From positions 84,770-148,769 of the forward strand of contig QMRC01000002.1 of NCBI GenBank assembly GCA_003649205.1: a stretch of DNA of 64,000 nucleotides, in the 5' to 3' direction. Position 1 is the first letter of the stretch, and every line of letters starts with the position of its first letter. Made by a program: the position numbers and the translations under genes. Origin of the DNA: Thermoprotei archaeon. Lineage in GTDB: Archaea > Thermoproteota > Thermoprotei > Thermoproteales > B15-G16. Under the pieces are notes generated by a model. The model saw only the letters and a list, made by a program, of their open reading frames with translations, was not told the DNA's origin and did not search any database. This document shows positions 1 to 64,000 of this stretch, one piece after another.

Positions 1-34
1 AGAGCCTCCTCTCTAATCATAACTACAACCCAAA

Positions 35-361
35 TTAAGCAATTCTGATCCAGTACTCCATAGCATCCCTAACGACAATACTCCTCCTCTTAACCTCCTC
101 AAACTCCTCAGGAGTATAGGCCAAGATATCAAATCCCCTATTAGGTGGCAAAAACTTCCTCAAGATAGCATACCTCTTACCAAAATCCAATCCCCTAAAC
201 CTAGGAGAAACAACAATTAAATCAACATCACTATCAACTAACCAATCACCACGAGCAAAACTACCAAAGAGATAAACCTCAACATCACCGAGAACTTCCT
301 TAACCTTCCTCACAAAATCCCTCAACATCTTCAGAACATCTTCAGGAACATTACCGTACAA
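35..361 (-). CDS. MNT-type minimal nucleotidyltransferase
   Basis: A 108-residue stand-alone nucleotidyltransferase of the pol-beta superfamily. The signature is visible at residues 33-47: GSFARGD, then an Asp pair in DSDVDL that would bind Mg2+. Length fits a minimal domain with no added binding domain. In the family, such proteins are the antitoxin of HEPN/MNT pairs and act by adding nucleotides to the HEPN toxin. No HEPN gene lies on the same strand upstream: the HEPN gene to the right runs the other way and has its own MNT partner. It is therefore an orphan, or its partner lies beyond the left edge of the window. Fold confident, role inferred. Confidence 0.85.
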   Translation of the reverse strand: MYGNVPEDVLKMLRDFVRKVKEVLGDVEVYLFGSFARGDWLVDSDVDLIVVSPRFRGLDFGKRYAILRKFLPPNRGFDILAYTPEEFEEVKRRSIVVRDAMEYWIRIA

Positions 362-428
362 GAACTCAACACCTCAATACCACAACCGAGCTAGAAACTA
401 AAATCACTAACTCCACAGATACACCATA

Positions 429-890
429 GTGGAAAAGTTTTTGTCTCTACATCAGTACAGCAATCATGTGAAATCCATGGAACGAATTGAAGAAGCTAGA
501 AGGTGGTTCCTCCAAACTTCAAGAGATATCAAAGCAGCTAGTGACAGCCTCCACGCTGCAAACTTCGAGTGGTCATGCTTTCAGGCACAACAAGCTGCAG
601 AGAAAGCTGTTAAAGCACTACTGTACGCTCACGGTAGACATGCCTGGGGACACAGCATAGTTGAGCTACTCAACATCTTGAAGGAATTAGAGGAGGTACC
701 TGAAGAACTCTACGTAGCTGCACGCGAACTAGATAGACACTACATACCCTCACAATACCCAAATGCATTTGAATCTGGATACCCAGGTATGTACTACGAT
801 AAACCGACAGCAGATAGAGCACTTGAAGCTGCTAGGAAGATCATGGAGTGGGTGAAGGAATGCTTGAGAAAACTTGGTGTAAACGTGTAG
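429..890 (+). CDS. HEPN-domain protein (toxin of HEPN/MNT pair)
   Basis: A helical HEPN-domain protein of 153 residues from GTG 429, or 137 from ATG 477; the shorter form begins just before the conserved first helix (RWFLQTSRDIKAA) and is likely. The family-typical SCFQAQQAAEKAVKALL helix and the later DRHYIPSQYP segment are both present. HEPN proteins of this group are usually RNases held in check by the adjacent nucleotidyltransferase. The next gene is an MNT in another frame whose start lies inside this one, so the two are translationally coupled. Family assignment is firm; toxicity is inferred from family knowledge. Confidence 0.85.
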   Translation: MEKFLSLHQYSNHVKSMERIEEARRWFLQTSRDIKAASDSLHAANFEWSCFQAQQAAEKAVKALLYAHGRHAWGHSIVELLNILKELEEVPEELYVAARELDRHYIPSQYPNAFESGYPGMYYDKPTADRALEAARKIMEWVKECLRKLGVNV

Positions 891-1264
891 AGGAGCTCAT
901 TAGTAAGCTCAGCAAGGTATTTGGCATCGAAGCAGTCATAGTATTTGGATCATGGGCACGTAGTGGAGGAGGTGAGTGGAGCGATCTCGATGTACTCGTA
1001 GTAACGGATGATGTCAAGAACATAGACATACTCGAACGATTTAGAATAGCTACCGAATACAAGCCACCACGAGTAGACGTGTTCCTGTACACATATGGAG
1101 AACTCGAGAACATGATGAAGAGAGGAAATCCACTAGCACTATCAGCACTCGTAGAGGGGATACCACTAAAAGCAAGTAGCAGAGTCCTAAAGCTCATGGA
1201 AGTAGCCAAGCAAAGGTACATAAGGAGAGGACGAGTTTGGATCGAGACAACAAAACTACAGTAA
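848..1264 (+). CDS. MNT nucleotidyltransferase, partner of upstream HEPN
   Basis: A 138-residue minimal nucleotidyltransferase. The motif GSWARSGGGEWSDLDVL at about residues 34-50 supplies the GS pair and the two metal-binding Asp. The loop between GS and the Asp pair is a little longer than in the neighbouring copies. It overlaps the HEPN gene by 43 nt from GTG 848, or 31 nt from ATG 860, the usual gene order for such pairs. It probably modifies and silences the upstream HEPN protein. About 230 nt without a gene follow. Confidence 0.85.
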   Translation: MGEGMLEKTWCKRVEELISKLSKVFGIEAVIVFGSWARSGGGEWSDLDVLVVTDDVKNIDILERFRIATEYKPPRVDVFLYTYGELENMMKRGNPLALSALVEGIPLKASSRVLKLMEVAKQRYIRRGRVWIETTKLQ

Positions 1265-1454
1265 CCTCACGCATTAGATTGCAGAAGATAGCGAAGGTCC
1301 TAGAGAGCAAACAGCACTAGAAAAAGCCACACAGAAATCAACCCAAGATACAGTAATCACAGAGTCAAACACAAAACACCTTAGAACTTACTTGTCAAGT
1401 CCTCACATAAGTCTCTTAAACCTCTCATCAACCTAACTAACCTAGAATAGAACC

Positions 1455-1494
1455 CTTATAACTCATTCATGAAGGGAGGAATACAGGTGAGGTA
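1455..1494 (+). promoter_or_regulatory. TATA box and ribosome binding site upstream of 1495 gene
   Basis: A TATA-like cttataac lies at 1455-1462. GGAGG sits at 1475-1479 and GGTGA at 1486-1490, four bases before ATG 1495. Spacing suits a transcript with a short leader that uses the GGTGA site. Confidence 0.5.
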
Positions 1495-2103
1495 ATGTAC
1501 AAGGTAATTGTAGCCACACTAGCATCACAAGCACCACTCACAGCAATAGCAGTAGTAACACTCTACTACCTACTAAGTCGAAGAATAGATAAGCTGGAAC
1601 TGAGACTAACCAAGTTAGAAGTAAGAATAGATAATCTTGAAGTAAGAATGTCAAACCTAGAACAGGAAATGAAGAGAGGATTCGGTAACCTAGCTAGCTT
1701 CAACGATACACTAATTACACTACTACAGACGAAGACAGTAATAACTGAAGGAGAAGCACTAGTACTGAAGAACTACCTAAGAACAATAACACCAGGAACA
1801 AGCACAAAGTACTACACAGAAGAAGTAAGGAAGAGACTACTGGAGCTACTAGATAAGAAATTAAGTGAGTACACCTGGGAAGACGTATTCGAACTAGAGG
1901 AAATAGCTGAACTAATCAATGAAGAAGCTAGAGTAACAGGAAGAATGGACCTAGCAGACTACTACGGAAGACTAAGAGCATACATAGCAATAATTAGAGG
2001 AGATCTCATAAGAAGACACGTAATGCCACCAGAGAAACCACCAGAGAAGAAATGGTTAAAGAAAATACAGCAACAACCTACACACCAAACACACAACCCC
2101 TAG
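1495..2103 (+). CDS. Membrane-anchored coiled-coil protein, full-length paralogue
   Basis: A 202-residue protein of no recognised function. Residues about 5-28 form one hydrophobic membrane segment. Residues 33-62 form a regular coiled coil in which K-LE-R steps repeat three times, and a helical C-terminal domain follows. The same plan (one N-terminal membrane helix, short heptad coil, helical C-terminus) recurs at 59519-60128, where the C-terminal part is recognisably similar, and in shorter form at 22759 and 56501. The tail is Pro/Gln/His-rich. It could be a membrane sensor or scaffold; nothing in the sequence suggests an enzyme. Start ATG is supported by the upstream GGTGA. Confidence 0.7.
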   Translation: MYKVIVATLASQAPLTAIAVVTLYYLLSRRIDKLELRLTKLEVRIDNLEVRMSNLEQEMKRGFGNLASFNDTLITLLQTKTVITEGEALVLKNYLRTITPGTSTKYYTEEVRKRLLELLDKKLSEYTWEDVFELEEIAELINEEARVTGRMDLADYYGRLRAYIAIIRGDLIRRHVMPPEKPPEKKWLKKIQQQPTHQTHNP

Positions 2104-2123
2104 ACCTCACAACCAATACAGCA

Positions 2124-2498
2124 CTATAACTCCCTCAACTCCTTCAAAAGCTTCAGAAGATCAATACCACACCTCTCAATCTCAACCACAATAGGATTCC
2201 TCTTAACCCTCATCCTCTCAAATTCACTCAACGTAACAACAATAGGCTCAACACGAGGACACATCAGTAAACAACCCTCAATAAGCTCAAGACGCTTAAC
2301 AGGACTCCTAGGTAAATCACCATCAACAACAATTAACACATCAACATCACTCCACTCATTAAAATCACCACGAGCAAAACTACCGAAAAGCCAAGCACCA
2401 ACAACACTAAACCGCTTAGAGACACACCTAACAAACCTCAAAGCCTCCCTTAAAGCCTCTTCACGTCTCCTCAACCTCTCCTCAAGAACCTTCCCCAT
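2124..2498 (-). CDS. MNT nucleotidyltransferase, partner of HEPN at 2471-2908
   Basis: A 124-residue minimal nucleotidyltransferase. GSFARGD at 39-45 is followed by SDVDVL with Asp 51 and Asp 53. It is the second gene of a minus-strand pair and starts inside the HEPN gene (28 nt overlap). Expected role is nucleotidyl modification of the HEPN protein as antitoxin. It has a longer C-terminal helix than the copy at 35-361, ending in a Leu-rich stretch. Confidence 0.85.
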   Translation of the reverse strand: MGKVLEERLRRREEALREALRFVRCVSKRFSVVGAWLFGSFARGDFNEWSDVDVLIVVDGDLPRSPVKRLELIEGCLLMCPRVEPIVVTLSEFERMRVKRNPIVVEIERCGIDLLKLLKELREL

Positions 2499-2908
2499 AC
2501 ACCCTCAACCCAAGATAGAATACACTCCGCAAGCTTAATAGCTTCCTCAGCATCCTCCCTCACATAGTAATCCTCAGGAACACCTTCACACCACACATCA
2601 GGGTACCTAGTAGGAGTATAGAACCTATCCAACCTCCTACACGCACGCAAAACCTCTTCAGGAACCTCCACACCCAGCTCACTAATGTACTCAAGCAACC
2701 TACTCAATGCACGACCAAAACGAGGACGACCAACACCCCACAACAAAGCCTTCAAAGCCTTCTCAGCAGCTTGATGAGCCTTAAAACAAGCCCAATTAAA
2801 ATCACCACACAAAGCATCACGCCTAGCGGAATCGAGCGTAAGCCTAGCACTCCTAAACCACCTCTCAAACTCAACAGAATCAAGCATAGAGACACCAGCA
2901 AGCAGCAC
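2471..2908 (-). CDS. HEPN-domain protein, first gene of minus-strand HEPN/MNT pair
   Basis: A helical HEPN protein of 145 residues; an internal ATG at 2887 would give 138 and places the start next to the conserved first helix. NWACFKAHQAAEKALKALLWG and RFYTPTRYPD match the other HEPN copies in this window. The MNT gene follows with a 28 nt overlap. Probable RNase toxin controlled by its MNT. The PD-(D/E)XK-like gene at 2927-3661 ends 18 nt upstream on the same strand, so all three may be one transcript. Confidence 0.85.
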   Translation of the reverse strand: MLLAGVSMLDSVEFERWFRSARLTLDSARRDALCGDFNWACFKAHQAAEKALKALLWGVGRPRFGRALSRLLEYISELGVEVPEEVLRACRRLDRFYTPTRYPDVWCEGVPEDYYVREDAEEAIKLAECILSWVEGVWGRFLRRG

Positions 2909-2926
2909 TAGCTGAGGAGAGTAAAG

Positions 2927-3661
2927 CTACACCTCCAGAACCTCTCCACGACACTCAATACCTAACTTATCAGCAAGCTCCTTAGCCCTCTTCCTAATTC
3001 CAGGAGACACAATCAACATCTTCGGCTTAACCCCAGTAACCCTCTCATAGAGCACACCTACCCTATACAGCTCAGCTACATCAGCTCTATCAACACTAGC
3101 CTTATACTCAACAAGAACGTGCTCACCATCTCTAATCAACAAATCAACCTCAATCCAAGACGGATAACCAAACACAACACCCTCACTATCGTAGTAAACC
3201 CACCTCTCAACCCTATACACCTTAAGCAAATCCTCAACGAGGTACTTAATAGACTCCCTAAAAGCACCCTCTGTAGAGAGACCATACTTAAGACCAAGAG
3301 CTTGAATACTCGCTACCAACCTCTCAAGAACTCTCATATGCTCCTCAAGCACTCTACTATGCTTAAGAGCTTGCTCCTGTAAGCTCCTAACCTGCTCCTG
3401 CAGTACCTTCATCTGCTCCTGTAAATTCCTAACTTGCTCCTGTAAACTCCTAATGACCTCACTGTGTTTAGCTACTTGTTTTTGTAGGTCTCTAACCTGC
3501 TTCTGTAGGTCTCTAACTTGTTCCTGTAGAGACTTAATAGCTTCAGTATTCTTGTCAATTCTCTTAAGCACCTCTTCAATACCTAGTAAACCCACTACAG
3601 CATACCTAAACTCAACATCCTCACGAAGCAACCTAAGAAACTCCTCCCTCAACCCCGACAT
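2927..3661 (-). CDS. Coiled-coil protein with C-terminal PD-(D/E)XK nuclease-like domain (DUF3782-like)
   Basis: A 244-residue protein. Residues about 35-125 are a long coiled coil built from near-identical seven-residue units of the form SLQEQVR or DLQKQVR. The C-terminal third carries WIEVDLLIRDGEHVLVEYKAS, the Asp ... Glu-x-Lys pattern of PD-(D/E)XK nucleases, followed by a predicted beta/alpha tail. This arrangement is typical of a crenarchaeal group (DUF3782/DUF1626-like), whose function is not established as far as I know. The repeated heptads make the gene prone to length change. It precedes a HEPN/MNT pair on the same strand. Nuclease activity is inferred only. Confidence 0.7.
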   Translation of the reverse strand: MSGLREEFLRLLREDVEFRYAVVGLLGIEEVLKRIDKNTEAIKSLQEQVRDLQKQVRDLQKQVAKHSEVIRSLQEQVRNLQEQMKVLQEQVRSLQEQALKHSRVLEEHMRVLERLVASIQALGLKYGLSTEGAFRESIKYLVEDLLKVYRVERWVYYDSEGVVFGYPSWIEVDLLIRDGEHVLVEYKASVDRADVAELYRVGVLYERVTGVKPKMLIVSPGIRKRAKELADKLGIECRGEVLEV

Positions 3662-3894
3662 AGCACATACACCCTAGTGAACCCACAACAGAGAAACCAC
3701 CTACACTCCCTCAAGCAAACTCCATCACTTAAAGTCAATCCAAAAAGCTACACTCCAGTAAATAAGCTTTCATTTACTCATCAAGAACCAGGTAGAGAAG
3801 CTAAGCAAAACAGCATTAACGTACACACAAAAAACAAACACCCACCACTACCCTTAATACACCCCAAATACCCACAACCACTGAGGTCGATTGA

Positions 3895-4293
3895 GTGCCC
3901 ATTAGAGATGAAGTCCTAAATTGGCTCACCGAATCCAAAGCAGATCTCCAACATGCAGAATCCAGCCTACAAATTGGCGACTACAACTGGGCCTGCTTCG
4001 CTGCACAGCAAGCAGCTGAGAAAGCACTAAAAGCACTGATAATGCACACCCTGGGTGAGTACCCTCGTGGACACGACCTCATTAAACTCTACAGAAAGGT
4101 AAAGAACTACACAGACCTCAAACTCAACGAAAGTGCACTAGCTAGATTATCAGCATACTACACACTAGCAAGATACCCAAATGCAGGTCTCGAAAAACCA
4201 TCAGAAGAAATCACCAGAGAACAAGCAGAAGAAGCCATAGCAATCGCCAGAGGTGTAGTCGATGAGATCACAAAAACTATCAGAGATCCGTAG
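3895..4293 (+). CDS. HEPN-domain protein (toxin of HEPN/MNT pair)
   Basis: A 132-residue HEPN protein starting at GTG 3895, immediately before the first conserved helix. NWACFAAQQAAEKALKALI and YYTLARYPNAG match the HEPN copies at 429 and 2471. It overlaps the next MNT gene by 32 nt. Predicted RNase toxin of the pair. Confidence 0.85.
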   Translation: MPIRDEVLNWLTESKADLQHAESSLQIGDYNWACFAAQQAAEKALKALIMHTLGEYPRGHDLIKLYRKVKNYTDLKLNESALARLSAYYTLARYPNAGLEKPSEEITREQAEEAIAIARGVVDEITKTIRDP

Positions 4294-4600
4294 AGAAGTA
4301 ATCAACACACTAAGAAAACTCGCACAGGAACTAAACGCAACAATCTACCTCTTCGGAAGCTACGCACGTGGAGATCACATGCTAGATAGCGACGTAGACA
4401 TAGTAATTGTATCAAAAACCTTCGAAGGCATGAACTACGTAAGTAGAGTCGAACTAGTTAGAACAAAACTACCACCACACATAAGCTTCGACATAATCCC
4501 ACTAACACCACAGGAATTCAAAGAGAGAAGAGAGAAACCATTCTTCAAAGAAATATCTAGGTACTGGATCGAAATAAAACCACAACACCCTCAAGCCTAA
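4262..4600 (+). CDS. MNT nucleotidyltransferase, partner of upstream HEPN
   Basis: A 112-residue minimal nucleotidyltransferase. GSYARGD begins at residue 32, with the Asp pair of DSDVDI at 44 and 46. It resembles the orphan MNT at 35-361 along its whole length, including the C-terminal RYWIEI versus EYWIRI, so the two belong to the same subfamily. ATG 4262 lies inside the HEPN gene. Likely antitoxin. Confidence 0.85.
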   Translation: MRSQKLSEIRREVINTLRKLAQELNATIYLFGSYARGDHMLDSDVDIVIVSKTFEGMNYVSRVELVRTKLPPHISFDIIPLTPQEFKERREKPFFKEISRYWIEIKPQHPQA

Positions 4601-4656
4601 GGAAAGAAGGAAGTATAACTAATTCCACTACCTCAACAGAGGAGAAACGTAGTAAA

Positions 4657-5497
4657 ATGGTGTTGAGTATGGATAGAGAGATTGTCGTCAAGAAGTTAAC
4701 CGAACTATTTAGAAACCTCAACGACATCGAAGTAGCAATACTCTTCGGCTCAATCGCTAGAGGCTATAGACATCCACACGACATAGATATAGCCGTGAAA
4801 TTCACCACCAAAAAATCACCACTCGACCTAGCAAACCTAGTCACACATAGCCAGACACCTAGGTACTACCGAAGATCACATAGACATAATCGACCTAGAC
4901 TACGCTAAACCCATCCTACTACTCAGAATCCTAAAGGAGGGAATAATCCTGAAGGGAAATCCAGAGACCCTAAAGGAACTATACGAGAAGGCTTCAAGAG
5001 GAATTGAGCAACTCATCGAAATCAAGCTATGGAGTAACCTAGATCCAGAACCCAGAGTAAACAAAATAGTCATAACCTCAAGAGTTGAGGAAGTTAGGAG
5101 AAACACAGAATTCCTCAAGAGAGAAATCCTGACAAAGAACGTACATGAGCTAGAGTACAGAGACATACTAGCACTCGAGAGAGCACTACACAGAATTGCT
5201 GAAGCTATACTAGACATATGTAGACACCTCGTAGCAGTCTACTCACTAGGCATAGTCGAGAGCTACGGAGAATACCCCAGAAAACTAGCACAAGCAGGTA
5301 AGATGCCTAGAGACCTAGCTGAAGACATAACCAAACTAGCAGGACTAGGAAATATCCTAGTCCACAGATACCTAGAGATAGACCTCGAAAAACTCCACAA
5401 AACAGCACAAGAAATAGCTAAAGAAGTAGTACCCAAATTCCTACACTGGATCAAGAACATAGATCCACAAGAAACACCACCCCTCCCAAGTAAATAG
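4657..5497 (+). pseudogene. Single-chain MNT-HEPN fusion broken by one frameshift
   Basis: The first frame from ATG 4657 encodes an MNT domain (LFGSIARGYRHPHDIDIAV, with GS and the Asp pair). It is open to 4908 but loses homology near 4840. The reading continues in the next frame from about 4840 to 5497: IARHLGTTEDHIDIIDLDYAKP, then a DUF86/HepT-type HEPN domain ending in LGNILVHRYLEIDLEKL, which carries the RxxxxxxH-like NILVHRY element. The intact version of the same architecture is at 10577-11485. Removing one base near 4838-4845 restores a protein of about 279 residues. There is no other lesion, so recent mutation, sequencing error and programmed +1 shifting are all open. Confidence 0.75.
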
Positions 5498-5713
5498 GAA
5501 GCTCGTACAGCATACATCAACACAAGAGAAGCTGAGCAACCATAACCTACCAAGACAAAAACCATACATACTACAGAAAATAGACGTAGAGTACACACGT
5601 GAAACCTAGTAAATGTAGACGAGGTAGCGAACATGTTCTTCAGAATGAGAACAAGCAACACACTAAGTAGATCAAGCAAACACCACAAGAAGATCAATTA
5701 AAAGGTAGAGAAG

Positions 5714-7195
5714 ATGACTAAACACCCCAGTAAGCACCTCCTACAGAAAACACTCAAGAAAGTAAAAGAAAGCGAAACCACATACCTAGTACTCTCAGTA
5801 GCAATACCAACAATTCTAAGAACAGTACCAGAACTCATATACCCCTTCCCAACAGGATTCGACCCACTCTCATACTACTTCCCAGCAATACTACACCTAA
5901 AACAAAACCTAAACCATGTATGGAAATTGATTGAATACGGACCAATACCCTACATACTACTAACACCACTACCAACAAAAGACACCATACTCCTAGGCCT
6001 AAAGATACTCAATATCACCGCAATAACACTACTAGCACTAACAACATACCTAACAGCTAGAGACATACTAAAACAAACACCACAATGGAGCTTCATAACA
6101 ACGCTACTAACAACAAACTACATAACAATGGCATTTTCATGGCTATACCCAAGAAATACACTAGCATACGCCCTATCACTACTAACGACATACCTACTAC
6201 TAAGAGATAAGATACTACACGCATCACTACTAACAGCAACCACAGCACTAACACACCCCGTACCCACAATCTTCATAGTCACATCATCCATAACGACAAC
6301 ACTACTCAGAAGAAAAACCAAGTACCTAATACCTGCAATACCGACACTCACACCACCACTACTCCTAGCAATAGGCTACAAACTAAACCTCACAACAAGA
6401 TCCCTACTCGAGAAGTACTTACAGACACTAGTAAACGCAGCAACAGCACCACTACACCAACACCTAAACCCCCTAAACCAATCCCTACTACTCTACCTAT
6501 ACCTACCAGAAATACCACTCATAGTAATCACACTAATAATCTACAAACGCTACAACACCAGAACAATACATAGCAACCTAATCATCTACCTAACACTACT
6601 AATCACCACCATAATCTACACAAAATCACACCTCGGAGATAGATTCGTATACATGATACAGCCACTACTAATACTCACAACAACAACCATAGTACACACA
6701 AGTAAACCAACCACAATACACCACATGAAACAATACACGAGAGAAATAACGTACACACTCACACCCATAGTACTAGTAATGACATTACTAACAACAGCAT
6801 ACATAGCATCAACAGGAACACCACCAGTACTATACTTCAAAAAACCCTACGTATTCAACGACGAAATCTACAGAAAATTCCCATCAGGAATGGCGCAAGG
6901 ACCAATACCACTAAGAGACGTAGAGCCAACAATGAAACTACTTAAAACACTAACACAAGAAGTAGAACCCCAAAAAGTAACACTCTACATAGCATTCAGA
7001 GGATTCCTATACTACATCAACGAAGAATACGCAGAAAAAGTAGAGTATACACCAACAGAAAAACTACCTCCAAACAGATACACAATAACTTGGATCAAAG
7101 AACCATGGTTCAAACTCCACATACCGAAAAACACAGAAATAATCGTAGTAAAACAGGAAGGAAACCTAGCAATAATCTACATAGAGAGCAAGTAA
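5714..7195 (+). CDS. Polytopic membrane protein, GT-C glycosyltransferase-like
   Basis: A 493-residue protein with about ten hydrophobic segments between residues 20 and 370, then a soluble C-terminal domain of about 110 residues. After the first membrane segment comes a loop with FPTGFDPLSYYFPAIL, whose acidic residue sits where GT-C (oligosaccharyltransferase or lipid-linked mannosyltransferase) enzymes keep their catalytic Asp. That makes transfer from a lipid-linked sugar a reasonable guess, no more. Base composition of the plus strand is extreme, with very little G and many cta, ata, aca and cca codons. It stands alone, 216 nt after the broken fusion gene. Start ATG 5714 follows a purine-rich tract. 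Confidence 0.6.
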   Translation: MTKHPSKHLLQKTLKKVKESETTYLVLSVAIPTILRTVPELIYPFPTGFDPLSYYFPAILHLKQNLNHVWKLIEYGPIPYILLTPLPTKDTILLGLKILNITAITLLALTTYLTARDILKQTPQWSFITTLLTTNYITMAFSWLYPRNTLAYALSLLTTYLLLRDKILHASLLTATTALTHPVPTIFIVTSSITTTLLRRKTKYLIPAIPTLTPPLLLAIGYKLNLTTRSLLEKYLQTLVNAATAPLHQHLNPLNQSLLLYLYLPEIPLIVITLIIYKRYNTRTIHSNLIIYLTLLITTIIYTKSHLGDRFVYMIQPLLILTTTTIVHTSKPTTIHHMKQYTREITYTLTPIVLVMTLLTTAYIASTGTPPVLYFKKPYVFNDEIYRKFPSGMAQGPIPLRDVEPTMKLLKTLTQEVEPQKVTLYIAFRGFLYYINEEYAEKVEYTPTEKLPPNRYTITWIKEPWFKLHIPKNTEIIVVKQEGNLAIIYIESK

Positions 7196-7373
7196 GTCAA
7201 TCGCTAGAGATATCGACCTCAGCCCCCTCACCTAAACACAGTAACCAAAGGACAATTCCACACCTGAGCAGCGACAGAACTGTCAAAGAACTCGCGAAGA
7301 GGAACTACGTGATCTGCATCCACTGCACTGAACTTAAACAGTACACAAGTCAGTACTTTCACTACTCGAAGAC

Positions 7374-7610
7374 TCATACATCAACAGCTGTGATTTCCTT
7401 GGTTTCTGAATCTCTATACAGGTGAATTAGTGGGTGTATTGGTTCTCCTAACTCGTATTTTGTTGGTTCTCTGAACCTGATGTGCAGAATTGAGTACTCA
7501 GGTACCAACGATATCTCGGCTACCTTCTCAGGTAGTGTGATATCGCAAATTCTCTCTATGTACCTGAGTAGCGACTTGATATCTACCTTAAGTAGGGGAT
7601 CTACCGCCAT
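7374..7610 (-). CDS. Small protein, possibly DUF2283-like
   Basis: A 78-residue reading from ATG 7610. An in-frame start at 7706 would add 32 residues that do not look conserved. The C-terminal half (YSILHIRFREP ... PLIHLYRDSETKEITAVDV) has the beta-rich pattern of DUF2283 proteins, in which a tyrosine-containing first strand is followed by a strand ending in I-x-x-[IV]-[DE]. The family is small and usually lies beside DUF4258 or other TA-like genes; its function is not known to me. Plus-strand composition here is G/T-rich, opposite to both neighbours. Confidence 0.45.
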   Translation of the reverse strand: MAVDPLLKVDIKSLLRYIERICDITLPEKVAEISLVPEYSILHIRFREPTKYELGEPIHPLIHLYRDSETKEITAVDV

Positions 7611-7950
7611 TTCTTCTTTCTCAATCTCCTGTAGGTTTCCAACCCTATTACGTGTGCTGTCTTGACGGTACTTTGCTAAGTAACTACACTCAACCTTGCC
7701 GTGCATAGTACTTTCCTATTCCTAGTTCTATGTTTTCCTGCTAGTGTTTTATAGTATGGAGTTTCCCCTGTATTAGTGGTTGCTCTAGTTTATTCTCCTG
7801 GTTGTGGTGTCTTTGTTTATTTGCTTATTGGTCACTTACCTAAGGTTCTTGGGTTGCTTGTGAGTTGCTTTAGGAGGATAGCTTATTGGCTTTAGGGTTA
7901 TGTAATGGGTATTAGCTTCTTAGCTTCTTCACTTGATACTATGTGGATCT

Positions 7951-8219
7951 CTAGGGGTATCCCCATGGAAGTCCATACTTGTCAACGGCGTTCCATAGGA
8001 TGTCGGCTTTTAACTTTGTTTTCTCTTGATCTGTTAGCTCTCTATTCACGATTATGAGTATGTCTATGTCGCTTAGTACTGTTAATCTATCTTCTGCTGC
8101 CCCTCCAAATTGTATGCTTTTGCCTCTGGTAGTATTTCCTTTATTGATTTTGCTAGGAGTTGTATGTAGCATCTCCACTCCTTTAAGCACTCTATCTTCC
8201 ACTTAACCCATCCAAACTT
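7951..8219 (-). pseudogene. Decayed MNT nucleotidyltransferase remnant
   Basis: Reading the minus strand, one frame gives WVKWKIECLKEWR ... LLAKSIKEILPEAKAY. The next frame, after a one-base deletion near 8115, gives FGGAAEDRLTVLSDIDILI and VDKYGLPWGYP. Together these match the intact MNT at 8736-9083 (LKKWREAAEAIAKAVKDL, GGAAEDRLTVLSDIDIL, MDKYGLPIDYP). A TAG lies just upstream of the N-terminal part, no start codon is visible, and the C-terminal end is missing. This is an inactive copy of the same subfamily, facing the intact pair. Confidence 0.75.
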
Positions 8220-8329
8220 CTACAGGAGAAGACCAAGTACTGACTCAACTAAGATAGCTTGAGAAGACAATAAACAATTAAAGATAGTGAGCAATCACTA
8301 CACTAGAGAACTAAGGTGGTACCACTACA

Positions 8330-8749
8330 TTGAGCGGAGAAAGAGTCAACATAATCAAGGATAGAGCCTACGCATTCCTAAACCTAGCTAAAGAATTAAT
8401 CGATAAAAGACCTGACATAGCATCCTTCAACATCCACCAAGCATGCCAACTCAGAATCAAAGCAACACTACTTAGATTCACAGGTGAAATACCTAGAATC
8501 CACAGCATTAGAGAACTCCTAGGAATACTCGCAAAGAAGCTAGAAGACCTCAACTACAGAGAAGACGCCCTAAAAATCATCAACTTCATAAGAAAACAGA
8601 GAGAAGCACTCATTGACATAGAAGCAGCATACACCGAGTCAAGATACGGAATAGGAATCACCACTAGAAGCATGATAGAGGAAATGCTGAAAACAGCCGA
8701 AGAACTATTTAAGCTCCTAGACGAAGTCGAAAAACATGTACTGGGCTAA
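8330..8749 (+). CDS. HEPN-domain protein, partner of GGAAEDR-type MNT
   Basis: A 139-residue helical HEPN protein from TTG 8330. It belongs to a different HEPN subgroup from those at 429-4293: it has SFNIHQACQLRIKATLLRFTGEIPRIHSIRELL, and near the C-terminus a Tyr/Arg segment AAYTESRYGIG in place of the FYTPTRYP motif. It overlaps the following MNT gene by 14 nt. Degenerate relatives of both genes lie at 60239-60600 on the other strand. Predicted RNase toxin. Confidence 0.8.
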   Translation: MSGERVNIIKDRAYAFLNLAKELIDKRPDIASFNIHQACQLRIKATLLRFTGEIPRIHSIRELLGILAKKLEDLNYREDALKIINFIRKQREALIDIEAAYTESRYGIGITTRSMIEEMLKTAEELFKLLDEVEKHVLG

Positions 8750-9083
8750 ATACCACCTACAACACCTCAAAAAATGGAGAGAAGCAGCTGAAGCTATAGC
8801 AAAAGCAGTAAAAGACCTACACATCAAAGCAGAAGTATACGTCATTGGAGGGGCAGCAGAAGATAGATTAACAGTACTAAGCGACATAGACATACTCCTA
8901 TGCCTAGAAGAGAAACCAAAAATCGAAGACGTATGGATATTGAGGAGGAAAGTACTAGAGATAGCTATGGACAAGTACGGACTACCCATAGACTACCCCA
9001 TAGAACTCCACATACAGGACAAGAAAACCTGTAACCAAACACTACAACACAGAAAAGCCATAAAGATCAACACATCAACCTAA
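8736..9083 (+). CDS. MNT nucleotidyltransferase (GGAAEDR type)
   Basis: A 115-residue minimal nucleotidyltransferase in which the usual GS is GG: GGAAEDRLTVLSDIDIL at residues 38-54, with Asp 50 and Asp 52 as the metal pair. The C-terminus (KTCNQTLQHRKAIKINTST) looks frayed compared with the clean domain before it. It overlaps the HEPN gene by 14 nt. The remnant at 7951-8219 shares the same signature. Confidence 0.8.
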   Translation: MYWAKYHLQHLKKWREAAEAIAKAVKDLHIKAEVYVIGGAAEDRLTVLSDIDILLCLEEKPKIEDVWILRRKVLEIAMDKYGLPIDYPIELHIQDKKTCNQTLQHRKAIKINTST

Positions 9084-9133
9084 CACACATACAAAAACAC
9101 CAAGAGAACACAAAGTAACTAGGTGAAACCAAC

Positions 9134-9292
9134 ATGAATGAAGAGAGCAACAACTCCAACACAATAACCGTAAAACTCCCCAGCATCCTCGCGAAGAAAC
9201 TCAGAGATGTAAAAGAAGCAAAAGCAACGAAAAAGTACATAGAAGAAAGAATTCACGACATAGAAAAGCTAGTGGAACTAGCGACAAATTAA
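9134..9292 (+). CDS. Miniature PaREP1 protein made by internal deletion
   Basis: A 52-residue reading from ATG 9134. Its first 26 residues (MNEESNNSNTITVKLPSIL ...) match the N-terminus of the PaREP1 protein at 16553-17065 (MSEENSSFNTVTLKLPSII). Its last 26 (EAKATKKYIEERIHDIEKL ...) match that protein's C-terminus (EAKATKRYVEERIRDVEEL). About 118 central residues, which hold the whole helical PaREP1 core, are absent, and the junction is in frame. It may be a non-functional deletion product, or a retained small protein keeping only the N-terminal strand motif and the C-terminal helix. Confidence 0.6.
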   Translation: MNEESNNSNTITVKLPSILAKKLRDVKEAKATKKYIEERIHDIEKLVELATN

Positions 9293-9639
9293 GACTCAGT
9301 AAAAAGGCTATAGTTTTTGAAACGATTGAGCAAGACTAGGTACTGGAGAAGGACAATCACACCCTAACTACCCAAAGAATAGATACCTATGGACGAGAGA
9401 AGTGATTAGATAAAGGTACACAAATAACCCTATACCCGGAATATCAGGTGAGTCCCGTGAGTGGAGAGAAGGTGCCTAAGTTCAACATATGAAGTCTACT
9501 TTATCGAGAAGGAAGAAGCATAACCTATGAAGCACAACAATAGAACTAACAGGTCTCATACCAGAATACGAGTACAGGTAAACTTAGCACACCTCCCAAA
9601 CCCACAAAGATTAAGAACTAGAACTTCAAGGATATCGTC
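9293..9639. other. Non-coding stretch, nothing recognised
   Basis: A stretch of 347 nt between the miniature and full-length PaREP1 genes. I see no reading frame with recognisable homology and no clear hairpin. It may hold worn-down coding sequence. Confidence 0.4.
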
Positions 9640-10149
9640 ATGAACGTTGAAATTACTATAAAATTACCTGAAGTAATTGCTAAACACATCAAGAATCTAG
9701 GTATCGACATAGAATCTAAGATCATCGACATGATCATTCAAGAACTTAACCTGGATCCTGAAGAAGAAGTTAAAGCTCACGTAGAGCTTGCAGTAAAGTT
9801 CCTAGAAGATGGAAGAAAGCTCATCAATAGGGATCCAGCTCAAGCTAGTGAAAAGCTGTATAAAGCTGCTGAAGAGTGTGTAAAAGCATTAACAATACAA
9901 TTCAAGCTAGAGAACATCATGAGGAAAATCAGAGAAAGAGGTAGGTGGACCGTTACAGAACTTGAGAAAGCTGCTGAGATCATAAGCGACAGGATTGGTT
10001 CATGGTTCTACGATGCTTGGGATCACGCATGGACCCTACACGTATGGGGATTCCACGAAGCAAAACTAGATAGCGAAGCCGTGAAGAGAAGACTACCATA
10101 CATAGAAAAGATAGTGGAAGAAACAAAGAAGATAATTAGAGGTCTTTAG
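9640..10149 (+). CDS. PaREP1-family protein
   Basis: A 169-residue protein. The N-terminal part (ITIKLPEVIAKHIKNLGID) looks like a short strand-helix DNA- or protein-binding module. The core has KLINRDPAQASEKLYKAAEECVKAL, and the C-terminal part has WDHAWTLHVWGFHEAKLD, the hallmarks of PaREP1 (Pyrobaculum aerophilum repeat family 1). The helical core resembles HEPN folds, so an RNA-related or TA-like role has been suggested for such families, but no activity is established. Closest copies in the window are 16553, 17207 and 19398. Confidence 0.85.
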   Translation: MNVEITIKLPEVIAKHIKNLGIDIESKIIDMIIQELNLDPEEEVKAHVELAVKFLEDGRKLINRDPAQASEKLYKAAEECVKALTIQFKLENIMRKIRERGRWTVTELEKAAEIISDRIGSWFYDAWDHAWTLHVWGFHEAKLDSEAVKRRLPYIEKIVEETKKIIRGL

Positions 10150-10576
10150 GAGAGATCACGAAGCTTACTAAAGGCACAAAGCTGCAATGCCACTCATGAA
10201 AGAAATCCCCAACAAAGCAAGACACATCTACACAATACACCTCTTCGAAAGTTTTCCTAAAGGTATGGCATACCTGAAAGTGATGTAGATACCCCAGTAG
10301 TATACTCAATCGAGAACGAGAACCTACATAGCAACCCAGCAGATACCTCTAGTAAGGTATATAGAGAGCCAGGTGAAGCCATTGAGTACACAACAATGAG
10401 CATTAACCTGTGAATTAATACCCACAGGCACATCTACCGAATAAAGATAGAGCGCCATCAGCTACTATATGAACTCAATCCACAGGGAAAACACCAATAA
10501 CCAATACAAACTACACTAACCACAAAGAAAGTTCTTAACGTCACAGCCCCCTACTAGAAGTAGGTAGTAGACCTGT
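10150..10576. other. Non-coding stretch, nothing recognised
   Basis: A 427 nt stretch with no frame I can relate to a family. A tccacagggaaaac string at about 10479-10492 loosely recalls an archaeal origin box, but stands alone. Confidence 0.35.
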
Positions 10577-11485
10577 ATGAGAATCTTAACTAGAGATCAC
10601 GTAGTTCAGAAACTCCGTGAAGTACTCTCTAAGAGGAAAGAAGTTAAGCTAGCTTACCTCATAGGCTCCATCGCAGAGAGAGGATTTAGCTACCACGACG
10701 TAGATGTAGCAATCCTACTCGACTGCAACCCCAACGACAAACTCAAACTCCTAGGAGAAATACACAACGACATATGTAAAGCACTCTCCATAAGCGACGA
10801 CCGTGTAGACATAATACCCATAGACGAAGTAGACTGGCACTTCAAATACAGAATCGTCAAAGGAATCAAACTAGTAGACAGAGATGACGCTAGCCTACAA
10901 CTCATTAAAGAACTCAACAACATCTACCCAGAACTACGACTACTACTTAACCTCAACCTCAGAGAGTGGATGAGGATGAACGACCCAAGAAGCATAGACT
11001 GGACCATAGTTAAGAAACGCATGGACTACGCCTTCAAAGCCACAGAAATCCTCAACGAAATCCTAACCAAACCCCTCGAAGAAATAACATCATCAACAAT
11101 ACTCAAACTAGCATTCGAACGCCTAGTACACACAATAGTTGAATCAATTCTAGACACTGCACGACACATAGTATCAGTAAAAGGATGGGGGCCAGCTGAA
11201 ACGTATCGAGACTACATCGAAATACTTCACAAACAAGGAATAATCTCACCCGAACTAGCCCAAGAACTCTACAAATTCATTACCTGGAGAAACATACTGG
11301 TACACAGATACATCGAAATAAACTACTCAAAACTATACGAAGACTCAAAGAAACTAACTACCATTGTAAGAGAGTTCGAAAAACAAATAATCAAGCTCAA
11401 GGAAAAGCACGAAGAAACCAAACACAACAAACCACAACAACAGCCACATAACCCCCAAGAGATTTCACAAAGCAAAAAGTACTGA
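10577..11485 (+). CDS. Single-chain MNT-HEPN (nucleotidyltransferase-HepT) fusion
   Basis: A 302-residue protein joining both halves of a toxin-antitoxin pair. Residues 1-105 are an MNT domain: LIGSIAERGFSYHDVDVAIL carries GS at 30-31 and Asp 41 and 43. Residues about 150-270 are a DUF86/HepT-type HEPN domain with FERLVHTIVESILDTARHIVS and WRNILVHRYIEINYSKL, the latter supplying the R-x(4-6)-H type catalytic element. A Gln/Pro-rich tail follows. Fusion implies constant one-to-one stoichiometry, unlike the classical labile pair. A frameshifted homologue is at 4657-5497. The ATPase at 11674 begins 188 nt downstream. Confidence 0.85.
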   Translation: MRILTRDHVVQKLREVLSKRKEVKLAYLIGSIAERGFSYHDVDVAILLDCNPNDKLKLLGEIHNDICKALSISDDRVDIIPIDEVDWHFKYRIVKGIKLVDRDDASLQLIKELNNIYPELRLLLNLNLREWMRMNDPRSIDWTIVKKRMDYAFKATEILNEILTKPLEEITSSTILKLAFERLVHTIVESILDTARHIVSVKGWGPAETYRDYIEILHKQGIISPELAQELYKFITWRNILVHRYIEINYSKLYEDSKKLTTIVREFEKQIIKLKEKHEETKHNKPQQQPHNPQEISQSKKY

Positions 11486-11673
11486 AGATATGGAAAACCA
11501 CGCAAAATACCTCAGATAAGTAATCAAATACACAAGAGAAAGACTGAGAGAAAAGAACTAACAAAAACCAAAAATCAAGAACAGGAAACCTTCACAGTAT
11601 GAGGGGATTAGCGGTAGAGACAACATAGCTTATAGAGGAGCGAAATCAATAATTTAGAGATGAGGGGGTAACA

Positions 11674-12714
11674 ATTCACGAAATTAAGTTCATAAACAGG
11701 GTACCAGAACTCAAAGCCTTAAGGGATTGGTGCGCAAAACAGAGAACAACACCTCTCTACATCTACGGTCCTGAAGGCTGTGGAAAGACAAGACTACTGA
11801 GAGAATTCATCAAGAAATTCAATGAGTACTTCGGAGATGACGCAATTGCAGTATACATCGATGCACTAGAGAGAAGCTCAGTAGAGAAAGCCATACTAAC
11901 GTCGAGATCCGTGAAACTAGCTACAGAAACCCTCGAGAAAATAATCGAGAAATTCTCCGGTCTAAGCGTTGGAAGAATTCTCGCTGAATCAATAACATCA
12001 ATACTCGAAAAAGCAATCATAAAGAAGAAACTCGAAGACAACTACATCCTCATAGCAATCGACGACATAACCAGAGCACTTGGCCTCCAACAAATTGAGT
12101 GGTACATCAAGTGGCTTTACGAACTCCTATGGAAGATCAGAGAAGAGTACAGACCAAAAGCCATAAACATAATAGTAACGACATCGGAAGGAACCAGCCT
12201 AAAATTAGTATCAAGACACAGACACGCACACATCACACTACTATGGAACCTACCCAAAGAAGCATTTAAAGAACTCTTCCACGAACTAAAACCACCAAAC
12301 AACACAGAATTCGAACAAGTATGGAAACTACTAGGAGGAAACCCAGGAAGACTAATTGAACTAGCTGAAGAATACAACTGGAACCTCGAAAAATGGCTCA
12401 ATAACCTCATGAAGAGACTAAAACCACTCGCCGAAGAAATCGCTAGAAGAGGACTAATCAAAGAACTGAAACAACTAATCGAAGACCCCGACAACGTATG
12501 GTACAAAGCATCCCCCAAAATAGGTGAACTATACGACCTCCTAGTAGAAAACAACGTATTCATGTACAAAGGATTCACAACACTAAACGAAACCGAAATA
12601 CCCAAAGACCCAGAACTCGGAATCGGACAAGACTACACATGGCAAATACCCGCATACAGATACATACTAGACAAACTACTCAAAAACAAAACAACAACCC
12701 CCACACAAACCTAA
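11674..12714 (+). CDS. STAND-type archaeal ATPase 1, apparent ATT start
   Basis: A P-loop ATPase of the archaeal/STAND group, about 346 residues. The open frame after the stop at 11650 includes KFINRVPELKALRDW and Walker A GPEGCGKT, then IAIDDITRALG as Walker B, TTSEGTS as sensor 1 and GGNPGRLIELA as sensor 2-like. The C-terminus ends PELGIGQDYTWQIPAYRY, shared with the other copies. No ATG, GTG or TTG exists in frame before 11911, which lies past Walker A. ATT 11674 aligns exactly with the start of the next paralogue (start-I-E-L-K-F-V-N versus start-H-E-I-K-F-I-N), and a G-run lies 6 nt upstream. So either ATT is used or an ATG was lost. Confidence 0.75.
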   Translation: MHEIKFINRVPELKALRDWCAKQRTTPLYIYGPEGCGKTRLLREFIKKFNEYFGDDAIAVYIDALERSSVEKAILTSRSVKLATETLEKIIEKFSGLSVGRILAESITSILEKAIIKKKLEDNYILIAIDDITRALGLQQIEWYIKWLYELLWKIREEYRPKAINIIVTTSEGTSLKLVSRHRHAHITLLWNLPKEAFKELFHELKPPNNTEFEQVWKLLGGNPGRLIELAEEYNWNLEKWLNNLMKRLKPLAEEIARRGLIKELKQLIEDPDNVWYKASPKIGELYDLLVENNVFMYKGFTTLNETEIPKDPELGIGQDYTWQIPAYRYILDKLLKNKTTTPTQT

Positions 12715-12829
12715 AAGAAGACATAACCCTAGACCTCAACCAAACGAAAAATCCTCAGCAAGAAACAAGACCTAAAAAGTACCATAGCTACTACCTACCA
12801 AAACAGAGAAGACAACTCAGGGGAACAAA

Positions 12830-13819
12830 GTGATAGAGCTAAAGTTCGTAAATAGAGAAGAAGAATTAAAGACATTACATGAATTAGCAAATAAAGGAAC
12901 AACACTACCAATCTACCTCTATGGACCAGAAGGTTGTGGAAAGACAAGACTACTAAAGGAATTCATAAAGAAAGTCAATGGGGTAGCCCTGTACATAGAC
13001 GCACTTGAGGGTGAAGACCCAGAGAAGGCACTACTCACAACACCACTAAACATACTCACCGACATAGTGAAAGATTTGATTAAAGAAGTAGCAAAACCTG
13101 TAGGACAATACCTATGCCTAAGTCTATGGAAAATACTCAAACACATAGAAACCAAACTACAGATAAGAGGTAAACCCCTAATCATAGCTGTAGACGACAT
13201 CACAAGAGCAATAGGTCTAAGTAAAGTCGAGTGGTACACAAAGTGGCTATACGAACTAATTAAGAAACTACAGGAAGACTATCGACCAAGTTCCATTTTA
13301 ATCATAGCAACAACAAGCGAAGGCAAGAGCCTAGACCTAGTAATGAGACACACATACACACACATCAACCTAGTATGGAACCTAGACAAAGAAGCCCACC
13401 AAGAACTAATACAACAACTAAAACCACCAAAAAACATAGACCCAGAACAACTCTGGTACTACACAGGAGGAAACCCAAGAGCAACAATCGACATAGCAGA
13501 AAACAACTGGAACATAGATAGCTGGATCCAGAAAATAGAGGCAAAACTAAGACCACTCATCAGAACCATAAGAAGCCTAAACCTAACCAATGAACTACAG
13601 AAACTAATCGAAGATCCAGACAACATAGAAAAACAACCATCACAAAAAATGGAACAACTCTACACAATACTCGTAGAAGCAAACCTATTCATGTACAAAG
13701 GATTCAGAACAATAAACGGAAAACACATACCTAAAAACCCAGAACTAGGAATAGGAGAGTACTACGCATGGCAGATACCAGCATATAAGCACGCACTAGA
13801 GCAACTACTACAGAGATAA
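12830..13819 (+). CDS. STAND-type archaeal ATPase 2
   Basis: A 329-residue ATPase from GTG 12830, with GGGG five to eight bases upstream. The N-terminus KFVNREEELKTLHEL is the helix that precedes Walker A (GPEGCGKT, 32-39). Walker B is IIAVDDITRAIG with Asp 122-123; TTSEGKS and GGNPRATIDIA follow. The C-terminus PELGIGEYYAWQIPAYKHAL is the family signature. Unlike many pfam01637-type proteins I see no DEXX nuclease or winged-helix domain at the end, so an effector partner should be separate. Second of three tandem copies. Confidence 0.85.
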   Translation: MIELKFVNREEELKTLHELANKGTTLPIYLYGPEGCGKTRLLKEFIKKVNGVALYIDALEGEDPEKALLTTPLNILTDIVKDLIKEVAKPVGQYLCLSLWKILKHIETKLQIRGKPLIIAVDDITRAIGLSKVEWYTKWLYELIKKLQEDYRPSSILIIATTSEGKSLDLVMRHTYTHINLVWNLDKEAHQELIQQLKPPKNIDPEQLWYYTGGNPRATIDIAENNWNIDSWIQKIEAKLRPLIRTIRSLNLTNELQKLIEDPDNIEKQPSQKMEQLYTILVEANLFMYKGFRTINGKHIPKNPELGIGEYYAWQIPAYKHALEQLLQR

Positions 13820-13838
13820 CAGTAGAATTCACTACCTA

Positions 13839-14130
13839 TGTAGCGGATAAAACCAATCATAAGGCTTCACACACCTAGAATCATCCACCCCACCATTAAT
13901 CCTCCCAGGAACAATCAACGAATCATTCCAAGACCCTCAACCACAACCACATTAAGATAAACATCATTCAACTTCAGCAAATAGTACACAGCACCCATCT
14001 CATCAACGTAAACTTCACTAGGACCACCCAAAACTCTCTCAAGAACACGAACAAACCCCCTCAAAAATTCTCAACACCTAACACACTTAAAACATCCCTA
14101 TGCCTCTTTACCACATGTAAATAAAGCCTA
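13839..14130 (-). pseudogene. Remnant of an unidentified gene, divergent from ATPase 3
   Basis: The minus strand reads SHRLYLHVVKRHRDVLSVL, then after a frame change FLRGFVRVLERVLGG and PSEVYVDEMGAVYYLLKLND, and after another NDSLIVPGRINGGVDDSR. Amphipathic pattern and codon choice look like former coding sequence. The central block (SEVYVDEMGAVYYLL ... VYLNV) recurs in a second remnant at 60595-60745 (SEVCIDESDVVYYLL ... VYLNV), which also lies divergently upstream of a STAND ATPase. Family unknown to me; two separate remnants in the same position suggest a partner gene of the ATPase. Confidence 0.55.
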
Positions 14131-14278
14131 TGAGAAATCACTACATTACACCACCAACAAGAAACCTCAGAACACAACACCCAACAACCAAAGACAACAC
14201 ATATCCAAAAAGAGTTAAGTCTAAGCCAGGAAAAGAAACCAGAAAGAGGAAACTAAGTTACAAAATGAGGCTTAAGAC

Positions 14279-15301
14279 ATGAGTACAGAACCCAAGTTCG
14301 TCGACAGAGAATACGAACTAAAGACCCTGGAAGAACTATCGAGAAGAGACCTACCAACACCACTCTACATCTACGGTCCTGAAGGCTGCGGAAAGACAAG
14401 ACTACTGAGAGAATTCATAACAAACTTCAACGGAATAGGAATCTACATAGACACACTAGAGAGAACCAACATAGAGAAAGTACTAACAGTAAACCTAGCA
14501 ATACCAGAGCTAAGAGAGTACATAGTGTCAATAGCCAAGGAATACCTCGGAAACATAGGACTAATCCTCGCACAAAAACTATACACAGTACTAGAGAAAA
14601 TAGCCACAAAATACAAACTAAAAGGCAAAAACCTCGTAATAGCTGTCGACGACGTAACACAAGTACTCGGAATACACGAAATAGAACGCTACATGAAATG
14701 GCTCTACGAAGCAATAACCAAGATAAAACAAGAATACAGACCAGAATCAATACTCATACTAGTAACAACATCAGAAGGACAAAGCCTACAAAGAATAATA
14801 AGACACACCTACACCAAAGTAAACCTACTATGGAACCTACCAAAAGAAGCCTTCACACAACTAGCAAATCAACTACAACCACCAGATAGAGACACAGTAG
14901 AGAAAACCTGGGAACTAACAGGAGGAAACCCAAGAAGACTAATCGAAATAGCTAAATGGTACAGATGGAACATAGACCAATGGCTAGAAGACCTAAAAGA
15001 AAACATAAGAGACGTAGCTAAAACAGCAATAAAACTCAACCTAGTAGAAGAACTAATCAAAGTAATCGAAAACCCAGACAACATAGATGTAGTAACAACA
15101 GAGAAAATGGAAAGACTCTACAAAATCCTACTCGAAAGAAACCTAGTAATCTACACAGGAATACCACTACTACAATCATGGACAACAAAACAAAGACACC
15201 TAACACCCAACACCAAACTAGGAATAGGAAGATACTACTCATGGCAAATACCAGCATACAAATACGCACTAAAACAACTACTACAGAAACAACACCACTA
15301 A
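14279..15301 (+). CDS. STAND-type archaeal ATPase 3
   Basis: A 340-residue ATPase from ATG 14279. KFVDREYELKTLEEL leads into Walker A GPEGCGKT (33-40). Walker B is VIAVDDVTQVLG, followed by TTSEGQS and GGNPRRLIEIA. The C-terminal signature is KLGIGRYYSWQIPAYKYAL. It is separated from ATPase 2 by the remnant at 13839-14130 and has its own upstream region. Plus-strand composition is strongly A-rich with few G. Function is unknown; by family, a nucleotide-controlled switch or sensor. Confidence 0.85.
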   Translation: MSTEPKFVDREYELKTLEELSRRDLPTPLYIYGPEGCGKTRLLREFITNFNGIGIYIDTLERTNIEKVLTVNLAIPELREYIVSIAKEYLGNIGLILAQKLYTVLEKIATKYKLKGKNLVIAVDDVTQVLGIHEIERYMKWLYEAITKIKQEYRPESILILVTTSEGQSLQRIIRHTYTKVNLLWNLPKEAFTQLANQLQPPDRDTVEKTWELTGGNPRRLIEIAKWYRWNIDQWLEDLKENIRDVAKTAIKLNLVEELIKVIENPDNIDVVTTEKMERLYKILLERNLVIYTGIPLLQSWTTKQRHLTPNTKLGIGRYYSWQIPAYKYALKQLLQKQHH

Positions 15302-15620
15302 CACCCACCCCTTAGAAAAAGAACACCAATAACCGATAGTTTATGTCAAGACACACCAAATCCCTAAGACATACAAGACCTAATCTAAGAACCTCCAACA
15401 AACAAAGAAAACAATTAGACAAAACACAAAATCCCAACCCAAAGAGAAGACACTAAGCACACAACAACAAGAGAAAACACTCTCAACACTAAACCCTAAG
15501 AAGGTACCCACAAGAACCAAAGAAGACCTACTAGCAATAGAAAATACAGCATCAGAAGCTCAAAAAGTAATCCAAAGAGTAGAGAAAGAATTAACTCAAA
15601 GAATTCTTAAAATCTTAGAC
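15302..15620. other. Gene-poor stretch holding an open frame without a start codon
   Basis: The frame of the gene at 15621 stays open back to about 15410 and includes plausible helix (KEDLLAIENTASEAQKVIQ at about 15527-15583). No ATG, GTG or TTG occurs in it before 15621. Confidence 0.4.
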
Positions 15621-15884
15621 ATGGTGCTTTCAGGTAAGCTCACTCGAGAAGAAGCAACAAAGATATTCCTAAAACTCTACACATCAGCTACAGTACCTAA
15701 CTGGCTAGAAGAACTACTAGGTAACCTCATACTAATCGATGAACCAGAGGAACACGCCGGCTTATCAGAGCAAGAACTAAAGCAAATAACACAGAAACTA
15801 CGCGAAAGAGCAAAAACACAGCAAAACCAAGACAACTCCACCACCAAAAGACAAAAACCACTACCCGACGAGACTACTGACTAA
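15621..15884 (+). CDS. Hypothetical helical protein, possibly 5'-extended
   Basis: An 87-residue reading from ATG 15621, with LTREEATKIFLKLYTSATVP, an acidic middle and a Lys/Gln-rich tail. The coding pattern continues upstream of this ATG, as VEKELTQRILKILD directly before it, so the natural product may be longer and start at a non-standard codon, or its 5' end may be lost. No family recognised. It follows the ATPase cluster by 319 nt. Confidence 0.45.
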   Translation: MVLSGKLTREEATKIFLKLYTSATVPNWLEELLGNLILIDEPEEHAGLSEQELKQITQKLRERAKTQQNQDNSTTKRQKPLPDETTD

Positions 15885-15970
15885 GTAACAACACTCAAAG
15901 CTACAGAGCACCTACATAGTCTGAGGCTATGAATACTGCTCTACGGTATCTATACCTCGTGGGGTAGCCT

Positions 15971-16102
15971 ATGAGGAGATTCATAGGGTTGATCAGAGAT
16001 CACAGGACTAAGATTGGAAGGATCGTTGCTAAGAGAGTGAGTGTGCGTAGCTATGGTCGTGAGAGTGAGGATAAGGATAGAGAGGAGCGGAAAGGTTGTT
16101 GA
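15971..16102 (+). CDS. Possible small basic protein
   Basis: A 43-residue reading from ATG 15971 (MRRFIGLIRDHRTKIGRIVA ...) with many Arg and Lys. It overlaps the start of the next gene in another frame, an arrangement common for coupled archaeal genes. Too short to assign, and it could be chance. Confidence 0.35.
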   Translation: MRRFIGLIRDHRTKIGRIVAKRVSVRSYGRESEDKDREERKGC

Positions 16103-16478
16103 AACTAGCGCCCTAGCAAATAGCAGTTACGAAGCTGAAACACCACAGCTACTGATACCCATTCGCCTTGCTGAAACCTTGGGCCTGTGGCCTCCTACAA
16201 AGGAGCTTACGGAGACCGTGTATGAGACTGCTGGTGCCCCACTCAGAGTATGGATAGCTCCAAGAGCGTGTAGAGTCAGGGTCATAGCTGAAGATACTGA
16301 GTCCCCCGATGTCATAGCCGATGCAGTGATCTCACCGATAGCAGACGAGGTTCTCAGCGATAAGCTCATCAGCAAGCTTCAGATAGCGTTAGAAGATGTA
16401 GAAGAAGGACTATGGAGATTCCGATGGGAACCAAGAGACAAGCTGAGACGCAGCGAACCACCCAAGCTCTGGAAATAG
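16053..16478 (+). CDS. Retropepsin-like (clan AA) protein lacking the catalytic DTG
   Basis: A 141-residue protein from ATG 16053; a TTG at 16041 would add four residues. The layout (beta hairpin VRIRIERSGKVVETSALANS, then LIPIRLAETLGLWPP, then repeated beta strands) resembles archaeal aspartic-protease-like proteins, in which a DTGA motif precedes a helix with the pattern LAxxLGL. Here the expected Asp-Thr-Gly reads Glu-Thr-Ser, so catalysis is unlikely. The retropepsin-like gene at 57288-57695 keeps DTGS. Possible structural or regulatory role. Confidence 0.5.
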   Translation: MVVRVRIRIERSGKVVETSALANSSYEAETPQLLIPIRLAETLGLWPPTKELTETVYETAGAPLRVWIAPRACRVRVIAEDTESPDVIADAVISPIADEVLSDKLISKLQIALEDVEEGLWRFRWEPRDKLRRSEPPKLWK

Positions 16479-16508
16479 CCCATTACTATCGACACCTCAC
16501 CTCATAGA

Positions 16509-16516
16509 TTATAAGG
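16509..16516 (+). promoter_or_regulatory. TATA box for PaREP1 gene at 16553
   Basis: ttataagg centred about 41 nt before ATG 16553. With the usual TATA-to-start distance of about 26 nt this predicts a leader of about 14 nt containing ggtag. Confidence 0.5.
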
Positions 16517-16552
16517 CTTTCTAGAGTTTTAGAATAGTTAGGTAGAACTGGT

Positions 16553-17065
16553 ATGAGTGAGGAGAACTCTAGCTTCAATACAGTAACTCTAAAACTCCCT
16601 AGTATCATCATGGAGAAACTCAAGGATGTAGGAGTTGACGTAGAATCGCTAATAATTGATTTAATTGTAGACAATCTAAACCTTAAACCAGAGGAGGAAC
16701 TTGAAGTTCATAGGGAACTAGCTAGAAGGTTCCTAGAGGAAGGTATGAAGCTCATCGATGTAAATCCTGTACAAGCAAGTGAGAAGCTATACAAAGCAGC
16801 TGAGGAAGCTGTGAAGACACTTGTACTCAAACACAGGCTACGCAGCATAGTGGAAAGAGTTGAGAAACGTGGTAGGTGGAAAGTAGAAGACCTCTTCGAC
16901 GCTATTAGTGAGTTGAGACAGATCTACAGCGATGACATTAGGAGGTGGTGGGACTCTGCATGGAATCTCCATGTATGGGGATTCCATGAGGCGAAGGCTA
17001 CGAAGAGGTACGTGGAAGAAAGGATCCGTGATGTAGAGGAGCTGGTAAAGCTAGCTATAGAATGA
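16553..17065 (+). CDS. PaREP1-family protein
   Basis: A 170-residue PaREP1 protein. N-terminal module TVTLKLPSIIMEKLKDVGVD, core NPVQASEKLYKAAEEAVKTL, C-terminal NLHVWGFHEAKATKRYVEER. It is the best relative of the 52-residue deletion form at 9134-9292. Preceded by a TATA box at 16509. The first of two adjacent PaREP1 genes, followed by 141 nt without a gene. Confidence 0.85.
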   Translation: MSEENSSFNTVTLKLPSIIMEKLKDVGVDVESLIIDLIVDNLNLKPEEELEVHRELARRFLEEGMKLIDVNPVQASEKLYKAAEEAVKTLVLKHRLRSIVERVEKRGRWKVEDLFDAISELRQIYSDDIRRWWDSAWNLHVWGFHEAKATKRYVEERIRDVEELVKLAIE

Positions 17066-17206
17066 GGCTCAGCAGTACATATGCATAGTCTACAGAAGAT
17101 GGTGATGAGATGCGAAGCTCTATCAATACATGACTTTAGCGCTGATATAGCGCCATAGATAAGTTTGATGAGGTGCAACCAAGTCATAGATACGGGTGTG
17201 AGCTTG

Positions 17207-17737
17207 ATGGAAGCCATCTACGTCCCTAAGAAGCTTGTTGATGAAGCTAGGAAGATGGGTATCGACATAAGCGAACTCGTACTGAATGCTATCGCTAACG
17301 TGCTTGATTTAGATCCAAGTGAAGTTGCTTCTGCTAGGCTTGAGCTTGCTGAGAAATCTCTTGAAGAAGCTAGAGAGTTCATCAAGCAGAGAAATGCTGT
17401 TCAAGCGAGCGAGAAGCTGTACAAAGCCGTTGAGGAGTGCATCAAGGCATTAGCAGAGGTATTCAACGCTTCACAACTCAAAGAAGTTAGAAAGAGAGGA
17501 AAGTGGGATACATGGCTTCTCGGTATGGCTGCAACCGATCTCTCGAAAAGGCTCGGCGAAGAAAGGATTAGGTTAGCATGGAAAGACGCGTACGACATAC
17601 ATGTATGGGGTTTCCACGAAGCGAAGTACAGAGTAGAGGATGTGGAAGCAGCACTCCCACTAGCAGAGTGGTTGCTCAGCTACACGAAGCAAGTAATAAG
17701 TGAGAAGCTTAGAGAACATAAAGAGAAGCAAGAGTAG
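17207..17737 (+). CDS. PaREP1-family protein
   Basis: A 176-residue PaREP1 protein from ATG 17207. The frame is open to 17165, but the extra 14 residues do not fit the family. AIYVPKKLVDEARKMGID is the N-terminal module. NAVQASEKLYKAVEECIKAL and DIHVWGFHEAKYRVEDV are the core and C-terminal hallmarks. It is followed after 8 nt by the 17746 gene, probably one operon. Function unknown. Confidence 0.85.
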   Translation: MEAIYVPKKLVDEARKMGIDISELVLNAIANVLDLDPSEVASARLELAEKSLEEAREFIKQRNAVQASEKLYKAVEECIKALAEVFNASQLKEVRKRGKWDTWLLGMAATDLSKRLGEERIRLAWKDAYDIHVWGFHEAKYRVEDVEAALPLAEWLLSYTKQVISEKLREHKEKQE

Positions 17738-17745
17738 GTACATGA

Positions 17746-18141
17746 ATGAGCATGAGTACCTACGTAGAGAAGCTCATCCCTAGAAACTTAGTCATCGAGT
17801 CCTCTAGAGGTGCTCAAGTGAGGATCCATGTGATCGAGCAAGGTATCTGCAAGGAGGGAGCAACTAAGGAGATCGAGAACGAGCTAGAAGAACTCATCGG
17901 TAGCACAAAGCCAGACCTGCAGAGCATCACTAAGAAGATTGAGGAGAAGCTCCACACCGTGCTGACCAGCAAGCACAAGCTGCTGATCTACCTACCGCTC
18001 CTAAACCCGAGGACAAAGGCTAGAACACTCTGCAAAACCCTAAGAGAACTACTAGCAAGCAACGATACAAACACCCTACAACACAAACCCATTGAAATCC
18101 CACATATGAAATTGAAAGCTAGAGGTGTAGAGAATGTCTGA
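17746..18141 (+). CDS. Hypothetical protein in operon with PaREP1
   Basis: A 131-residue protein starting 8 nt after the PaREP1 gene. The first half (LIPRNLVIESSRGAQVRIHV, then acidic helices) and the Lys-rich second half give no family I know. The last 20-30 codons change to an A/C-rich style unlike the rest, so the C-terminus may be a later join. It overlaps the next remnant by 8 nt. Confidence 0.5.
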   Translation: MSMSTYVEKLIPRNLVIESSRGAQVRIHVIEQGICKEGATKEIENELEELIGSTKPDLQSITKKIEEKLHTVLTSKHKLLIYLPLLNPRTKARTLCKTLRELLASNDTNTLQHKPIEIPHMKLKARGVENV

Positions 18142-18211
18142 TCTGCTGACGCACTACACTATCAGCTACCTAGTTGCGAGCAGAGTGCTGAAACCGAGAC
18201 ACGCCTTATAA
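18134..18211 (+). pseudogene. N-terminal fragment of DUF457-type membrane metal-dependent hydrolase
   Basis: A 25-residue reading MSDLLTHYTISYLVASRVLK followed by PRHAL and a stop. Archaeal membrane-bound metal-dependent hydrolases (YdjM/DUF457 group) begin almost exactly this way, with a DLLTHY histidine and a K-P-R-[DY]-A-L end to the first helix. The remaining 150 or so residues are missing, so this is a truncated remnant, cut just where the TnpB remnant follows. Confidence 0.55.
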
Positions 18212-18238
18212 GCAGTAATATTCAGTCATATACAGGAG

Positions 18239-18808
18239 ATGGTGAGCCCCAACGAGGAGGCAGGTCACGTAGCAAAGGTGGCTCCCCGAGGGGAGAGGAT
18301 GCTAGCTCTCAAAGCAAGGGCTGTTCTCGTCGAGGGAGACCTATACGACCTGTTCTCGGAGCTCTAGCCTCACTCGTAGGGAGGTGCAGAGGATTATCGA
18401 CACGCTTTGGGAGCTGGATAAGTTACCAACATTGAACCAGTGTCACCAGATGTTCTACAGGCAGCTAGAGAGAAGGGGTTCCGAGCACATCAAGCTAAGC
18501 AAATGTACAAGTATGGTCTCCCGCTCGTGAAATCCGCAAAGAAGAATGGAGGCACTAAACCACTCCTCAAGAAGCTAAGCGTCAGGCTCGACAGGTACGA
18601 TGCAAGCATAGACTTCAACACCTGGACGGCGACAGTGAAGCTTAGGAACAAGACGTTCAAGCTAAAGCTACTGCATAGACGGAGCTACCTAGACAAGTTC
18701 AGGAGTAGGAAATGGTACGAGGTAGTCGTAAGGTGGTTACCTGGAGCGCAGGTAGAGGTTATTATCCCCTTCCGCTTCGAGCACCTAGCTAAGACCATGA
18801 AAAGATGA
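18239..18808 (+). pseudogene. tnpB: Broken TnpB (IS200/IS605-type OrfB), N-terminal part only
   Basis: Three blocks in changing frames fit a single TnpB-like N-terminal half. 18239-18364 gives ALKARAVLVEGDLYDLFSEL. About 18368-18465, in another frame, gives LTRREVQRIIDTLWELDKLP and NQCHQMFYRQL. 18465-18808, back in the first frame, gives REKGFRAHQAKQMYKYGLPL and LSVRLDRYDASIDFNTWTAT, then KWYEVVVRWLPGAQVEVIIP. The RuvC-like catalytic part and zinc finger are absent. At least two frameshifts plus truncation mean it is inactive. I found no clear left or right element ends or omega-RNA. Confidence 0.6.
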
Positions 18809-19158
18809 AGCTAGCAGAGAAAAGAAGTAATAGTACTCACCGAACCAATCGATGAAGAGAACATGTAGAGAGCACGGTACTCAAAATGCAGGACATGGTA
18901 CATGGCTAAAAACGAGCACTCCCATTTACCATGTGGAGAGCCATCACATCACCATCAGCTACCCGCTCTACTCAATGCAGCGCGATGAAGATCCTCAATG
19001 AATACTCGTTGAAAGAACTGCATCCACACTGAGATACCATGAACCCATTTACAGCTAACAATACTGATGATAGCAACAGTCAGGAACCTATGGACAAAGG
19101 AGCCGGTGTGGAGGAAGGAGCAAAAGTAACCTAATAGAGAGGATAGATTAGTAGAGAA
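18809..19158. other. Non-coding stretch after TnpB remnant
   Basis: 350 nt with no recognisable frame. It could hold the decayed remainder of the insertion element, but I cannot support that from motifs. Confidence 0.35.
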
Positions 19159-19401
19159 ATGTTTGAGAAGAGCGTTACTATCAATGGCTTTAAGAGCATA
19201 CGGGAAGGTAAGCTAGATGAATTTACAGAAATAAACATCTTCGTATGTAGAAACAATACGGAGGAAGTCTACTGTACTCGAAGCTCCAACCCCCAAATAA
19301 CCGCAGGAATACTACACCCCCATAAATCCATAAATCCAGAAGAGGCAAAACTAGTACTAAGTCTGGAATCCAGGCACAGGAGGAGAGGGGCTAACCCATG
19401 A
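19159..19401 (+). pseudogene. Remnant of OLD/SMC-like ATPase with frameshift inside Walker A
   Basis: The start MFEKSVTINGFKSIREGKLD followed by FTEINIFVCRNNT is the N-terminus of an ABC-type (RecF/OLD-like) ATPase. It is comparable to FRLFEYLELPLNQVTILVGR with NNTGKST in the intact gene at 50828. After RNNT the frame is shifted by an extra base: the next frame gives STVLEAPTPK, the continuation of the P-loop and its helix, before a stop. The later residues of this frame are therefore noise. Little of the protein beyond the P-loop remains. Confidence 0.6.
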
Positions 19402-19910
19402 GCACCAGTATAAGCATCCCCCTAAAACTCTACGAGAGGCTGAAAAAGGAGGGGGTAGACATCGAAGCACTGGTAGTCGACCTACTAGTGGAGAGGTTAA
19501 ACCTAAACCCAGACGAGGCCACTCAAATACGCCTAGAGCTAGCCGAGAAGTACCTCAAAGAAGGAGTAAAGCTAGTAGATAAGGACCCAGTACAAGCCAG
19601 CGAGAAGCTATACAAGGCAGCTGAGGAATGCATTAAAGCCGCAGCCACACACCTCAACCTCAAGGACATACTAGCGAGGGTAAGGAGAAGAGGGAGATGG
19701 GTACTAGCAGACCTAGAGAAGGCAGCCCGAGCAGCAGGCAAGAAAATCAGCGAAGACATATACATAGGCTGGGACCGAGCAAACTACCTACACGTCTGGG
19801 GCTTCCACGAAGCAAAATTAGACGCCGAAGACGTGAAAGCAAGAATCCCATACATAGAGAAAATGGTAGAGAAACTGAAAGAAGAACTAGGGAAGAGAGA
19901 ACATAAGTAG
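19398..19910 (+). CDS. PaREP1-family protein
   Basis: A 170-residue PaREP1 protein; its ATG overlaps the stop of the preceding remnant. SISIPLKLYERLKKEGVD is the N-terminal module. DPVQASEKLYKAAEECIKAA and YLHVWGFHEAKLDAEDV are the hallmarks. Codon use is cleaner and more GC-rich at third positions than in its neighbours. Function unknown. Confidence 0.85.
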   Translation: MSTSISIPLKLYERLKKEGVDIEALVVDLLVERLNLNPDEATQIRLELAEKYLKEGVKLVDKDPVQASEKLYKAAEECIKAAATHLNLKDILARVRRRGRWVLADLEKAARAAGKKISEDIYIGWDRANYLHVWGFHEAKLDAEDVKARIPYIEKMVEKLKEELGKREHK

Positions 19911-20082
19911 AAGGTAAAGGTAAAAGACAGCATATACCTAGCATACCGGTGAACACATGAAGACCACTAATCACCTTACAGTAAGCCCCCCACAAGCCCA
20001 CGACAGTTATAGGACCAATAACCGATGAACTATAACCTACCCAGATTCAAGGTAGCAACACAGCTCCTGAAGAGCACTAGAG

Positions 20083-20560
20083 CTAATCCCCCTCCTCGAC
20101 CTCAGCTACAGCAACGAAGAGCTAACCATAAAGATAACCCAAATCGTAGACACCCATGAGATCTACAGAGCCAACATAGATGACAAGACCCTGAGGATAG
20201 CTAACGCCAAGGACGTCAAAGTCTTCAAAGCAGACCTCTCCAGAGACCCCACACCGCTACCCAACAAGAGCATAGATACTGCTACAGCGCTAAAGGTCAT
20301 TGAGCACCTACTAAACCCCCGACCATATGCTCAAGGAAACACATAGGATTCACAAGAAAAGAGATTACCTCCCTATAACAACACCAAACTCAACAAGCTG
20401 GATAAACAGAACAACACTACTACTTGACTATTAACCATATAATGCTGAACACACCCCCTACTCAACCTTAGTCACACTAACAGTGACCCAACTTCAAAAT
20501 GATGCACCAGGCACACCAGCATTAGGAATAGCACTACTAGCCCTAAAACAATATAGGACA
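20083..20560 (+). pseudogene. Decayed SAM-dependent methyltransferase
   Basis: One frame reads LLDLSYSNEELTIKI, where class I methyltransferases have LLDLGCGxGE, then EIYRANIDDKTLRIANAKDV, VFKADLSRDPTPLPNKSID and TATALKVIEHLLNP. The neighbouring frame continues DHMLKETHRIHKKRDYLPIT and PNSTSWINRTTLLLDY before a stop. The order and spacing match the intact methyltransferase at 33197-33916 (IEHLYYPVKFLKEIHRML, STENLASWDNIIALLLGY). Motif I is destroyed, there is at least one frameshift and a stop, and the 5' end is missing. Clear pseudogene. Confidence 0.75.
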
Positions 20561-20668
20561 TAGATCACTCAACAACTATACCTCATAGTAGCAAGCTAAA
20601 GGAACCTATGGACAAGAGAGTTAGTGTGATCAAAAACAAAGATAAGCTAGGTCTAGAGGATACACCTA

Positions 20669-21183
20669 ATGGATATTGTATTACCCAAGACAATTGCTGA
20701 GAAACTACAGAAGAAAGCTAAGTACACCGTCACATCAGTTGAGAAGTACTTACTCGATGTCTTGACTAAGGACTACGATCCTGAGACTACTGCTGAAAAG
20801 CACCTTAGCACAGCACTAGAGCACCTCGAGCAGACTAAGGAAGAGCTCAAGGAAAGTGATCTTAGGCAATCCAGTAAAAAGATCCGGAATACATGTACAC
20901 CTGCTATCAAGGCTCATGCACCTGCTAGAAAGAGCAAGAGAACAGAGTCACACACAGAATTATGGGTTTACAAGAACGAAGTTACTAAGAACTCGATAAC
21001 TGAATTAAAATGGTACTCAAAGTAGCAGACACCACACATAAGAACCTCTACGAAGAATTAACAACAAGAGAAAATGTGAAAGATACACTGAGAGAAGTAG
21101 AGAAGCTTGTGAAGACCATAGTGAAGAGACCTAGAGGTGATACAAAATCACGTCCACGAACCCTCCACTCGAACTTAAACTAG
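20669..21183 (+). pseudogene. Frameshifted PaREP1/PaREP8-type gene
   Basis: The first frame (ATG 20669 to 21025) encodes TTAEKHLSTALEHLEQTKEE and LKESDLRQSSKKIRNTC, then AIKAHAPARKSKRTESH and ELWVYKNEVTK, a diverged PaREP1/PaREP8 core. The natural continuation, VADTTHKNLYEELTTRENVK and REVEKLVKTIVK, is in the next frame to a TAG at 21181. Several residues that are Gly, Ala or Trp in relatives are replaced, so decay has probably begun beyond the single shift. Confidence 0.6.
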
Positions 21184-21329
21184 ATACCTGGTTCTACGAG
21201 ACATACGTACCCAGAAGATTCACGCTGGATAACGGTGAGGTAATTGAGTTAACCGCTAAAGAAGTTGAGGAGAAACTCTCAAGAGAACCACTATTCCTAC
21301 TCTACGTACCACCAAAGCACATAGACGAT

Positions 21330-21773
21330 GTGTGTAGACTACTCAAGGAAGAGGAATTCACCGAGACATGGCTACGTGTGCCCAAGGGTGAGAAGTACAG
21401 TCTTGTGAGAAGGCTCATTGAACCGTGGGAACTCCATGTGAGAATCTACGAGAGTGGGTTCATAGAGTCCGAGGTCGAAGTGAGTCGAGACTACATTGAG
21501 CACCTAGGTGAGTACCGTGTGTATGTTGTCTACGAGCTCTTCAACTTCTACAGCAAAGTCTATGACAGGTTACACATACTGTACAAGCCCAGGAACAGGT
21601 GGGTCGTTAAAGTGTGGGATAACCTACGCATCAGAGTAAAACCACCAAAGCTACTAACACCCTGGAAACCCATAGCAGTGGGAGTAGGCGTAGCCATAGC
21701 TGTAGGCCTCCTCACATACGCACTAGCTAAGCTCGAGAAGGGAGATCATGAACACTCCCAGGAAACTACTTGA
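21330..21773 (+). CDS. Protein with C-terminal membrane anchor, 5' end unresolved
   Basis: A 147-residue reading from GTG 21330. Good coding sequence in the same frame reaches back to 21141 (PPLELKLDTWFYETYVPRRF, then a basic-acidic stretch ending PLFLLYVPPKHIDD) but contains no ATG, GTG or TTG. The true start is either non-standard or lost where it abuts the decayed gene before it. The C-terminus has a single membrane helix (IAVGVGVAIAVGLLTYALA) and a short charged tail. No family recognised. It overlaps the next PaREP1 gene by 26 nt, so the two are probably functionally linked. Confidence 0.6.
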   Translation: MCRLLKEEEFTETWLRVPKGEKYSLVRRLIEPWELHVRIYESGFIESEVEVSRDYIEHLGEYRVYVVYELFNFYSKVYDRLHILYKPRNRWVVKVWDNLRIRVKPPKLLTPWKPIAVGVGVAIAVGLLTYALAKLEKGDHEHSQETT

Positions 21774-22155
21774 AGTGTACAACCTCTGCATAAGGTACCT
21801 CCACGAAGCTGAGAAACTCTTAGGCAAGGGAGACCCTGTTGAAGCTAGTGAGAAACTATACAAGGTAGTGGAAGAGTGCGTCAAGGCACTAGCCGAGGTA
21901 CATGAACTTGAGGAGTACAGAAAATCTCTTGAAGTAGGTAAGTGGAATGTTGCTAGACTTGAATCTGCTTCACGTAAGTTAGCTGAGATCTACGGTGACG
22001 ATGTGTACATCACCTGGAAAATTGCCTACGAGAAACTACACATTAGAGGCTTTCACGAGCGAGAACTAGCACCGAACGAAGTTAAAGAGGAAATACCTAG
22101 AGTAGGGATGTTACTTGCCATCATTAAGGACCTCGTAAAGAAGTTAAGCAAGTAA
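21748..22155 (+). CDS. PaREP1-family protein, short form
   Basis: A 135-residue PaREP1 protein without the N-terminal strand module; it starts directly in the helical core. DPVEASEKLYKVVEECVKAL and KLHIRGFHERELAPNEV are the hallmarks. The usual HVWGFHEA reads HIRGFHER here. Coupled to the membrane-anchored gene upstream, suggesting that the core is recruited to a membrane partner in place of its own N-terminal module. Confidence 0.8.
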   Translation: MNTPRKLLEVYNLCIRYLHEAEKLLGKGDPVEASEKLYKVVEECVKALAEVHELEEYRKSLEVGKWNVARLESASRKLAEIYGDDVYITWKIAYEKLHIRGFHERELAPNEVKEEIPRVGMLLAIIKDLVKKLSK

Positions 22156-22459
22156 AGTACACTACACAGTACTTGACGAAGGTAAAGGAAACAACAGCTC
22201 TAACACCATTACCCAGACACAAGCAAATCTCATAGACACATCAACAACCATTTAAAAACTATGAGAGACCTAACCCCCTCCACAGCCCCCACAAACCCCA
22301 GTAACTTACGAACTCACCAACAACCACAAAAGACACAACAACCCAACACATCTACCACAACTAGTAAGACTCTAACCTCCCTCCAACCCCCCAACTTTAA
22401 TCACTAGCGCGAATAGGAGACTCAACACCAATACTATGAATAGTACCATAAACCCTATC
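22156..22459. other. Non-coding A/C-rich stretch
   Basis: 304 nt without a recognisable gene. A tttaaaaac at about 22251 could serve as a TATA box, but no gene start lies at the expected distance. Confidence 0.35.
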
Positions 22460-22621
22460 TCAAGACCCAAAACCCAAGATCTTCAACACTGCATAGATCC
22501 CCGAAACAACAACCCCAACAGCTAAGACATAAATAATCACCTGAAGCACCCTATCAACCAACGACAGATCCCCCCTAGACACATCAACCACACCACCAAT
22601 TAAGTAATGCCCTAGCTCCAC
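22460..22621 (-). CDS. Small single-span membrane protein
   Basis: A 53-residue reading from GTG 22621: ELGHYLIGGVVDVSRGDLS and a membrane segment VIIYVLAVGVVVSGIYAVL, ending KILGFGS. A full-length hydrophobic helix with a clean charged N-terminus in an otherwise gene-free stretch suggests a real small protein. No family known. Confidence 0.45.
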   Translation of the reverse strand: MELGHYLIGGVVDVSRGDLSLVDRVLQVIIYVLAVGVVVSGIYAVLKILGFGS

Positions 22622-22758
22622 CCTTAAAACCCTCTTACACTACCTCAGAACCCCACCCTCGAAGCCCCCACCCTCAAAAACAACATCTACCCAGTCAACA
22701 GAACCAAGCGCACTAAAATTTATGTTACCGAGTACGTAATTCCAAGACAGTGAAGACA

Positions 22759-23109
22759 ATGTGGGAGTACGTAATTGGCGGCGCTACCATCTTTGGATTA
22801 ATCGTCACTCTAGGTGCTTGGTTAAACGGTAGAATGACTAGAAGAGTCATGATACAACACTTCAAGGAGGTTGAGCAGCATTTTGAGAGAATTGAGAGAT
22901 ACTTCGAAAGATCAGATAGAAGATTTGAAGAAATACTTAGAGAAATCAGGAGGATAAGTGAGGAGTCCAATAGAAGATTTGAGGAGATGAATAAGAGATT
23001 TGAAGAACTACTTAAGAAAATGGATGAAAGATTCAATGAACTCATCAAACAACACAATGAGTTAATTAAGCAACATAACGAAATACTGAAAATACTGAGG
23101 ACTAAATAG
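22759..23109 (+). CDS. Membrane-anchored coiled-coil protein
   Basis: A 116-residue protein from ATG 22759; GTG 22750 would add three. Residues 1-25 form a membrane helix (WEYVIGGATIFGLIVTLGAW), and the rest is an uninterrupted coiled coil with RRFEE/RFEEM/RFNEL heptads and a terminal KQHNEL repeat. Same plan as the proteins at 1495, 56501 and 59519 but without their C-terminal domain. Such proteins may be scaffolds; nothing enzymatic is visible. Confidence 0.65.
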   Translation: MWEYVIGGATIFGLIVTLGAWLNGRMTRRVMIQHFKEVEQHFERIERYFERSDRRFEEILREIRRISEESNRRFEEMNKRFEELLKKMDERFNELIKQHNELIKQHNEILKILRTK

Positions 23110-23271
23110 TGAAAACAAATCTAGGGTAACTACGCTTACTGCTGATAGAGAATATCCTAAGATCCTTCACAGTCCTAGTCTCGAACCTTGGGTACTCGGT
23201 ACACCCTTAAAGGTTAAGCCTAATAATATGGTTGACACAATTACATTAGGATAAAAGTCGCGCAAACGTTA

Positions 23272-23739
23272 TTGAGAAAACCTGATACAATATTCACTAG
23301 AGCACTAAATACCAGAGGTCTTACCCATGACAGAAGGAATCTACCCGGCATTGTTACACTTGCTGATGGCAGTAAGCTCGTCCTACGTGTTGTAATCGTC
23401 GGTGTAAAGCATGTTGGTTTCTCACCATTTGGAGGAGTAAACTTCACAATCAAGACCGCAGGAGGCATAGCATCGCTCTACGTACCAGACGAACTAAAGA
23501 ATAAAGTAAAGGACAAACCCCTCACCCCTCCTGATAAACCTCCAGAGGATGGATGGGAGCTAATAGATATCCAGAGTCAAGAACCAGCAATAGAAGAGGT
23601 AGAAGGCAAGAAGTACAGGATTAAGGTCTTAGCTGAAGCATCCATGGTTTCCCGCAACATGAATTACAAAACCGACGTAGGTGAACCACTCTACTGGGTC
23701 CACTGGAACGTTAAAACACAATGGAAGCCCTCGGGGTGA
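23272..23739 (+). CDS. Hypothetical beta-rich protein
   Basis: A 155-residue reading from TTG 23272. The open frame extends upstream (RIKVAQTLLRKPDTIF) without a standard start. The body is beta-rich (LADGSKLVLRVVIVGVKHVG, GGVNFTIKTAGGIASLYVPD) with a Pro/Lys-rich loop, and ends YWVHWNVKTQWKPSG. No family recognised. No neighbours close enough to suggest an operon. Confidence 0.5.
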   Translation: MRKPDTIFTRALNTRGLTHDRRNLPGIVTLADGSKLVLRVVIVGVKHVGFSPFGGVNFTIKTAGGIASLYVPDELKNKVKDKPLTPPDKPPEDGWELIDIQSQEPAIEEVEGKKYRIKVLAEASMVSRNMNYKTDVGEPLYWVHWNVKTQWKPSG

Positions 23740-24015
23740 AGCATATTGAGCCAGCTAACTAACACAGTAGACTCAACAATGAGCTACGGTCCAATACAAG
23801 AAGTACCTGTATCGTCACAAAATACAGCTAGCAAACTCAAGATCTTATCAAAAAAGCTTCGCGCAATAAAAACTCATAGATGCTGCTGAAAGCTGAGAGA
23901 TAATATCACAGAAAGGAACTAGAAAAGGCTGAAGAGGTTAAGGTTCAAGCTACTAACTTGTCTACTCAGCCCTGATATAATGCTGATGTATTGGAGATGA
24001 TTTTTTCTAAAGTGA

Positions 24016-24258
24016 TCATTTGTTAATCTTGTTAACTTTTACCAAAAAGCTTTGTATCTCCTTAGCTATTTCACTAACTATGGGTCTTATAATTAGTTCA
24101 CTTGCTCTCCAAATCTCAATACCAATAACCTCACCTCTCTCGTTGAATTCCACGTACACGTCTTCACACACCTCAACAGTATCATGAGCATGGTCTTCCT
24201 TGAAAATTAAATACAGTATGTCATGTCTATTATCGTACATAACCCTCACAACAATCAC
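24016..24258 (-). CDS. DUF2283 protein
   Basis: An 80-residue DUF2283 protein: VMYDNRHDILYLIFKEDHAH, then VYVEFNERGEVIGIEIWRAS, the two conserved beta blocks with the DILY and GxIxGIEI patterns. It is the second gene after the ribbon-helix-helix-type gene at 24230-24628, overlapping it by 29 nt. A DUF4258 gene is divergent, 80-100 nt away. DUF2283 and DUF4258 are often neighbours and behave like an uncharacterised TA pair. Confidence 0.75.
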   Translation of the reverse strand: MIVVRVMYDNRHDILYLIFKEDHAHDTVEVCEDVYVEFNERGEVIGIEIWRASELIIRPIVSEIAKEIQSFLVKVNKINK

Positions 24259-24628
24259 CCTCTAGAGACTTCGCAAAAGTAGATTTACACTGAGCATATA
24301 ATGCGTCCAAAGACCTCTTAACAAGACTCAGAGCCTTTTCCTGTAAATGCGGCAAATTAGAATCATTTTTCGCAATTTCGATAAGTGCCTTTAACGCATA
24401 TAAATTACCTTCCTCAGCCATTTTACCTAAGGCATCTAATGCAGCCTCCTGAACACTCGACAACTGAAAGGGATCATTGATAATTTTCTTAAGATCCTCT
24501 ACAACACCAATTTCATTGAGAATTTTGTTGAGAACTTCATTGTAAGAATTACACGCATAAATACGCTTCAACTGCTCCAACCTTTCAACCGTCTTCTTCT
24601 CGACTCTAATATATGTATACCTACTCAT
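24230..24628 (-). CDS. Ribbon-helix-helix-like protein with helical repeat tail
   Basis: A 132-residue protein. The N-terminus SRYTYIRVEKKTVERLEQLK and the following YNEVLNKILNE look like a ribbon-helix-helix DNA-binding domain (strand, helix, helix). Residues 45-115 form paired helices of the kind AALDALGKMAEEGNLYALKA and LIEIAKNDSNLPHLQEKALS, reminiscent of HEAT or armadillo repeats. Probable regulator of the unit with the DUF2283 gene. A GAGGT lies just upstream of ATG 24628, and a TATA-like tttttaag lies further upstream at 24661-24670. Confidence 0.55.
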   Translation of the reverse strand: MSRYTYIRVEKKTVERLEQLKRIYACNSYNEVLNKILNEIGVVEDLKKIINDPFQLSSVQEAALDALGKMAEEGNLYALKALIEIAKNDSNLPHLQEKALSLVKRSLDALYAQCKSTFAKSLEGDCCEGYVR

Positions 24629-24660
24629 ACCTGACCTCTAAGATAACCACGTGACCCCCA

Positions 24661-24709
24661 CTTAAAAACTTTTTGTACTTACCATTATCATAGCATTAAC
24701 CTTATATTT
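24661..24709. promoter_or_regulatory. Divergent promoter region
   Basis: On the minus strand tttttaag (24661-24670) serves the 24628 gene. On the plus strand cttatattt (24701-24709) is centred about 27 nt before ATG 24732, the exact spacing of a leaderless archaeal transcript. Confidence 0.55.
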
Positions 24710-24731
24710 GGTATTTACAAAACATACCATA

Positions 24732-25019
24732 ATGCACCTTAGACTCACACATCATGCCAACGAAAAGTTGAGAATCAGAGGAATTGATGTAAAAGAGATC
24801 GAGCAAATCATGAGAAAACCATCAAGAATGCTCTATGACCTACTAACCAAAAGGTACATAGCAATCGGACCTAGACCAACAAAACCAAGCCAATATCTGG
24901 TAGTAGTGTACGAAAAGATAGACAATGATGTGGAAGTGATAACAGCGTACACTACAACAAAAGTAGACAAAGTAATTAAATCAAAGGTAGAGAAGGGAAG
25001 ATGGTTCGAAATCAAGTAG
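24732..25019 (+). CDS. DUF4258 protein, probable toxin-like partner of DUF2283
   Basis: A 95-residue DUF4258 protein from ATG 24732, chosen because the TATA box at 24701 predicts transcription starting at this codon. LTHHANEKLRIRGIDVKEIE is the hallmark (His, then Arg-x-x-x-Arg-Gly-Ile). It is followed by beta strands RYIAIGPRPTKPSQYLVVVY and VEVITAYTTTK, an RelE/BrnT-like layout. Divergent from the RHH and DUF2283 genes. RNase activity is possible from the fold but unproven. Confidence 0.7.
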   Translation: MHLRLTHHANEKLRIRGIDVKEIEQIMRKPSRMLYDLLTKRYIAIGPRPTKPSQYLVVVYEKIDNDVEVITAYTTTKVDKVIKSKVEKGRWFEIK

Positions 25020-25139
25020 AGAACATAAGAAGAAACTACAGCTACAAACTAGCTACAGCACCCAGACTATACCCAACATATGAACAGTGAACAAAACCAA
25101 GCCACATGACGAGACCAGACCCACAACATCACCACTCAA

Positions 25140-25340
25140 TCAGAGTATGCTTGCCAACACACAATTCTCGCACCAGCACCAATCAAACTATCAACAATCC
25201 CACCAGGAACACACTCAATAAAAACACCATACCACAACAACACCATCCTCAACTTCAACACCATCCGGCAATCACCACCAACACCAGTATACGGACCAAC
25301 GTACGTACCAGGTTCAATAACTGTACTAGAATAGTGAAAA
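25140..25340 (-). pseudogene. C-terminal remnant of RmlA-type sugar nucleotidyltransferase
   Basis: One minus-strand frame to a TGA at 25140 reads STVIEPGTYVGPYTGVGGD, then GVFIECVPGGIVDSLIGAGA and RIV. This is the left-handed beta-helix end of glucose-1-phosphate thymidylyltransferases of the long archaeal type (V-I-E-x-G-T-Y-[IV]-G-P-Y, I-V-D-S-L-I-G). The catalytic N-terminal domain is gone and the middle of the remnant is garbled. A relic of a nucleotide-sugar gene, in keeping with the glycan genes further right. Confidence 0.55.
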
Positions 25341-25499
25341 TGAAAAAGAGACTCAACACGTCACCAGACTCTGAAACCTAACACTGGTAAAGATGAAGTT
25401 ATAGTTGAAACCAGGATGTACTTCGATTGCACCTCGATAATGTCTTAGTATCTAAAGAGTAAAAGAGCTAGAGTTATTGTGATGTCAACCTTCTCGCCA

Positions 25500-26636
25500 T
25501 TACTTAGAATGTTTGGCAAGTAATTCCCTCTTCACAACATCAAGTCTTCCATCATTTTCAATAAATACCTTAACTGCTTCAGCAAACAGTGGTGTAGTCC
25601 AAGCAAAGTACTGACCAATACCGGGCATATCCTTAGGAGGAGTCACACCTAGAAAGTCCTGCACCAAAAACGGAACAACTAAACTATCCTCAATCAAGAC
25701 CTGTCGAATCAACGATATAGAGGGATCCATCCCCTGCAGTATGTCGGGATCCTCAACCACCTGAATTAATCGTCTAAGCAAATCACCCTCATCAATTCCA
25801 CGTTCACTACACAACACACTAAGTTTCTGAATAACACTAGTAACAAGACCCAAAACATCATCAAGATACTGACTAAATGACCCACGATACTCATATACCC
25901 ACTTGATGATTTCACGTGGATTACCACCAGTCACCAAGTACACAGATTCTGGATCGAGATCACTACCTAACTCCCCCAACAAATCACGTACACCATCAAG
26001 ACCTAAATTCCAAACAACACTCACCCTAACCTTACGCGTCTTCAACAACTCACCAACCACAGAACCATAGCTAGTCGAAACAATACTACAAACCCTATAC
26101 CCCTGTCCAAGCAAATCATTAATGAAGTTATAGAGGTGCTCCACAACCCTCTTTGCCTCCTCACCACGCACTTCATCAACAACAACCAACACATACTCGT
26201 AACCATACTTCTGCAATAGGGAAGAAATCTTATCCAACAACTTAGAAAGTACAGAGAGTAAGGGCGAACCCCCTGCCGCTATGCTGCACACCATATCGAA
26301 TAAGTCACGTAAGTCCTCACGCATCGAAAGTGCGCTACGCAATCTACTCAGAGATTCCGGCTCTTCACAGAGGATGCTGGATAACACGTGAGATTGTTTT
26401 GAAACACCATACGTGAATGCATTGAGCAGAAAACTCTTACCACAACCTCTAGGTCCATAAAGTACCTGGACAAAAGCGCTAGAACCTGTAAGAAGATCAA
26501 CAAGCCTACATATCTCATCTCTACGATCAACAAGCCTACAAACCTGTCTATACTCCCTAGCTCTCTCAAGTACATCCCAAAACCTCAGACTACGCGTAAA
26601 CCAAAGGTAGAGACAAGCCGAAATAATATCGCCCAA
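25500..26636 (-). CDS. STAND-type archaeal ATPase 4, operon with HD hydrolase
   Basis: A 378-residue diverged member of the ATPase family at 11674-15301. Walker A GPRGCGKS is at 61-68. Walker B YVLVVVDEVRGEE has Asp 154-Glu 155. A GGNPREIIKW block follows, and a reduced form of the C-terminal signature, PGIGQYFAWTTPLFAEAVKV. Its N-terminal 50 residues are longer than in the tandem copies (LRFWDVLERAREYRQVCRLV). It is the second gene of a two-gene minus-strand unit, 86 nt after the HD hydrolase. The Glu in Walker B suggests active hydrolysis. Confidence 0.8.
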   Translation of the reverse strand: MGDIISACLYLWFTRSLRFWDVLERAREYRQVCRLVDRRDEICRLVDLLTGSSAFVQVLYGPRGCGKSFLLNAFTYGVSKQSHVLSSILCEEPESLSRLRSALSMREDLRDLFDMVCSIAAGGSPLLSVLSKLLDKISSLLQKYGYEYVLVVVDEVRGEEAKRVVEHLYNFINDLLGQGYRVCSIVSTSYGSVVGELLKTRKVRVSVVWNLGLDGVRDLLGELGSDLDPESVYLVTGGNPREIIKWVYEYRGSFSQYLDDVLGLVTSVIQKLSVLCSERGIDEGDLLRRLIQVVEDPDILQGMDPSISLIRQVLIEDSLVVPFLVQDFLGVTPPKDMPGIGQYFAWTTPLFAEAVKVFIENDGRLDVVKRELLAKHSK

Positions 26637-26722
26637 TATCCCACCTACAACTCATAAACCACACAAAAGTTAATAATTCAATTAACAAAATCACCTCTGT
26701 ATTTCCACATAACCCATCAACA

Positions 26723-28489
26723 TCAATCACTTACCTTGACTATATCATTAAATCGCTCCGCCAAATACTTAGCTAACTCCTGAAGATCCTCACTAGATAA
26801 TGCCCTACAAACCTCCCAAGGCACGTAAATCCTATATGAACACAGACTACGAGGAACAGTCGCCACAACTTCAATAGCTTCACCTCCAGCTCTTACCAAC
26901 ACACTTGATCTACATACAATTTCACATCCACCTCCAATTTCGAATACCGGCAGGGAAATGAACACCAAAGGAAGACCACACACATCAACAAAGTCCAAAC
27001 ACCGATACCTAAGAGACCTCACAAACAAATCCTGTAAATCCAAGAACTGAGAACATAAACCACGACGCTCTAAGAAATCAAACATAGCATTAGTAAGCTC
27101 AACCTCAACCTCCAACTTACGACGAAGATCAAGACGAATATTAGTCCTCAAGCTAGCAATACAACACGGCAGTCTCTGCACCTTGAGATCCTCAAGCAGG
27201 TACTCAGTGTACCTAAGCAACAACCCCTCCCGCTCCCTAACCTCCACACGCCTCTCACGCAGAAAATCCGCAATACGCACTAACAAAGCCTCATCCGTAG
27301 TAGCTACAAGACGAAGAACCTTAGTACCAACATCTAAATCCCTCTCAGCAGATGAACTCAAGTACGCACAGGTTATGTGCAAGAGAAGTTCACGCACAGC
27401 CCTACTCTCATCAGACTCATAGATCTCAGCATACTGGTGAAGCCTCCTAACAAAAAGCTCCTGAATCAAAGGGACATAACTATCAGGAACCACAACTACA
27501 AGTCTCTTCCGACCCCCTACCTCCACGAGACTAGGTCTCAAAGCCCTAGCCATTCGCGACCAATTAACAACAACCTCACCCCACACATGGAGAGAATCCC
27601 TATTGAGGTAATCCAAGCGATCAAGATCCAGCACACAATCGTCCATAACGAATCTGATAAGAGGATCAACAAAGTCCTCATAGAAAAGCTCTAGATACCT
27701 ACTCAGATCAGAACCCTTCAAGACACCATCAAATGACTTAACAAATACAGTACCCCTACTCGATGAAGGGTAAGCCAAAGCAGCCTTTAAAACAGCCTCA
27801 CCAACAAGAGAAACTCCACTCCTCCTCAATAAATCAAGAACAACCCTACGCAACTCAGCCAAATCCACACTAAATAGAGGATTACTAGGCTCCTGAGCAA
27901 GATTAAACGCCACATGCAGCATAAACTTATCAACACGCTCAATAGAGCACAAACCCAAGAAACTAGTCACCCTCCCAAGCAAATGCCTCAAAACATCCTC
28001 CAACACATGACTCCAACTCGAATGATATAGATCATGAAGAAGAGCCGCAGCAACAAGACCAGAAGTAATATCCTCCACCAAGCTCTTAACATCCCGACCC
28101 AACACCTCCTCAAAAAACCTCCTGAGCATACCAACCGAACCCAAATACCTACAAACTAAGTCACATAGCAGGCACTTCCACTCCCCCAAAAACAAATACG
28201 TAAGAACAGCAACCCCAACACAGTGCTCAAACCGAGTATGAGTAGCACCAGGATACCTAAGCCACGGTAAGATAGATAACTGTCTAACAAACACCAACCT
28301 CTGAAATTGAGGCAAGGTCATAAGCTCATATAGAAAACGCGGAACCCTCACATACCCATACAACGAATCATAAACAACAACATCATCGCCAGAAACCAAC
28401 CACAACCACCCAACCAGAAAAGACAAAACAAATACATAAACCCTACAGCAACAGCAACACGAACCAAGTATAACACCCCATAAACACAA
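26723..28489 (-). CDS. SAMHD1/dGTPase-like HD-domain phosphohydrolase
   Basis: Up to 588 residues. The first 30, with five Cys in a row and many Trp, are probably not translated; the domain proper starts near residue 33 (DDVVVYDSLYGYVRVPRFLY). PQFQRLVFVRQLSILPWLRY then GATHTRFEHCVGV gives the first His. ALLHDLYHSSWSHVLED supplies the HD pair at 152-153 and two further His, and DLDRLDYLNRD the last Asp. This full metal-site set is that of dNTP triphosphohydrolases. The C-terminal half is long and helical. It is the first gene of a unit with ATPase 4. Likely nucleotide or nucleic-acid phosphohydrolase; a defence role is inferred. Confidence 0.8.
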   Translation of the reverse strand: MCLWGVILGSCCCCCRVYVFVLSFLVGWLWLVSGDDVVVYDSLYGYVRVPRFLYELMTLPQFQRLVFVRQLSILPWLRYPGATHTRFEHCVGVAVLTYLFLGEWKCLLCDLVCRYLGSVGMLRRFFEEVLGRDVKSLVEDITSGLVAAALLHDLYHSSWSHVLEDVLRHLLGRVTSFLGLCSIERVDKFMLHVAFNLAQEPSNPLFSVDLAELRRVVLDLLRRSGVSLVGEAVLKAALAYPSSSRGTVFVKSFDGVLKGSDLSRYLELFYEDFVDPLIRFVMDDCVLDLDRLDYLNRDSLHVWGEVVVNWSRMARALRPSLVEVGGRKRLVVVVPDSYVPLIQELFVRRLHQYAEIYESDESRAVRELLLHITCAYLSSSAERDLDVGTKVLRLVATTDEALLVRIADFLRERRVEVREREGLLLRYTEYLLEDLKVQRLPCCIASLRTNIRLDLRRKLEVEVELTNAMFDFLERRGLCSQFLDLQDLFVRSLRYRCLDFVDVCGLPLVFISLPVFEIGGGCEIVCRSSVLVRAGGEAIEVVATVPRSLCSYRIYVPWEVCRALSSEDLQELAKYLAERFNDIVKVSD

Positions 28490-28966
28490 TCCTCAACTAC
28501 AGCCCCATTCTCAACATGATCGCACAATCACCTTACAACACTACAATTCAGCATCAGTCCACCAATCTCGAGGATATCTCCAGAAGCAACAATACCTCGC
28601 CATCATCCTTCACGAAAAATAAAGAGCAAGAACAGCACCACCAGAACAAACAACAAGAAATACATCACCTAAGATGCGTATCAACCCAAGACCAAACACC
28701 AAACCCATAAAGTACCTAGACCAGCAGAGAAACTAAAGACCCAATAAGAATCCGCAAAACAACACAAGAACTAGAAGAGAAAACCAATACTAAACACCAC
28801 AAGAAAACACAGTACCCAAACTCTAGAGACGAAGGCAAAGGAGCAAACAACAAGCATGAAGAAACAAGAACCTTGCAAATCAAAGTCAAGAAATAGAGAC
28901 CTTAACGAAACACCTAGAAAACAGACAACAAAGCAACAACACAGGAAAAACAACGAGGACAAGTAC
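28490..28966. other. A-rich stretch without recognised gene
   Basis: 477 nt of very A/C-rich sequence between divergent genes. A frame open from 28856 joins the next gene, but the Lys/Gln/Asn-rich residues it would add look like translated low-complexity DNA. Confidence 0.45.
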
Positions 28967-30295
28967 ATGACCACCCAACCAACAATATCAATAATCATAC
29001 CAGTAGGAAAAGAAGGAGAAGACCTCTACAACCGCATACTAAAATTCAAGAGAGAAATGGACCAAACAGCAAAACAACACAACATAACCTACGAACTCAT
29101 ACTAGTAACAGACCTACACCACAAACCAACACTAAAAGCAATGACAAAACTAGCGAGACAAAACATAGCAAAAGAAAAATCAATAGAAACGCAGTACCCC
29201 ACACAGGAAAACTACAGAACACTCCTAGACACAAACACACCCATAACACCACAAACCACCACCAAAGCAACACCCTCTAGCAACCTGAACACACAGAAAC
29301 CAAAGCTCAGTATCATCATACCGACGTACAACGAACGAGATAACATACCAGAACTCATCAAGAGACTTGAGAAAACACTCAAAGACATTAACTATGAAAT
29401 CATCTTCGTAGATGACAACTCACCAGATGGTACAGCAGAAGTCATCAGAAAGTACATGACTAAAAACCCTAAGATCAAACTCATCGTTAGACACAAGAAA
29501 ATGGGACTCACAACAGCCATGATAGATGGGTTTCTAACTTCAAGAGGAGAACTCGTAGCCTTCATGGATGCAGACCTCCAACACCCACCAGAACTCCTCC
29601 CTACACTCTACAGGCTCGTAGCCGAAAAAGGCTACGACATAGCCATAGCATCCAGATACGTCAAAGGAGCTAAAATACAAGGCTGGCCACTATGGAGAAG
29701 AATAGTAAGTAAAGGAGCAATCCTCCTCGCACACCTCCTCATACCACAAACCAGAAAAGTCAAAGACCCTCTCTCAGGATACTTCCTAGCAAAGAGAACA
29801 GTACTAGAACCAATTATAGAGACAATACAAAAAAGACATCGAGTACAAAAATCAGTCTTCGGCAAAATCCTCCTCGAAACCCTTGCACAAATCCATGCAC
29901 TGAAAGTAATCGAGAAGCCATACACCTTCACAAATAGACGTTGTGGACAAAGCAAAATGCCACTAAGCATATACCCAAAGTACATCTGGTACCTCCTCAC
30001 ACTCAGCAACTACTTCACTCTCAAATACATTGCCATAGCCACCATAGCAGCACTCCTCGCCAAATACACAACACCAACCCTAGGCATAACATCACTAGCA
30101 CTCAGCATACTTATTCGATGGCTCACACTCCACAAAGAACTACCACTAAAAACACTACTCATAGCAGAAACAACATCAACAACCATCAAGAAACTAATCA
30201 CCTACACCCTCCACACAACACTAGCACCACTCACCACCATAAGCTGGATCATAGCCACAGCCACAGAACTCTTCCTAATACATAGGTTAAGGTAA
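28967..30295 (+). CDS. Dolichyl-phosphate mannose synthase-like GT2 with membrane C-terminus
   Basis: A 442-residue protein from ATG 28967, with GAGG nine bases upstream. The first 60 residues (TISIIIPVGKEGEDLYNRIL, YELILVTD) look like the start of a second GT2 domain that has lost the rest. The complete GT2 domain begins at about residue 115: KLSIIIPTYNERDNIPELIK, IIFVDDNSPDGTAEVIRKY, and AFMDADLQHPPELLP with the DxD. Four hydrophobic segments follow, as in DPM1 proteins fused to a GtrA-like membrane part. It would make polyprenyl-phosphate sugar for N-glycan or surface polymer assembly. Confidence 0.8.
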   Translation: MTTQPTISIIIPVGKEGEDLYNRILKFKREMDQTAKQHNITYELILVTDLHHKPTLKAMTKLARQNIAKEKSIETQYPTQENYRTLLDTNTPITPQTTTKATPSSNLNTQKPKLSIIIPTYNERDNIPELIKRLEKTLKDINYEIIFVDDNSPDGTAEVIRKYMTKNPKIKLIVRHKKMGLTTAMIDGFLTSRGELVAFMDADLQHPPELLPTLYRLVAEKGYDIAIASRYVKGAKIQGWPLWRRIVSKGAILLAHLLIPQTRKVKDPLSGYFLAKRTVLEPIIETIQKRHRVQKSVFGKILLETLAQIHALKVIEKPYTFTNRRCGQSKMPLSIYPKYIWYLLTLSNYFTLKYIAIATIAALLAKYTTPTLGITSLALSILIRWLTLHKELPLKTLLIAETTSTTIKKLITYTLHTTLAPLTTISWIIATATELFLIHRLR

Positions 30296-30502
30296 TACCA
30301 ATCATAGCACTTAACACGGTAGCCCTAGCAACAATACGCTTCGAACACCGCAATGACATAGCCGAGAGACAAGGTGAATAACTAGGGGAAACATCAATAC
30401 GTAATACTGCAAAGAAACATGACATCTAGAGCAAAAGCAAATGACAGAAAACTTAATGAATGGAGCACCCTTTATTACTAGCTAGCACGTAAGGTTTCCA
30501 GT

Positions 30503-31618
30503 ATGAGGATACTATGGTTTCAATGGCGAGACATAAAACATCCATGGAGTGGAGGAGCAGAGATATACATGCACGAAATCTGTAGACGACTCATCAAGTA
30601 CGGGCATAAGATCCATGCAGTAACTTGCTGGCACCCTCAACTAAAGCACTTTGAAAAAATAGAAGGCTACACAGTAGAGAGAGTAGGAAACGACCTAACG
30701 TACCCACTGTACATACCCTACATAATTACCAAGTACATCAAGTACATCGATGTGATAGTAGAAGACACAAGCAAAATCCCCCTCTTCACCCCCCTCCTAC
30801 GCATGAAAACTTCACCTCCTGTAGTAGCCATAGTCCACCACCTAAACCGCGACATCTACTTCCAAGAACTCCCCCTACATAAAGCAACAATAGCATACAT
30901 CCTCGAGACATTAATGCCTAAGCTCTACACAACACTTCCAAACACAATACTCATAGCAGTATCAGAAAGCACAAAACAAGAACTTATCAAGCTAGGCGCA
31001 GATCCAAAGAGAATCTACATAGTACCCAACGCAGTAGACATATCAACATGTACACAAGCACCACCAGAAAACAAGAACTGCAACCCAACCATACTCTACC
31101 TATCAAGATTGAAGGCATATAAACAACCACACCACGTGATCAAGGCATTTAGAAAGCTAATCAAATCAATACCTAATGCAAAACTAGTAATAGCAGGCAA
31201 AGGCACATCACATCTACGCAAACTAATAGCTAAAACACATCTAGAACACATAATAGAAGTGAAAGGAGAAATCGACAACAAAAGCAAAATAGACCTCCTA
31301 CAAAAAGCCTGGGTCTTAGTTCAAACCTCAAGAAAAGAAGGCTTTGGAATTACAGTACTCGAAGCAGCTGCATGCAAAACACCAACAATAGCATACAACG
31401 TACCAGGCCTCCGCGACTCAATAAAACACATGGAAACCGGAATCCTAGTACCACTAAACGACATAGAATCACTAACACAAGCAATAACAACACTACTACT
31501 AACCCCCAACCTCAGAAGAAAACTAGCAGAAAACGCCTATAGATACGCACTAAAACACAACTGGGAGAAAACAGCAAGAAAATTCGAGAAAATAATCGAG
31601 GAACTAAACCATGAATAA
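30503..31618 (+). CDS. GT4-family glycosyltransferase
   Basis: A 371-residue GT-B fold retaining glycosyltransferase. N-terminal acceptor domain with WSGGAEIYMHEICRRLIKYG. C-terminal donor domain with ILYLSRLKAYKQPHHVIKAF and AKLVIAGKGTS, and the E-x7-E signature in EGFGITVLEAAA. Cytoplasmic; adds a sugar to a lipid-linked or nucleotide-derived acceptor. It overlaps the next glycosyltransferase by 8 nt, so the two are one operon. Confidence 0.9.
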   Translation: MRILWFQWRDIKHPWSGGAEIYMHEICRRLIKYGHKIHAVTCWHPQLKHFEKIEGYTVERVGNDLTYPLYIPYIITKYIKYIDVIVEDTSKIPLFTPLLRMKTSPPVVAIVHHLNRDIYFQELPLHKATIAYILETLMPKLYTTLPNTILIAVSESTKQELIKLGADPKRIYIVPNAVDISTCTQAPPENKNCNPTILYLSRLKAYKQPHHVIKAFRKLIKSIPNAKLVIAGKGTSHLRKLIAKTHLEHIIEVKGEIDNKSKIDLLQKAWVLVQTSRKEGFGITVLEAAACKTPTIAYNVPGLRDSIKHMETGILVPLNDIESLTQAITTLLLTPNLRRKLAENAYRYALKHNWEKTARKFEKIIEELNHE

Positions 31619-32540
31619 ACCCCTAGTAAGCATCGTAATACCAACCCGAAACTCAGCCAACACACTCCCCCTATGCCTAAAGTCAATAATGAAACAAACA
31701 TACAAAAACATAGAAATAATAGTAATTGACAACTTCAGCAACGACAAAACTAGAGAAATAGCTAAACAATTCGGAGCAAGAGTCTACCTACTCCCCTGCG
31801 AACGCACCAAAGCAAAGAACATAGGTACACTACTAGCAAAAGGAAAGTACATACTATACCTAGATTCCGACATGATACTCTCAAGAAACGTCATAGAAAA
31901 GTGCGTCAATACCATGGAAAACCAACCACACATAGGAGGAATAATAATACCCGAGATATCATTCGGAAAAAGCCTCCTAGCACACCTACGACTATACGAA
32001 CGCATCTGCTACTTCCACACCGAAATGGAATCAGCTAGATTCTACAGAAGAGACCTCGTACTCCAAGCACACGGATTCGACGAAGATCTACTACTCTACG
32101 AAGAAGCCTCCCTACACGAAAAAGTACAAAAAATGGGCTACAAAATAAGCAGAGTACCAACACCAATAATCCACCTAGAAAACACGCACCTCTGGCCCTT
32201 CCTCAAGAAAAGACTAAGATACGCAGTAACACTACATAGATTCATCAAAAGATACCACAACAGAAAAGCCGTAGCAGACCCAACATATAGAATGAAACTA
32301 ATAATTAGAATACTGAAAAAACTCTCCACACCCATCCCAATAATATTACTAATACTACTACTCAAATCAATAGAACAAGCCGCATACTACATATCAATAC
32401 TAACCAGCATAACTAATATAAAAAGCCAAGATAGCACATACGAGATCCAAACAATAATACAGGATAAAACACGAAAAAAGCAATACCTACACGACACACA
32501 AAAGAGAGTACCGTGCCGAGAAAGATTCCACTCTAACTAA
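31611..32540 (+). CDS. GT2-family glycosyltransferase
   Basis: A 309-residue GT-A fold enzyme: VSIVIPTRNSANTLPLCLKS, IEIIVIDNFSNDKTREIAKQ, and YLDSDMILSRNVIEKC with the DSD metal motif. A hydrophobic stretch at about 240-265 (TPIPIILLILLLKSIEQAAY) may tether it to the membrane. The last 40 residues are Lys/Arg/Gln-rich and may be loosely conserved. It starts inside the preceding GT4 gene. Confidence 0.85.
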   Translation: MNKPLVSIVIPTRNSANTLPLCLKSIMKQTYKNIEIIVIDNFSNDKTREIAKQFGARVYLLPCERTKAKNIGTLLAKGKYILYLDSDMILSRNVIEKCVNTMENQPHIGGIIIPEISFGKSLLAHLRLYERICYFHTEMESARFYRRDLVLQAHGFDEDLLLYEEASLHEKVQKMGYKISRVPTPIIHLENTHLWPFLKKRLRYAVTLHRFIKRYHNRKAVADPTYRMKLIIRILKKLSTPIPIILLILLLKSIEQAAYYISILTSITNIKSQDSTYEIQTIIQDKTRKKQYLHDTQKRVPCRERFHSN

Positions 32541-32613
32541 AGCTTCAATAAAGCATCACATCAAAAATAATGCACACCTACCCAAGAACCTAGAACATTA
32601 GTAAGCAAGAAAG

Positions 32614-32634
32614 CTTATAAACTAATTATAAACT
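32614..32634 (+). promoter_or_regulatory. Two overlapping TATA-like boxes before methyltransferase genes
   Basis: cttataaac and attataaac follow each other at about 32614-32633, 85-100 nt before GTG 32716. The distance implies a leader of roughly 60 nt. Confidence 0.4.
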
Positions 32635-32715
32635 AAAAGTAAGTCAAAAGCGTAGAAACATAACACCAGTGATAGGTCACATGAAGCAGCAATCAACCGA
32701 TATTTAGTACGTGCG

Positions 32716-33129
32716 GTGAAAGCAGTGAAATGGGAAGAATACGCTACGAAGCATCCTCACTTTGTATGCGAAGATACAGTCCCTAAACTACTTGAGGAAC
32801 TACTGAAGTACCTCAATAAACTGAATAAACCCTTCTCAATCATCGACCTAGGATGTGGAGATGAAACTACCCTATACGCTCTACATAATAGAGGACTACT
32901 CGAAAACGCTAGTAAGGTAGTAGGTGTCGATATCTCCAAAGAAAGAATTAAGAGAATGAAAACATTCTGTCCATTTGCTAAAGGCATCATCGGAGACGTA
33001 TGTAACCTAAAACAAATCCCAGATAACTCATTTGGTGAGATAATCTCAAAGCCAAGTAATAGAGCTTTTAGATTCGACATAGTAGAGCATGAGTTCTCTA
33101 GACTTGTCACAGAGGGAAGAAGCACATAG
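32716..33129 (+). CDS. Truncated SAM-dependent methyltransferase
   Basis: A 137-residue reading from GTG 32716. Motif I is IIDLGCGDETTLYALHNRG, and VVGVDISKERIKRMKTFC is the motif II region. After IPDNSFGEIISKP the expected strand and the IEHV-type helix are garbled (IVEHEFSRLVTEGRST) and the last third of the fold is absent. It is probably an inactive 5' fragment, followed 67 nt later by a complete methyltransferase. Confidence 0.6.
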   Translation: MKAVKWEEYATKHPHFVCEDTVPKLLEELLKYLNKLNKPFSIIDLGCGDETTLYALHNRGLLENASKVVGVDISKERIKRMKTFCPFAKGIIGDVCNLKQIPDNSFGEIISKPSNRAFRFDIVEHEFSRLVTEGRST

Positions 33130-33196
33130 AATACAAAAATAAGAGTTATGCATTACTACAGATATACCTTCGCCTCAACATGAAGAAGTAAGAGGG

Positions 33197-33916
33197 GTGA
33201 AAAGTGAGTTGAGGAACAAATTCTACACACTGATGCTAAAACTTTACAACAAATGGTCCAATAGGGAGAAGCGTGCCTTTCTTGAATTGCTTGAGTATAA
33301 CCCCAGAGCTAAAGTACTAGACCTAGGATGCGGTAACGGCAAATTCACCCTCGAGATAAAAAGGAAAATAGGTACTAGACTAGTATATGGAGTCGATATT
33401 CACGAACCAAGTTTAAGAAAGGCTTCAAAACATGGAATCATAGTTGTTAAGCATGACTTGAACGTTTTCCCTTATCCTTTCAACTCTAATGAATTTGATG
33501 TTATAGTTTCTCGTCAGGTAATAGAGCATCTGTATTATCCCGTTAAATTTCTCAAGGAGATCCATAGAATGCTCAAACCAGGAGGTTATGTAGTAATATC
33601 AACAGAGAACTTAGCTAGTTGGGATAACATAATCGCCTTATTACTTGGCTATACACCCTTCTCTATGGAGTTCGATGAAGGCCTAGTTAAGGTAGGAAAT
33701 CCCTTAAGTCCTCATGAGAAAAGACTTAGAGATAATTATCAGCACCCGCATGTCAGAATACTTACGTATAGAGGTTTAATAGAATTGATGAAGTTCGTTG
33801 GATTTAAAGTTGAGAAAGTTGTTGGTAGCGGGCACATATTCATAACTAGACTTTTTGAAGAAATAGACAGGAGGCACTGTAGATTTATCACGATTAAGGC
33901 TAGGAAAGAGCAATAA
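33197..33916 (+). CDS. SAM-dependent methyltransferase
   Basis: A 239-residue class I methyltransferase from GTG 33197. Motif I VLDLGCGNGKF is at 40-50, the acidic end of motif II is YGVDIHEPSLRKAS, and the post-motif blocks FDVIVSRQVIEHLYYPVKFL and MLKPGGYVVISTENLASW follow. The UbiE/Methyltransf_11 layout is common in glycan clusters, where such enzymes methylate sugars. The gene is more T-rich than the glycosyltransferases to its left. Decayed relative at 20083-20560. Confidence 0.85.
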   Translation: MKSELRNKFYTLMLKLYNKWSNREKRAFLELLEYNPRAKVLDLGCGNGKFTLEIKRKIGTRLVYGVDIHEPSLRKASKHGIIVVKHDLNVFPYPFNSNEFDVIVSRQVIEHLYYPVKFLKEIHRMLKPGGYVVISTENLASWDNIIALLLGYTPFSMEFDEGLVKVGNPLSPHEKRLRDNYQHPHVRILTYRGLIELMKFVGFKVEKVVGSGHIFITRLFEEIDRRHCRFITIKARKEQ

Positions 33917-34165
33917 ACCTGTCATTAGGTATAGGGGCTAAAGCAGCAAATTACAGCATAAGCCTCATTACGAATTCTGGTCCTTTGATTAGGAGGGAAA
34001 ACGATCGAGATTATTGTTAGAAATCGCAACCCATAGTAGGGTAAGAACACATTTCTACATGTGCTATACCGAACCTTAGTTAGCACCTCTTCTAAACAAT
34101 TTCTTCACAATTAAGTTGTAACGAAGAACATGAGCTAGCAGTTCACATTTGCAACTCGTAGGAGG
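33917..34165. other. Intergenic stretch without recognised gene
   Basis: About 250 nt of balanced composition leading to the palindromic region; no coding frame recognised. Confidence 0.35.
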
Positions 34166-34301
34166 CAATATGGTGAGTTCCTTCTACTTGAGTTGAAATT
34201 CGATAACACTTGTATATTGTACCTGCGCCAATCAGTATAATCCATGATATGGATTATATTTGCCAACGATGCATCGTCATTCATGCCACTGTACCATATT
34301 G
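34166..34301. repeat. Nested inverted repeats
   Basis: An inner palindrome has arms tataatccat (34236-34245) and atggattata (34249-34258) around three bases. An outer pair, caatatggt (34166-34174) and accatattg (34293-34301), encloses it. Neither lies in a convincing gene. It could be an operator, an RNA hairpin or part of a replication or insertion site. Confidence 0.5.
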
Positions 34302-34377
34302 TATACCATGGCGTTATATAAGGTAGAAGCAATAGGTGTGGCAAACACGTTAGGGAGAGTAAAGAAGAGATTTTAGG

Positions 34378-35010
34378 ATGAAAATTTGCTTAAAGAACTT
34401 AGCAAGAAGAACAAAGATATTAAGGCAACTAGGAAAACCTCCAAGTGCGTTATACAGTAAAGTGAGGAAATGTTATAGTGTCAAATTACTTGTTGAAGAC
34501 CTTGGTAGCCACATACTCACCTTTCGAGCTTTACAACAATCCAAGAAATGTTGAAGAAGTTCTTAAATGGGAAAGTATATTGAAAAAGCTCGGGAAGAAA
34601 ATAAGTCAACTTGGAAGATATATCGTCAGAGACAGTGCAGATAACAGAAATAGAATTAAGCTAAGGAGTAAGCCCTTAAACTTAGAAGAGCTATGTAGAC
34701 TAGAGGAATTGACGGAAATTCGTGAAATTTCTCTTCAAAGAAAAGACTAAGAAAGCTCGGTACTGACAATGAAATTGAAGTACCGTGGGCAAAACTTCAA
34801 AATATAGAAATTGAGTAGACCAAAATACCGTGTAGCTAATTTTGCAAAAACTTAACTGTAGTCTATATTGTGGAAACGCCCCATAGAACTATTAAATGTA
34901 CATTTAGAGAAGTAGAATTGGATTTTACTAAGCTCAAGGAAATCAGGAGAATGTGGCTATATGCATTAAGGTTAAGAAACTTAAGAAGAAGCTTTTGGTT
35001 CAAAAGATAA
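34378..35010 (+). other. Cluster of short fragmented reading frames upstream of HPr-kinase-like gene
   Basis: Three short frames follow one another. ATG 34378 gives ICLKNLARRTKILRQLGKPP and about 35 more residues. GTG 34478 to 34750 gives 90 residues with NVEEVLKWESILKKLGKKIS. GTG 34870 to 35010 gives 46 residues with FREVELDFTKLKEIRRMWLY. Composition is coding-like, but the pieces overlap or abut in different frames, so they may be parts of one or two decayed genes, possibly former partners of the HPr-kinase-like protein. I do not recognise a family. Confidence 0.3.
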
Positions 35011-35035
35011 GGTATGGTTTGAGTATCGAGGATGT

Positions 35036-35170
35036 ATGTTTTCCAAAGCTAGAGAAGCTTACAGCGCACTAACAAGCTTCTTAGAGATATACAGAAACAC
35101 TGAAGTGCATGTCGTTCTAATTGAAGAAATGTTGTTAGCAGGATTTCTAAGCGAGCATAACAAAGTTTAG
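35036..35170 (+). CDS. Possible small helical protein before HPr-kinase-like gene
   Basis: A 44-residue reading from ATG 35036 (MFSKAREAYSALTSFLEIYR, then HVVLIEEMLLAGFLSE), ending 14 nt before the next gene. Spacing suggests co-transcription. It could equally be the last piece of the fragmented genes upstream. Confidence 0.35.
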   Translation: MFSKAREAYSALTSFLEIYRNTEVHVVLIEEMLLAGFLSEHNKV

Positions 35171-35184
35171 AGTCTCTCATTGAA

Positions 35185-36363
35185 TTGGAGATATACCGCA
35201 AATTTAAGCAGAAGAGAAGAAAAATTGTAGAACAAATATATTTGGTATATTTGGGAAGCATAGGACATAGAGCAAAAGCTAATCCAAGTGGGTGTCTAGT
35301 TATGAAGAGCATAGACGAGATTAAAGATGCTAATTATAATTTCGATTTTAAGTACCAAAGAGTGATAGTACCCGAAGTTATTTCTATACATTCTAATTCA
35401 CCAAAGATACACTACTTCTCCTTTGGAGAATTCTTCTATGAAGACCTATTTCCATATACCAATTGCTGTATCAAAATATTCTTTGACTTTAAACCCAGAA
35501 AATACTTCATTGATTTACTTAATGAATATGGTGATGGAAAGTGCACAAAGTATTCAGACTCCGTATTTTTAAAAGGAATCGATACTAATTCGTTAAGTAC
35601 CATCTACAGGAAAAAAGCAGGTTTTGTAGACTTGTTTATGCTTACTAAAATTTCTCAAGATAGAATAGAACTTTATGTTAATAAGCATTACTATTCCTTA
35701 TTTAAGCTAAGAATAGAGAACGTTGTACCTCCCGGACTTCATCTGAGAGATATAACTTATTTGAAGTTGCTACTTAACGATTTCCTGACCTTACATGCAT
35801 CAGCTTTTGCTACAAGTGAAGACGAAGGTTATCTTGTGTTGGCTCCTCCAAATACAGGAAAATCCTTTGTAGTTACGAAATTAGCAGAGGACGGATTTAA
35901 GCTTCTTTCGGAAGATCTGTCTGTCGTAAATTTGCGGGATCTATGCATCCATGCTGTTCCGTACACAGCAACATTCTACCATGAAACATCAAAATTAAAA
36001 TACATAGCTCCATTAAGCTACTATATTCCGGTAAGGAGAAAGGTGTTAGGAGAACTCTTTAAAGGCAAAATAATCCCCAAGGCAAAGTTGAAGAAAATAT
36101 TCATTTTGGAGTACGGTCGACAACCAGTCTTCGATAGGGTTGATGAAGATAGCGCATTAGTAGAGATTTTGAATCTGACTAGAAATGAGTTTAACCTTAG
36201 ATCAAATTTGGTCATTAATGCTATCTTGTATCATCAAAAGCTTGATTTAGAATCGATTGAAAAAGAAAAATTTAGTAGATTAATTAAAAGGATTGATGTC
36301 ATCAAAATTAGAGCTAATTCTCCATATGAGTACTTGGATATAATAAAGAGGAAAGTAAGGTGA
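35185..36363 (+). CDS. HPr kinase/HprK-like P-loop protein
   Basis: A 392-residue protein from TTG 35185. The C-terminal half is HprK-like: LTLHASAFATSEDEG with a His before the P-loop, APPNTGKSFV (about 220-229) as Walker A, and FKLLSEDLSVVN as the acidic motif. The N-terminal half is unrelated to the bacterial HprK sensor domain. Stand-alone HprK-like kinases occur in peptide-modification and polysaccharide clusters; Thermoprotei have no PTS, so HPr is not the substrate. Together with the methyltransferases and the membrane protein downstream, a role in surface-glycan or peptide modification is possible. It is followed without a gap by the 36370 gene. Confidence 0.65.
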   Translation: MEIYRKFKQKRRKIVEQIYLVYLGSIGHRAKANPSGCLVMKSIDEIKDANYNFDFKYQRVIVPEVISIHSNSPKIHYFSFGEFFYEDLFPYTNCCIKIFFDFKPRKYFIDLLNEYGDGKCTKYSDSVFLKGIDTNSLSTIYRKKAGFVDLFMLTKISQDRIELYVNKHYYSLFKLRIENVVPPGLHLRDITYLKLLLNDFLTLHASAFATSEDEGYLVLAPPNTGKSFVVTKLAEDGFKLLSEDLSVVNLRDLCIHAVPYTATFYHETSKLKYIAPLSYYIPVRRKVLGELFKGKIIPKAKLKKIFILEYGRQPVFDRVDEDSALVEILNLTRNEFNLRSNLVINAILYHQKLDLESIEKEKFSRLIKRIDVIKIRANSPYEYLDIIKRKVR

Positions 36364-36369
36364 TTGACT

Positions 36370-39300
36370 ATGCAAGGATCTATACATGGTGACCTGATGG
36401 AAAAACTCATACTGATATGCATAGCTACAACTATTACATTTACTGTGGGATTTAAAGTTATTTTAAGTCCTGGTATCCCCATAATGGCTGAACAAGTAGA
36501 AGTCTACGACGAAGAGCACTTCCTAAAGGCTGCCCAAGTTTGGGATGATCAGATAGGTATAACATCAATTGCTGATGTACCGAAATACTATTTGTACCAC
36601 ATAATCTACTTCCTTTCTAAAGCCATGGGTTTTGAAGTGACAATAAAGCTTTTTCTGATCCTTGTTCATCCTGTAAGTTTCTTAACTAGCTACTACTTTT
36701 TAAAGAAAATTTTAATTGAGAAGAGCAAGATAACTACCCTAACTGTTTTTCTCCTCATATTAATTTCCTTAGTTTATACTTTCAATCCTTGGATAACTCA
36801 TCGATCTAGAAACTTAATATTACGGTGGCAGTACGCTCTATCGCCCCTGCTATTCTACTTGTGGATAAAAATTCTAGAAGATAAAAGATACCTTCGCTAC
36901 TCCTTCATATTTGCAGTACTCTTTTCACTAGTTGAAACTTCACGGTATATATCTAAGTTTCTCCTTCCAGCATTCCTTCTCACAATCTTTTATATCACCT
37001 TTAACAGAAAGGCAAAAATTGTTGTAAAAAGGTTATTAACGACAACAGCATTTCTTGGAAGCATGCTTCTGCCCGTGTATCTTCCACTACTACTTACAAG
37101 TCTTACCAGCCAACCAACAGTCATTCAAGCCTTTACTGTCAGTGACATATCTGGTGAAAGACCAATAAATGCGTTTGCATTATTCTTCACGAATTACCTT
37201 GGTTCTCATTACTCCAATCCTTACCCTCCATCTGACAAAAGACCGTTTCTGTTCCTTTCTATTACTATCCTAGCATTATCTTCCATAATCTTCATGAATT
37301 CAATAATTAGGAGGATGAGAGGGAACTCATGGATATTCATCAGTTTTCTGGTACTTACTCCAATAACTCTGTACTTATCAATGCTTAAAGAGGCTCCACT
37401 TTCAAACTACCTGATAAATCTGATGGTAGACTTTCCTCCTCTTGGAAGGTTGTTTAGACAAAGCTATCACAACGCTACGTTTCTACCCCTATACTACGAG
37501 GTGCTTCTCGCCTCTTTAATTGTGTTCATATATGAAAAAACGTATAGTAGTAAAGGCAAGAATAAAGTAGGACAAATTGTGCTGGGAATACTATGTTTTA
37601 TAATTCTATTTTCCGCATTGACCTCAAGCTGGCCCTTACTAACGGGTAATCTAAATGATTATTGGAATCCTACAACAATACCAAAAGACTACGTATATGT
37701 GAACAAATTAATTAAAGCTGAAAATCCCCTATTTCATGCTTTATGGATGCCTACCTTCGGGGGTAGAAAAGCTGTTTGGGTAAACGCTTCTTCCCCTTAT
37801 AATCGTCCGCCAACAGGTATATTTGACCTAAAATCCTCGTCTCTACCAACATATTTGTACACGGAACTCTACTTCTTCGATTACTATAATCCTATTGGTT
37901 GGAGACCATTTTACCGACCTTTAGACGGTTATAAAGGCCTTAAGTGGGGTAATATTTTCGGACCTTTAAATATCAAGTACTTAATTATCCACTATGATTT
38001 ATCATGGAACAAATATGAAGAAAAAATCAACTACACGAATTTGTATATAAAATCCATCGCTAATAAACTTAAAAGCGATCAAACCTTAAAAGTTATTTAT
38101 GAAGGAAAGTATTTAACTGTATTCCAAATACAGAATGTGTCTCAACGCATTTTCATTCCCAATACTACGAGCATAGTTGTAGGTGGTCTACCAGCCTATG
38201 CCTCTTTAGTAGATGTTATATATATTAATGAATTAAATGTTGGTGCTTCTGTAATTTTTCTAGATAGCTTAGATATAAAAAGTATTAGAGACTTTCATCA
38301 CATTCCTGACCACATTATCATAGTAGGTAATAGTTCTATAATACCTTTTATCTTAGCAAAGCTAGACAAGAAAATAGTAATACAACCTGCTGCTTTTGTT
38401 AAGAGGGTTGTGGCACCTGAAAAAGTGTGGAGTTATGGCTATTCCACGTCGAGTTACAGCTTTCAAAGTACTCTGAAAAAACTAGGTATTAACGAGTGGG
38501 CTTGGGACTTTGATTACGACTGTGGTCTAGTCTTCACATGGGCTAGATATAGTATTCCATCTAATCTCAAGCCCTCTAATAGAGATCTCATTAAGTCTTG
38601 GGAATTTAGTTCACAGGATGACTGTCTTCTGTGGATAGAGAATACATTATCTAAATCTAAACAGTTTAATGCATTACAGAAGCTAATTTGCATCGATGGT
38701 ATTCTCAAAGTTGAACTTTACAATTCTACTTGGGGTTGGAAGACTATTAACTCACCATTGATACCGGTTGATCCTCAGCATGTCTATCAATTTGTTGTTA
38801 AGATTCGTGGCGTTAACGCTCACAAGGTCCATATTAAGATTGCTGAGTTTGATTCCAGCAAGAAAATAATTGATGTTAAGTGTGTTAAGAATGTTGGTGA
38901 TGGTACTTTCGACTGGAAAGTGGTTATGCTTAATTACGTTCCTAGTAACACTAAGGTCCGCTATGTTCAACTTCAAATCTGGCATGGACATCTAACCGAT
39001 AAGCCTTTACCTAACATCATCATGATTGACTATGTTAAGGTTTACGATATCACTAAGTACAGTAAGCGAGTTACTCTTGATGTACCTTTCAATGTGCCTG
39101 GATCAGGTGAGTACAGGTTGCTTGTGCGTTATTTTGAGAATGAGAGAGGTGGTGCTATAAGGGTTTACCTTGATGGTAGGCTTGTTGCTGAGGTTAGAAC
39201 TGTTAGTCAGTTGAATAGGTTTGTGTGGAGAGATCTGGGTACGTTCAGGCTTGAGGCTGGTAGACATGTGCTTACGCTGGAGAATGTTGAGGGCTTTAAT

Positions 39301-40188
39301 GCTGTCAATGTGTTTGTTCTGATACCTGTTGAGGAATTTAACAAGATTGTTGAGGAGTTTGAGAAGCTCTTGGAGGGCAAAACCATTATCTATCTATTCG
39401 AAGCTGAGTCAGACATGTTTAAAGTGAAGGCTAGGACCGTTAAAGACGTTGATGCTAGTAACGGCGAGGTGTTGTACCTGGAGTCGGGTGGGTATGCTTG
39501 GCAGAGGTTTGAGATTGTTAGGAGTGGTTATTATGTGGTAGCTGTGAGGTTAAGTGGTAGTGCAAGGATTGTGATTGACAATAATAGCTTCACAGTATCT
39601 TCGAGTGGTCTTGGGTTCTGTTATCTAGGGCCTATATACCTTGAGAAGGGTGAGCATACTATTCGTGTGGAGGCTCTTGTCAAACCTCTGTACCTTGATG
39701 TTGTTTGGATCTACTCTGTTAAATCGCCTAACTCTAGGGTGACTGTAGAGGATTTATTCAAGGTGGAGGAGGAGCCTGCTAAGGTCATTCGCTATGAACG
39801 TATTGATCCAACGTTGTGGAGAGTAGAGGTGGTGGCGAGGAAGCCGTTTATGCTGGTCTTTGCCGAGGCTTATGATTCTCTTTGGGAGGCTAGGGTGTAT
39901 AAGGGTGGTAAACTTGTTGAGAAGGTAAGGTCTATCCCTGTGTACGGTGTTATTAATGGTTTCTGGATCAATGCTACTGGTAACCTAACTATTGTTATTC
40001 GTTATGTTCCTCAGGATTGGTTTGAGTTTGGGTTGAAGATCTCTGTAACGACGTTTGCTCTATGTGTCTTCTACCTTGTGTGGGATTGGAGGAGGGGTAG
40101 GGGTGATAGGTGGGCTGTGTTGTTGGGGGAGTGGGTTAGGTCTATGCCTAGGTGTTTTAAGGGTGGTGGTTTTCGTGGAGCTGCTTGA
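36370..40188 (+). CDS. Giant membrane protein, GT-C-like N-terminus and beta-sandwich C-terminus
   Basis: A 1,272-residue protein from ATG 36370; TTG 36364 would add two. Residues about 10-430 hold some 10-12 membrane segments. After the first comes an acidic loop (EQVEVYDEEHFLKAAQVWDD), as in GT-C or YfhO-like enzymes. The middle is an extracellular domain with several WxxF/Y motifs. Residues about 840-1200 contain two or three beta-sandwich, carbohydrate-binding-like modules (DVPFNVPGSGEYRLLVRYFE, GSARIVIDNNSFTVSSSGLG). One last membrane helix (ISVTTFALCVFYLVWDW) and a basic tail end it. Likely acts in surface polysaccharide or S-layer glycan assembly. Base composition changes within the gene near 38.7 kb. 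Confidence 0.65.
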   Translation: MQGSIHGDLMEKLILICIATTITFTVGFKVILSPGIPIMAEQVEVYDEEHFLKAAQVWDDQIGITSIADVPKYYLYHIIYFLSKAMGFEVTIKLFLILVHPVSFLTSYYFLKKILIEKSKITTLTVFLLILISLVYTFNPWITHRSRNLILRWQYALSPLLFYLWIKILEDKRYLRYSFIFAVLFSLVETSRYISKFLLPAFLLTIFYITFNRKAKIVVKRLLTTTAFLGSMLLPVYLPLLLTSLTSQPTVIQAFTVSDISGERPINAFALFFTNYLGSHYSNPYPPSDKRPFLFLSITILALSSIIFMNSIIRRMRGNSWIFISFLVLTPITLYLSMLKEAPLSNYLINLMVDFPPLGRLFRQSYHNATFLPLYYEVLLASLIVFIYEKTYSSKGKNKVGQIVLGILCFIILFSALTSSWPLLTGNLNDYWNPTTIPKDYVYVNKLIKAENPLFHALWMPTFGGRKAVWVNASSPYNRPPTGIFDLKSSSLPTYLYTELYFFDYYNPIGWRPFYRPLDGYKGLKWGNIFGPLNIKYLIIHYDLSWNKYEEKINYTNLYIKSIANKLKSDQTLKVIYEGKYLTVFQIQNVSQRIFIPNTTSIVVGGLPAYASLVDVIYINELNVGASVIFLDSLDIKSIRDFHHIPDHIIIVGNSSIIPFILAKLDKKIVIQPAAFVKRVVAPEKVWSYGYSTSSYSFQSTLKKLGINEWAWDFDYDCGLVFTWARYSIPSNLKPSNRDLIKSWEFSSQDDCLLWIENTLSKSKQFNALQKLICIDGILKVELYNSTWGWKTINSPLIPVDPQHVYQFVVKIRGVNAHKVHIKIAEFDSSKKIIDVKCVKNVGDGTFDWKVVMLNYVPSNTKVRYVQLQIWHGHLTDKPLPNIIMIDYVKVYDITKYSKRVTLDVPFNVPGSGEYRLLVRYFENERGGAIRVYLDGRLVAEVRTVSQLNRFVWRDLGTFRLEAGRHVLTLENVEGFNAVNVFVLIPVEEFNKIVEEFEKLLEGKTIIYLFEAESDMFKVKARTVKDVDASNGEVLYLESGGYAWQRFEIVRSGYYVVAVRLSGSARIVIDNNSFTVSSSGLGFCYLGPIYLEKGEHTIRVEALVKPLYLDVVWIYSVKSPNSRVTVEDLFKVEEEPAKVIRYERIDPTLWRVEVVARKPFMLVFAEAYDSLWEARVYKGGKLVEKVRSIPVYGVINGFWINATGNLTIVIRYVPQDWFEFGLKISVTTFALCVFYLVWDWRRGRGDRWAVLLGEWVRSMPRCFKGGGFRGAA

Positions 40189-40307
40189 GGTGTTTTGGTA
40201 GTTGGTCTGTGTTGTTGTGTTTGTTTGATGTGGTTGTGTCTTTGGTGTCTTGGTGTTGATGTTTTTGAGGTGTTGGTTTTCTTTGGGGTAGTTGGTTTCT
40301 TGGTCTT

Positions 40308-40502
40308 GTGGGGTTGGTGGGTTTTAGGTTGTTTATTGTTCATTTGTTGCTGGGGTTTGGTGATTTTTGTAGGTGGTGTCTTGATATTTCTGAGGCTATG
40401 GGGCTTTTTGGTTGGGGGTCTAGGGTTCCTCTTAGGGAGGGTCTTAAGCGGATAATTGAGTGGGTTAAGGTTAGGTTACGTGAGGAGGGTGTTTTGTCGT
40501 AG
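40308..40502 (+). pseudogene. C-terminal remnant of NAD-dependent epimerase/dehydratase
   Basis: The last 40 residues of this frame (GDFCRWCLDISEAMGLFGWG, then RVPLREGLKRIIEWVKVRLR) match the end of extended SDR sugar epimerases (GDvrrwclDIsrA-x-x-LLGW-P-x-x-x-L-x-E-G-L-x-x-T-I-E-W). The 5' 270 or so residues are missing. A relic of the nucleotide-sugar pathway next to the glycan block. Confidence 0.55.
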
Positions 40503-40581
40503 GCTGTAGGTTTGTTTGGGATTTTTCTTTTCTTGGTCGGTAGTGCTTAGATAACCTTCAGTGTAGGTGTAGTTCTGGGTT

Positions 40582-41373
40582 TTGGGAAGCTATATGGTTG
40601 GTATTGCTACTGAACAGGTTTTGGTTGTTCACTATGTGTTGTATAGGCTTGGTAGTTGTGTTCCTGTTACGAAGTTGCGTAAGGTCTTGTTCCTCTGTGA
40701 CTGTAACGTTGTTAAGAGGTTGGGTAGGAGGCCGTTCTTTACGTGGGTTAAGTACTTGTATGGTCCGTATTCGAGGGAGGTTGAGGCTGTTGTGGAGTAC
40801 TTAGTTGCTGAGGGTTGTGTGGTGCGTGAGGTGTAGATGGGTTTTAGAGGTAGGGTGTATGAGGTCTATACTGTGTAGATTAGCCCTGACTTGGGTTGTT
40901 TAGTGAATGTTGTTGGTAGTGATGTTGTTGGTGTGCTTGAGGAGGTGGTGTCTAGGTATCGTGATCAAGATGTTGATTCTCTCAAGGAGACTGTCTATAG
41001 GATTGATGAGGTTAGGGATGTGGGGCTTAATGAGGTTATTGTGATTATTCCGCCTGTGATCTGTGATAGGGAGGTGCTGGGGGTGGTTTATAAGTTCGTT
41101 AGGGTTGATCCTAGGGACTTTGATTACTGGTGTGCGGTTCTTCCTTTTGGTTTTGTGCCTGTGCCTAGTAATGTCGATCCTGAAGTCTATGTGACGCGAG
41201 TTCTTAGTAGACAGTTGGAGATCGAGAAGAGCTTGAGGGGGTTTGCTGAGAAGATGAGACAGAAGTACTCTAAGAGGACTCTTGAAGCTTTCTTAAGCTA
41301 TACTCCTTCTCCGGAGGAAGTTGATGAGTTAGCTGGTGAGGGTTCTTCCGAGGAGTATGAGTTACGTACTTGA
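40582..41373 (+). pseudogene. Panacea (DUF4065)-like gene with two in-frame TAG codons
   Basis: From GTG/ATG near 40582-40594 the frame encodes HYVLYRLGSCVPVTKLRKVL and TWVKYLYGPYSREVEAVVEY, a SocA/Panacea antitoxin-like fold. It then meets TAG at 40834. The same frame continues MGFRGRVYEVYTV, meets TAG at 40876, and goes on ISPDLGCLVN to a 160-residue helical and beta C-terminal part ending at 41373. No base shift is needed, only two A-to-T type changes (for example AGG and AAG to TAG). Recent nonsense mutation is the simplest reading; TAG readthrough is the alternative. In the family, Panacea proteins neutralise diverse toxins. Confidence 0.6.
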
Positions 41374-41698
41374 TACTAATGTATGTGTTTACTATACCTT
41401 ATACGTTCTCAAGCAGATGTTAGGGATTGGGAGAGTTAGTGATCTAGAGTTATGCTGCTTTAACTTTTTACAGAGTTTAGTGTTGCGAGGTAGGAGAGCA
41501 ATCGTGGGTTTGGTGTCGGTTATTGAGTGTGTTGATGTGTTTAAGGCTCTTGCGAGGTGATTTTGTGTCGATCATAGGGATCTATTCGAGGTATTTATGA
41601 TCTCTTTGCTTCCTCTTGTTGATGTCAGGACTATTACTCTGCAGGATTATCTACGTGCTCTTCAGGACTTTAGGGGGTCGTTCGGGTTTAAATCCTAG
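41357..41698 (+). pseudogene. PIN-like domain fragment with internal TGA
   Basis: ATG 41357, inside the end of the Panacea-like gene, starts MSYVLDTNVCVYYTLYVLKQ, the first strand and catalytic Asp of a PIN domain. VGLVSVIECVDVFKALAR carries the Glu of the second motif, then TGA at 41558. The same frame continues DHRDLFEVFMISLLPLVDVR and TLQDYLRALQDF to TAG at 41696. The third and fourth acidic motifs are not visible. An inactivated PIN toxin whose antitoxin may have been the Panacea-like gene. Confidence 0.55.
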
Positions 41699-42503
41699 GT
41701 GGGAGTTCCTAAATCATGCAAAGTTTCTTGTATTTTATCACGTATGTTTTTCGGGGAGAGTAATTTACCATGGGAAGTACTGTGGTTCAACAAATCTGAC
41801 TATAGCCGGACTCGCGTATAGGAGAGGTATAGGGGGTTCAAGAGGTATCGGGAACTATGAGGAATTTACTATATCCAATCCTAGACCTAGGCTCAACTTG
41901 GGTAGAGGAGATGTATTTTACCTGAGTGAGGTACTGAATCTCGTTACCCATAAGGCATCTCTCTATGTTAACCCTAACTATCTGAGGAAGTATCTATTGG
42001 ATCATCTAATGCGTATGGAATCTATTTTACATAACAGCCGTAGGATTATCTCAGGCACATCTCTAGGTGAGTTGTATGAAACGTGTGTGGATCTGCTGGT
42101 TGTCTATGACCAGACATATGCTCTTCTTGATGAAGTGCCTGGGAAGGGGCTCACAAGGGAGATAGAGGAGGAGCTAGCGAAAATGAAACCGCCTGTAAAT
42201 CCATTTGAACTGGAACTAATGATACCAATTGATAGGGATCAAGCGGAATTGCTGGCAAAGGACTTGGGGCTACAGTATGCAGCACTTCGAAAGATGATAA
42301 GGGAGTACATAGATGTTTTAGAAAGTGCATGTAGGTTGATTAAAGAGAGATACTTAGCGAAATTGGAGAGGGTAAGGGATTATTTCGATGTGAAGGAACG
42401 CAGTTTTATGGAATTCATAGAACGCAATAACACGCGCCACAGAAGGAGTCTCGAGAGGATAATAGGAACAGCCGCGAAGTTTGGGAAGCTAGGACAACTA
42501 TGA
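41616..42503 (+). CDS. Phospholipase D-like (HKD) protein, 5' end uncertain
   Basis: Up to 295 residues. The domain begins near residue 28 (RWEFLNHAKFLVFYHVCFSG). H-x-K with a downstream GKYCGSTNLTIAGL is the HKD-type PLD motif. The N-terminal strand expected before it overlaps the PIN remnant in another frame, so the 5' end may be truncated. The C-terminal two-thirds are helical (EIEEELAKMKPPVNPFELEL) and end in a coiled coil. Only one HKD motif is present, as in PLD-like nucleases that dimerise. Nuclease role inferred. Confidence 0.6.
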   Translation: MLMSGLLLCRIIYVLFRTLGGRSGLNPRWEFLNHAKFLVFYHVCFSGRVIYHGKYCGSTNLTIAGLAYRRGIGGSRGIGNYEEFTISNPRPRLNLGRGDVFYLSEVLNLVTHKASLYVNPNYLRKYLLDHLMRMESILHNSRRIISGTSLGELYETCVDLLVVYDQTYALLDEVPGKGLTREIEEELAKMKPPVNPFELELMIPIDRDQAELLAKDLGLQYAALRKMIREYIDVLESACRLIKERYLAKLERVRDYFDVKERSFMEFIERNNTRHRRSLERIIGTAAKFGKLGQL

Positions 42504-42905
42504 TGGAGGCTCTGGCAATGGAATGTCGCGGGTAATGATGTGTGCACTGGTGATGTTGAGGGCTTTCTTTCAGCTGTTGCTCTTCTTGGTCGGAACTAGT
42601 TTCAGGTATATGTAGTTCATGTAATAGTTCTCTTCAGCATAAGCATTTCACGCTAGAGGATCTAGAGGATGAACTTAGCCTCTAGCTGTGCTGTAAAGGA
42701 TTAGTGTGTCTTTCGGTGTAGGTTGGCCACTTCTTGAGTTTATCTTCCTTTACTGCATGAATTTACTCATCAATGGACGTGTCTAGGACGTATGGTTGTG
42801 TGCATGATTTCTGTTACTGAGCTTGCTTTGATGTAGGTATGTGCTGTAGCTTGATCTCTCAGGTTAGAAACTTTGAAGTAGTGGGATGGGTGATGCTGAT
42901 AATGT
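42504..42905. other. Gene-free stretch
   Basis: About 400 nt, G/T-rich, with no frame I can relate to a family. Confidence 0.35.
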
Positions 42906-43251
42906 ATGGCCGCTAGGGGTATTGTTTTTGAGCGTTGTATTGGTGAGTTGTTTACATGTCTTGGGTTTGAGGTTAAGCGTGTGAATTTCACTTTCACGTG
43001 CCCTATCCATGGTAGACTTCACGAAGTAGATCTCGTTGTTGCAGCAGTGGAGAAACCTCTCATAACTACTTGGTACGTACCTGGCAGTTGTTTTGCTGTG
43101 GAGTGTAAGGTAGGTCCTGTACCGGAGAGAGTTGTTGAAGAGCTATATCTTAACCAGTGATTTCTCAGCTTCGAGCGACTGCTTTGTGTGGATGGTTGCT
43201 TTACTCTCCATATGTTGTTAACCATAGTCTTACTGCTTCTTTGGTATGAGG
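42906..43251 (+). pseudogene. Mrr/PD-(D/E)XK restriction-like remnant with frameshift
   Basis: The first frame encodes GIVFERCIGELFTCLGFEVK, then GRLHEVDLVVAAVEK and CFAVECKVGPVPERVVEELY, the Glu ... Asp ... Glu-Cys-Lys arrangement of Mrr-like endonucleases. After 43145 the next frame supplies the continuation VISQLRATALCGWLLYSPYV and VNHSLTASLV. The protein is cut short and shifted, and probably inactive. Confidence 0.5.
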
Positions 43252-43475
43252 TAGGTCTTACTTAATCTACCTAATTTCTTCGCAGGTACACCTCATGTTG
43301 CTACCTCTCTTTTCCTCCTTGCGAACTTTTCCTCATTATGCTGTTTTCTTGGTTTAGTTATGTTGCTATCTTGTTGCTCTCGCTGAGTTAGTTTATGTTT
43401 CTCTCGTACGTTCTTCATATTCTTTTCTTGTTGTTGGGTTTGTTTTGTTGCTGCTTGTTGGTAGTTCTTTGTTAA

Positions 43476-44029
43476 GTGTATGTAGGAGTGTTTGTGTTTT
43501 TGGTTGTTCTGTGTGTTGTGTGTTTGTTTGATTGGTGGGATTTTGTTTTGAGACTTGGGGGTGATTTCTGTGCTGTTTTGGTTGTGTTGTTTCGTGTTCT
43601 TAGGAGGGGTGGTGTTGTGGTTTCTGATTTTGGTCTTGATCCTGGTGATGTAGAGCGATTGCTTGGTGTGGAGGTACGTGATAGGTGCGGGGATAAGATT
43701 TCCGTGTTTAGGTTACTTGGCTTGTGTTCTTGTCTTCGTCGTGGTGTTTTTTCCTCCAGTTCCTGATCTTGTGGTTAGGCTATCGAGTGAGAGTTATGTA
43801 GTGTTGGAGCATAAGATTGGGAGGTTGGATAAGGTGAAGGCGAAGTTTAGGCGTTTATTTGATAGTGGTGTGCTGAATCCTGCTGAGACTTTAGCTATTG
43901 CTAAGGTGGATACCCTAGTTGTTGGTTCTGGGGCTAGGTTTTTGTACATGGTGATACCATTTATCAGAAGGGTAATGTTGAGTTTAGGGCTGTGAGGATT
44001 AAGCTTTGGGATGTAGGGTTTGTGAGGTG
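43476..44029 (+). pseudogene. Frameshifted remnant of unidentified protein
   Basis: Three frames make one plausible protein: VVVSDFGLDPGDVERLLGVE (43476 frame), SSESYVVLEHKIGRLDKVKA and RRLFDSGVLNPAETLAIAKV (43663 frame), then DTIYQKGNVEFRAVRIKLWD (third frame, to TGA at 44027). At least two shifts. No family recognised, although VVLEHKIG could be part of a PD-(D/E)XK core. Confidence 0.4.
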
Positions 44030-44295
44030 TTGATTGGTGGGTTGAAGTCAATACTTCGAGTTAATTGTGATCTTGCTGTGGCTGTTGTGTTTTGTTATGT
44101 TTGAGGGTGGCTGTGTATGCATACTGTCATGATTCTAGCCTAGGTGTATTGTGAGGTAGGGATAAGCTCCTTGTCTTGGATTTATCGTGAATTTGTCAAA
44201 GGTGTTTAGGTGTTTTTCTAAGTGGATTCTTCATATTTAGCTGCTGTTGTTTGATCTCTATTGTCTGGTTATTGCTTGTTGTTTTTATCTCTATG

Positions 44296-46188
44296 CTATA
44301 TTGGTAGTTCGCTGATTTTTCTCGTTAGTAGTTCGTTTATTGTTCTTTCTGCGCATTTCTCAAGGTTTTCCCTTAATTTGCTTGGTATTTGTCCTGGTAC
44401 TTCTGGCGTGTATGTTGTTCTTACTATGATGAACATGAATGGTGTGTGGGCGTGTTTGTTGAGTATGGTGATGATGTTTTCTATTTTTGCTGTTTTGTTT
44501 CCTATTACTTCATCTAGTTTTCTGAAGGCGTAGTAGTTGATTAGTAAGTAAATGTCTACTTGTCCTAAATCTCTTCTTAGTTCGGGTCCGAGGTCTTCAT
44601 TTATTGTGTATTCTATGCTTGGTATGTGGTAAGTCAATATAGGGTCCATGAGTGCTCTATCTATTAGTAGGTGGCGAATCGCTGTTCCGATGTCTGTTTC
44701 CATGCCACTTGTCTTGCCTGTTCTTGCTATTCGTTGAATTATTTCTGCTAGGTGACTATAGTCCAGGGTTATTAGGTAGAAAGAGAAGTTTCCTACTTTC
44801 ACCAATGGTCTTTTGAGTACTTTTACGTTGAAGTTAAATGTCTTCACGTATAGGGAGTCGAACTTTGGGTCTAGTATTGTCTGTGTGAGTACTGTTATGT
44901 TCTCTACTAATTGTGTGAGGTCTGCTCCGCGGTGTATGAAGCTTAGCATTATGTCATCTATGTTGTATAGCGCCTTTATGTTGATTACTTTGCAGTACCT
45001 TAGTATTCTGGATGTGAGGTCAAGGAGTACTTGGTCGGGTTCTAGGAGATATGCTATCAGTGCTCTGGTTAGGGTCTCTAGTCCTGCTACTGCATGACCA
45101 ATGTATGAGAGTACCCTCATACAGGTGTATACTAATCTTGTGTAGAGGCTATCTAGTAGACTTCGTGTGAAACTTTCATAGATCTTCTCGTACAGTACTC
45201 CTCTCAGGTAACTTATTGCTTCTTCAAGTGCTGATGAGAGTTTTAAGGTAGGGGTTTCTCCTTGAAAATTGATTTCGATGTACTTTTTAGCTATCTTCTT
45301 ATCTTTCTCTCCTGTTCTTGCTCCTTTCAACAGCTCTTCTATGAATTTCCTTAGTTCCTTAAGTTTGCTCTCGAATGTTTGGTAGTGTTGTTCTTCAAGA
45401 AGGTATTTGTGTGCTTCTGTGTGGTGTGTGTCTCTGAGGATCCAGTCTAGTCTGTCAGAGTTTATTCCGCCTATTCCTTTGATTGAGCCTAATATCATTT
45501 GCATGACTCTGTACTTTAGCTTTAACTCTTTACTAGTGAGTTCACTGAATATTGGATCCCATTCTTCAACCACCACTTGAGCTATGATTTTTTGTACTAA
45601 ATTCCTCTCGTACTTAATTCTGCTCTTCCCTATGAACTCAGTAATTGCTCTCTTAAGCTGTTCATTTTCGAGGAGCAGGTATGTCGTTATTGCTAGATCG
45701 AGTTTTTTAGGTTCGAAAAGATACATCTCATACACTTCGGACATGTGGGATACTAGTCGTCCAGTTACTCCATCAAGTGCATGTCCAAGACCACTATGCC
45801 CAAGGTCGTGTAGGAGGGCGCTTGCTTTGAGTATTAAAACGTCCTCTTCACTTAGTATTTCGCTTATTTTACTATATGTACGTCGTAGTAATTGAGCTAT
45901 TGCTGATGCTATTTCCATGACTCCTATACTGTGTTCGAATCTACTGTGATTTGCACCTGGTATGAATAGGTACGTATGCGCTAGCTGCCTTATCTGCATT
46001 AATCTTTGTACTAGCGGTATCTTTATCAGTGATGTAAGTCCATCATCTATGATCACATTGCCTACTATTGGTATTCTGTATGTAAAGCTCTCTGTTTGTT
46101 CTTCCACATTAACTAACTTTGAGTACCTAATTTCGTACTCCCGTACTAGAAACCAAAATAGATCTTCTAAGGGCGTTATACTGAGCAT
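44296..46188 (-). CDS. SAMHD1/dGTPase-like HD-domain phosphohydrolase
   Basis: A 630-residue protein. QRLMQIRQLAHTYLFIPGAN then HSRFEHSIGVMEIA gives the first metal His (86). ALLHDLGHSGLGHALDG supplies His 127-Asp 128 and two further His, and INSDRLDWILRDTHH the last Asp. The QRL-x-x-I-R-Q-L leader is characteristic of SAMHD1-type dNTP triphosphohydrolases. The C-terminal 350 residues are helical and not recognised. It lies 12 nt downstream of the 46201-46635 gene and is probably co-transcribed with it. A second protein of this type is at 26723-28489. Confidence 0.85.
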   Translation of the reverse strand: MLSITPLEDLFWFLVREYEIRYSKLVNVEEQTESFTYRIPIVGNVIIDDGLTSLIKIPLVQRLMQIRQLAHTYLFIPGANHSRFEHSIGVMEIASAIAQLLRRTYSKISEILSEEDVLILKASALLHDLGHSGLGHALDGVTGRLVSHMSEVYEMYLFEPKKLDLAITTYLLLENEQLKRAITEFIGKSRIKYERNLVQKIIAQVVVEEWDPIFSELTSKELKLKYRVMQMILGSIKGIGGINSDRLDWILRDTHHTEAHKYLLEEQHYQTFESKLKELRKFIEELLKGARTGEKDKKIAKKYIEINFQGETPTLKLSSALEEAISYLRGVLYEKIYESFTRSLLDSLYTRLVYTCMRVLSYIGHAVAGLETLTRALIAYLLEPDQVLLDLTSRILRYCKVINIKALYNIDDIMLSFIHRGADLTQLVENITVLTQTILDPKFDSLYVKTFNFNVKVLKRPLVKVGNFSFYLITLDYSHLAEIIQRIARTGKTSGMETDIGTAIRHLLIDRALMDPILTYHIPSIEYTINEDLGPELRRDLGQVDIYLLINYYAFRKLDEVIGNKTAKIENIITILNKHAHTPFMFIIVRTTYTPEVPGQIPSKLRENLEKCAERTINELLTRKISELPI

Positions 46189-46200
46189 GCTAGTTCAACT

Positions 46201-46635
46201 CTACTTCACTGTGGCTTCTACTGCCCTATCGATTCTCCTAACATATTCGTCATAAAGTTTAACCTCGTGCCTAAAAGGAGAACCACTTATGAGTTTTGCA
46301 ATACGTTCAAGTGCTCTCCTGTCTCTTATCTTAACTACATTCCTCTTTTCATCATACTCTATTATTCCACACTCTGATAACGCCTTTAAGGCTGCTTTAA
46401 ATTCCTCTTCGGAGTCAAAGAGAGCTAATCTCTGTTCTCTCGGTAATTCCTCAAATACAATACGCTGGAGTTCACCGTACAAAATCTCTGTTACCTCTCT
46501 CTCACTACCCTCTCTTTCCTGTATCTTCCTTTCCATCTCAATCAAGAACTTACTTATTATGTAAGCAACGAAACCAAGCATTTTCTCCCCAGATAAACTG
46601 ATAGCAGCTTTTCTCTTAACCTTACCTACGACCAA
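46201..46635 (-). CDS. Small helical protein upstream of HD hydrolase
   Basis: A 144-residue protein. The segment EEEFKAALKALSECGIIEYD followed by EKRNVVKIRDRRALERIAKL has a winged-helix-like helix-helix-hairpin pattern. The 46901-47188 protein shares it (ENLERDLKYLSKLGIVKYNE, NEKVIEINEDYLKTLEQIAK). So the two are paralogues, perhaps regulators or adaptors for the HD enzyme. No recognised family. Confidence 0.6.
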   Translation of the reverse strand: MVVGKVKRKAAISLSGEKMLGFVAYIISKFLIEMERKIQEREGSEREVTEILYGELQRIVFEELPREQRLALFDSEEEFKAALKALSECGIIEYDEKRNVVKIRDRRALERIAKLISGSPFRHEVKLYDEYVRRIDRAVEATVK

Positions 46636-46900
46636 TTTATCTGCAATATCGTTTAACTTTGAAGTGTGCCGATGTATTAACTGCGACTAGCTGCTTTTAA
46701 ACCTTGCAACTCCTTTCATGATGAAAGTAGATTCACTGCTATTTCGTTGAGCCTTATTGCTCTGTGCTGGTCCTGTGCATCCATACTCACATTGTACGTG
46801 CTGAGGATAATTAACCTATGAACTGTGTTGGTAGTTAGTGAGATATGATCGATAAGCTAGAGTACCTTTGCTGCTCTCTTTATCCTCTCTAGGTACTCTC

Positions 46901-47188
46901 TCAGTAATGGCATTTTTCGATCAATGGATCGTTCTCTAGGTCCTTTGCTATTTGCTCTAGGGTCTTTAGATAATCTTCATTAATTTCAATGACCTTTTCG
47001 TTTTCATTGTACTTCACTATACCAAGCTTGCTAAGGTACTTCAGATCTCTTTCTAGATTTTCGTCAGATTCGTGGAATACTACTCCTTGTTCTCCCCATA
47101 CTCTGTTGAAGACGAATTCTGTGAATTCATTGAATTTGAGTTTTGTTTCCTTGGTTATGCCTTTTCTCTTTAGTAGAGAGTAGAGCAT
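46901..47188 (-). CDS. Small paralogue of the 46201 protein
   Basis: A 95-residue protein whose second half matches the C-terminal half of the 46201-46635 product (LGIVKYNENEKVIEI versus CGIIEYDEKRNVVKI). The first half (TKLKFNEFTEFVFNRVWGEQ) is shorter. It sits 265 nt upstream on the same strand. Possibly the start of the HD operon, possibly a separate unit. Confidence 0.55.
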   Translation of the reverse strand: MLYSLLKRKGITKETKLKFNEFTEFVFNRVWGEQGVVFHESDENLERDLKYLSKLGIVKYNENEKVIEINEDYLKTLEQIAKDLENDPLIEKCHY

Positions 47189-47761
47189 GTAGCATGTGTA
47201 GAGTCGTATTTTTTGACCCTTGTGTTGATTTCAAGTACTTTCTCTGTCCTCTTTGTTTTTCTCATGCTTGGGTATGGTGTTTGGTGGGTGCCTGTGTTAT
47301 GGTCTTAAATTTGTTTTTGGTTGTGTAGTTTATGGAGTATGAAGGTGATTAGTCTATCTGGAGTTGCTAGGTTTCTTGTCATGTGTTTTTGGTTCTAGTA
47401 TTTTGTCGATTTGTTTATGTGGGTTTTGGTGGTTTGTTTTTGCTTTTTCTTTCTTGGTTTGTATGTGAACATTTGTTTTAGAGTATTTGTTATCGGTGTG
47501 TAGGTCTGGGTTCATGCCTTTGTACTTGGGTACTACGTTGCTGCTGAGTACCTTCTCGTATGTAACTTGTGTTGGTTTAGTTGCTCTAGGTCTTCACATA
47601 TCTTTCTTGAGGAGAGTTCATAGGTTCGTTTTAGGACTTGTTCTCTGTATTCTCTTGTTTTGGCTATGTGTTCAGTTTCTATGTTGTGATATTCGGTTAG
47701 GAAGAGCTGTGTTGTGTGGATTTTGAGAGTAACTTTTTTAGAATGAGGGTAGGGCCTGAGT
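47189..47761. other. G/T-rich stretch, one weak minus-strand frame
   Basis: 573 nt without a confident gene. A minus-strand frame at about 47533-47740 (TEYHNIETEHIAKTREYREQ, VLKRTYELSSRKICEDLEQL) has a helical, coding-like look and could be a remnant. I would not call it a gene. Confidence 0.35.
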
Positions 47762-47998
47762 TTGGGATTTGAGATCGTGATTTCTGCTGAGGAGGCTATT
47801 GCGAAGGCTAGGCAGGTACTTAACAACATGGGTTTATCACTGCACTTCCTGTTTGAGGTTATACCGGGGAGAGAAGAGCTTCATGATGTGTGGTATGTAC
47901 GTGCGCATACGGCGGTTGGCGCTTTGGAGGTGGTTATTGATCGTAGTAAAGGTGAGGTTCTTGCTGTGAGGAGGCTTGTTAAGAAGGTTGAAGCATGA
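47762..47998 (+). CDS. Small PepSY-like protein coupled to PaREP1-like gene
   Basis: A 78-residue protein from TTG 47762. SAEEAIAKARQVLNNMGLSL, then DVWYVRAHTAVGALEVVIDR and KGEVLAVRRLVKKVEA: an alpha-beta-beta-beta fold as in PepSY-type domains. Its stop overlaps the next start (ATGA), so the two are translated together. Function unknown. Confidence 0.6.
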   Translation: MGFEIVISAEEAIAKARQVLNNMGLSLHFLFEVIPGREELHDVWYVRAHTAVGALEVVIDRSKGEVLAVRRLVKKVEA

Positions 47999-48393
47999 GC
48001 TTTAGGAATTTGTTGGAGTATGTGAGGTATCTTGAACTTGCGAGACAGTTACTGGATAACCTTGAGGAGCTTGAGAGGAGGGGTGATTTTAGGAAGGCTA
48101 GTGAGGTGTTGTGGGGTGCTGTAGTCAATTACACGAAAGCGTTATTGGCTTTAGTGTGTGAGAAGCCGGAGATTGTGAGGTCTATGAGACATAGAGACCT
48201 TAGAAGGGAGATGAAGTATATTGTGATGTCTGTAGGTGAAGATCCACACCTTGTAACTGAAATTGAGGCTCTTCACGCTAACTTCTATGAAGACTTCATG
48301 GATCCTGACGATTATCTGATGTATAAAAGGAAGGTTTTGAAGTATCTAAACATAGTTATGAGGAGAATTGAGCAAGTGTTTGAGCAATTTTAG
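47995..48393 (+). CDS. PaREP1/HEPN-like helical protein
   Basis: A 132-residue protein. ELERRGDFRKASEVLWGAVV then NYTKALLALVCEK corresponds to the D-x-x-x-A-S-E-K-L-Y-K-A-A-E core of PaREP1 proteins. MRHRDLRREMKYIVMSVGED and ALHANFYEDFMDPDDY replace the usual HVWGFHEA region, as in PaREP1/PaREP8-type variants. Coupled to the PepSY-like gene, perhaps a two-component module. Confidence 0.65.
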   Translation: MSFRNLLEYVRYLELARQLLDNLEELERRGDFRKASEVLWGAVVNYTKALLALVCEKPEIVRSMRHRDLRREMKYIVMSVGEDPHLVTEIEALHANFYEDFMDPDDYLMYKRKVLKYLNIVMRRIEQVFEQF

Positions 48394-48647
48394 GTATCTA
48401 GTCTCTAGACTTTAAGGAGTTTAGTAATCCCTTAGCTTTAGGTTAGTGGTTGTTTAGAGTTTGTGGAGAGTCATTGGATTTGGGTATGGGGAACTATGCT
48501 ATCTGTGTCCTTAATGCTTCAGTGGGGGGTCGTATCAAGCTTCATGGACTTCACTTGGTACCTATTACATTTTACATTTATTTAGCGAGTTGGTTCAGGA
48601 GTAAGATTGGGGTTTGGTAGTTAACGCCATAGCTCTCTATATTTCCG

Positions 48648-48800
48648 TTGGTTGTACCTGAGGTGTTTGAGGTTTGGGCTTTGTTGGATGAGTTGCGTAG
48701 GAGTGGTGGGTATAGGGGTTGTTTTGTTGTGGTTGATGTGTGTGAGGTGAGGGTTGTTATTGAGTATATTCTGGAGAGGTTTGTGGAGTTAGTTGTTTAG
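48648..48800 (+). CDS. Possible small protein
   Basis: A 50-residue reading from TTG 48648 (LVVPEVFEVWALLDELRRSG, then GCFVVVDVCEVRVVIEYILE). Amphipathic helices and valine strands look coding, but the region is so G/T-rich that Val-rich frames arise by chance. Confidence 0.3.
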   Translation: MVVPEVFEVWALLDELRRSGGYRGCFVVVDVCEVRVVIEYILERFVELVV

Positions 48801-49096
48801 TGTAATGGTTTTTATTCCTAGGGGTCTGTGTTAGGGTGCTTGGGGGAGGTGAGGGGACGTAGTTTTGGTCTGGCTGGGATTGAGTTGATGTTTAAGGTGG
48901 TGTCATTGGTTTTGGCTACAGCGGCTTGACTAAGATCTTTAGTCGTTTACCTGAATCTATTTCTGGTCGTTGCTGTGACTATGGTGTTGTTACTACCTTG
49001 TACGGGTTTCACGGGGATAGGCTCTACTTTCCATTTCTTTCTACTTTCTGGGAATTAAGTAAAGGAAGTAGTGTGAAGGGGAGGGGTGTAGGAGCG
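48801..49096. other. Stretch with a doubtful plus-strand frame
   Basis: A frame from about 48898 to 49111 reads GFGYSGLTKIFSRLPESISG and YGFHGDRLYFPFLSTFWELS. It has no start upstream of TTG 48926 and ends overlapping the minus-strand gene. Not called as a gene. Confidence 0.3.
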
Positions 49097-49510
49097 TTAT
49101 TCACGGAATGAGGGTACTCTAGTAAGTATGTCGTCGAGTGCTATTAATTCCTGGTCGAAGTCACTGGTAGATAGGGTTTCCTTTTCCTTAATCTTTCTAG
49201 CTATTTCCTCAATTATTTTGTAGAGTGTGTCTAGAACTTCTTTTACCATCTTTTCGACAGCTTCTGTCAGTTCTCTTGGACCTCCCATTAGCTGGTATCT
49301 GTATGAGAGGAGGGGTCTTAGTCTAGAGGGGAGTGCCATGAGTTGATTGTCTATTATTTTTAGTGCAGGTATGTTCTTCACCATGCCAACTGTCGTAATG
49401 ATTGCTGCTATATTGTACATGTAATCAAGTTCGAGTGCAGGAGAGTACTTGACCCTTTCTAGCTGTGTTTTAATTGCTTCAGCTATTTCTTCTCCTGCTA
49501 GATTAACCAT
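49097..49510 (-). CDS. Hypothetical helical protein, third gene of RHH operon
   Basis: A 137-residue all-helical protein (IAEAIKTQLERVKYSPALEL, ELTEAVEKMVKEVLDTLYKI). The last gene of a minus-strand set after the RHH-like gene at 49792-50001 and the small gene at 49577-49795. No family recognised. It could be the effector of a three-gene TA-like unit. Confidence 0.55.
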   Translation of the reverse strand: MVNLAGEEIAEAIKTQLERVKYSPALELDYMYNIAAIITTVGMVKNIPALKIIDNQLMALPSRLRPLLSYRYQLMGGPRELTEAVEKMVKEVLDTLYKIIEEIARKIKEKETLSTSDFDQELIALDDILTRVPSFRE

Positions 49511-49576
49511 GGGCTCATCTCAGGTGTTGATGGTTTTATACGTCTTACTAGCATAGCTGCATATATGTTTAGTAGT

Positions 49577-49795
49577 CTATCTCGTGCTTTTTTTGACTTT
49601 CTTTAAAGCTTCTTCGAGTTTCTTTCTCTCTTCTTCGCTAGTTGTTTTAGATAGAGCTTCTTCAATCATTCTCTCAGTGCTCATTATGTTAACTGCGAGC
49701 TTTAGGAGGTCCTCTATACGGGGGGTTGGAGAGACTGCGATTCTGTTAGTAGCTAATTCTATGTGTTTAGCCATTTCTTCGAAATTAGCTTTCAT
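49577..49795 (-). CDS. Small helical protein coupled to RHH regulator
   Basis: A 72-residue protein from ATG 49795, whose ATG overlaps the stop of the RHH-like gene (ATGA). MKANFEEMAKHIELATNRIA, then helices ending ERKKLEEALKKVKKSTR. An open frame of 12 more codons upstream belongs to the overlap. No family recognised. Confidence 0.55.
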   Translation of the reverse strand: MKANFEEMAKHIELATNRIAVSPTPRIEDLLKLAVNIMSTERMIEEALSKTTSEEERKKLEEALKKVKKSTR

Positions 49796-50001
49796 GTTTC
49801 TACACCTCTTATTGTTTGTGATTTGATCCATTTCCTAATTGCTTCTACGGGATCTGCAGTATTGTGTAGTAGTGCATCTATTACATCAGAGTACGTCACT
49901 TTCTCTCCATATTTGCTAACGTACTTTCCTACGATTTCTACTAGCTTTCTATGTACATCTTTCCTAATTTTTATCGTTACACCTTCTCTAACCTTATCCA
50001 T
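49792..50001 (-). CDS. Ribbon-helix-helix (CopG/MetJ-like) DNA-binding protein
   Basis: A 69-residue protein: GVTIKIRKDVHRKLVEIVGK then TYSDVIDALLHNTAD, the strand-helix-helix pattern of RHH repressors and antitoxins. First gene of the three-gene minus-strand unit, hence a likely autoregulator. Just upstream on the plus strand, agcgt-free A/T-rich DNA with the imperfect palindrome gttactaacgttagtaac (50011-50028) is a good candidate operator. Confidence 0.65.
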   Translation of the reverse strand: MDKVREGVTIKIRKDVHRKLVEIVGKYVSKYGEKVTYSDVIDALLHNTADPVEAIRKWIKSQTIRGVET

Positions 50002-50010
50002 ATCTTCACC

Positions 50011-50028
50011 GTTACTAACGTTAGTAAC
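50011..50028. promoter_or_regulatory. Perfect palindrome upstream of RHH gene, candidate operator
   Basis: gttactaacgttagtaac is an 18-base perfect palindrome ten bases before the start of the RHH gene at 50001. RHH autoregulators bind such sites, so this is the likely operator of the 50001-49097 unit. Confidence 0.6.
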
Positions 50029-50325
50029 ATCTCTTTAAATTACTTCCCCTATGTAAGCTTTGTGTTTTCTTGAGTTAGGTGTTTCTTCTGTTTTGTGGTT
50101 TGGGGGTTTGTACGTTATTGGTATGTAGGTTGTGTGGGTTGGTGTGGTGTTTCTAGTTGGAGGTGGTATCGCTAATGATCTTGATAGTGAGGTTGATCTT
50201 GAGTGCTCTGATCATGTAGGTTTCTGGTCCTGCTGCGTAAGTTGTTTGGGGTGGGTTTGTGGGAGTGTGCTGGGTTTGGTTTTGCTGCCTAGGATTGATT
50301 TAATTTATCGTGAGGTTTCCTTCTC
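50029..50325. other. G/T-rich stretch without recognised gene
   Basis: About 300 nt between the palindrome and the next plus-strand gene; nothing recognised. Confidence 0.35.
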
Positions 50326-50745
50326 GTGATGTTGTTAGGCGCTTCTTCTATGTGCTTGCTCAGCTCAATTACGGTGGTATGTGGTATTTTCTCGAATAGT
50401 GGTTCTTCTGTGTCTATTTTAACTGATAGAGATGCTCTCAGGGTCTTTGGGGGTGTTGGTAGGGTGCTTGAGCTAGCTAAACGTAGTCTTGTTGGTATTG
50501 GTGGGTATGCTAATACTTATGTTGTTGGGGATGTTGTTTTGAAGTTAGTTGATGTTTTTGATCATAGGGTTTCTGTAACGTTTAGGTTGTCGAGGTTGTA
50601 CGTTGTTACGCATTTGAGGAGATTTCGGGGGCGGGAGTTTAGGGATGCTGTATTTCAGGTACCTAGTTTGCTTGGAAGTGATGTGCTTCAGTGTGCACAT
50701 GTTGATTTGGATTACGTGGTGATGAGATTTTGGAGTTTGACGTGA
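50326..50745 (+). CDS. Hypothetical protein, possible kinase-like fragment
   Basis: Up to 139 residues. From about residue 35 the sequence ALRVFGGVGRVLELAKRSLV, IGGYANTYVVGDVVLKLVDV resembles a glycine-rich loop followed by the V-x-K strand of kinase-like phosphotransferases. The downstream catalytic loop is absent because the frame ends at 50745. Either a short unknown protein or the N-lobe of a lost kinase. First 30 residues doubtful. Confidence 0.35.
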   Translation: MMLLGASSMCLLSSITVVCGIFSNSGSSVSILTDRDALRVFGGVGRVLELAKRSLVGIGGYANTYVVGDVVLKLVDVFDHRVSVTFRLSRLYVVTHLRRFRGREFRDAVFQVPSLLGSDVLQCAHVDLDYVVMRFWSLT

Positions 50746-50827
50746 TAGCTATGTGGTGTAGATGCTGGGGTTTTCTGCAAAACAATATTATGTTGTGTAC
50801 TGGGAATTTAGGTGGTGGGTGCTTGTT

Positions 50828-52066
50828 GTGATTCGGTTTTTGAGACTCATTAACTTTAGGTTATTTGAGTATCTTGAATTGCCTCTCAATCAGGTGACAA
50901 TACTTGTTGGTAGAAATAATACGGGGAAGAGTACTGTGGTAGAGGCTCTTGCTATTGTACTGTCTTTGCCGAGGAGATTTCATGATGTGTTGGGTTTAGA
51001 TATTGTTGAGGTCATGGAGAGGTACAGAGGTGGATGTAAGTACCTTGTTAGGACTGGTGCGCCTTATTCAGAGGTAGAGCTTAGGCTAGATGATGAGACT
51101 ATTAGGGCGACTGTCTTGACTGGTCCGCTTCAGGATAAGGAGGGTCTGCTGAGGGAAGCTGGACATTTGTGGGAGGGTATTCTGCGGTTACTTATGGAGA
51201 GAGCTAGGACTAAGTTCAGAGAGAAGTTGAGGGATTTAGAAGCTGAGATTAGGGCACTAGAGCATAGGTACAGGATACTTGAGTCAAGAGCACTTGAGAA
51301 GAAGCTTGAGGCTTTGAGAATGCAGATGGAGGATCTTGTTAGGAGGGAGAGTGAGTTTGTTGCGCAGTATCTAAGGGAGGACTTGAAGAGGGAGGACCTT
51401 TTAGCTGCTGTGCTGCAGCGGGGGGATTCACTTCTTTGTGCAGGTTATGTGACTTTGAGAGATAAGGAAGTTGCAGTTGAGATATTTGACAGTGAGTGCA
51501 TAGTGAAGTTACCGCAGGTTCTAGTTCGAGTACCCTGGCTTAGGAGAGACCTAAAGGGTTTGCTCACAAGACTTGAGCAGGAGGTGGAGCCTCTGCTTAG
51601 GGTAGTGGAATTTCTCAGAAAGGAGGTCCCTTACTTCTGGGACTTACGTGGTGAGAAGATTGTGTTTAGGTTTGGTGAGAGGACTGAGATAGTGCCTTTA
51701 GATGCTACTGGTGATGGGTTGAGATCTCTAATAGAGCTTTTAGTTCCCATATCTCTTGGTGCGGAGTTAGTTCTTCTTGAGGAGCCAGAGCGCCACATGC
51801 ATCCGGGGTACCTAGATATCTACTGTCGAGAGTTAGTGAAGCAGTTGAGGAAAGAGAATGCGAAAACACAGTATGTAATTACGACGCATAGTCTTGAGTT
51901 CCTTAGAGACATTCTAGATCATGCACGGGAGGAAGAGGTATTGGACAAGGTAACAGTGGTTCGCCTCCATAGACTACCTGACGGTACGGTAGATGCTGAG
52001 GTAATTCCAGGAAAGGAAGCCTACAATGAGTTGGAGGAGCTAGGAAGTGATCTGAGGGGGATCTAG
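50828..52066 (+). CDS. OLD-like ABC-type ATPase
   Basis: A 412-residue protein from GTG 50828; the frame is open to 50762 but the family start (VIRFLRLINFRLFEYLELPL) is here. Walker A is GRNNTGKS at 28-35. A long coiled-coil insertion occupies about 120-190 (KLRDLEAEIRALEHRYRILE). The ABC signature region is GDGLRSLIELLVP, Walker B is ELVLLEEPERHMHPGYLDIY, and the His switch is ITTHSLEFLRDIL. This is the N-terminal ATPase of overcoming-lysogenization-defect (OLD) nucleases. Its stop lies in a G-run immediately followed, in the -1 frame, by a TOPRIM domain. Confidence 0.8.
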   Translation: MIRFLRLINFRLFEYLELPLNQVTILVGRNNTGKSTVVEALAIVLSLPRRFHDVLGLDIVEVMERYRGGCKYLVRTGAPYSEVELRLDDETIRATVLTGPLQDKEGLLREAGHLWEGILRLLMERARTKFREKLRDLEAEIRALEHRYRILESRALEKKLEALRMQMEDLVRRESEFVAQYLREDLKREDLLAAVLQRGDSLLCAGYVTLRDKEVAVEIFDSECIVKLPQVLVRVPWLRRDLKGLLTRLEQEVEPLLRVVEFLRKEVPYFWDLRGEKIVFRFGERTEIVPLDATGDGLRSLIELLVPISLGAELVLLEEPERHMHPGYLDIYCRELVKQLRKENAKTQYVITTHSLEFLRDILDHAREEEVLDKVTVVRLHRLPDGTVDAEVIPGKEAYNELEELGSDLRGI

Positions 52067-52101
52067 CTACGGGTTCTAGACTATGCCTTTGTGAGGGTTC
52101 A

Positions 52102-52650
52102 GTGGATGCTGAGCTATTGTGTGAGGTGTTTAGACGAATTGTAGGACGGGAAGCACGAGTACGGAGGTTTACAGAGAAGGATTCTGTCATTCGGAGACTT
52201 GTAAGTGAGGGACTTAAGGGGCAGCAATCAACGTGTAGTTTCATAATCGTTGAGGAGGGTAAACAGAGGTTACTCAGTAATGCTGCACTGCTTGTGTCAA
52301 AGCTTCGTAGTATCTCTAGGGATTTTAGCTTAGTACTCCTTGTGGATACTGATCATAACTATCCCGGTGATGTGGCTCAAGAACTTAGGAGGAGGATCAG
52401 CAATATCGTGAGACAGAGGTTTAGGACGGAATTTAGGCCTCAAATTGGTGTAGTTAAGTCTACAGAGCACTACTACGTTATAACTGTTACTTATCCTCGT
52501 GGTAGAGCTATAGTAATGCACTTAGTCACGGTACCTCAATCGCTTGAGCATTGGCTTAGCATGTATGGTAATGATGTACGTAGCCTGATAGCAAAGCGAG
52601 GCACTATTCCATGGCTACAGAACCTTTGTGAAGTGCTTCAGAGGCAGTGA
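52102..52650 (+). CDS. TOPRIM-domain protein, C-terminal half of OLD-like nuclease
   Basis: 182 residues from the first standard start (GTG 52102), but the domain begins earlier: the same frame from 52051 reads LCLCEGSVDAELLCEVF, whose Glu-Gly-x-x-Asp is TOPRIM motif I. There is no ATG, GTG or TTG before it. SLVLLVDTDHNYPGD is the Asp-x-Asp motif. Either the ATPase frame shifts by -1 at GGGGG (52056-52060) to give one OLD polypeptide, or a mutation split the gene, or a rare start is used. By family this would be a Mg2+-dependent nuclease acting with the ATPase in phage or plasmid defence. Confidence 0.65.
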   Translation: MDAELLCEVFRRIVGREARVRRFTEKDSVIRRLVSEGLKGQQSTCSFIIVEEGKQRLLSNAALLVSKLRSISRDFSLVLLVDTDHNYPGDVAQELRRRISNIVRQRFRTEFRPQIGVVKSTEHYYVITVTYPRGRAIVMHLVTVPQSLEHWLSMYGNDVRSLIAKRGTIPWLQNLCEVLQRQ

Positions 52651-52902
52651 TGTGGCTTTCTGCTTTCTCTATACCATCCGCGATATTGCTTGAGATAGTT
52701 GTCACGGTGCGATACCTGGTGTTGTTTGTAGTTCTTCACCATTTCTTCATTTCTGGTGTCTGGTTTCGGTGGAAGGTAGATTTTCATGGTACGTAGTACA
52801 CGTCGATCCAAGTAAAGTTAGCTAGAACAGTGAGGTGCGGGAAGTTGTACATTTATCGCAAATCTCTAGTTACCTTAAGACGTAAGCAACGTACTGAACG
52901 AC

Positions 52903-53088
52903 TTGAGTAATGCCTTGTTCACAGCGTTATCCATAGCTAAGTGGAATCAGCAGTACTACTCAGTAGCTCCAGATCTCGACATCAAGCACCAATTGCTCAC
53001 TGTGTTGAAGCAAGTCTCTTTTAAGGAAAGTGAGCTACTTCAAGATCAGTGGAGGATGGTCTTGCTATGGGTGAGGAGAAGGTTCTAG
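52903..53088 (+). CDS. Small hypothetical protein
   Basis: A 61-residue reading from TTG 52903: NALFTALSIAKWNQQYYSVA, then DIKHQLLTVLKQVSFKESEL. Helical, with an end (RMVLLWVRRRF) that overlaps the next small gene in another frame. One of a run of tiny genes at 52.9-53.9 kb. Confidence 0.4.
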   Translation: MSNALFTALSIAKWNQQYYSVAPDLDIKHQLLTVLKQVSFKESELLQDQWRMVLLWVRRRF

Positions 53089-53213
53089 AGTTCAACATTG
53101 ACGAGGTTCTGAAGGGTAGGTGTATCATCAAGAGGTTCGGTAAGGAGAAGGTGGTCATCTGCAGGGAGGGTGATACGATCAAGATATACTTTGTCGAAAG
53201 AGAGGAGAGCTAA
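53067..53213 (+). CDS. Small charged protein
   Basis: A 48-residue reading from ATG 53067: MGEEKVLEFNIDEVLKGRCI, then KRFGKEKVVICREGDTIKIY and a short acidic end. Clear beta-strand alternation with conserved-looking Gly and charged turns. Tight packing with its neighbours suggests a virus- or plasmid-type gene run. Confidence 0.5.
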   Translation: MGEEKVLEFNIDEVLKGRCIIKRFGKEKVVICREGDTIKIYFVEREES

Positions 53214-53230
53214 TTTCTGGAAAGTGAGCT

Positions 53231-53377
53231 ATGTTGAAGTTACTGAGTAAGCTACTCAGTGGTATACGCTTTGTGCTGGAGTACCGTAAGTATAGAGCCA
53301 CCAGTGTAATTCGGATAGAGAGGTCGTGGCGCAAACCATGCGAATGGGCCATAGAGTACATCTGGGACTGGAGATAA
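53231..53377 (+). CDS. Small basic protein
   Basis: A 48-residue reading from ATG 53231, 17 nt after the previous gene: MLKLLSKLLSGIRFVLEYRK, then SVIRIERSWRKPCEWAIEYI. Helical N-terminus, basic middle, Trp-rich end. No family known. A frame just downstream (RKFAIHVDEAGNVKIREIT) may be a detached continuation. Confidence 0.45.
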   Translation: MLKLLSKLLSGIRFVLEYRKYRATSVIRIERSWRKPCEWAIEYIWDWR

Positions 53378-53594
53378 CTGAGAACCAGGAAGTTCGCTAT
53401 CCATGTCGATGAGGCTGGTAACGTCAAGATCAGAGAAATTACGTAGATGTACGAAAAGGAAGTAGGTCCTCATCACTAGTGGAGCTGACTCTGCAAATTA
53501 CACATTAAGTTGTGCTTTAGCGATGGGTGGTGGGGGTCACTTACCAGGAATGGGTGCTTTGTGAGGGTTGTGCTCGGGTAGGTGAGGTAGGTAC

Positions 53595-53828
53595 ATGGTT
53601 GGTCGTGAATGCTTTCTTGAGAAGCAACTCGATGATGGGCGTATCTTCGTAGATGCACTTAGGATTACACTAGTTACTCAGCTACCGATAGCGTTCGTGA
53701 TAGCATTAGTCACGGAGTTTAGTCTTGAGTGTCTTACCTCTCTCATAGCCTTGGTAAGTGTGCTCTTAACAGTACTGACGGTAGAGGTTGAGAGGAGGAG
53801 TAAGTTACTTGTGGAATGGGGGGAGTAG
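53595..53828 (+). CDS. Small membrane protein with two spans
   Basis: A 77-residue protein from ATG 53595. Residues 24-62 hold two adjoining hydrophobic stretches (RITLVTQLPIAFVIALVTEF and LIALVSVLLTVLTVEVE), followed by a charged tail. It is followed after 3 nt by another tiny membrane protein. Holin-like size, but no proof. Confidence 0.45.
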   Translation: MVGRECFLEKQLDDGRIFVDALRITLVTQLPIAFVIALVTEFSLECLTSLIALVSVLLTVLTVEVERRSKLLVEWGE

Positions 53829-53831
53829 CTC

Positions 53832-53924
53832 GTGAGTAGACGTGACGAAGTTCTCGAGATAGTTGAGTATGTGGTAATTGGGTTAGCTGCCATAGCGATA
53901 CTACTCATTGGATGGCTACTTTAA
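53832..53924 (+). CDS. Thirty-residue single-span membrane peptide
   Basis: GTG 53832 gives MSRRDEVLEIVEYVVIGLAA then IAILLIGWLL: a charged N-terminus and one membrane helix. A near-copy of its membrane part (YVLIGLAVVAILLVG) is encoded at 57145-57231, which argues that the peptide is real. Confidence 0.5.
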   Translation: MSRRDEVLEIVEYVVIGLAAIAILLIGWLL

Positions 53925-54490
53925 CTGCGATAAGGTGGTACTGCGGTAGTTTCTGTTGAGGAGAATCACGTATGAGCTGTACCTAGGTCCTGCTTACTTC
54001 TTCTGTGCTGGCTTGGGAAAAGCTGACTAGGGTGGTGTACTGTAGTCATCAGGGTCTTCAGGATAGGTCTAGCTGACATCTTCTCAGGTAGAGATCTGGT
54101 GAATGTGGTCTCTGGCCTGTACCTGGTAATGTCTGTGTCAGGGACCATGCTTCACTGACTACCTGACAGCGTGCTGCATAAACTCTGGGGAAATTGCTCT
54201 CAAGTTGCTGAGGGTCAGCAGGTTAGAGGTGATTCTAGCACTAGTCAAGTCCTTCGTCCTGAGTAACGCAGCTATGTAGCTCAAGTCCTAGTTCACCCTG
54301 CGAAAACCTCGAAAGGAGTGGGAAGAGCTTAGCAGGTCAGGACTCACTGACCTTTCCTAGGCAAGGCTTCGGAAGAATTGGTGAGCCCAGATCATGCTGG
54401 TAGCTCTGTACCTACGGTATTTCACTACGAAGCGTAGGATAACAGGCAGCTTAGTTAGCAAAGGGTAAAAGTTACTTCGCAGCATGGTTC
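53925..54490. other. Long stretch with only short decayed frames
   Basis: 566 nt. One frame (EIALKLLRVSRLEVILALVK, SFVLSNAAM at about 54209-54295) looks like a fragment of a coding gene; nothing else is recognised. Confidence 0.35.
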
Positions 54491-54751
54491 TTGAGGGTTT
54501 CTCAGGTGACTGAACTCCGCATATCGTACGATCCTGTTGCGGATGCCCTATACATACGGCTACGAGATGACAAGGTAGCTGATAGTGTAGAGATCTGTAG
54601 AGACATCATCATCGACTACAATGCTAAAGGGGAGGTTATTGGCGTTGAAATACTGAACTTCTCGAAGAAAGACAGAGAAGTAAATCTTAACGAAGTTGTG
54701 CTCAGGGGTATTGAGGTGCTTATAGCACGACTTCAGGAAGTGAGAGAGTAG
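54491..54751 (+). CDS. DUF2283 protein
   Basis: 86 residues from TTG 54491, or 81 from GTG 54506. ISYDPVADALYIRLRDDKVA, then IIIDYNAKGEVIGVEILNFS are the two conserved blocks in canonical form. The protein runs on through a helix to a TAG that overlaps the DUF4258 domain in the -1 frame. Confidence 0.8.
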   Translation: MRVSQVTELRISYDPVADALYIRLRDDKVADSVEICRDIIIDYNAKGEVIGVEILNFSKKDREVNLNEVVLRGIEVLIARLQEVRE

Positions 54752-54996
54752 TCTACACGAAGCACGCACTTGAGAGAGCTAAGCAGAGAGGAATAGCACT
54801 TACTGAAGTTGAGGATTGTCTTCAGAGACCTGATGCAGTACTAAGTGAAGACGAAGTCAAGAAAGCGGTTAAGATTAAGAAACTCGACGATAAAGTCCTT
54901 GTAGTAGTCTACAGGGTTCTCAATAACAAAATTCTCGTGATAACTGTTTACAAGTCGTCCAGAGTTAGGAAGTACTTTCAGGTACCTGGAGTGTGA
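54748..54996 (+). CDS. DUF4258 domain, no standard start, in -1 frame to DUF2283
   Basis: An 82-residue reading: VYTKHALERAKQRGIALTEV is the DUF4258 hallmark, then VKKAVKIKKLDDKVLVVVYR and ILVITVYKSSR. The frame opens at 54715 and has no ATG, GTG or TTG. The natural join is a -1 step at gag/gta just before the DUF2283 stop, which would give one DUF2283-DUF4258 chain. Otherwise the start was lost. RelE-like toxin fold by family. Confidence 0.55.
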   Translation, partial: VVYTKHALERAKQRGIALTEVEDCLQRPDAVLSEDEVKKAVKIKKLDDKVLVVVYRVLNNKILVITVYKSSRVRKYFQVPGV

Positions 54997-55150
54997 GCAC
55001 GTAAGCTCTAAGCTTGGTACGTACTCGAGACGGTACTACATTGTGCACTAGTTGTCGACGTAATGACATCTTGCTTGGTCTCAGTATAACTCAGTACCGC
55101 AACTTGAGGTGGTGTCGTGGGTGTGGATGAGGACTCCATACTCACCCTAC

Positions 55151-55567
55151 TCACTTAGCTTGTAGTTCCTGAAGTAGTTTCTCTGTGTTTACTGCTTCTG
55201 GATACCTCAGTAGGTCCTGATCTTCAGTAACTAGCTTCATCCCGTGTACACGAGCCATGTAGAGGTAGGAGGCATCGTAGAAGGTCAGGTTCTCACTAAC
55301 CGCTAGGTCCAAGACATTGTGGATCTCGGTCCCAAGTCTCAGTACACGTATGCTACCGAGGATGAACTCGAAGAGCTTAGCTACAGTAGCTAGGTCCCTG
55401 ATTCTTCCTAGCCTGTACTCTTTCCACAGCGCATTACCCACCTCATAGATTGTCAGGTCAAGTACTGTAAATCTGTCTGCATACTCGAGGAATTTCTTCC
55501 TCAGTCTCAGTACTAGTGGGTAGATAGCTGAGGCATCGAGTAGGTACTGTGAAGACGTGTAGATCAC
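55151..55567 (-). CDS. vapC: VapC-type PIN-domain ribonuclease
   Basis: A 138-residue PIN toxin. YLLDASAIYPLVLRL gives the first Asp, TIYEVGNALWKEYRLGRI the Glu, TFYDASYLYMARVHG the third Asp and LVTEDQDLL the fourth. All catalytic acids are present, so it should be an active RNase. Its ATG overlaps the stop of the antitoxin gene upstream. Confidence 0.9.
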   Translation of the reverse strand: MIYTSSQYLLDASAIYPLVLRLRKKFLEYADRFTVLDLTIYEVGNALWKEYRLGRIRDLATVAKLFEFILGSIRVLRLGTEIHNVLDLAVSENLTFYDASYLYMARVHGMKLVTEDQDLLRYPEAVNTEKLLQELQAK

Positions 55568-55788
55568 CTCTCAAGTCTACTCTCCTTCACAGCACGTATC
55601 CACTCATCAACTGGTACATCCATGGACTGTAGAGCCTTCTCAAGAATCTCCTCAAATTGCCGGAGCTTTACCCTACGAATCTCTTCCTTCAGTGCTCTCT
55701 CAACAACCGCCCTGATGTCAATGCCCAACCTCTCAGCCTCCTCCTTAAGCTCACGACGTACTCGAACTGAGAGAACTACAGTAGACAT
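55564..55788 (-). CDS. vapB: VapB-type antitoxin
   Basis: A 74-residue antitoxin from ATG 55788; an in-frame ATG at 55812 adds eight residues outside the domain. STVVLSVRVRRELKEEAERL is the N-terminal DNA-binding strand and helix. DVPVDEWIRAVKESRLER is the C-terminal toxin-binding peptide. Coupled to vapC by overlap. Confidence 0.85.
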   Translation of the reverse strand: MSTVVLSVRVRRELKEEAERLGIDIRAVVERALKEEIRRVKLRQFEEILEKALQSMDVPVDEWIRAVKESRLER

Positions 55789-55854
55789 GCTATAACCACA
55801 ATCTATCCACACATGGCAAGTATATGAAGTTTCCGTATACGTGACTATGTGTCG

Positions 55855-56065
55855 TGATTACACGTGTAGACGTTACTCCAGTACACGCTGCATGGATCTA
55901 GTTCATACTCACTGTCGCTTCACTTCGTGTAGGTGTAGGACCCTCCTCCACAGCACATCGCATAGCTCATACAGTGCGACATCTAGTACATACTACACCC
56001 TGCACTTCCTGACTACTCTACAAACTCAGTCACTACGCGCTTCAGTTAGGTGCAGTGCCGCTGTG
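55855..56065 (-). pseudogene. Decayed VapC remnant downstream of orphan VapB
   Basis: On the minus strand, after the VapB gene at 56091-56330, one frame reads ILEAFTTAALHLTEARS and another YVLDVALYELCDVLWRRVLH with LHEVKRQ. The latter matches the second PIN motif region of the VapC at 55151 (TVLDLTIYEVGNALWKEYRL). Frames change, stops intervene and the third and fourth acidic motifs are missing, so the toxin is dead. Confidence 0.55.
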
Positions 56066-56090
56066 GTAAAGGCTTCCAAGATTACTTGTC

Positions 56091-56330
56091 TCAACTACTT
56101 CCCCTCACGTCTTCGCGGATTAACTCAGCTGAGGACCTCACAGTACCTACTTTCTGTCTCAGCATCTCACGTAGTTCATCAACTTCACTAAGGATTTTCT
56201 CTCTAAGCAAAGACCTAACTCGTTCCTCGAGAAACTTCCTGACCTCCTCAGCCCAATCAATCTCCGAGAACTGCTCCATCAATTCCCTTAGCTTGCGATC
56301 AATGCGAACACTAAAGATGACAGTAGACAT
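56091..56330 (-). CDS. vapB: VapB-type antitoxin, apparently orphan
   Basis: A 79-residue antitoxin: STVIFSVRIDRKLRELMEQF, EEVRKFLEERVRSLLREKIL and SAELIREDVRGSS, closely matching the VapB proteins at 61871 and 62863 (EFLEERVK, LVREDRDSH). The expected VapC downstream is only a remnant. The antitoxin itself is intact. Confidence 0.8.
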   Translation of the reverse strand: MSTVIFSVRIDRKLRELMEQFSEIDWAEEVRKFLEERVRSLLREKILSEVDELREMLRQKVGTVRSSAELIREDVRGSS

Positions 56331-56500
56331 AGACAGACACCGTGGTCATCTACTGTAGACAACCTTAGAACCTCAGTTAAGTAGTTTCATTGTTGTGTAG
56401 TGAGATTGTAGAGCTATTGTTTTGGTGCGTAGTGTTGCTGGGTAAGGTATGTAAGTTTGATGTTGGGTATTTCCTCGACTTGGGGTCATTTTGTGTGTGG

Positions 56501-56818
56501 ATGGATTTTCCTTACTTCGTAGTTGCTGTTATTGGCTTGATAATGTTTGTCTTAGGTATAGTCTTGTTCGTTTTGTTTACACCCTTAGTTATAGATGTTG
56601 TTAGTTTGATGGTTTTACTCGTGGGTATAGTCCTTTCAGCTACTTCTGTATTGAGTAATGTGACTAAGAATTACTTTGGTACAGCAATTGTAGGGCTAGG
56701 TAGGAGGTTTGAATCTTTGGAGAAGAGGTTTGATTCTTTAGAACGAGAGGTTAGAGGTGGTTTTACTTCTCTTGGGATGTTGCTTAAAGAGATTCGTGAT
56801 GAATTACGTAGGCGATGA
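56501..56818 (+). CDS. Membrane protein with C-terminal coiled coil
   Basis: A 105-residue protein from ATG 56501; the frame is open to 56390 but the extra part is Cys/Trp-rich and unlikely. Two membrane spans (FVVAVIGLIMFVLGIVLFVL and VVSLMVLLVGIVLSATS), then a coil with RRFESLEKRFDSLEREVRGG. Same general plan as 1495, 22759 and 59519, with two spans. Confidence 0.6.
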   Translation: MDFPYFVVAVIGLIMFVLGIVLFVLFTPLVIDVVSLMVLLVGIVLSATSVLSNVTKNYFGTAIVGLGRRFESLEKRFDSLEREVRGGFTSLGMLLKEIRDELRRR

Positions 56819-57144
56819 TGGGAAACGATGTTGATTATGTAGGGATGGGGTAGTCGAGATAGGTGTATGGTCCGTGAGGTATCTTGTCATTGGATTTCTT
56901 TCTCTGCATGTTTTTGTTTTTTCACTCCTTTCTGTGGGGTGCTCATTGTTTATTCTTGAGACTGTAGCTTGTTGATTTATGATGGTGTTCTGGGTGGGGA
57001 TGTGGATGTAGTTAATTGCATAGAGCTTTGCTATGGTCATTGTTGTGGTTATTGATTGGTGTATGCGTGGGTGTTTTGTCCTTGTTGGGTTGGGAGGGTT
57101 TCCTGTGATTAGGTGTGGTGTGTTTCTCAGGGTAATTAAGCTAT
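56819..57144. other. G/T-rich stretch without recognised gene
   Basis: About 325 nt between the coiled-coil gene and the small membrane peptide; nothing recognised. Confidence 0.35.
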
Positions 57145-57231
57145 GTGTTAATTGGGTTAGCTGTTGTAGCTATACTACTTGTTGGGTGTTGCTTTGGTAG
57201 TGATTTAGGATTTAGCTATGAAAGTTCTTAG
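57145..57231 (+). CDS. Second copy of small membrane peptide
   Basis: GTG 57145 gives VLIGLAVVAILLVGCCFGSD and a short tail, 28 residues. Its membrane part resembles that of the 53832 peptide at both DNA and protein level. A stop lies four codons upstream of the GTG, so its charged N-terminus is missing and this copy may be a remnant. Confidence 0.4.
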   Translation: MLIGLAVVAILLVGCCFGSDLGFSYESS

Positions 57232-57287
57232 GAGCTTATTATGTTGTCTCTTAGGAGATAGTTCATGAAGGTGATTGGGGGCTGGTG

Positions 57288-57695
57288 TTAGAGTAGTAGT
57301 GTGGCTCCTGTTAGTTTGATGCCTTCTCTTGGGTCTAGTACTATTCCGTACTTGTCCATGGTGCCTGAACCTATGATTAGTTCAGGTAGTTTAACTTTAC
57401 GTCCTTCAATCTCGATCTTCTCTACGAACTTATCTACAATGAGTGCTGTTTCAGGTGGTAGTAACTCGATGTCGTCTATTATTATGGTTATTTGAGCGTA
57501 CTTATCTGCTTCTGCAAATTCACCATTTACTAGGTAGAGCTTAATTGTTTTGGGGAGCTTCGTCCATTTAGGGCCAAAGTTCTTTTCGAAGAAGGTGCGC
57601 TGTATTACGGTATGGCTTGAACCTGTATCGAATAGTGCGGTGCAGTGGGCTACTTTATCCATGAACTTGATCTTTATGTTCTTTAATGCGCGCAC
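57288..57695 (-). CDS. Retropepsin-like (clan AA) aspartic protease homologue
   Basis: A 135-residue protein. TALFDTGSSHTVIQRTFFEK holds the DTGS active-site motif (23-26) and the following flap-region residues. KYAQITIIIDDIELLPPE and LPELIIGSGTMDKYGIVLDP provide the later strands, with the L-I-I-G-x-x-x-M-D-x-Y-G-I block typical of the family. One domain, so it would work as a dimer. Archaeal members have no established substrate. Compare 16053 (motif lost). Confidence 0.75.
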   Translation of the reverse strand: MRALKNIKIKFMDKVAHCTALFDTGSSHTVIQRTFFEKNFGPKWTKLPKTIKLYLVNGEFAEADKYAQITIIIDDIELLPPETALIVDKFVEKIEIEGRKVKLPELIIGSGTMDKYGIVLDPREGIKLTGATLLL

Positions 57696-57869
57696 TTATT
57701 GGCACCACCTACATTGTGGTTGAAACTGTGGTTAATATTTCTTGAGTTGTCTTGAGTTGTGGTTCTGTGGGGTTTGTTTCCTTCTATGTGCTTGCTTAGC
57801 TTGGTTATGGTGGTTTGAAGGCTTGGTTAGGCGTTTGAAGGGGTGCTGTGCTAGGTTGGTGGTTCTTCT

Positions 57870-59222
57870 CTAGGTTTTGCTGACGATGCGTCTTGCTAAT
57901 TTGTGGAATTTCTTCCTGTATACTGTGGTGAGTATTATTGATCTTGCGAGTAGGTCCACATCCATTGCTATCCATGCGCCTACGGGGCGGTTGCTTCTAG
58001 GTAGTAGCTCTGGTAGGGTGTAGGCTAGTGCGACGCGTATGGTGTAGAGACATGTTGCATTTATTATTGTTGGTACTATGGTGTTTCCTGCTCCGCGGAC
58101 GGCACTTGAAGCGCTCATAGCTGCTCCTAGTGCTGGTTCGCTGATTCCTGCTAGGATCAGGTACATCATTGCTAGCTTACGGGTCTCCTCGTTATTTGTG
58201 AAGATTGTTGGGGTGTAGGGTGCTGTGAGTATGAGTACTGTCCCCATGATGGTCATGAATAGGGTATTTACCTTTATGAGTTCCCACCCAATCTTCTTTG
58301 CTTCATCGAGATTTCCTTTACCAATGCTTTGACCAACCATACTCGTCGTAGCAATGCCTATAGCGAAGGCAGGTAAGTAGGCAAAAGCTTCTATGCGTAT
58401 ACCTATTGTGTGGGCTGCTAGAGGTATCTCTCCGCACCTAGCAATAGCTCCTATGTACGCCATGTTTCCTAGTGCGAATACTAATCTCTCTATTGTTGCA
58501 GGTAGCCCTAGCTTGAAGACTGTCCACGCCTCTTTCCTAGGTATTAATGGTTTGATGGTGAAGGGTAGTCTACGTATGAAGGGTAGGTAAGCTAGTACGC
58601 TAAACCACGTAGCGATGAACGATGCCATTGCTGCACCGAGAACACCCATGGGTGGAATACCCAGTAGTCCGAAGATCAGTAGTGGATCGAGGATCAGGTT
58701 AGCTATGGCACTTGCAGAGGTAGCTATCATTGAGGGCTTGGTATCACCTGTAGCTCTGAAACCAGCACCGAGCACCATAGCGGCTGATAGCACTGGTAGC
58801 CCTAGAGCACGTACCTGTAGGTAGGTTGTTGCATCAGCTATGAGTTCAGGACTTACATTACCACCTGCTAGTAACCTCACAATATCCTCAGCTACTAAGA
58901 TCACCAATGCCGTTGTTGTGGAAGTGAGTAGTATAGCTGACGTGAGGGATTCACCTAGGGCTTTGGACGCTCTATCGTATAACCTAGCACCGTAGGCCTG
59001 TGCAGCTACGATCATGGAGCCCATGTAGAATAGTAGTGTAGAGACGAAGAAGATCCATGAAGCGTACCCCGCTAAACCCACAGCAGCTACAGCCTCATCA
59101 CCTAGACGTGATACGAAGAACGTATCTGTAATGAAGAGGAGGCTATCAACTGCTTCAGCGATCATCAATGGCCAAGCAATGTTCCAAGCTTTAGCTAGTA
59201 CGCTTCTATCAATGATCGTCAT
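57870..59222 (-). CDS. MATE-family efflux transporter
   Basis: A 450-residue protein with 12 membrane segments in two homologous halves. AWNIAWPLMIAEAVDSLLFI then DTFFVSRLGDEAVAAVGLAG opens the first half, and FKLGLPATIERLVFALGNMA opens the second. MATE proteins (DinF-like in archaea) export cationic drugs or lipid-linked compounds in exchange for Na+ or H+. It stands alone on the minus strand. The most ordinary, well-conserved chromosomal gene in the window. Confidence 0.9.
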   Translation of the reverse strand: MTIIDRSVLAKAWNIAWPLMIAEAVDSLLFITDTFFVSRLGDEAVAAVGLAGYASWIFFVSTLLFYMGSMIVAAQAYGARLYDRASKALGESLTSAILLTSTTTALVILVAEDIVRLLAGGNVSPELIADATTYLQVRALGLPVLSAAMVLGAGFRATGDTKPSMIATSASAIANLILDPLLIFGLLGIPPMGVLGAAMASFIATWFSVLAYLPFIRRLPFTIKPLIPRKEAWTVFKLGLPATIERLVFALGNMAYIGAIARCGEIPLAAHTIGIRIEAFAYLPAFAIGIATTSMVGQSIGKGNLDEAKKIGWELIKVNTLFMTIMGTVLILTAPYTPTIFTNNEETRKLAMMYLILAGISEPALGAAMSASSAVRGAGNTIVPTIINATCLYTIRVALAYTLPELLPRSNRPVGAWIAMDVDLLARSIILTTVYRKKFHKLARRIVSKT

Positions 59223-59518
59223 TTATGTCAGGGATAGAGGTATTGAGGATTATTAACCTTTGTCCATAACTCTACGAATCGCTTACAGATTTTAGTCTCT
59301 TCATGACTAGTCTATGAGTTTACGAGACCTCTAGTAAGGTATTACAAACGAAAATTCGTCTTCCCTAGCTTTTTAGTGAAGCTAAGTGGGGTAGCGTCTT
59401 CGATGTACTTAGACATAGGTAGTGCGGAAATTGAGGTCGTTGTCTGGTATTTAAGGAGTATCTTGGGGTCTATCGAGTATTGAGGGGTCTTTTCCTTGGT
59501 CCTGTACTCTATTCCGTA
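59223..59518. other. Intergenic stretch
   Basis: 296 nt of mixed composition upstream of the MATE gene; no gene recognised. Confidence 0.35.
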
Positions 59519-60128
59519 CTATAGTTCTCCTCTTTCTGCGCGGAGTATTGCCTTGAGTGTGTAGGCTATTATCCAGAGTTTTGCTGCTTCGAAGCAACCA
59601 TCTTCGAGGAACCAGCGATCTGCTATTTCCATGACTTTATCTAGCTTCTTCAAGTCGATTTCTTTTGGGTCTTTTTCCTTGATTTCCTTTAGGACTTGCT
59701 TTATGAATTCAGCTTCTTCAGGTTTTAGTGGATCTAGTTTATGTGTGAGCTTCGATTATTCTCCCTGCTTCTCTAATTAGGTACTCTCTTTCTTCTGGTG
59801 TGAAGATTTTCTTTAGGGTCATGAAGTCGATGAGGTTGCTGTGTAGTGCACGAATGAGTTGTGCTGAGAAGAGGGAGCTTCTTCTAATTTCTGCTCTAAG
59901 TCTCTGCTCAAGTTCCTTAAATCTCTCATCAATTTGCTCGAATCTCTTATCGATTTGACTAAACCTCTCTACAACGTGTCTGAATCTCTCATCTATTAGT
60001 TTGAGCCTAGTTTCGATTTCAGTAAACTTCTTACCGAGCCAGTAGGCTAGAGATGCGACTGATGCGATGACTGTAGTTACAGTACCCAGTAGTGTGATGA
60101 ACCACTCCATCTTACTTTCACTAATCAC
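59519..60128 (-). pseudogene. Membrane-anchored coiled-coil protein, frameshifted before C-terminal domain
   Basis: The first frame (60128 to 59739) encodes a membrane helix (FITLLGTVTTVIASVASLAY), a coil (RFSQIDKRFEQIDERFKELE) and a helix ending REAGRIIEAHT-stop. The following C-terminal domain, KLDPLKPEEAEFIKQVLKEI and DLKKLDKVMEIADRWFLEDG ending RAERGEL, is in the next frame and has no start codon. Joined, the protein aligns over its length with the intact 1495 product, including this last domain. One base near 59741 separates function from decay. Confidence 0.7.
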
Positions 60129-60238
60129 GTATACGTACCTCGTTAAAGAGAGTTTCTGAGAGTACCGGTGTGACTTTGTATGTTTGCTGAGTACGTGAGA
60201 GAGGTCGTGTACTGGAGGTGGTGTAGCTTATGTTAAGC

Positions 60239-60600
60239 TTATGTTATTTGGTATATTTGTTACTATGTCTATGTCACCGAGTAGCATCAACCTGTTACGT
60301 ATGTCTTCACCTCTGGTAGCAACTCCTTTACTGACTTTGCTAGGAGCTGAGCATGTTACCTCTACTTCCTCAGGTACTGTACTCTTCACCTAATCCATTC
60401 AAATCTCATTCTCGATATTCTCCAGGAGCTTCATCAACTTGATAGCTCTTCTCTCGTAAATGTTCTTCTTACTGTGTACCTAGTACCTACGTATGTTGCT
60501 TCAAGTAGAGTGAGTTAATAGCGTTTTCCTTAACAAACGTGTACCTGATAATCTTCATCATGTCGATAACTAGTGAGTTCTAATACGTCTCCCCTACATA
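60239..60600 (-). pseudogene. Decayed HEPN/MNT pair (GGAAEDR type)
   Basis: The minus strand reads, in three frames, LEATYVGTRYTVRRTFTREE then AIKLMKLLENIENEI, the end of a HEPN protein like 8330 (IEAAYTESRYGIGITTRSM, ELFKLLDEVEK). It continues QLLAKSVKELLPEVKTYVTG and LMLLGDIDIV, the MNT N-terminus and metal motif of the 8736 type. Stops and shifts are numerous. Gene order is that of a normal pair. Confidence 0.65.
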
Positions 60601-60745
60601 TCAACTATAGTCACATTGAGATAGACACTATGTGAATTCAGTAAGTAGTACACAACATCACTCTCATCAATGCAGACCTCACTAGAATTCCTTAAACTCT
60701 CTCACGATAACACGAGTAAATTCCACAAACAACATAAGACATGGT
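60595..60745 (-). pseudogene. Second remnant of the unidentified gene divergent from a STAND ATPase
   Basis: From ATG 60742 the frame reads LFVEFTRVIVREFKEF-stop. The next frame continues SSEVCIDESDVVYYLLNSHS, VYLNVTIVDM-stop. It matches the remnant at 13839-14130 (FLRGFVRVLERVL, SEVYVDEMGAVYYLLKLNDV, YLNVVVV). In both places it faces away from a STAND ATPase 15-150 nt to the right. Confidence 0.55.
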
Positions 60746-60759
60746 ACTAGGGTAAGGAT

Positions 60760-61767
60760 GTGGTGCTTATGATCGATCAAAGTACGAACTTCAAAATATA
60801 CATCGAGGGTATAGGTAAGTGGATTAGCTTTGTTGATAGAGAGCGAGAGTTAAAGCAACTCATCAACCTAGCAACAAGAGGAAATCCATTCCCTATAGCC
60901 ATATACGGACCTGAAGGTTGTGGAAAAACAACACTACTGAAGTACTTGACCAAACAACTCAAACAACATGAAAACTACATAGCGATCTACATAGACGCAC
61001 TAGAACAGCAAGATCTAGCGAAAGCCATAGCATGCACACATCACGAACTATGGGAAGTAGTGACATCACTAGTCGCCATAACCCCTGTTGGAGAAAACCT
61101 AGCAAAATCAATCACCACAATACTTCGTAAACTCCACGAAAAAATATCACTGAAAGGTAAGAAGGTAGTAGTCGTAGTAGATGATGTGTACAAAGCAATA
61201 GGACTCAACAATGTAGCAAGGTACACAAAAATGCTCTATGAATGGGTTAATTACCTACACACAAACTTCAACGTAAGTACTGTGCTCTTCATACTAACAA
61301 CGTCAGAAGGAGAATCGAAGAGAGAACTGTATCGACACACCTACGTACACGTGTACATGATGTGGAACCTACCGAAGAAAGGACTTGAGGAACTAGCTAA
61401 GCAACTCGAAGCACCAATAGATATCGAAGCGCTGTGGAAACTAACAGGGGGGAACCCAAGAGCAGTAATAGACCTCGCAATACACAATTGGGATGTAGAT
61501 AACTGGACGAAGTACATAGAACGAAAAGTAACGTCAACAATACGCGACATAGATCCAAGAGAATTGAAGACCTTAGTAGAGGACCCAGATAGCAACTGGA
61601 GAATAGCTACCAAACTCGAAGAAAGAGGACTAATGATGGAACTCAACAGAGCACTAGTAATAGGAGAAGAACCAAACCCCAATCCAGAACTAGGTATAGG
61701 AAGAGAGTGGGCATGGCAATTACCAATCTACAGACAAGTAATCGAGAAAATAGTAAGCAGTAAGTAA
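60760..61767 (+). CDS. STAND-type archaeal ATPase 5
   Basis: 335 residues from GTG 60760, or 332 from ATG 60769. WISFVDRERELKQLINLATR leads to Walker A GPEGCGKT (50-57). VVVVVDDVYKAIG is Walker B, TTSEGES sensor 1, GGNPRAVIDLA the sensor 2 region. C-terminal signature PELGIGREWAWQLPIYRQVI. About 20 extra N-terminal residues compared with 12830. The sequence is complete, although its divergent neighbours are all remnants. Confidence 0.85.
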   Translation: MVLMIDQSTNFKIYIEGIGKWISFVDRERELKQLINLATRGNPFPIAIYGPEGCGKTTLLKYLTKQLKQHENYIAIYIDALEQQDLAKAIACTHHELWEVVTSLVAITPVGENLAKSITTILRKLHEKISLKGKKVVVVVDDVYKAIGLNNVARYTKMLYEWVNYLHTNFNVSTVLFILTTSEGESKRELYRHTYVHVYMMWNLPKKGLEELAKQLEAPIDIEALWKLTGGNPRAVIDLAIHNWDVDNWTKYIERKVTSTIRDIDPRELKTLVEDPDSNWRIATKLEERGLMMELNRALVIGEEPNPNPELGIGREWAWQLPIYRQVIEKIVSSK

Positions 61768-61870
61768 GACAACACCTCTAAAACCTCAAATCCTGAAGAG
61801 CATCACAGCATCACTGTCAACAAACAAACTTAAGTCTTCGTCTACGTCAATTAATGTATGGTGTCTACGT

Positions 61871-62101
61871 ATGAGTGAGGTACTAAGTATACGGATTCCT
61901 CGTGAACTTAAGAAGAAGATGGAAGAGCTGAAGAATTTCGTCGATTGGAAACAAGAAATCATCAAGTTCCTGGAAGAACGTGTCAAGTACTACGAGAAGC
62001 AGCGTGTCCTTAAGGAAGTGAATGAAATCATCAAGAGACATCCAAGACTCCCTAAGGGTACTGCTATAGAGCTCGTGAGGGAAGATCGTGATAGTCATTG
62101 A
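61871..62101 (+). CDS. vapB: VapB-type antitoxin
   Basis: A 76-residue antitoxin: EVLSIRIPRELKKKMEELKN (DNA-binding part), EIIKFLEERVKYYEKQRVL, and GTAIELVREDRDSH at the toxin-binding end. It overlaps vapC by 14 nt. Confidence 0.9.
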   Translation: MSEVLSIRIPRELKKKMEELKNFVDWKQEIIKFLEERVKYYEKQRVLKEVNEIIKRHPRLPKGTAIELVREDRDSH

Positions 62102-62498
62102 TGCATCTGCACTAGCTAAGTACATCCTAGGAGAAGAGCAGTGGGAAACAGTAGCTCAGTACCTAGAGCAGGAGAGGGTACTCACACTAGGTATGGCATT
62201 AGTTGAGGTGCTAAACGTAGTGAGAAAAGCAGTACACATCCACAAACTACTCAGTAGGGATGTAGCACGTGAAAAGTACCTAGCACTAAAGAAACTCGTA
62301 GAGAATGAAGTCATAGAAGTGGAGAATGAGGTAAAGTACCTTGAAAAAGCCTTCAACCTTGCTCTCAGCACCGGGATTACCGTCTATGATGCACTATACA
62401 TCGTACAGGCAATGGAACACAAAACACAACTACTCACCAGCGACCGAGGACAAGCAGAAGTAGCAAAGAACCTCGGTGTAACAGCAGTAATCGTATAG
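62088..62498 (+). CDS. vapC: VapC-type PIN-domain ribonuclease
   Basis: A 136-residue PIN toxin with all four acids: MIVIDASALAKYILGEEQ, ALVEVLNVVRKAV, ITVYDALYIVQAM and LLTSDRGQAEVA. ATG/GTG context: the start lies inside vapB. Closest relative here is the 63088 VapC. Confidence 0.9.
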   Translation: MIVIDASALAKYILGEEQWETVAQYLEQERVLTLGMALVEVLNVVRKAVHIHKLLSRDVAREKYLALKKLVENEVIEVENEVKYLEKAFNLALSTGITVYDALYIVQAMEHKTQLLTSDRGQAEVAKNLGVTAVIV

Positions 62499-62820
62499 CA
62501 CTCAAACCCCCCTACACAGGACCCCACCAGCACCCTACAGATCCAACCCAATACCTCAACACTCCAGCAACATTGATGCACTAGAGCATACTACTCACCC
62601 CCACCAATAACCAACTCATAGAAAGCAGAACACTGATTCTCAGAGCACCCTCAGAACAGAGTTACTCATGCTACCACCATCAAGATCTTACCCAACACAC
62701 CACCCTCACCAAGCACATACACAAAGCACCTCAACCCCGAAACCAACGTCTCAACACAGGTAATTACTCTACCATACCTTTCCTCAATCTATGACTTGTT
62801 GACAAGATGTTCGTTGAACA
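62499..62820. other. A/C-rich stretch without gene
   Basis: About 320 nt, C-rich, with no recognised frame; it ends at the promoter of the next vapBC pair. Confidence 0.4.
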
Positions 62821-62828
62821 TTTATAAG
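62821..62828 (+). promoter_or_regulatory. TATA box of second vapBC pair
   Basis: tttataag centred about 38 nt before ATG 62863; transcription would start about 12 nt before the codon. Confidence 0.55.
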
Positions 62829-62862
62829 GCTCCGTGCTACGTAATGTGTCACGGGATTGTGC

Positions 62863-63081
62863 ATGAGTACTGTGATACATGTCCGTGTACCTAGGTATGT
62901 AAAGGAGAAACTTGAGAAGTATGGTGTGAACATATCGGAAGAGGTAAGGCGTTTCCTTGAAGAGAGATTACGTCAGTTAGAAGCTCAGAAACTAGTGGAG
63001 GAACTTAGGAAGCATCTCGAGAGTATGCCTAAGGTAGGTGATAGTGTTCCACTAATTCGTGAAGATCGTGAAACTCGCTAG
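62863..63081 (+). CDS. vapB: VapB-type antitoxin
   Basis: A 72-residue antitoxin from ATG 62863, chosen over TTG 62857 by family start and promoter distance. STVIHVRVPRYVKEKLEKYG, SEEVRRFLEERLRQLEAQK and VPLIREDRETR are the three conserved parts. Six nt separate it from vapC. Confidence 0.9.
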   Translation: MSTVIHVRVPRYVKEKLEKYGVNISEEVRRFLEERLRQLEAQKLVEELRKHLESMPKVGDSVPLIREDRETR

Positions 63082-63087
63082 CAACAT

Positions 63088-63516
63088 ATGGCTGTACTAG
63101 ACTCATCATTCATCGTGAAACTAGTTATTCACGAACCGTACAGCGAAGAAGCACTTAATCTCTTCAGGAAACTCACTACATCTGGAGAGAAGCTACGTAC
63201 ACCATGCATAGCTCTAGCTGAGGTCCTCAATGCTATCTGGAAACATACTGTACTACTCAAAGATCTTGATCAGAGTCAGGTAGGGAATGTACTTAGGTAC
63301 CTAACTTCTCTCTGGCGATTACTTCATGTTCACCCAATCGATGAACTTGCTGAGAATGCTCTAAATGTAGCCACTAGGTTAGCAATTACAGTATACGACG
63401 CATTCTACATAGTCCTAGCACTACAGTACAGAGAAGTGCTCTACACCTTTGACAGAAAGTTAGCAGCTAAGGCGAAGGAGGTAGGTGTAGAGACTGTGGT
63501 ACCATCTGAGTCTTAA
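63088..63516 (+). CDS. vapC: VapC-type PIN-domain ribonuclease
   Basis: A 142-residue PIN toxin: MAVLDSSFIVKLVIHEPYSE, ALAEVLNAIWKHTV, ITVYDAFYIVLAL and LYTFDRKLAAKA hold the four acids. Intact and complete. The pair seems ready to function. Confidence 0.9.
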   Translation: MAVLDSSFIVKLVIHEPYSEEALNLFRKLTTSGEKLRTPCIALAEVLNAIWKHTVLLKDLDQSQVGNVLRYLTSLWRLLHVHPIDELAENALNVATRLAITVYDAFYIVLALQYREVLYTFDRKLAAKAKEVGVETVVPSES

Positions 63517-63656
63517 TTGGGACTACCTCCTAAAACCATACAGGTAACTCACCTTAGAGGTTAGGGAGAGAGACTGAGTAAGCTTGCTCTTGTCACTAGT
63601 ACCTTAAGTACCTACCTCAATTGTTGAGAGAGCACTAGAGGGAGAGATTCGTAGAG

Positions 63657-63821
63657 TTAGACTTCGGCAAATTCAGTATCTTTGGTTGTTACTCTATCAC
63701 CTATGACATCTGGTTTCTCGGCTATGGTGATGTATACGAGGTTCTTGATGGTACCTATGTCGAGTAGGGTTTGTACTTTGGCTTTACTGTCCTTTACTGG
63801 AGATACTGTGCCTATTATCAT
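63657..63821 (-). CDS. Small protein, possibly a retropepsin-like fragment
   Basis: A 54-residue reading from ATG 63821: MIIGTVSPVKDSKAKVQTLL then DIGTIKNLVYITIAEKPDVI. LLDIGTIKN occupies the place of the LFDTGSSHT motif in the 57288 protein, with Thr changed to Ile, so it may be a shortened, inactive member. It starts 6 nt after the PaREP1 gene that enters from the right. Confidence 0.4.
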   Translation of the reverse strand: MIIGTVSPVKDSKAKVQTLLDIGTIKNLVYITIAEKPDVIGDRVTTKDTEFAEV

Positions 63822-63826
63822 CTGGT

Positions 63827-64000
63827 TTATGTGATTGGTTCTTTCTCAATTCCTGTTCTGTTTTGAGTTTGTGCTAGTTGTTGTGTTTTCTTGAGGAGTT
63901 GCTCTATATCTGGTAGGCTTGCTTTGACTTGGTCTATTGTTAGTGCTGCTTCGTGGAACCCCCATACATGTAGGTCGTACGCGATGCTCCATCCTCGGTT
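63827..64000 (-). CDS. PaREP1-family protein, C-terminal part (runs off the window)
   Basis: The minus strand from the right edge reads WSIAYDLHVWGFHEAALTID then DQVKASLPDIEQLLKKTQQL and a short tail to TAA at 63827. LHVWGFHEA is the PaREP1 hallmark. The N-terminus lies outside the window. Probably cotranscribed with the small gene at 63657. Confidence 0.8.
   Translation of the reverse strand, partial: NRGWSIAYDLHVWGFHEAALTIDQVKASLPDIEQLLKKTQQLAQTQNRTGIEKEPIT

Follow-up and report, generated by a model that had tools for sequence, protein, structure and literature searches.

Tandem STAND-like ATPases of Thermoproteales share a PF01637 winged-helix end and, in one branch, adjoin PaREP1 genes of the HEPN family

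On what do ATPases with no effector of their own act? The question is raised by the window, a 64,000-nucleotide stretch of a contig from a heat-loving Thermoprotei archaeon, in which three such genes stand in tandem and two others lie apart:

11674..12714, + strand: ATPase copy 1 (PF01637), lacking a standard start codon upstream of 11911
12830..13819, + strand: ATPase copy 2 (PF01637), Pfam E 3.9e-44
14279..15301, + strand: ATPase copy 3 (PF01637), Pfam E 1.1e-45, modelled with pLDDT 94.9, winged helix at about residues 256-340
15221..15292, + strand: residues 315-338 of copy 3, its tail, modelled as the final wing strand plus the C-terminal helix
25500..26636, - strand: diverged ATPase copy (PF01637), tail AWTTP, Pfam E 1.6e-19
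60760..61767, + strand: ATPase copy 4 (PF01637), Pfam E 3.4e-48

All five proteins have a Walker A motif, a GGNP block and a conserved tail. As the first-pass annotation had read it, four copies have the Walker A sequence GPEGCGKT, and the minus-strand copy at 25500 has GPRGCGKS. The GGNPR block that it had ascribed to all copies is present in four, but the 11674 copy has GGNPG. The tails of four copies read GIGQDYTWQIPAY, GIGEYYAWQIPAY, GIGRYYSWQIPAY and GIGREWAWQLPIY; the 25500 copy ends GIGQYFAWTTPLF, with Q replaced by T. PF01637 scores were 151.6, 156.7, 164.9 and 71.1 bits for four window copies, and 176.4 bits for the 11674 copy in a search of the genome, all above the curated Pfam cut-off of 33.2 bits. 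Searching the genome with the 14279 protein gave 17 matches, fragments counted, and the eight next-best full-length ones are 40-50% identical to it, a family likeness far beyond chance.

STAND NTPases are P-loop NTPases with Walker A and B motifs, a GxP-like block and a winged-helix domain. The conserved columns G33-K39, D124 and G215-P218, together with the winged helix in the model, bear out the STAND-type assignment. Such proteins commonly have a fused effector and sensor repeats, features that are perhaps not defining. No further Pfam domain was found in the window ATPase ORFs (329-378 aa), in agreement with the claim that no effector is attached, and because neither a fused effector nor sensor repeats were seen we do not call these proteins NLRs. 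In the 11674 copy no in-frame ATG, GTG or TTG occurs upstream of 11911; the codon at 11674 is ATT, and the closest ATG ahead of it is in another frame, beyond a G-run. This copy may start at ATT, its sequence may be mis-assembled, or the start may be lost. A 588-aa gene precedes the 25500 copy by 86 bp; Pfam and NCBIfam searches with it were empty, and an HD-type motif was noticed in it by eye.

The tail had been presented as a private C-terminal signature. Structure prediction of the C-terminal domain, proposed at the same time, yielded a winged helix, of which the tail forms the last strand and the C-terminal helix. The PDB chains closest to the 14279 model were PABY2304 (2QEN; Z 16.1, rmsd 4.9 over 277 residues) and SSO1545 (2FNA; Z 13.8, rmsd 5.5 over 275 residues), so that the predicted ATPase fold, C-terminal winged helix included, is that of solved PF01637 members. 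At the position equivalent to the tail, 2QEN ends NTYKIADPVVATVLR. The idea that the tail is a new domain was rejected, since the model and the comparison with 2QEN and 2FNA place it within the winged helix. Judged from this comparison, the element is a winged-helix end general to PF01637 proteins, and only its wording is clade-specific: GIGxxYxWQxPxY here, in contrast to xYxIxDPxx in 2FNA and 2QEN, with the strict pattern present in 150 of 168 relatives. This equivalence rests on the model, because profile-profile comparison aligned only the ATPase core, locally, to ten standard members of PF01637; the tail paired with the standard YxIxDPxxREA end solely under forced global alignment. PDB sequence searches with the family returned nothing but generic P-loop matches. 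The WQ pair might, on our own assumption, be a counterpart of the MHD motif of NB-ARC proteins.

The next structural matches were Cdc6/Orc1 (Z 12.6), the plant NLR NRC4 (12.6) and CED-4 (11.7), and Avs3 was among the Foldseek matches. The nucleotide-binding, helical and winged-helix domains are thus arranged as in NLR/NB-ARC and Avs STAND proteins, but, unlike in those, no sensor repeats or fused effector were seen and most proteins have 330-390 aa. PADLOC models of known anti-phage systems gave weak matches only: mad8 matched 25 of 30 members (best E 3e-7), and PDC-S01 and PDC-S20 matched smaller numbers, with scores that any P-loop ATPase may yield. The high rank of Orc1/Cdc6 chains in the structural comparison (2qby Z 12.6, 2v1u 11.9) raises the alternative that these are DNA-binding ATPases regulating replication or transcription of the islands, with the winged helix on DNA. 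The 60760 copy also matches the orc1/cdc6 model, although weakly: it and another window copy scored 30.4 and 17.0 bits, far below the cut-off of 181.3 for TIGR02928 (NCBIfam). Moreover, the winged-helix domain is acidic, with a mean net charge of -3.5 and of -1.3 for helix 3 (67 sequences), and we consider this alternative improbable.

A search for possible partners starts with the genes that surround the array in the window:

8330..8749, + strand: HEPN-domain gene, paired with an MNT gene ahead of the ATPase array (PF05168, E 1.9e-20)
8736..9083, + strand: MNT gene overlapping the 8330 HEPN gene (PF01909, E 3.4e-8)
9640..10149, + strand: PaREP1 gene, HEPN family (PF05942, E 1.3e-31)
10577..11485, + strand: MNT-HepT fusion, nucleotidyltransferase plus RNase HepT-like (PF01934, E 9.7e-22; PF18765, E 6.3e-11)
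16553..17065, + strand: PaREP1 gene, HEPN family (PF05942, E 3.6e-29)
17165..17737, + strand: PaREP1 gene, HEPN family (PF05942, E 1e-35)

The MNT-HepT fusion ends 188 bp upstream of copy 1, and the PaREP1 genes are approximately 1.3 to 1.9 kb from the array. Of 10 ATPase regions covered in this genome, 3 have a HEPN, MNT or PaREP1 gene of any kind at 3 kb or less.

Neighborhoods were compared across genomes using 58 ATPase arrays from 12 genomes, with 2,000 circular shifts as the null, and proved non-random. PaREP1 lay within 1 kb of 30 of the 58 arrays (2.1 expected, shift maximum 9) and within 300 bp of 23 (1.4 expected, shift maximum 6). HepT within 1 kb was also in excess, at 5 of 58 arrays for 0.43 expected, a value reached by none of the 2,000 shifts, whereas PF05168 HEPN genes were not enriched (2 of 58, 0.86 expected). 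By region, 46 of 69 around ATPases had a PaREP1-like ORF, compared with 3 of 62 picked at random from those genomes. Close ATPase-PaREP1 pairs shared a strand in 34 of 37 cases, 3 being opposite, and at five loci the genes overlapped by 4 bases with PaREP1 first, the PaREP1 ORF being shortened in two. Among 217 ATPase ORFs searched with both profiles, none was fused to PaREP1. The finding that relatives of the ATPases stand beside HEPN genes far above chance in related genomes suggests that ATPase and adjacent HEPN gene form a two-gene stress or defence module.

Lineage-specific expansions of both families might instead pile up in shared variable islands and drift together with no joint function, a hitch-hiking explanation that we find rather unlikely. 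Other island genes are also in excess near the ATPases: a cluster resembling glycosyltransferases occurred in 25 of 69 ATPase regions versus 3 of 62 random ones, and PD-(D/E)XK/DUF3782 in 17 of 69 versus 2 of 62. In addition, 45 of 66 class A PaREP1s had no adjacent listed ATPase, and the arrays of the window's own genome have no close PaREP1. However, mere cohabitation accounts poorly for an excess that peaks at distances up to 300 bp and on a single strand, or for the 4-base overlaps. It also fits poorly with the difference between PaREP1 classes in the same genomes, since 21 of 66 class A genes but 3 of 84 listed class B genes were adjacent to and co-oriented with an ATPase (p 2.5e-6), a contrast that is partly circular because PaREP1s from ATPase regions had gone into building the class A profile. 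In 4 genomes, all 26 PIN toxins were more than 3 kb from the listed ATPases, a comparison made by reading coordinates and with little power. For paired ATPases and PaREP1s the distances correlated (r 0.36, 25 pairs), a value reached by 11 of 5,000 free and 0 of 5,000 within-family permutations; when pairs were permuted within genomes it was not significant (300 of 5,000, and 416 of 5,000 with an earlier pair set in which one pair was a near-duplicate and named loci were left unpermuted).

This linkage has a defined range. A single supported branch, with 117 rows, takes in 36 of the 39 PaREP1-linked ATPases and none of the 11 own-genome rows. PaREP1 was within 1 kb of none of the 10 own-genome arrays examined (two copies on contig C23 lie outside the stretches covered), and a search of that genome for class A PaREP1 found none. 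Judged by sequence, PaREP1 as strong partner belongs to an ATPase branch that excludes the window copies; the first-pass placement of the array beside HEPN/MNT genes stands as regards the MNT-HepT fusion, but the strong partner does not carry over. When arrays were collapsed at 80, 70 and 60% identity, PaREP1 within 1 kb remained in 23 of 57, 11 of 37 and 4 of 18 groups. A Calditenuaceae contig (L112) was rejected as a case of cross-class conservation: its PaREP1 and ATPase are 100% and 99.7% identical to those of genome G012, and it therefore looks misbinned or very recently transferred. A viral or plasmid origin of the ATPases was likewise discarded, since 79 matches to two peptide patterns in viral contigs included no confirmed relative and searches of plasmids and phages with the 14279 protein found none.

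Class A PaREP1 matches PF05942 (E 3.5e-27), and its model resembles 2q00 (Z 12.4, rmsd 2.4 over 116 residues), 2hsb (11.5), 1wol (10.3), 1o3u (10.1) and sacsin HEPN (10.0); Foldseek alone gave E 0.034. The predicted fold is the HEPN helical fold, at Z values that helical bundles also reach. In the class A family A3, H120 is at least 90% conserved, but the R that the HEPN Rx4-6H motif has four to six residues ahead of the H is not conserved; the R is described as not conserved in Parep1/8 in the part of Anantharaman 2013 (PMC3710099) that deals with this family. PaREP1 is a HEPN family greatly expanded in Thermoproteales, with 7 to 40 matches per genome in the 12 genomes counted, and appeared without MNT operons in a 2009 survey. 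It is not wholly without other partners, since a table in Anantharaman 2013 (PMC3710099) has operons in which Parep1/8 is joined by MNT and REase genes.

The ATPase could be a true antitoxin that replaces MNT, blocking PaREP1 by binding, with no sensing, so that loss of the ATPase frees PaREP1. The ATPase indeed occupies the place of MNT in HEPN-MNT (type VII) modules, with which these loci share an HEPN-fold partner, and only 1 of 27 PaREP1-ATPase pairs has an MNT-like ORF within 3 kb (six seed proteins). On the same grounds, the sections of Anantharaman 2013 (PMC3710099) on MAE_18760 propose a toxin-antitoxin dyad of that HEPN gene and a ParA/Soj ATPase in MNT's place, although there both the ATPase and the HEPN family differ from the AAA+/STAND-like winged-helix protein and PaREP1 described here. 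An antitoxin role is nevertheless improbable. Gene order varies (PaREP1 first in 10 and ATPase first in 11 same-strand class A pairs within 350 bp), and in genomes G003 and G007 two PaREP1 genes, of which one is interrupted, have five ATPases next to them, more than neutralisation needs. At some loci HepT, HEPN and MNT genes are also kept next to the ATPases. Locus L165 reads ATPase-HEPN-MNT-ATPase-HepT-MNT-ATPase-PaREP1 on one strand, so that HepT keeps its MNT alongside ATPases; HEPN and MNT genes are also adjacent in L145 and fused at 10577-11485 of the window.

We therefore return to regulation in trans. Our preferred reading, given a little under even weight, is that in the main Thermoproteales branch the ATPases are minimal STAND-like AAA+ switches working with separate HEPN proteins. 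Each would consist of a nucleotide-binding domain, a helical domain and an acidic winged helix closed by the conserved tail, with no effector of its own, and the partners would chiefly be one PaREP1 subfamily, with HepT and MNT genes at some loci. Its nucleotide state would keep the HEPN protein inactive, or would activate it upon a trigger, and infection or stress would release an RNA-directed HEPN response. Control of the HEPN protein by the ATPase is the best mechanism that we infer, and it would entail physical binding, a switch and RNase activity of PaREP1; the window's own copies may work likewise. The control would be akin to that of RloC and PrrC, in which, according to the entries in PMC3710099, an ATPase controls an HEPN nuclease, but there the ATPase domain is of ABC type, whereas here the STAND-like ATPase is a separate gene.

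PaREP1 as the neighbor partner of ATPase arrays is what is new here, and the tail is not new as a domain. Unlike SSO1545 and PABY2304, these proteins form tandem arrays and are linked to PaREP1 in one branch. It is possible, though doubtful, that the arrays represent a split archaeal NLR-like system, in which minimal switches, of nucleotide-binding domain and winged helix only, have multiplied into arrays of variable sensors and control in trans a dedicated HEPN effector subfamily, class A PaREP1. If so, archaea would combine a STAND-like switch and an HEPN-fold effector from separate genes, and class A PaREP1 would gain the partner it has mostly lacked so far. A dedicated ATPase partner would merge two unexplained expansions into one module.

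Five PF01637 ATPases lie in the window, with PaREP1 genes (PF05942, a HEPN-fold family) on both sides of the tandem array:

11674-12714, + strand: ATPase, tandem copy 1 (PF01637, passed in the genome search)
12830-13819, + strand: ATPase, tandem copy 2 (PF01637)
14279-15301, + strand: ATPase, tandem copy 3 (PF01637)
60760-61767, + strand: ATPase, separate copy (PF01637)
25500-26636, - strand: ATPase, diverged copy (PF01637)
9640, 16553 and 17165: PaREP1 genes flanking the array

Four copies tested against Pfam matched PF01637 at E values of 1.6e-19 to 3.4e-48, all above the curated cut-off. The ATPase motifs named in the first-pass annotation are present in the window copies with small corrections: the GGNPR block reads GGNPG in the 11674 copy, the end motif contains AWTTP in the diverged copy, and copy 1 shows no standard start codon until 11911. 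The own genome contains 17 matches to the 14279 protein (copy 3), fragments counted. Its 291-kb contig C3 carries mirror-image, equal-scoring copies at both ends (ATPases 12624/277819; PaREP1 genes 2800/288339 and 22345/268740), i.e., a long inverted repeat, either genuine or an assembly product.

These ATPases have a STAND-like switch build without sensor repeats and, as had been noted, without an attached effector domain. Structure prediction, proposed earlier as a check, gave an AlphaFold model of the 14279 protein with a mean pLDDT of 94.9. It shows a winged helix at the C-terminal end, made up of helices 256-264, 268-271 and 275-286, strand 290-292, insert 293-319, strand 320-322 and helix 325-338. 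The signature residues G315, G317, A321 (by consensus), W322, Q323 and P325, conserved at 97 to 100% in 67 sequences, fall where the wing ends and the last helix begins. The closest structural matches were the PF01637 proteins 2QEN (Z 16.1, model residues 4-333) and 2FNA (Z 13.8, residues 3-332), followed by Orc1/Cdc6, NLR and CED-4 proteins. The position of the signature, this fold match and the C-terminal end of 2QEN (NTYKIADPVVATVLR) indicate that the tail element is general and its wording clade-specific. Thus, the claim of a private signature holds for the wording and not for the element: the family profile picks up 168 unique full-length ORFs, among them some broken ORFs and one match that is clearly false, and the strict pattern occurs in 150 and the loose one in 160 of these; members outside the clade have a differently worded end. 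The winged-helix domain is acidic, which counts against DNA binding.

Matches at 1e-5 were found in 26 of the 31 genomes of the order, own genome counted. The family profile at 1e-40 matched 16 of 121 sampled genomes of the phylum, 13 of them from the same order. Among named genomes, 139 relatives were confirmed (78 loci kept), belonging to Thermoproteales, Desulfurococcales, Pyrodictiaceae and further groups, mostly in metagenome bins that are possibly misbinned; none was confirmed in viral contigs, plasmids or phages. One contig labelled Calditenuaceae is probably misbinned, its PaREP1-ATPase pair being identical or nearly identical to that of another compared genome (G012).

Within 14 genomes, neighboring genes were compared without choosing families beforehand: ORFs were called and clustered in 69 stretches of ~20 kb around ATPases, some of which overlap one another, and in 62 stretches picked at random. 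Neighborhoods were not random: the most enriched cluster besides the ATPases was PaREP1 (representative PF05942, E 3.5e-27), present in 35/69 ATPase regions versus 1/62 random ones. A second PaREP1-looking cluster, represented by the window's 19398 gene, occurred in 19/69 versus 3/62, and a profile built from both clusters found a PaREP1-like ORF in 46/69 versus 3/62. PD-(D/E)XK/DUF3782 proteins (17 versus 2 regions) and putative glycosyltransferases named by eye (25 versus 3) were enriched as well, which argues that the ATPase regions are also variable islands. A small protein of ~130 aa, without a Pfam match for its representative, was present in 10/69 ATPase and 0/62 random regions, including loci L165 (at 7101-7511), L183, L167 and L181, and lay directly 5′ of an ATPase in four cases.

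Whole-genome linkage was analyzed in 12 genomes with a one-contig chromosome, using 58 arrays from 80 ATPase matches listed of 89, 277 PaREP1 matches listed of 322, and 2000 circular shifts for the expectation. Among the matches listed, PaREP1 lay within 300 bp of 23/58 arrays (1.4 expected, maximum 6), within 1 kb of 30/58 (2.1, maximum 9) and within 10 kb of 42/58 (10.1, maximum 23), and 34 of 37 ATPase-PaREP1 pairs within 450 bases were on the same strand. HepT lay within 1 kb of 5/58 arrays versus 0.43 expected, equalled by no shift; HEPN PF05168 was not significant at that distance (2/58 versus 0.86). None of 26 PIN genes in four genomes was within 3 kb of a listed ATPase, a reading of coordinates with little power.

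The gene order at several loci is operon-like. In L165 (genome G001), a small gene of unknown kind is followed on the same strand by ATPase, HEPN, MNT, ATPase, HepT, MNT, ATPase and PaREP1, the intergenic distances being -23 to 155 bases; a locus labelled Acidilobaceae reads HEPN, MNT, ATPase, MNT, PaREP1, and five loci show a 4-base overlap between PaREP1 and the ATPase downstream of it. Distances among 25 ATPases and among their adjacent PaREP1s correlated at r 0.36, equalled or exceeded in 11/5000 free, 0/5000 within-family and 300/5000 within-genome permutations.

In the window, an MNT-HepT fusion (single 302-aa ORF, 10577-11485) lies 188 bp 5′ of the array. A similar-looking fusion follows an ATPase by 10 bp in locus L082 (2825-3670). 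A 588-aa gene (26723-28489), unmatched in Pfam or NCBIfam, lies 86 bp before the diverged ATPase; its HDLYHSSWSH stretch looks by eye like an HD-type motif. On own-genome contig C5, a 460-aa gene (L163 gene 16) that by eye looks like a putative ADP-ribosylglycohydrolase precedes the ATPase at 39000 by 38 bp. Two small, by eye putative retropepsin-like proteases are encoded at 57288-57695 (DTGSSHT) and 16041-16478, neither with an NCBIfam match and the latter without a Pfam match; similar-looking genes adjoin ATPases at L140, L144 and L216.

A profile (A3) built from PaREP1s of ATPase regions divided the matches listed into 66 scoring above 230 bits (class A) and 84 with lower scores (class B). 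Class A genes were adjacent to and co-oriented with an ATPase in 21/66 cases versus 3/84 for class B among the matches listed (p 2.5e-6), a contrast that is partly circular because the profile derives from ATPase neighbors; 45/66 class A genes have no listed ATPase next to them. Class A proteins share LHDYQYNGPDPD-like and RNAAGKAFQAW-like stretches, and their model is HEPN-like (pLDDT 94.4; 2q00, Z 12.4; E 0.034 by Foldseek alone). They lack the HEPN active-site arginine, also described as missing from Parep1/8 in PMC3710099, and RNase activity is therefore not to be assumed.

In a quick tree of 156 ATPases, one supported 117-row branch holds 36 of the 39 rows with PaREP1 within 1 kb and none of the 11 own-genome rows, which are placed near Pyrodictiaceae, Desulfurococcales and Guaymas bins together with three further linked rows. 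Collapsing arrays at 80, 70 and 60% identity left PaREP1 within 1 kb in 23/57, 11/37 and 4/18 groups. Of the own-genome arrays examined, 0/10 had PaREP1 at that distance. A HEPN, MNT or PaREP1 gene was within 3 kb in 3/10 own-genome regions, 7/27 of the most window-like loci and 24/50 other named loci, versus 3/62 random central 7-kb windows, which come from a different set of genomes than the named loci. ATPases and PaREP1s might accumulate in the same variable islands without joint function, which we consider unlikely; the tree placement, the partial circularity of the class A contrast and a 2013 table (PMC3710099) in which Parep1/8 shares operons with MNT and REase genes raise the weight of this explanation and lower that of the two functional readings below.

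Makarova 2009 alone, in the open-access literature searched, brings paREP, ATPase and Pyrobaculum together; no statement of a PaREP1-ATPase link was seen in the accessible text of open-access papers naming paREP1, including that one, subscription literature being mostly outside the search. RloC and the HEPN-ParA/Soj dyad, as presented in PMC3710099, are precedents that make ATPase control of a HEPN protein plausible. Here, a PF01637 ATPase would control a separately encoded HEPN protein in trans. Such an ATPase-controlled HEPN module, with binding, switching, trigger and defence role all putative, is a tentative reading to which we give slightly less than an even chance. A putative split archaeal NLR-like system, in which minimal ATPase switches would act in trans on class A PaREP1, appears doubtful. 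Most PaREP1 genes lack a partner, a role for which the ATPase is a candidate.
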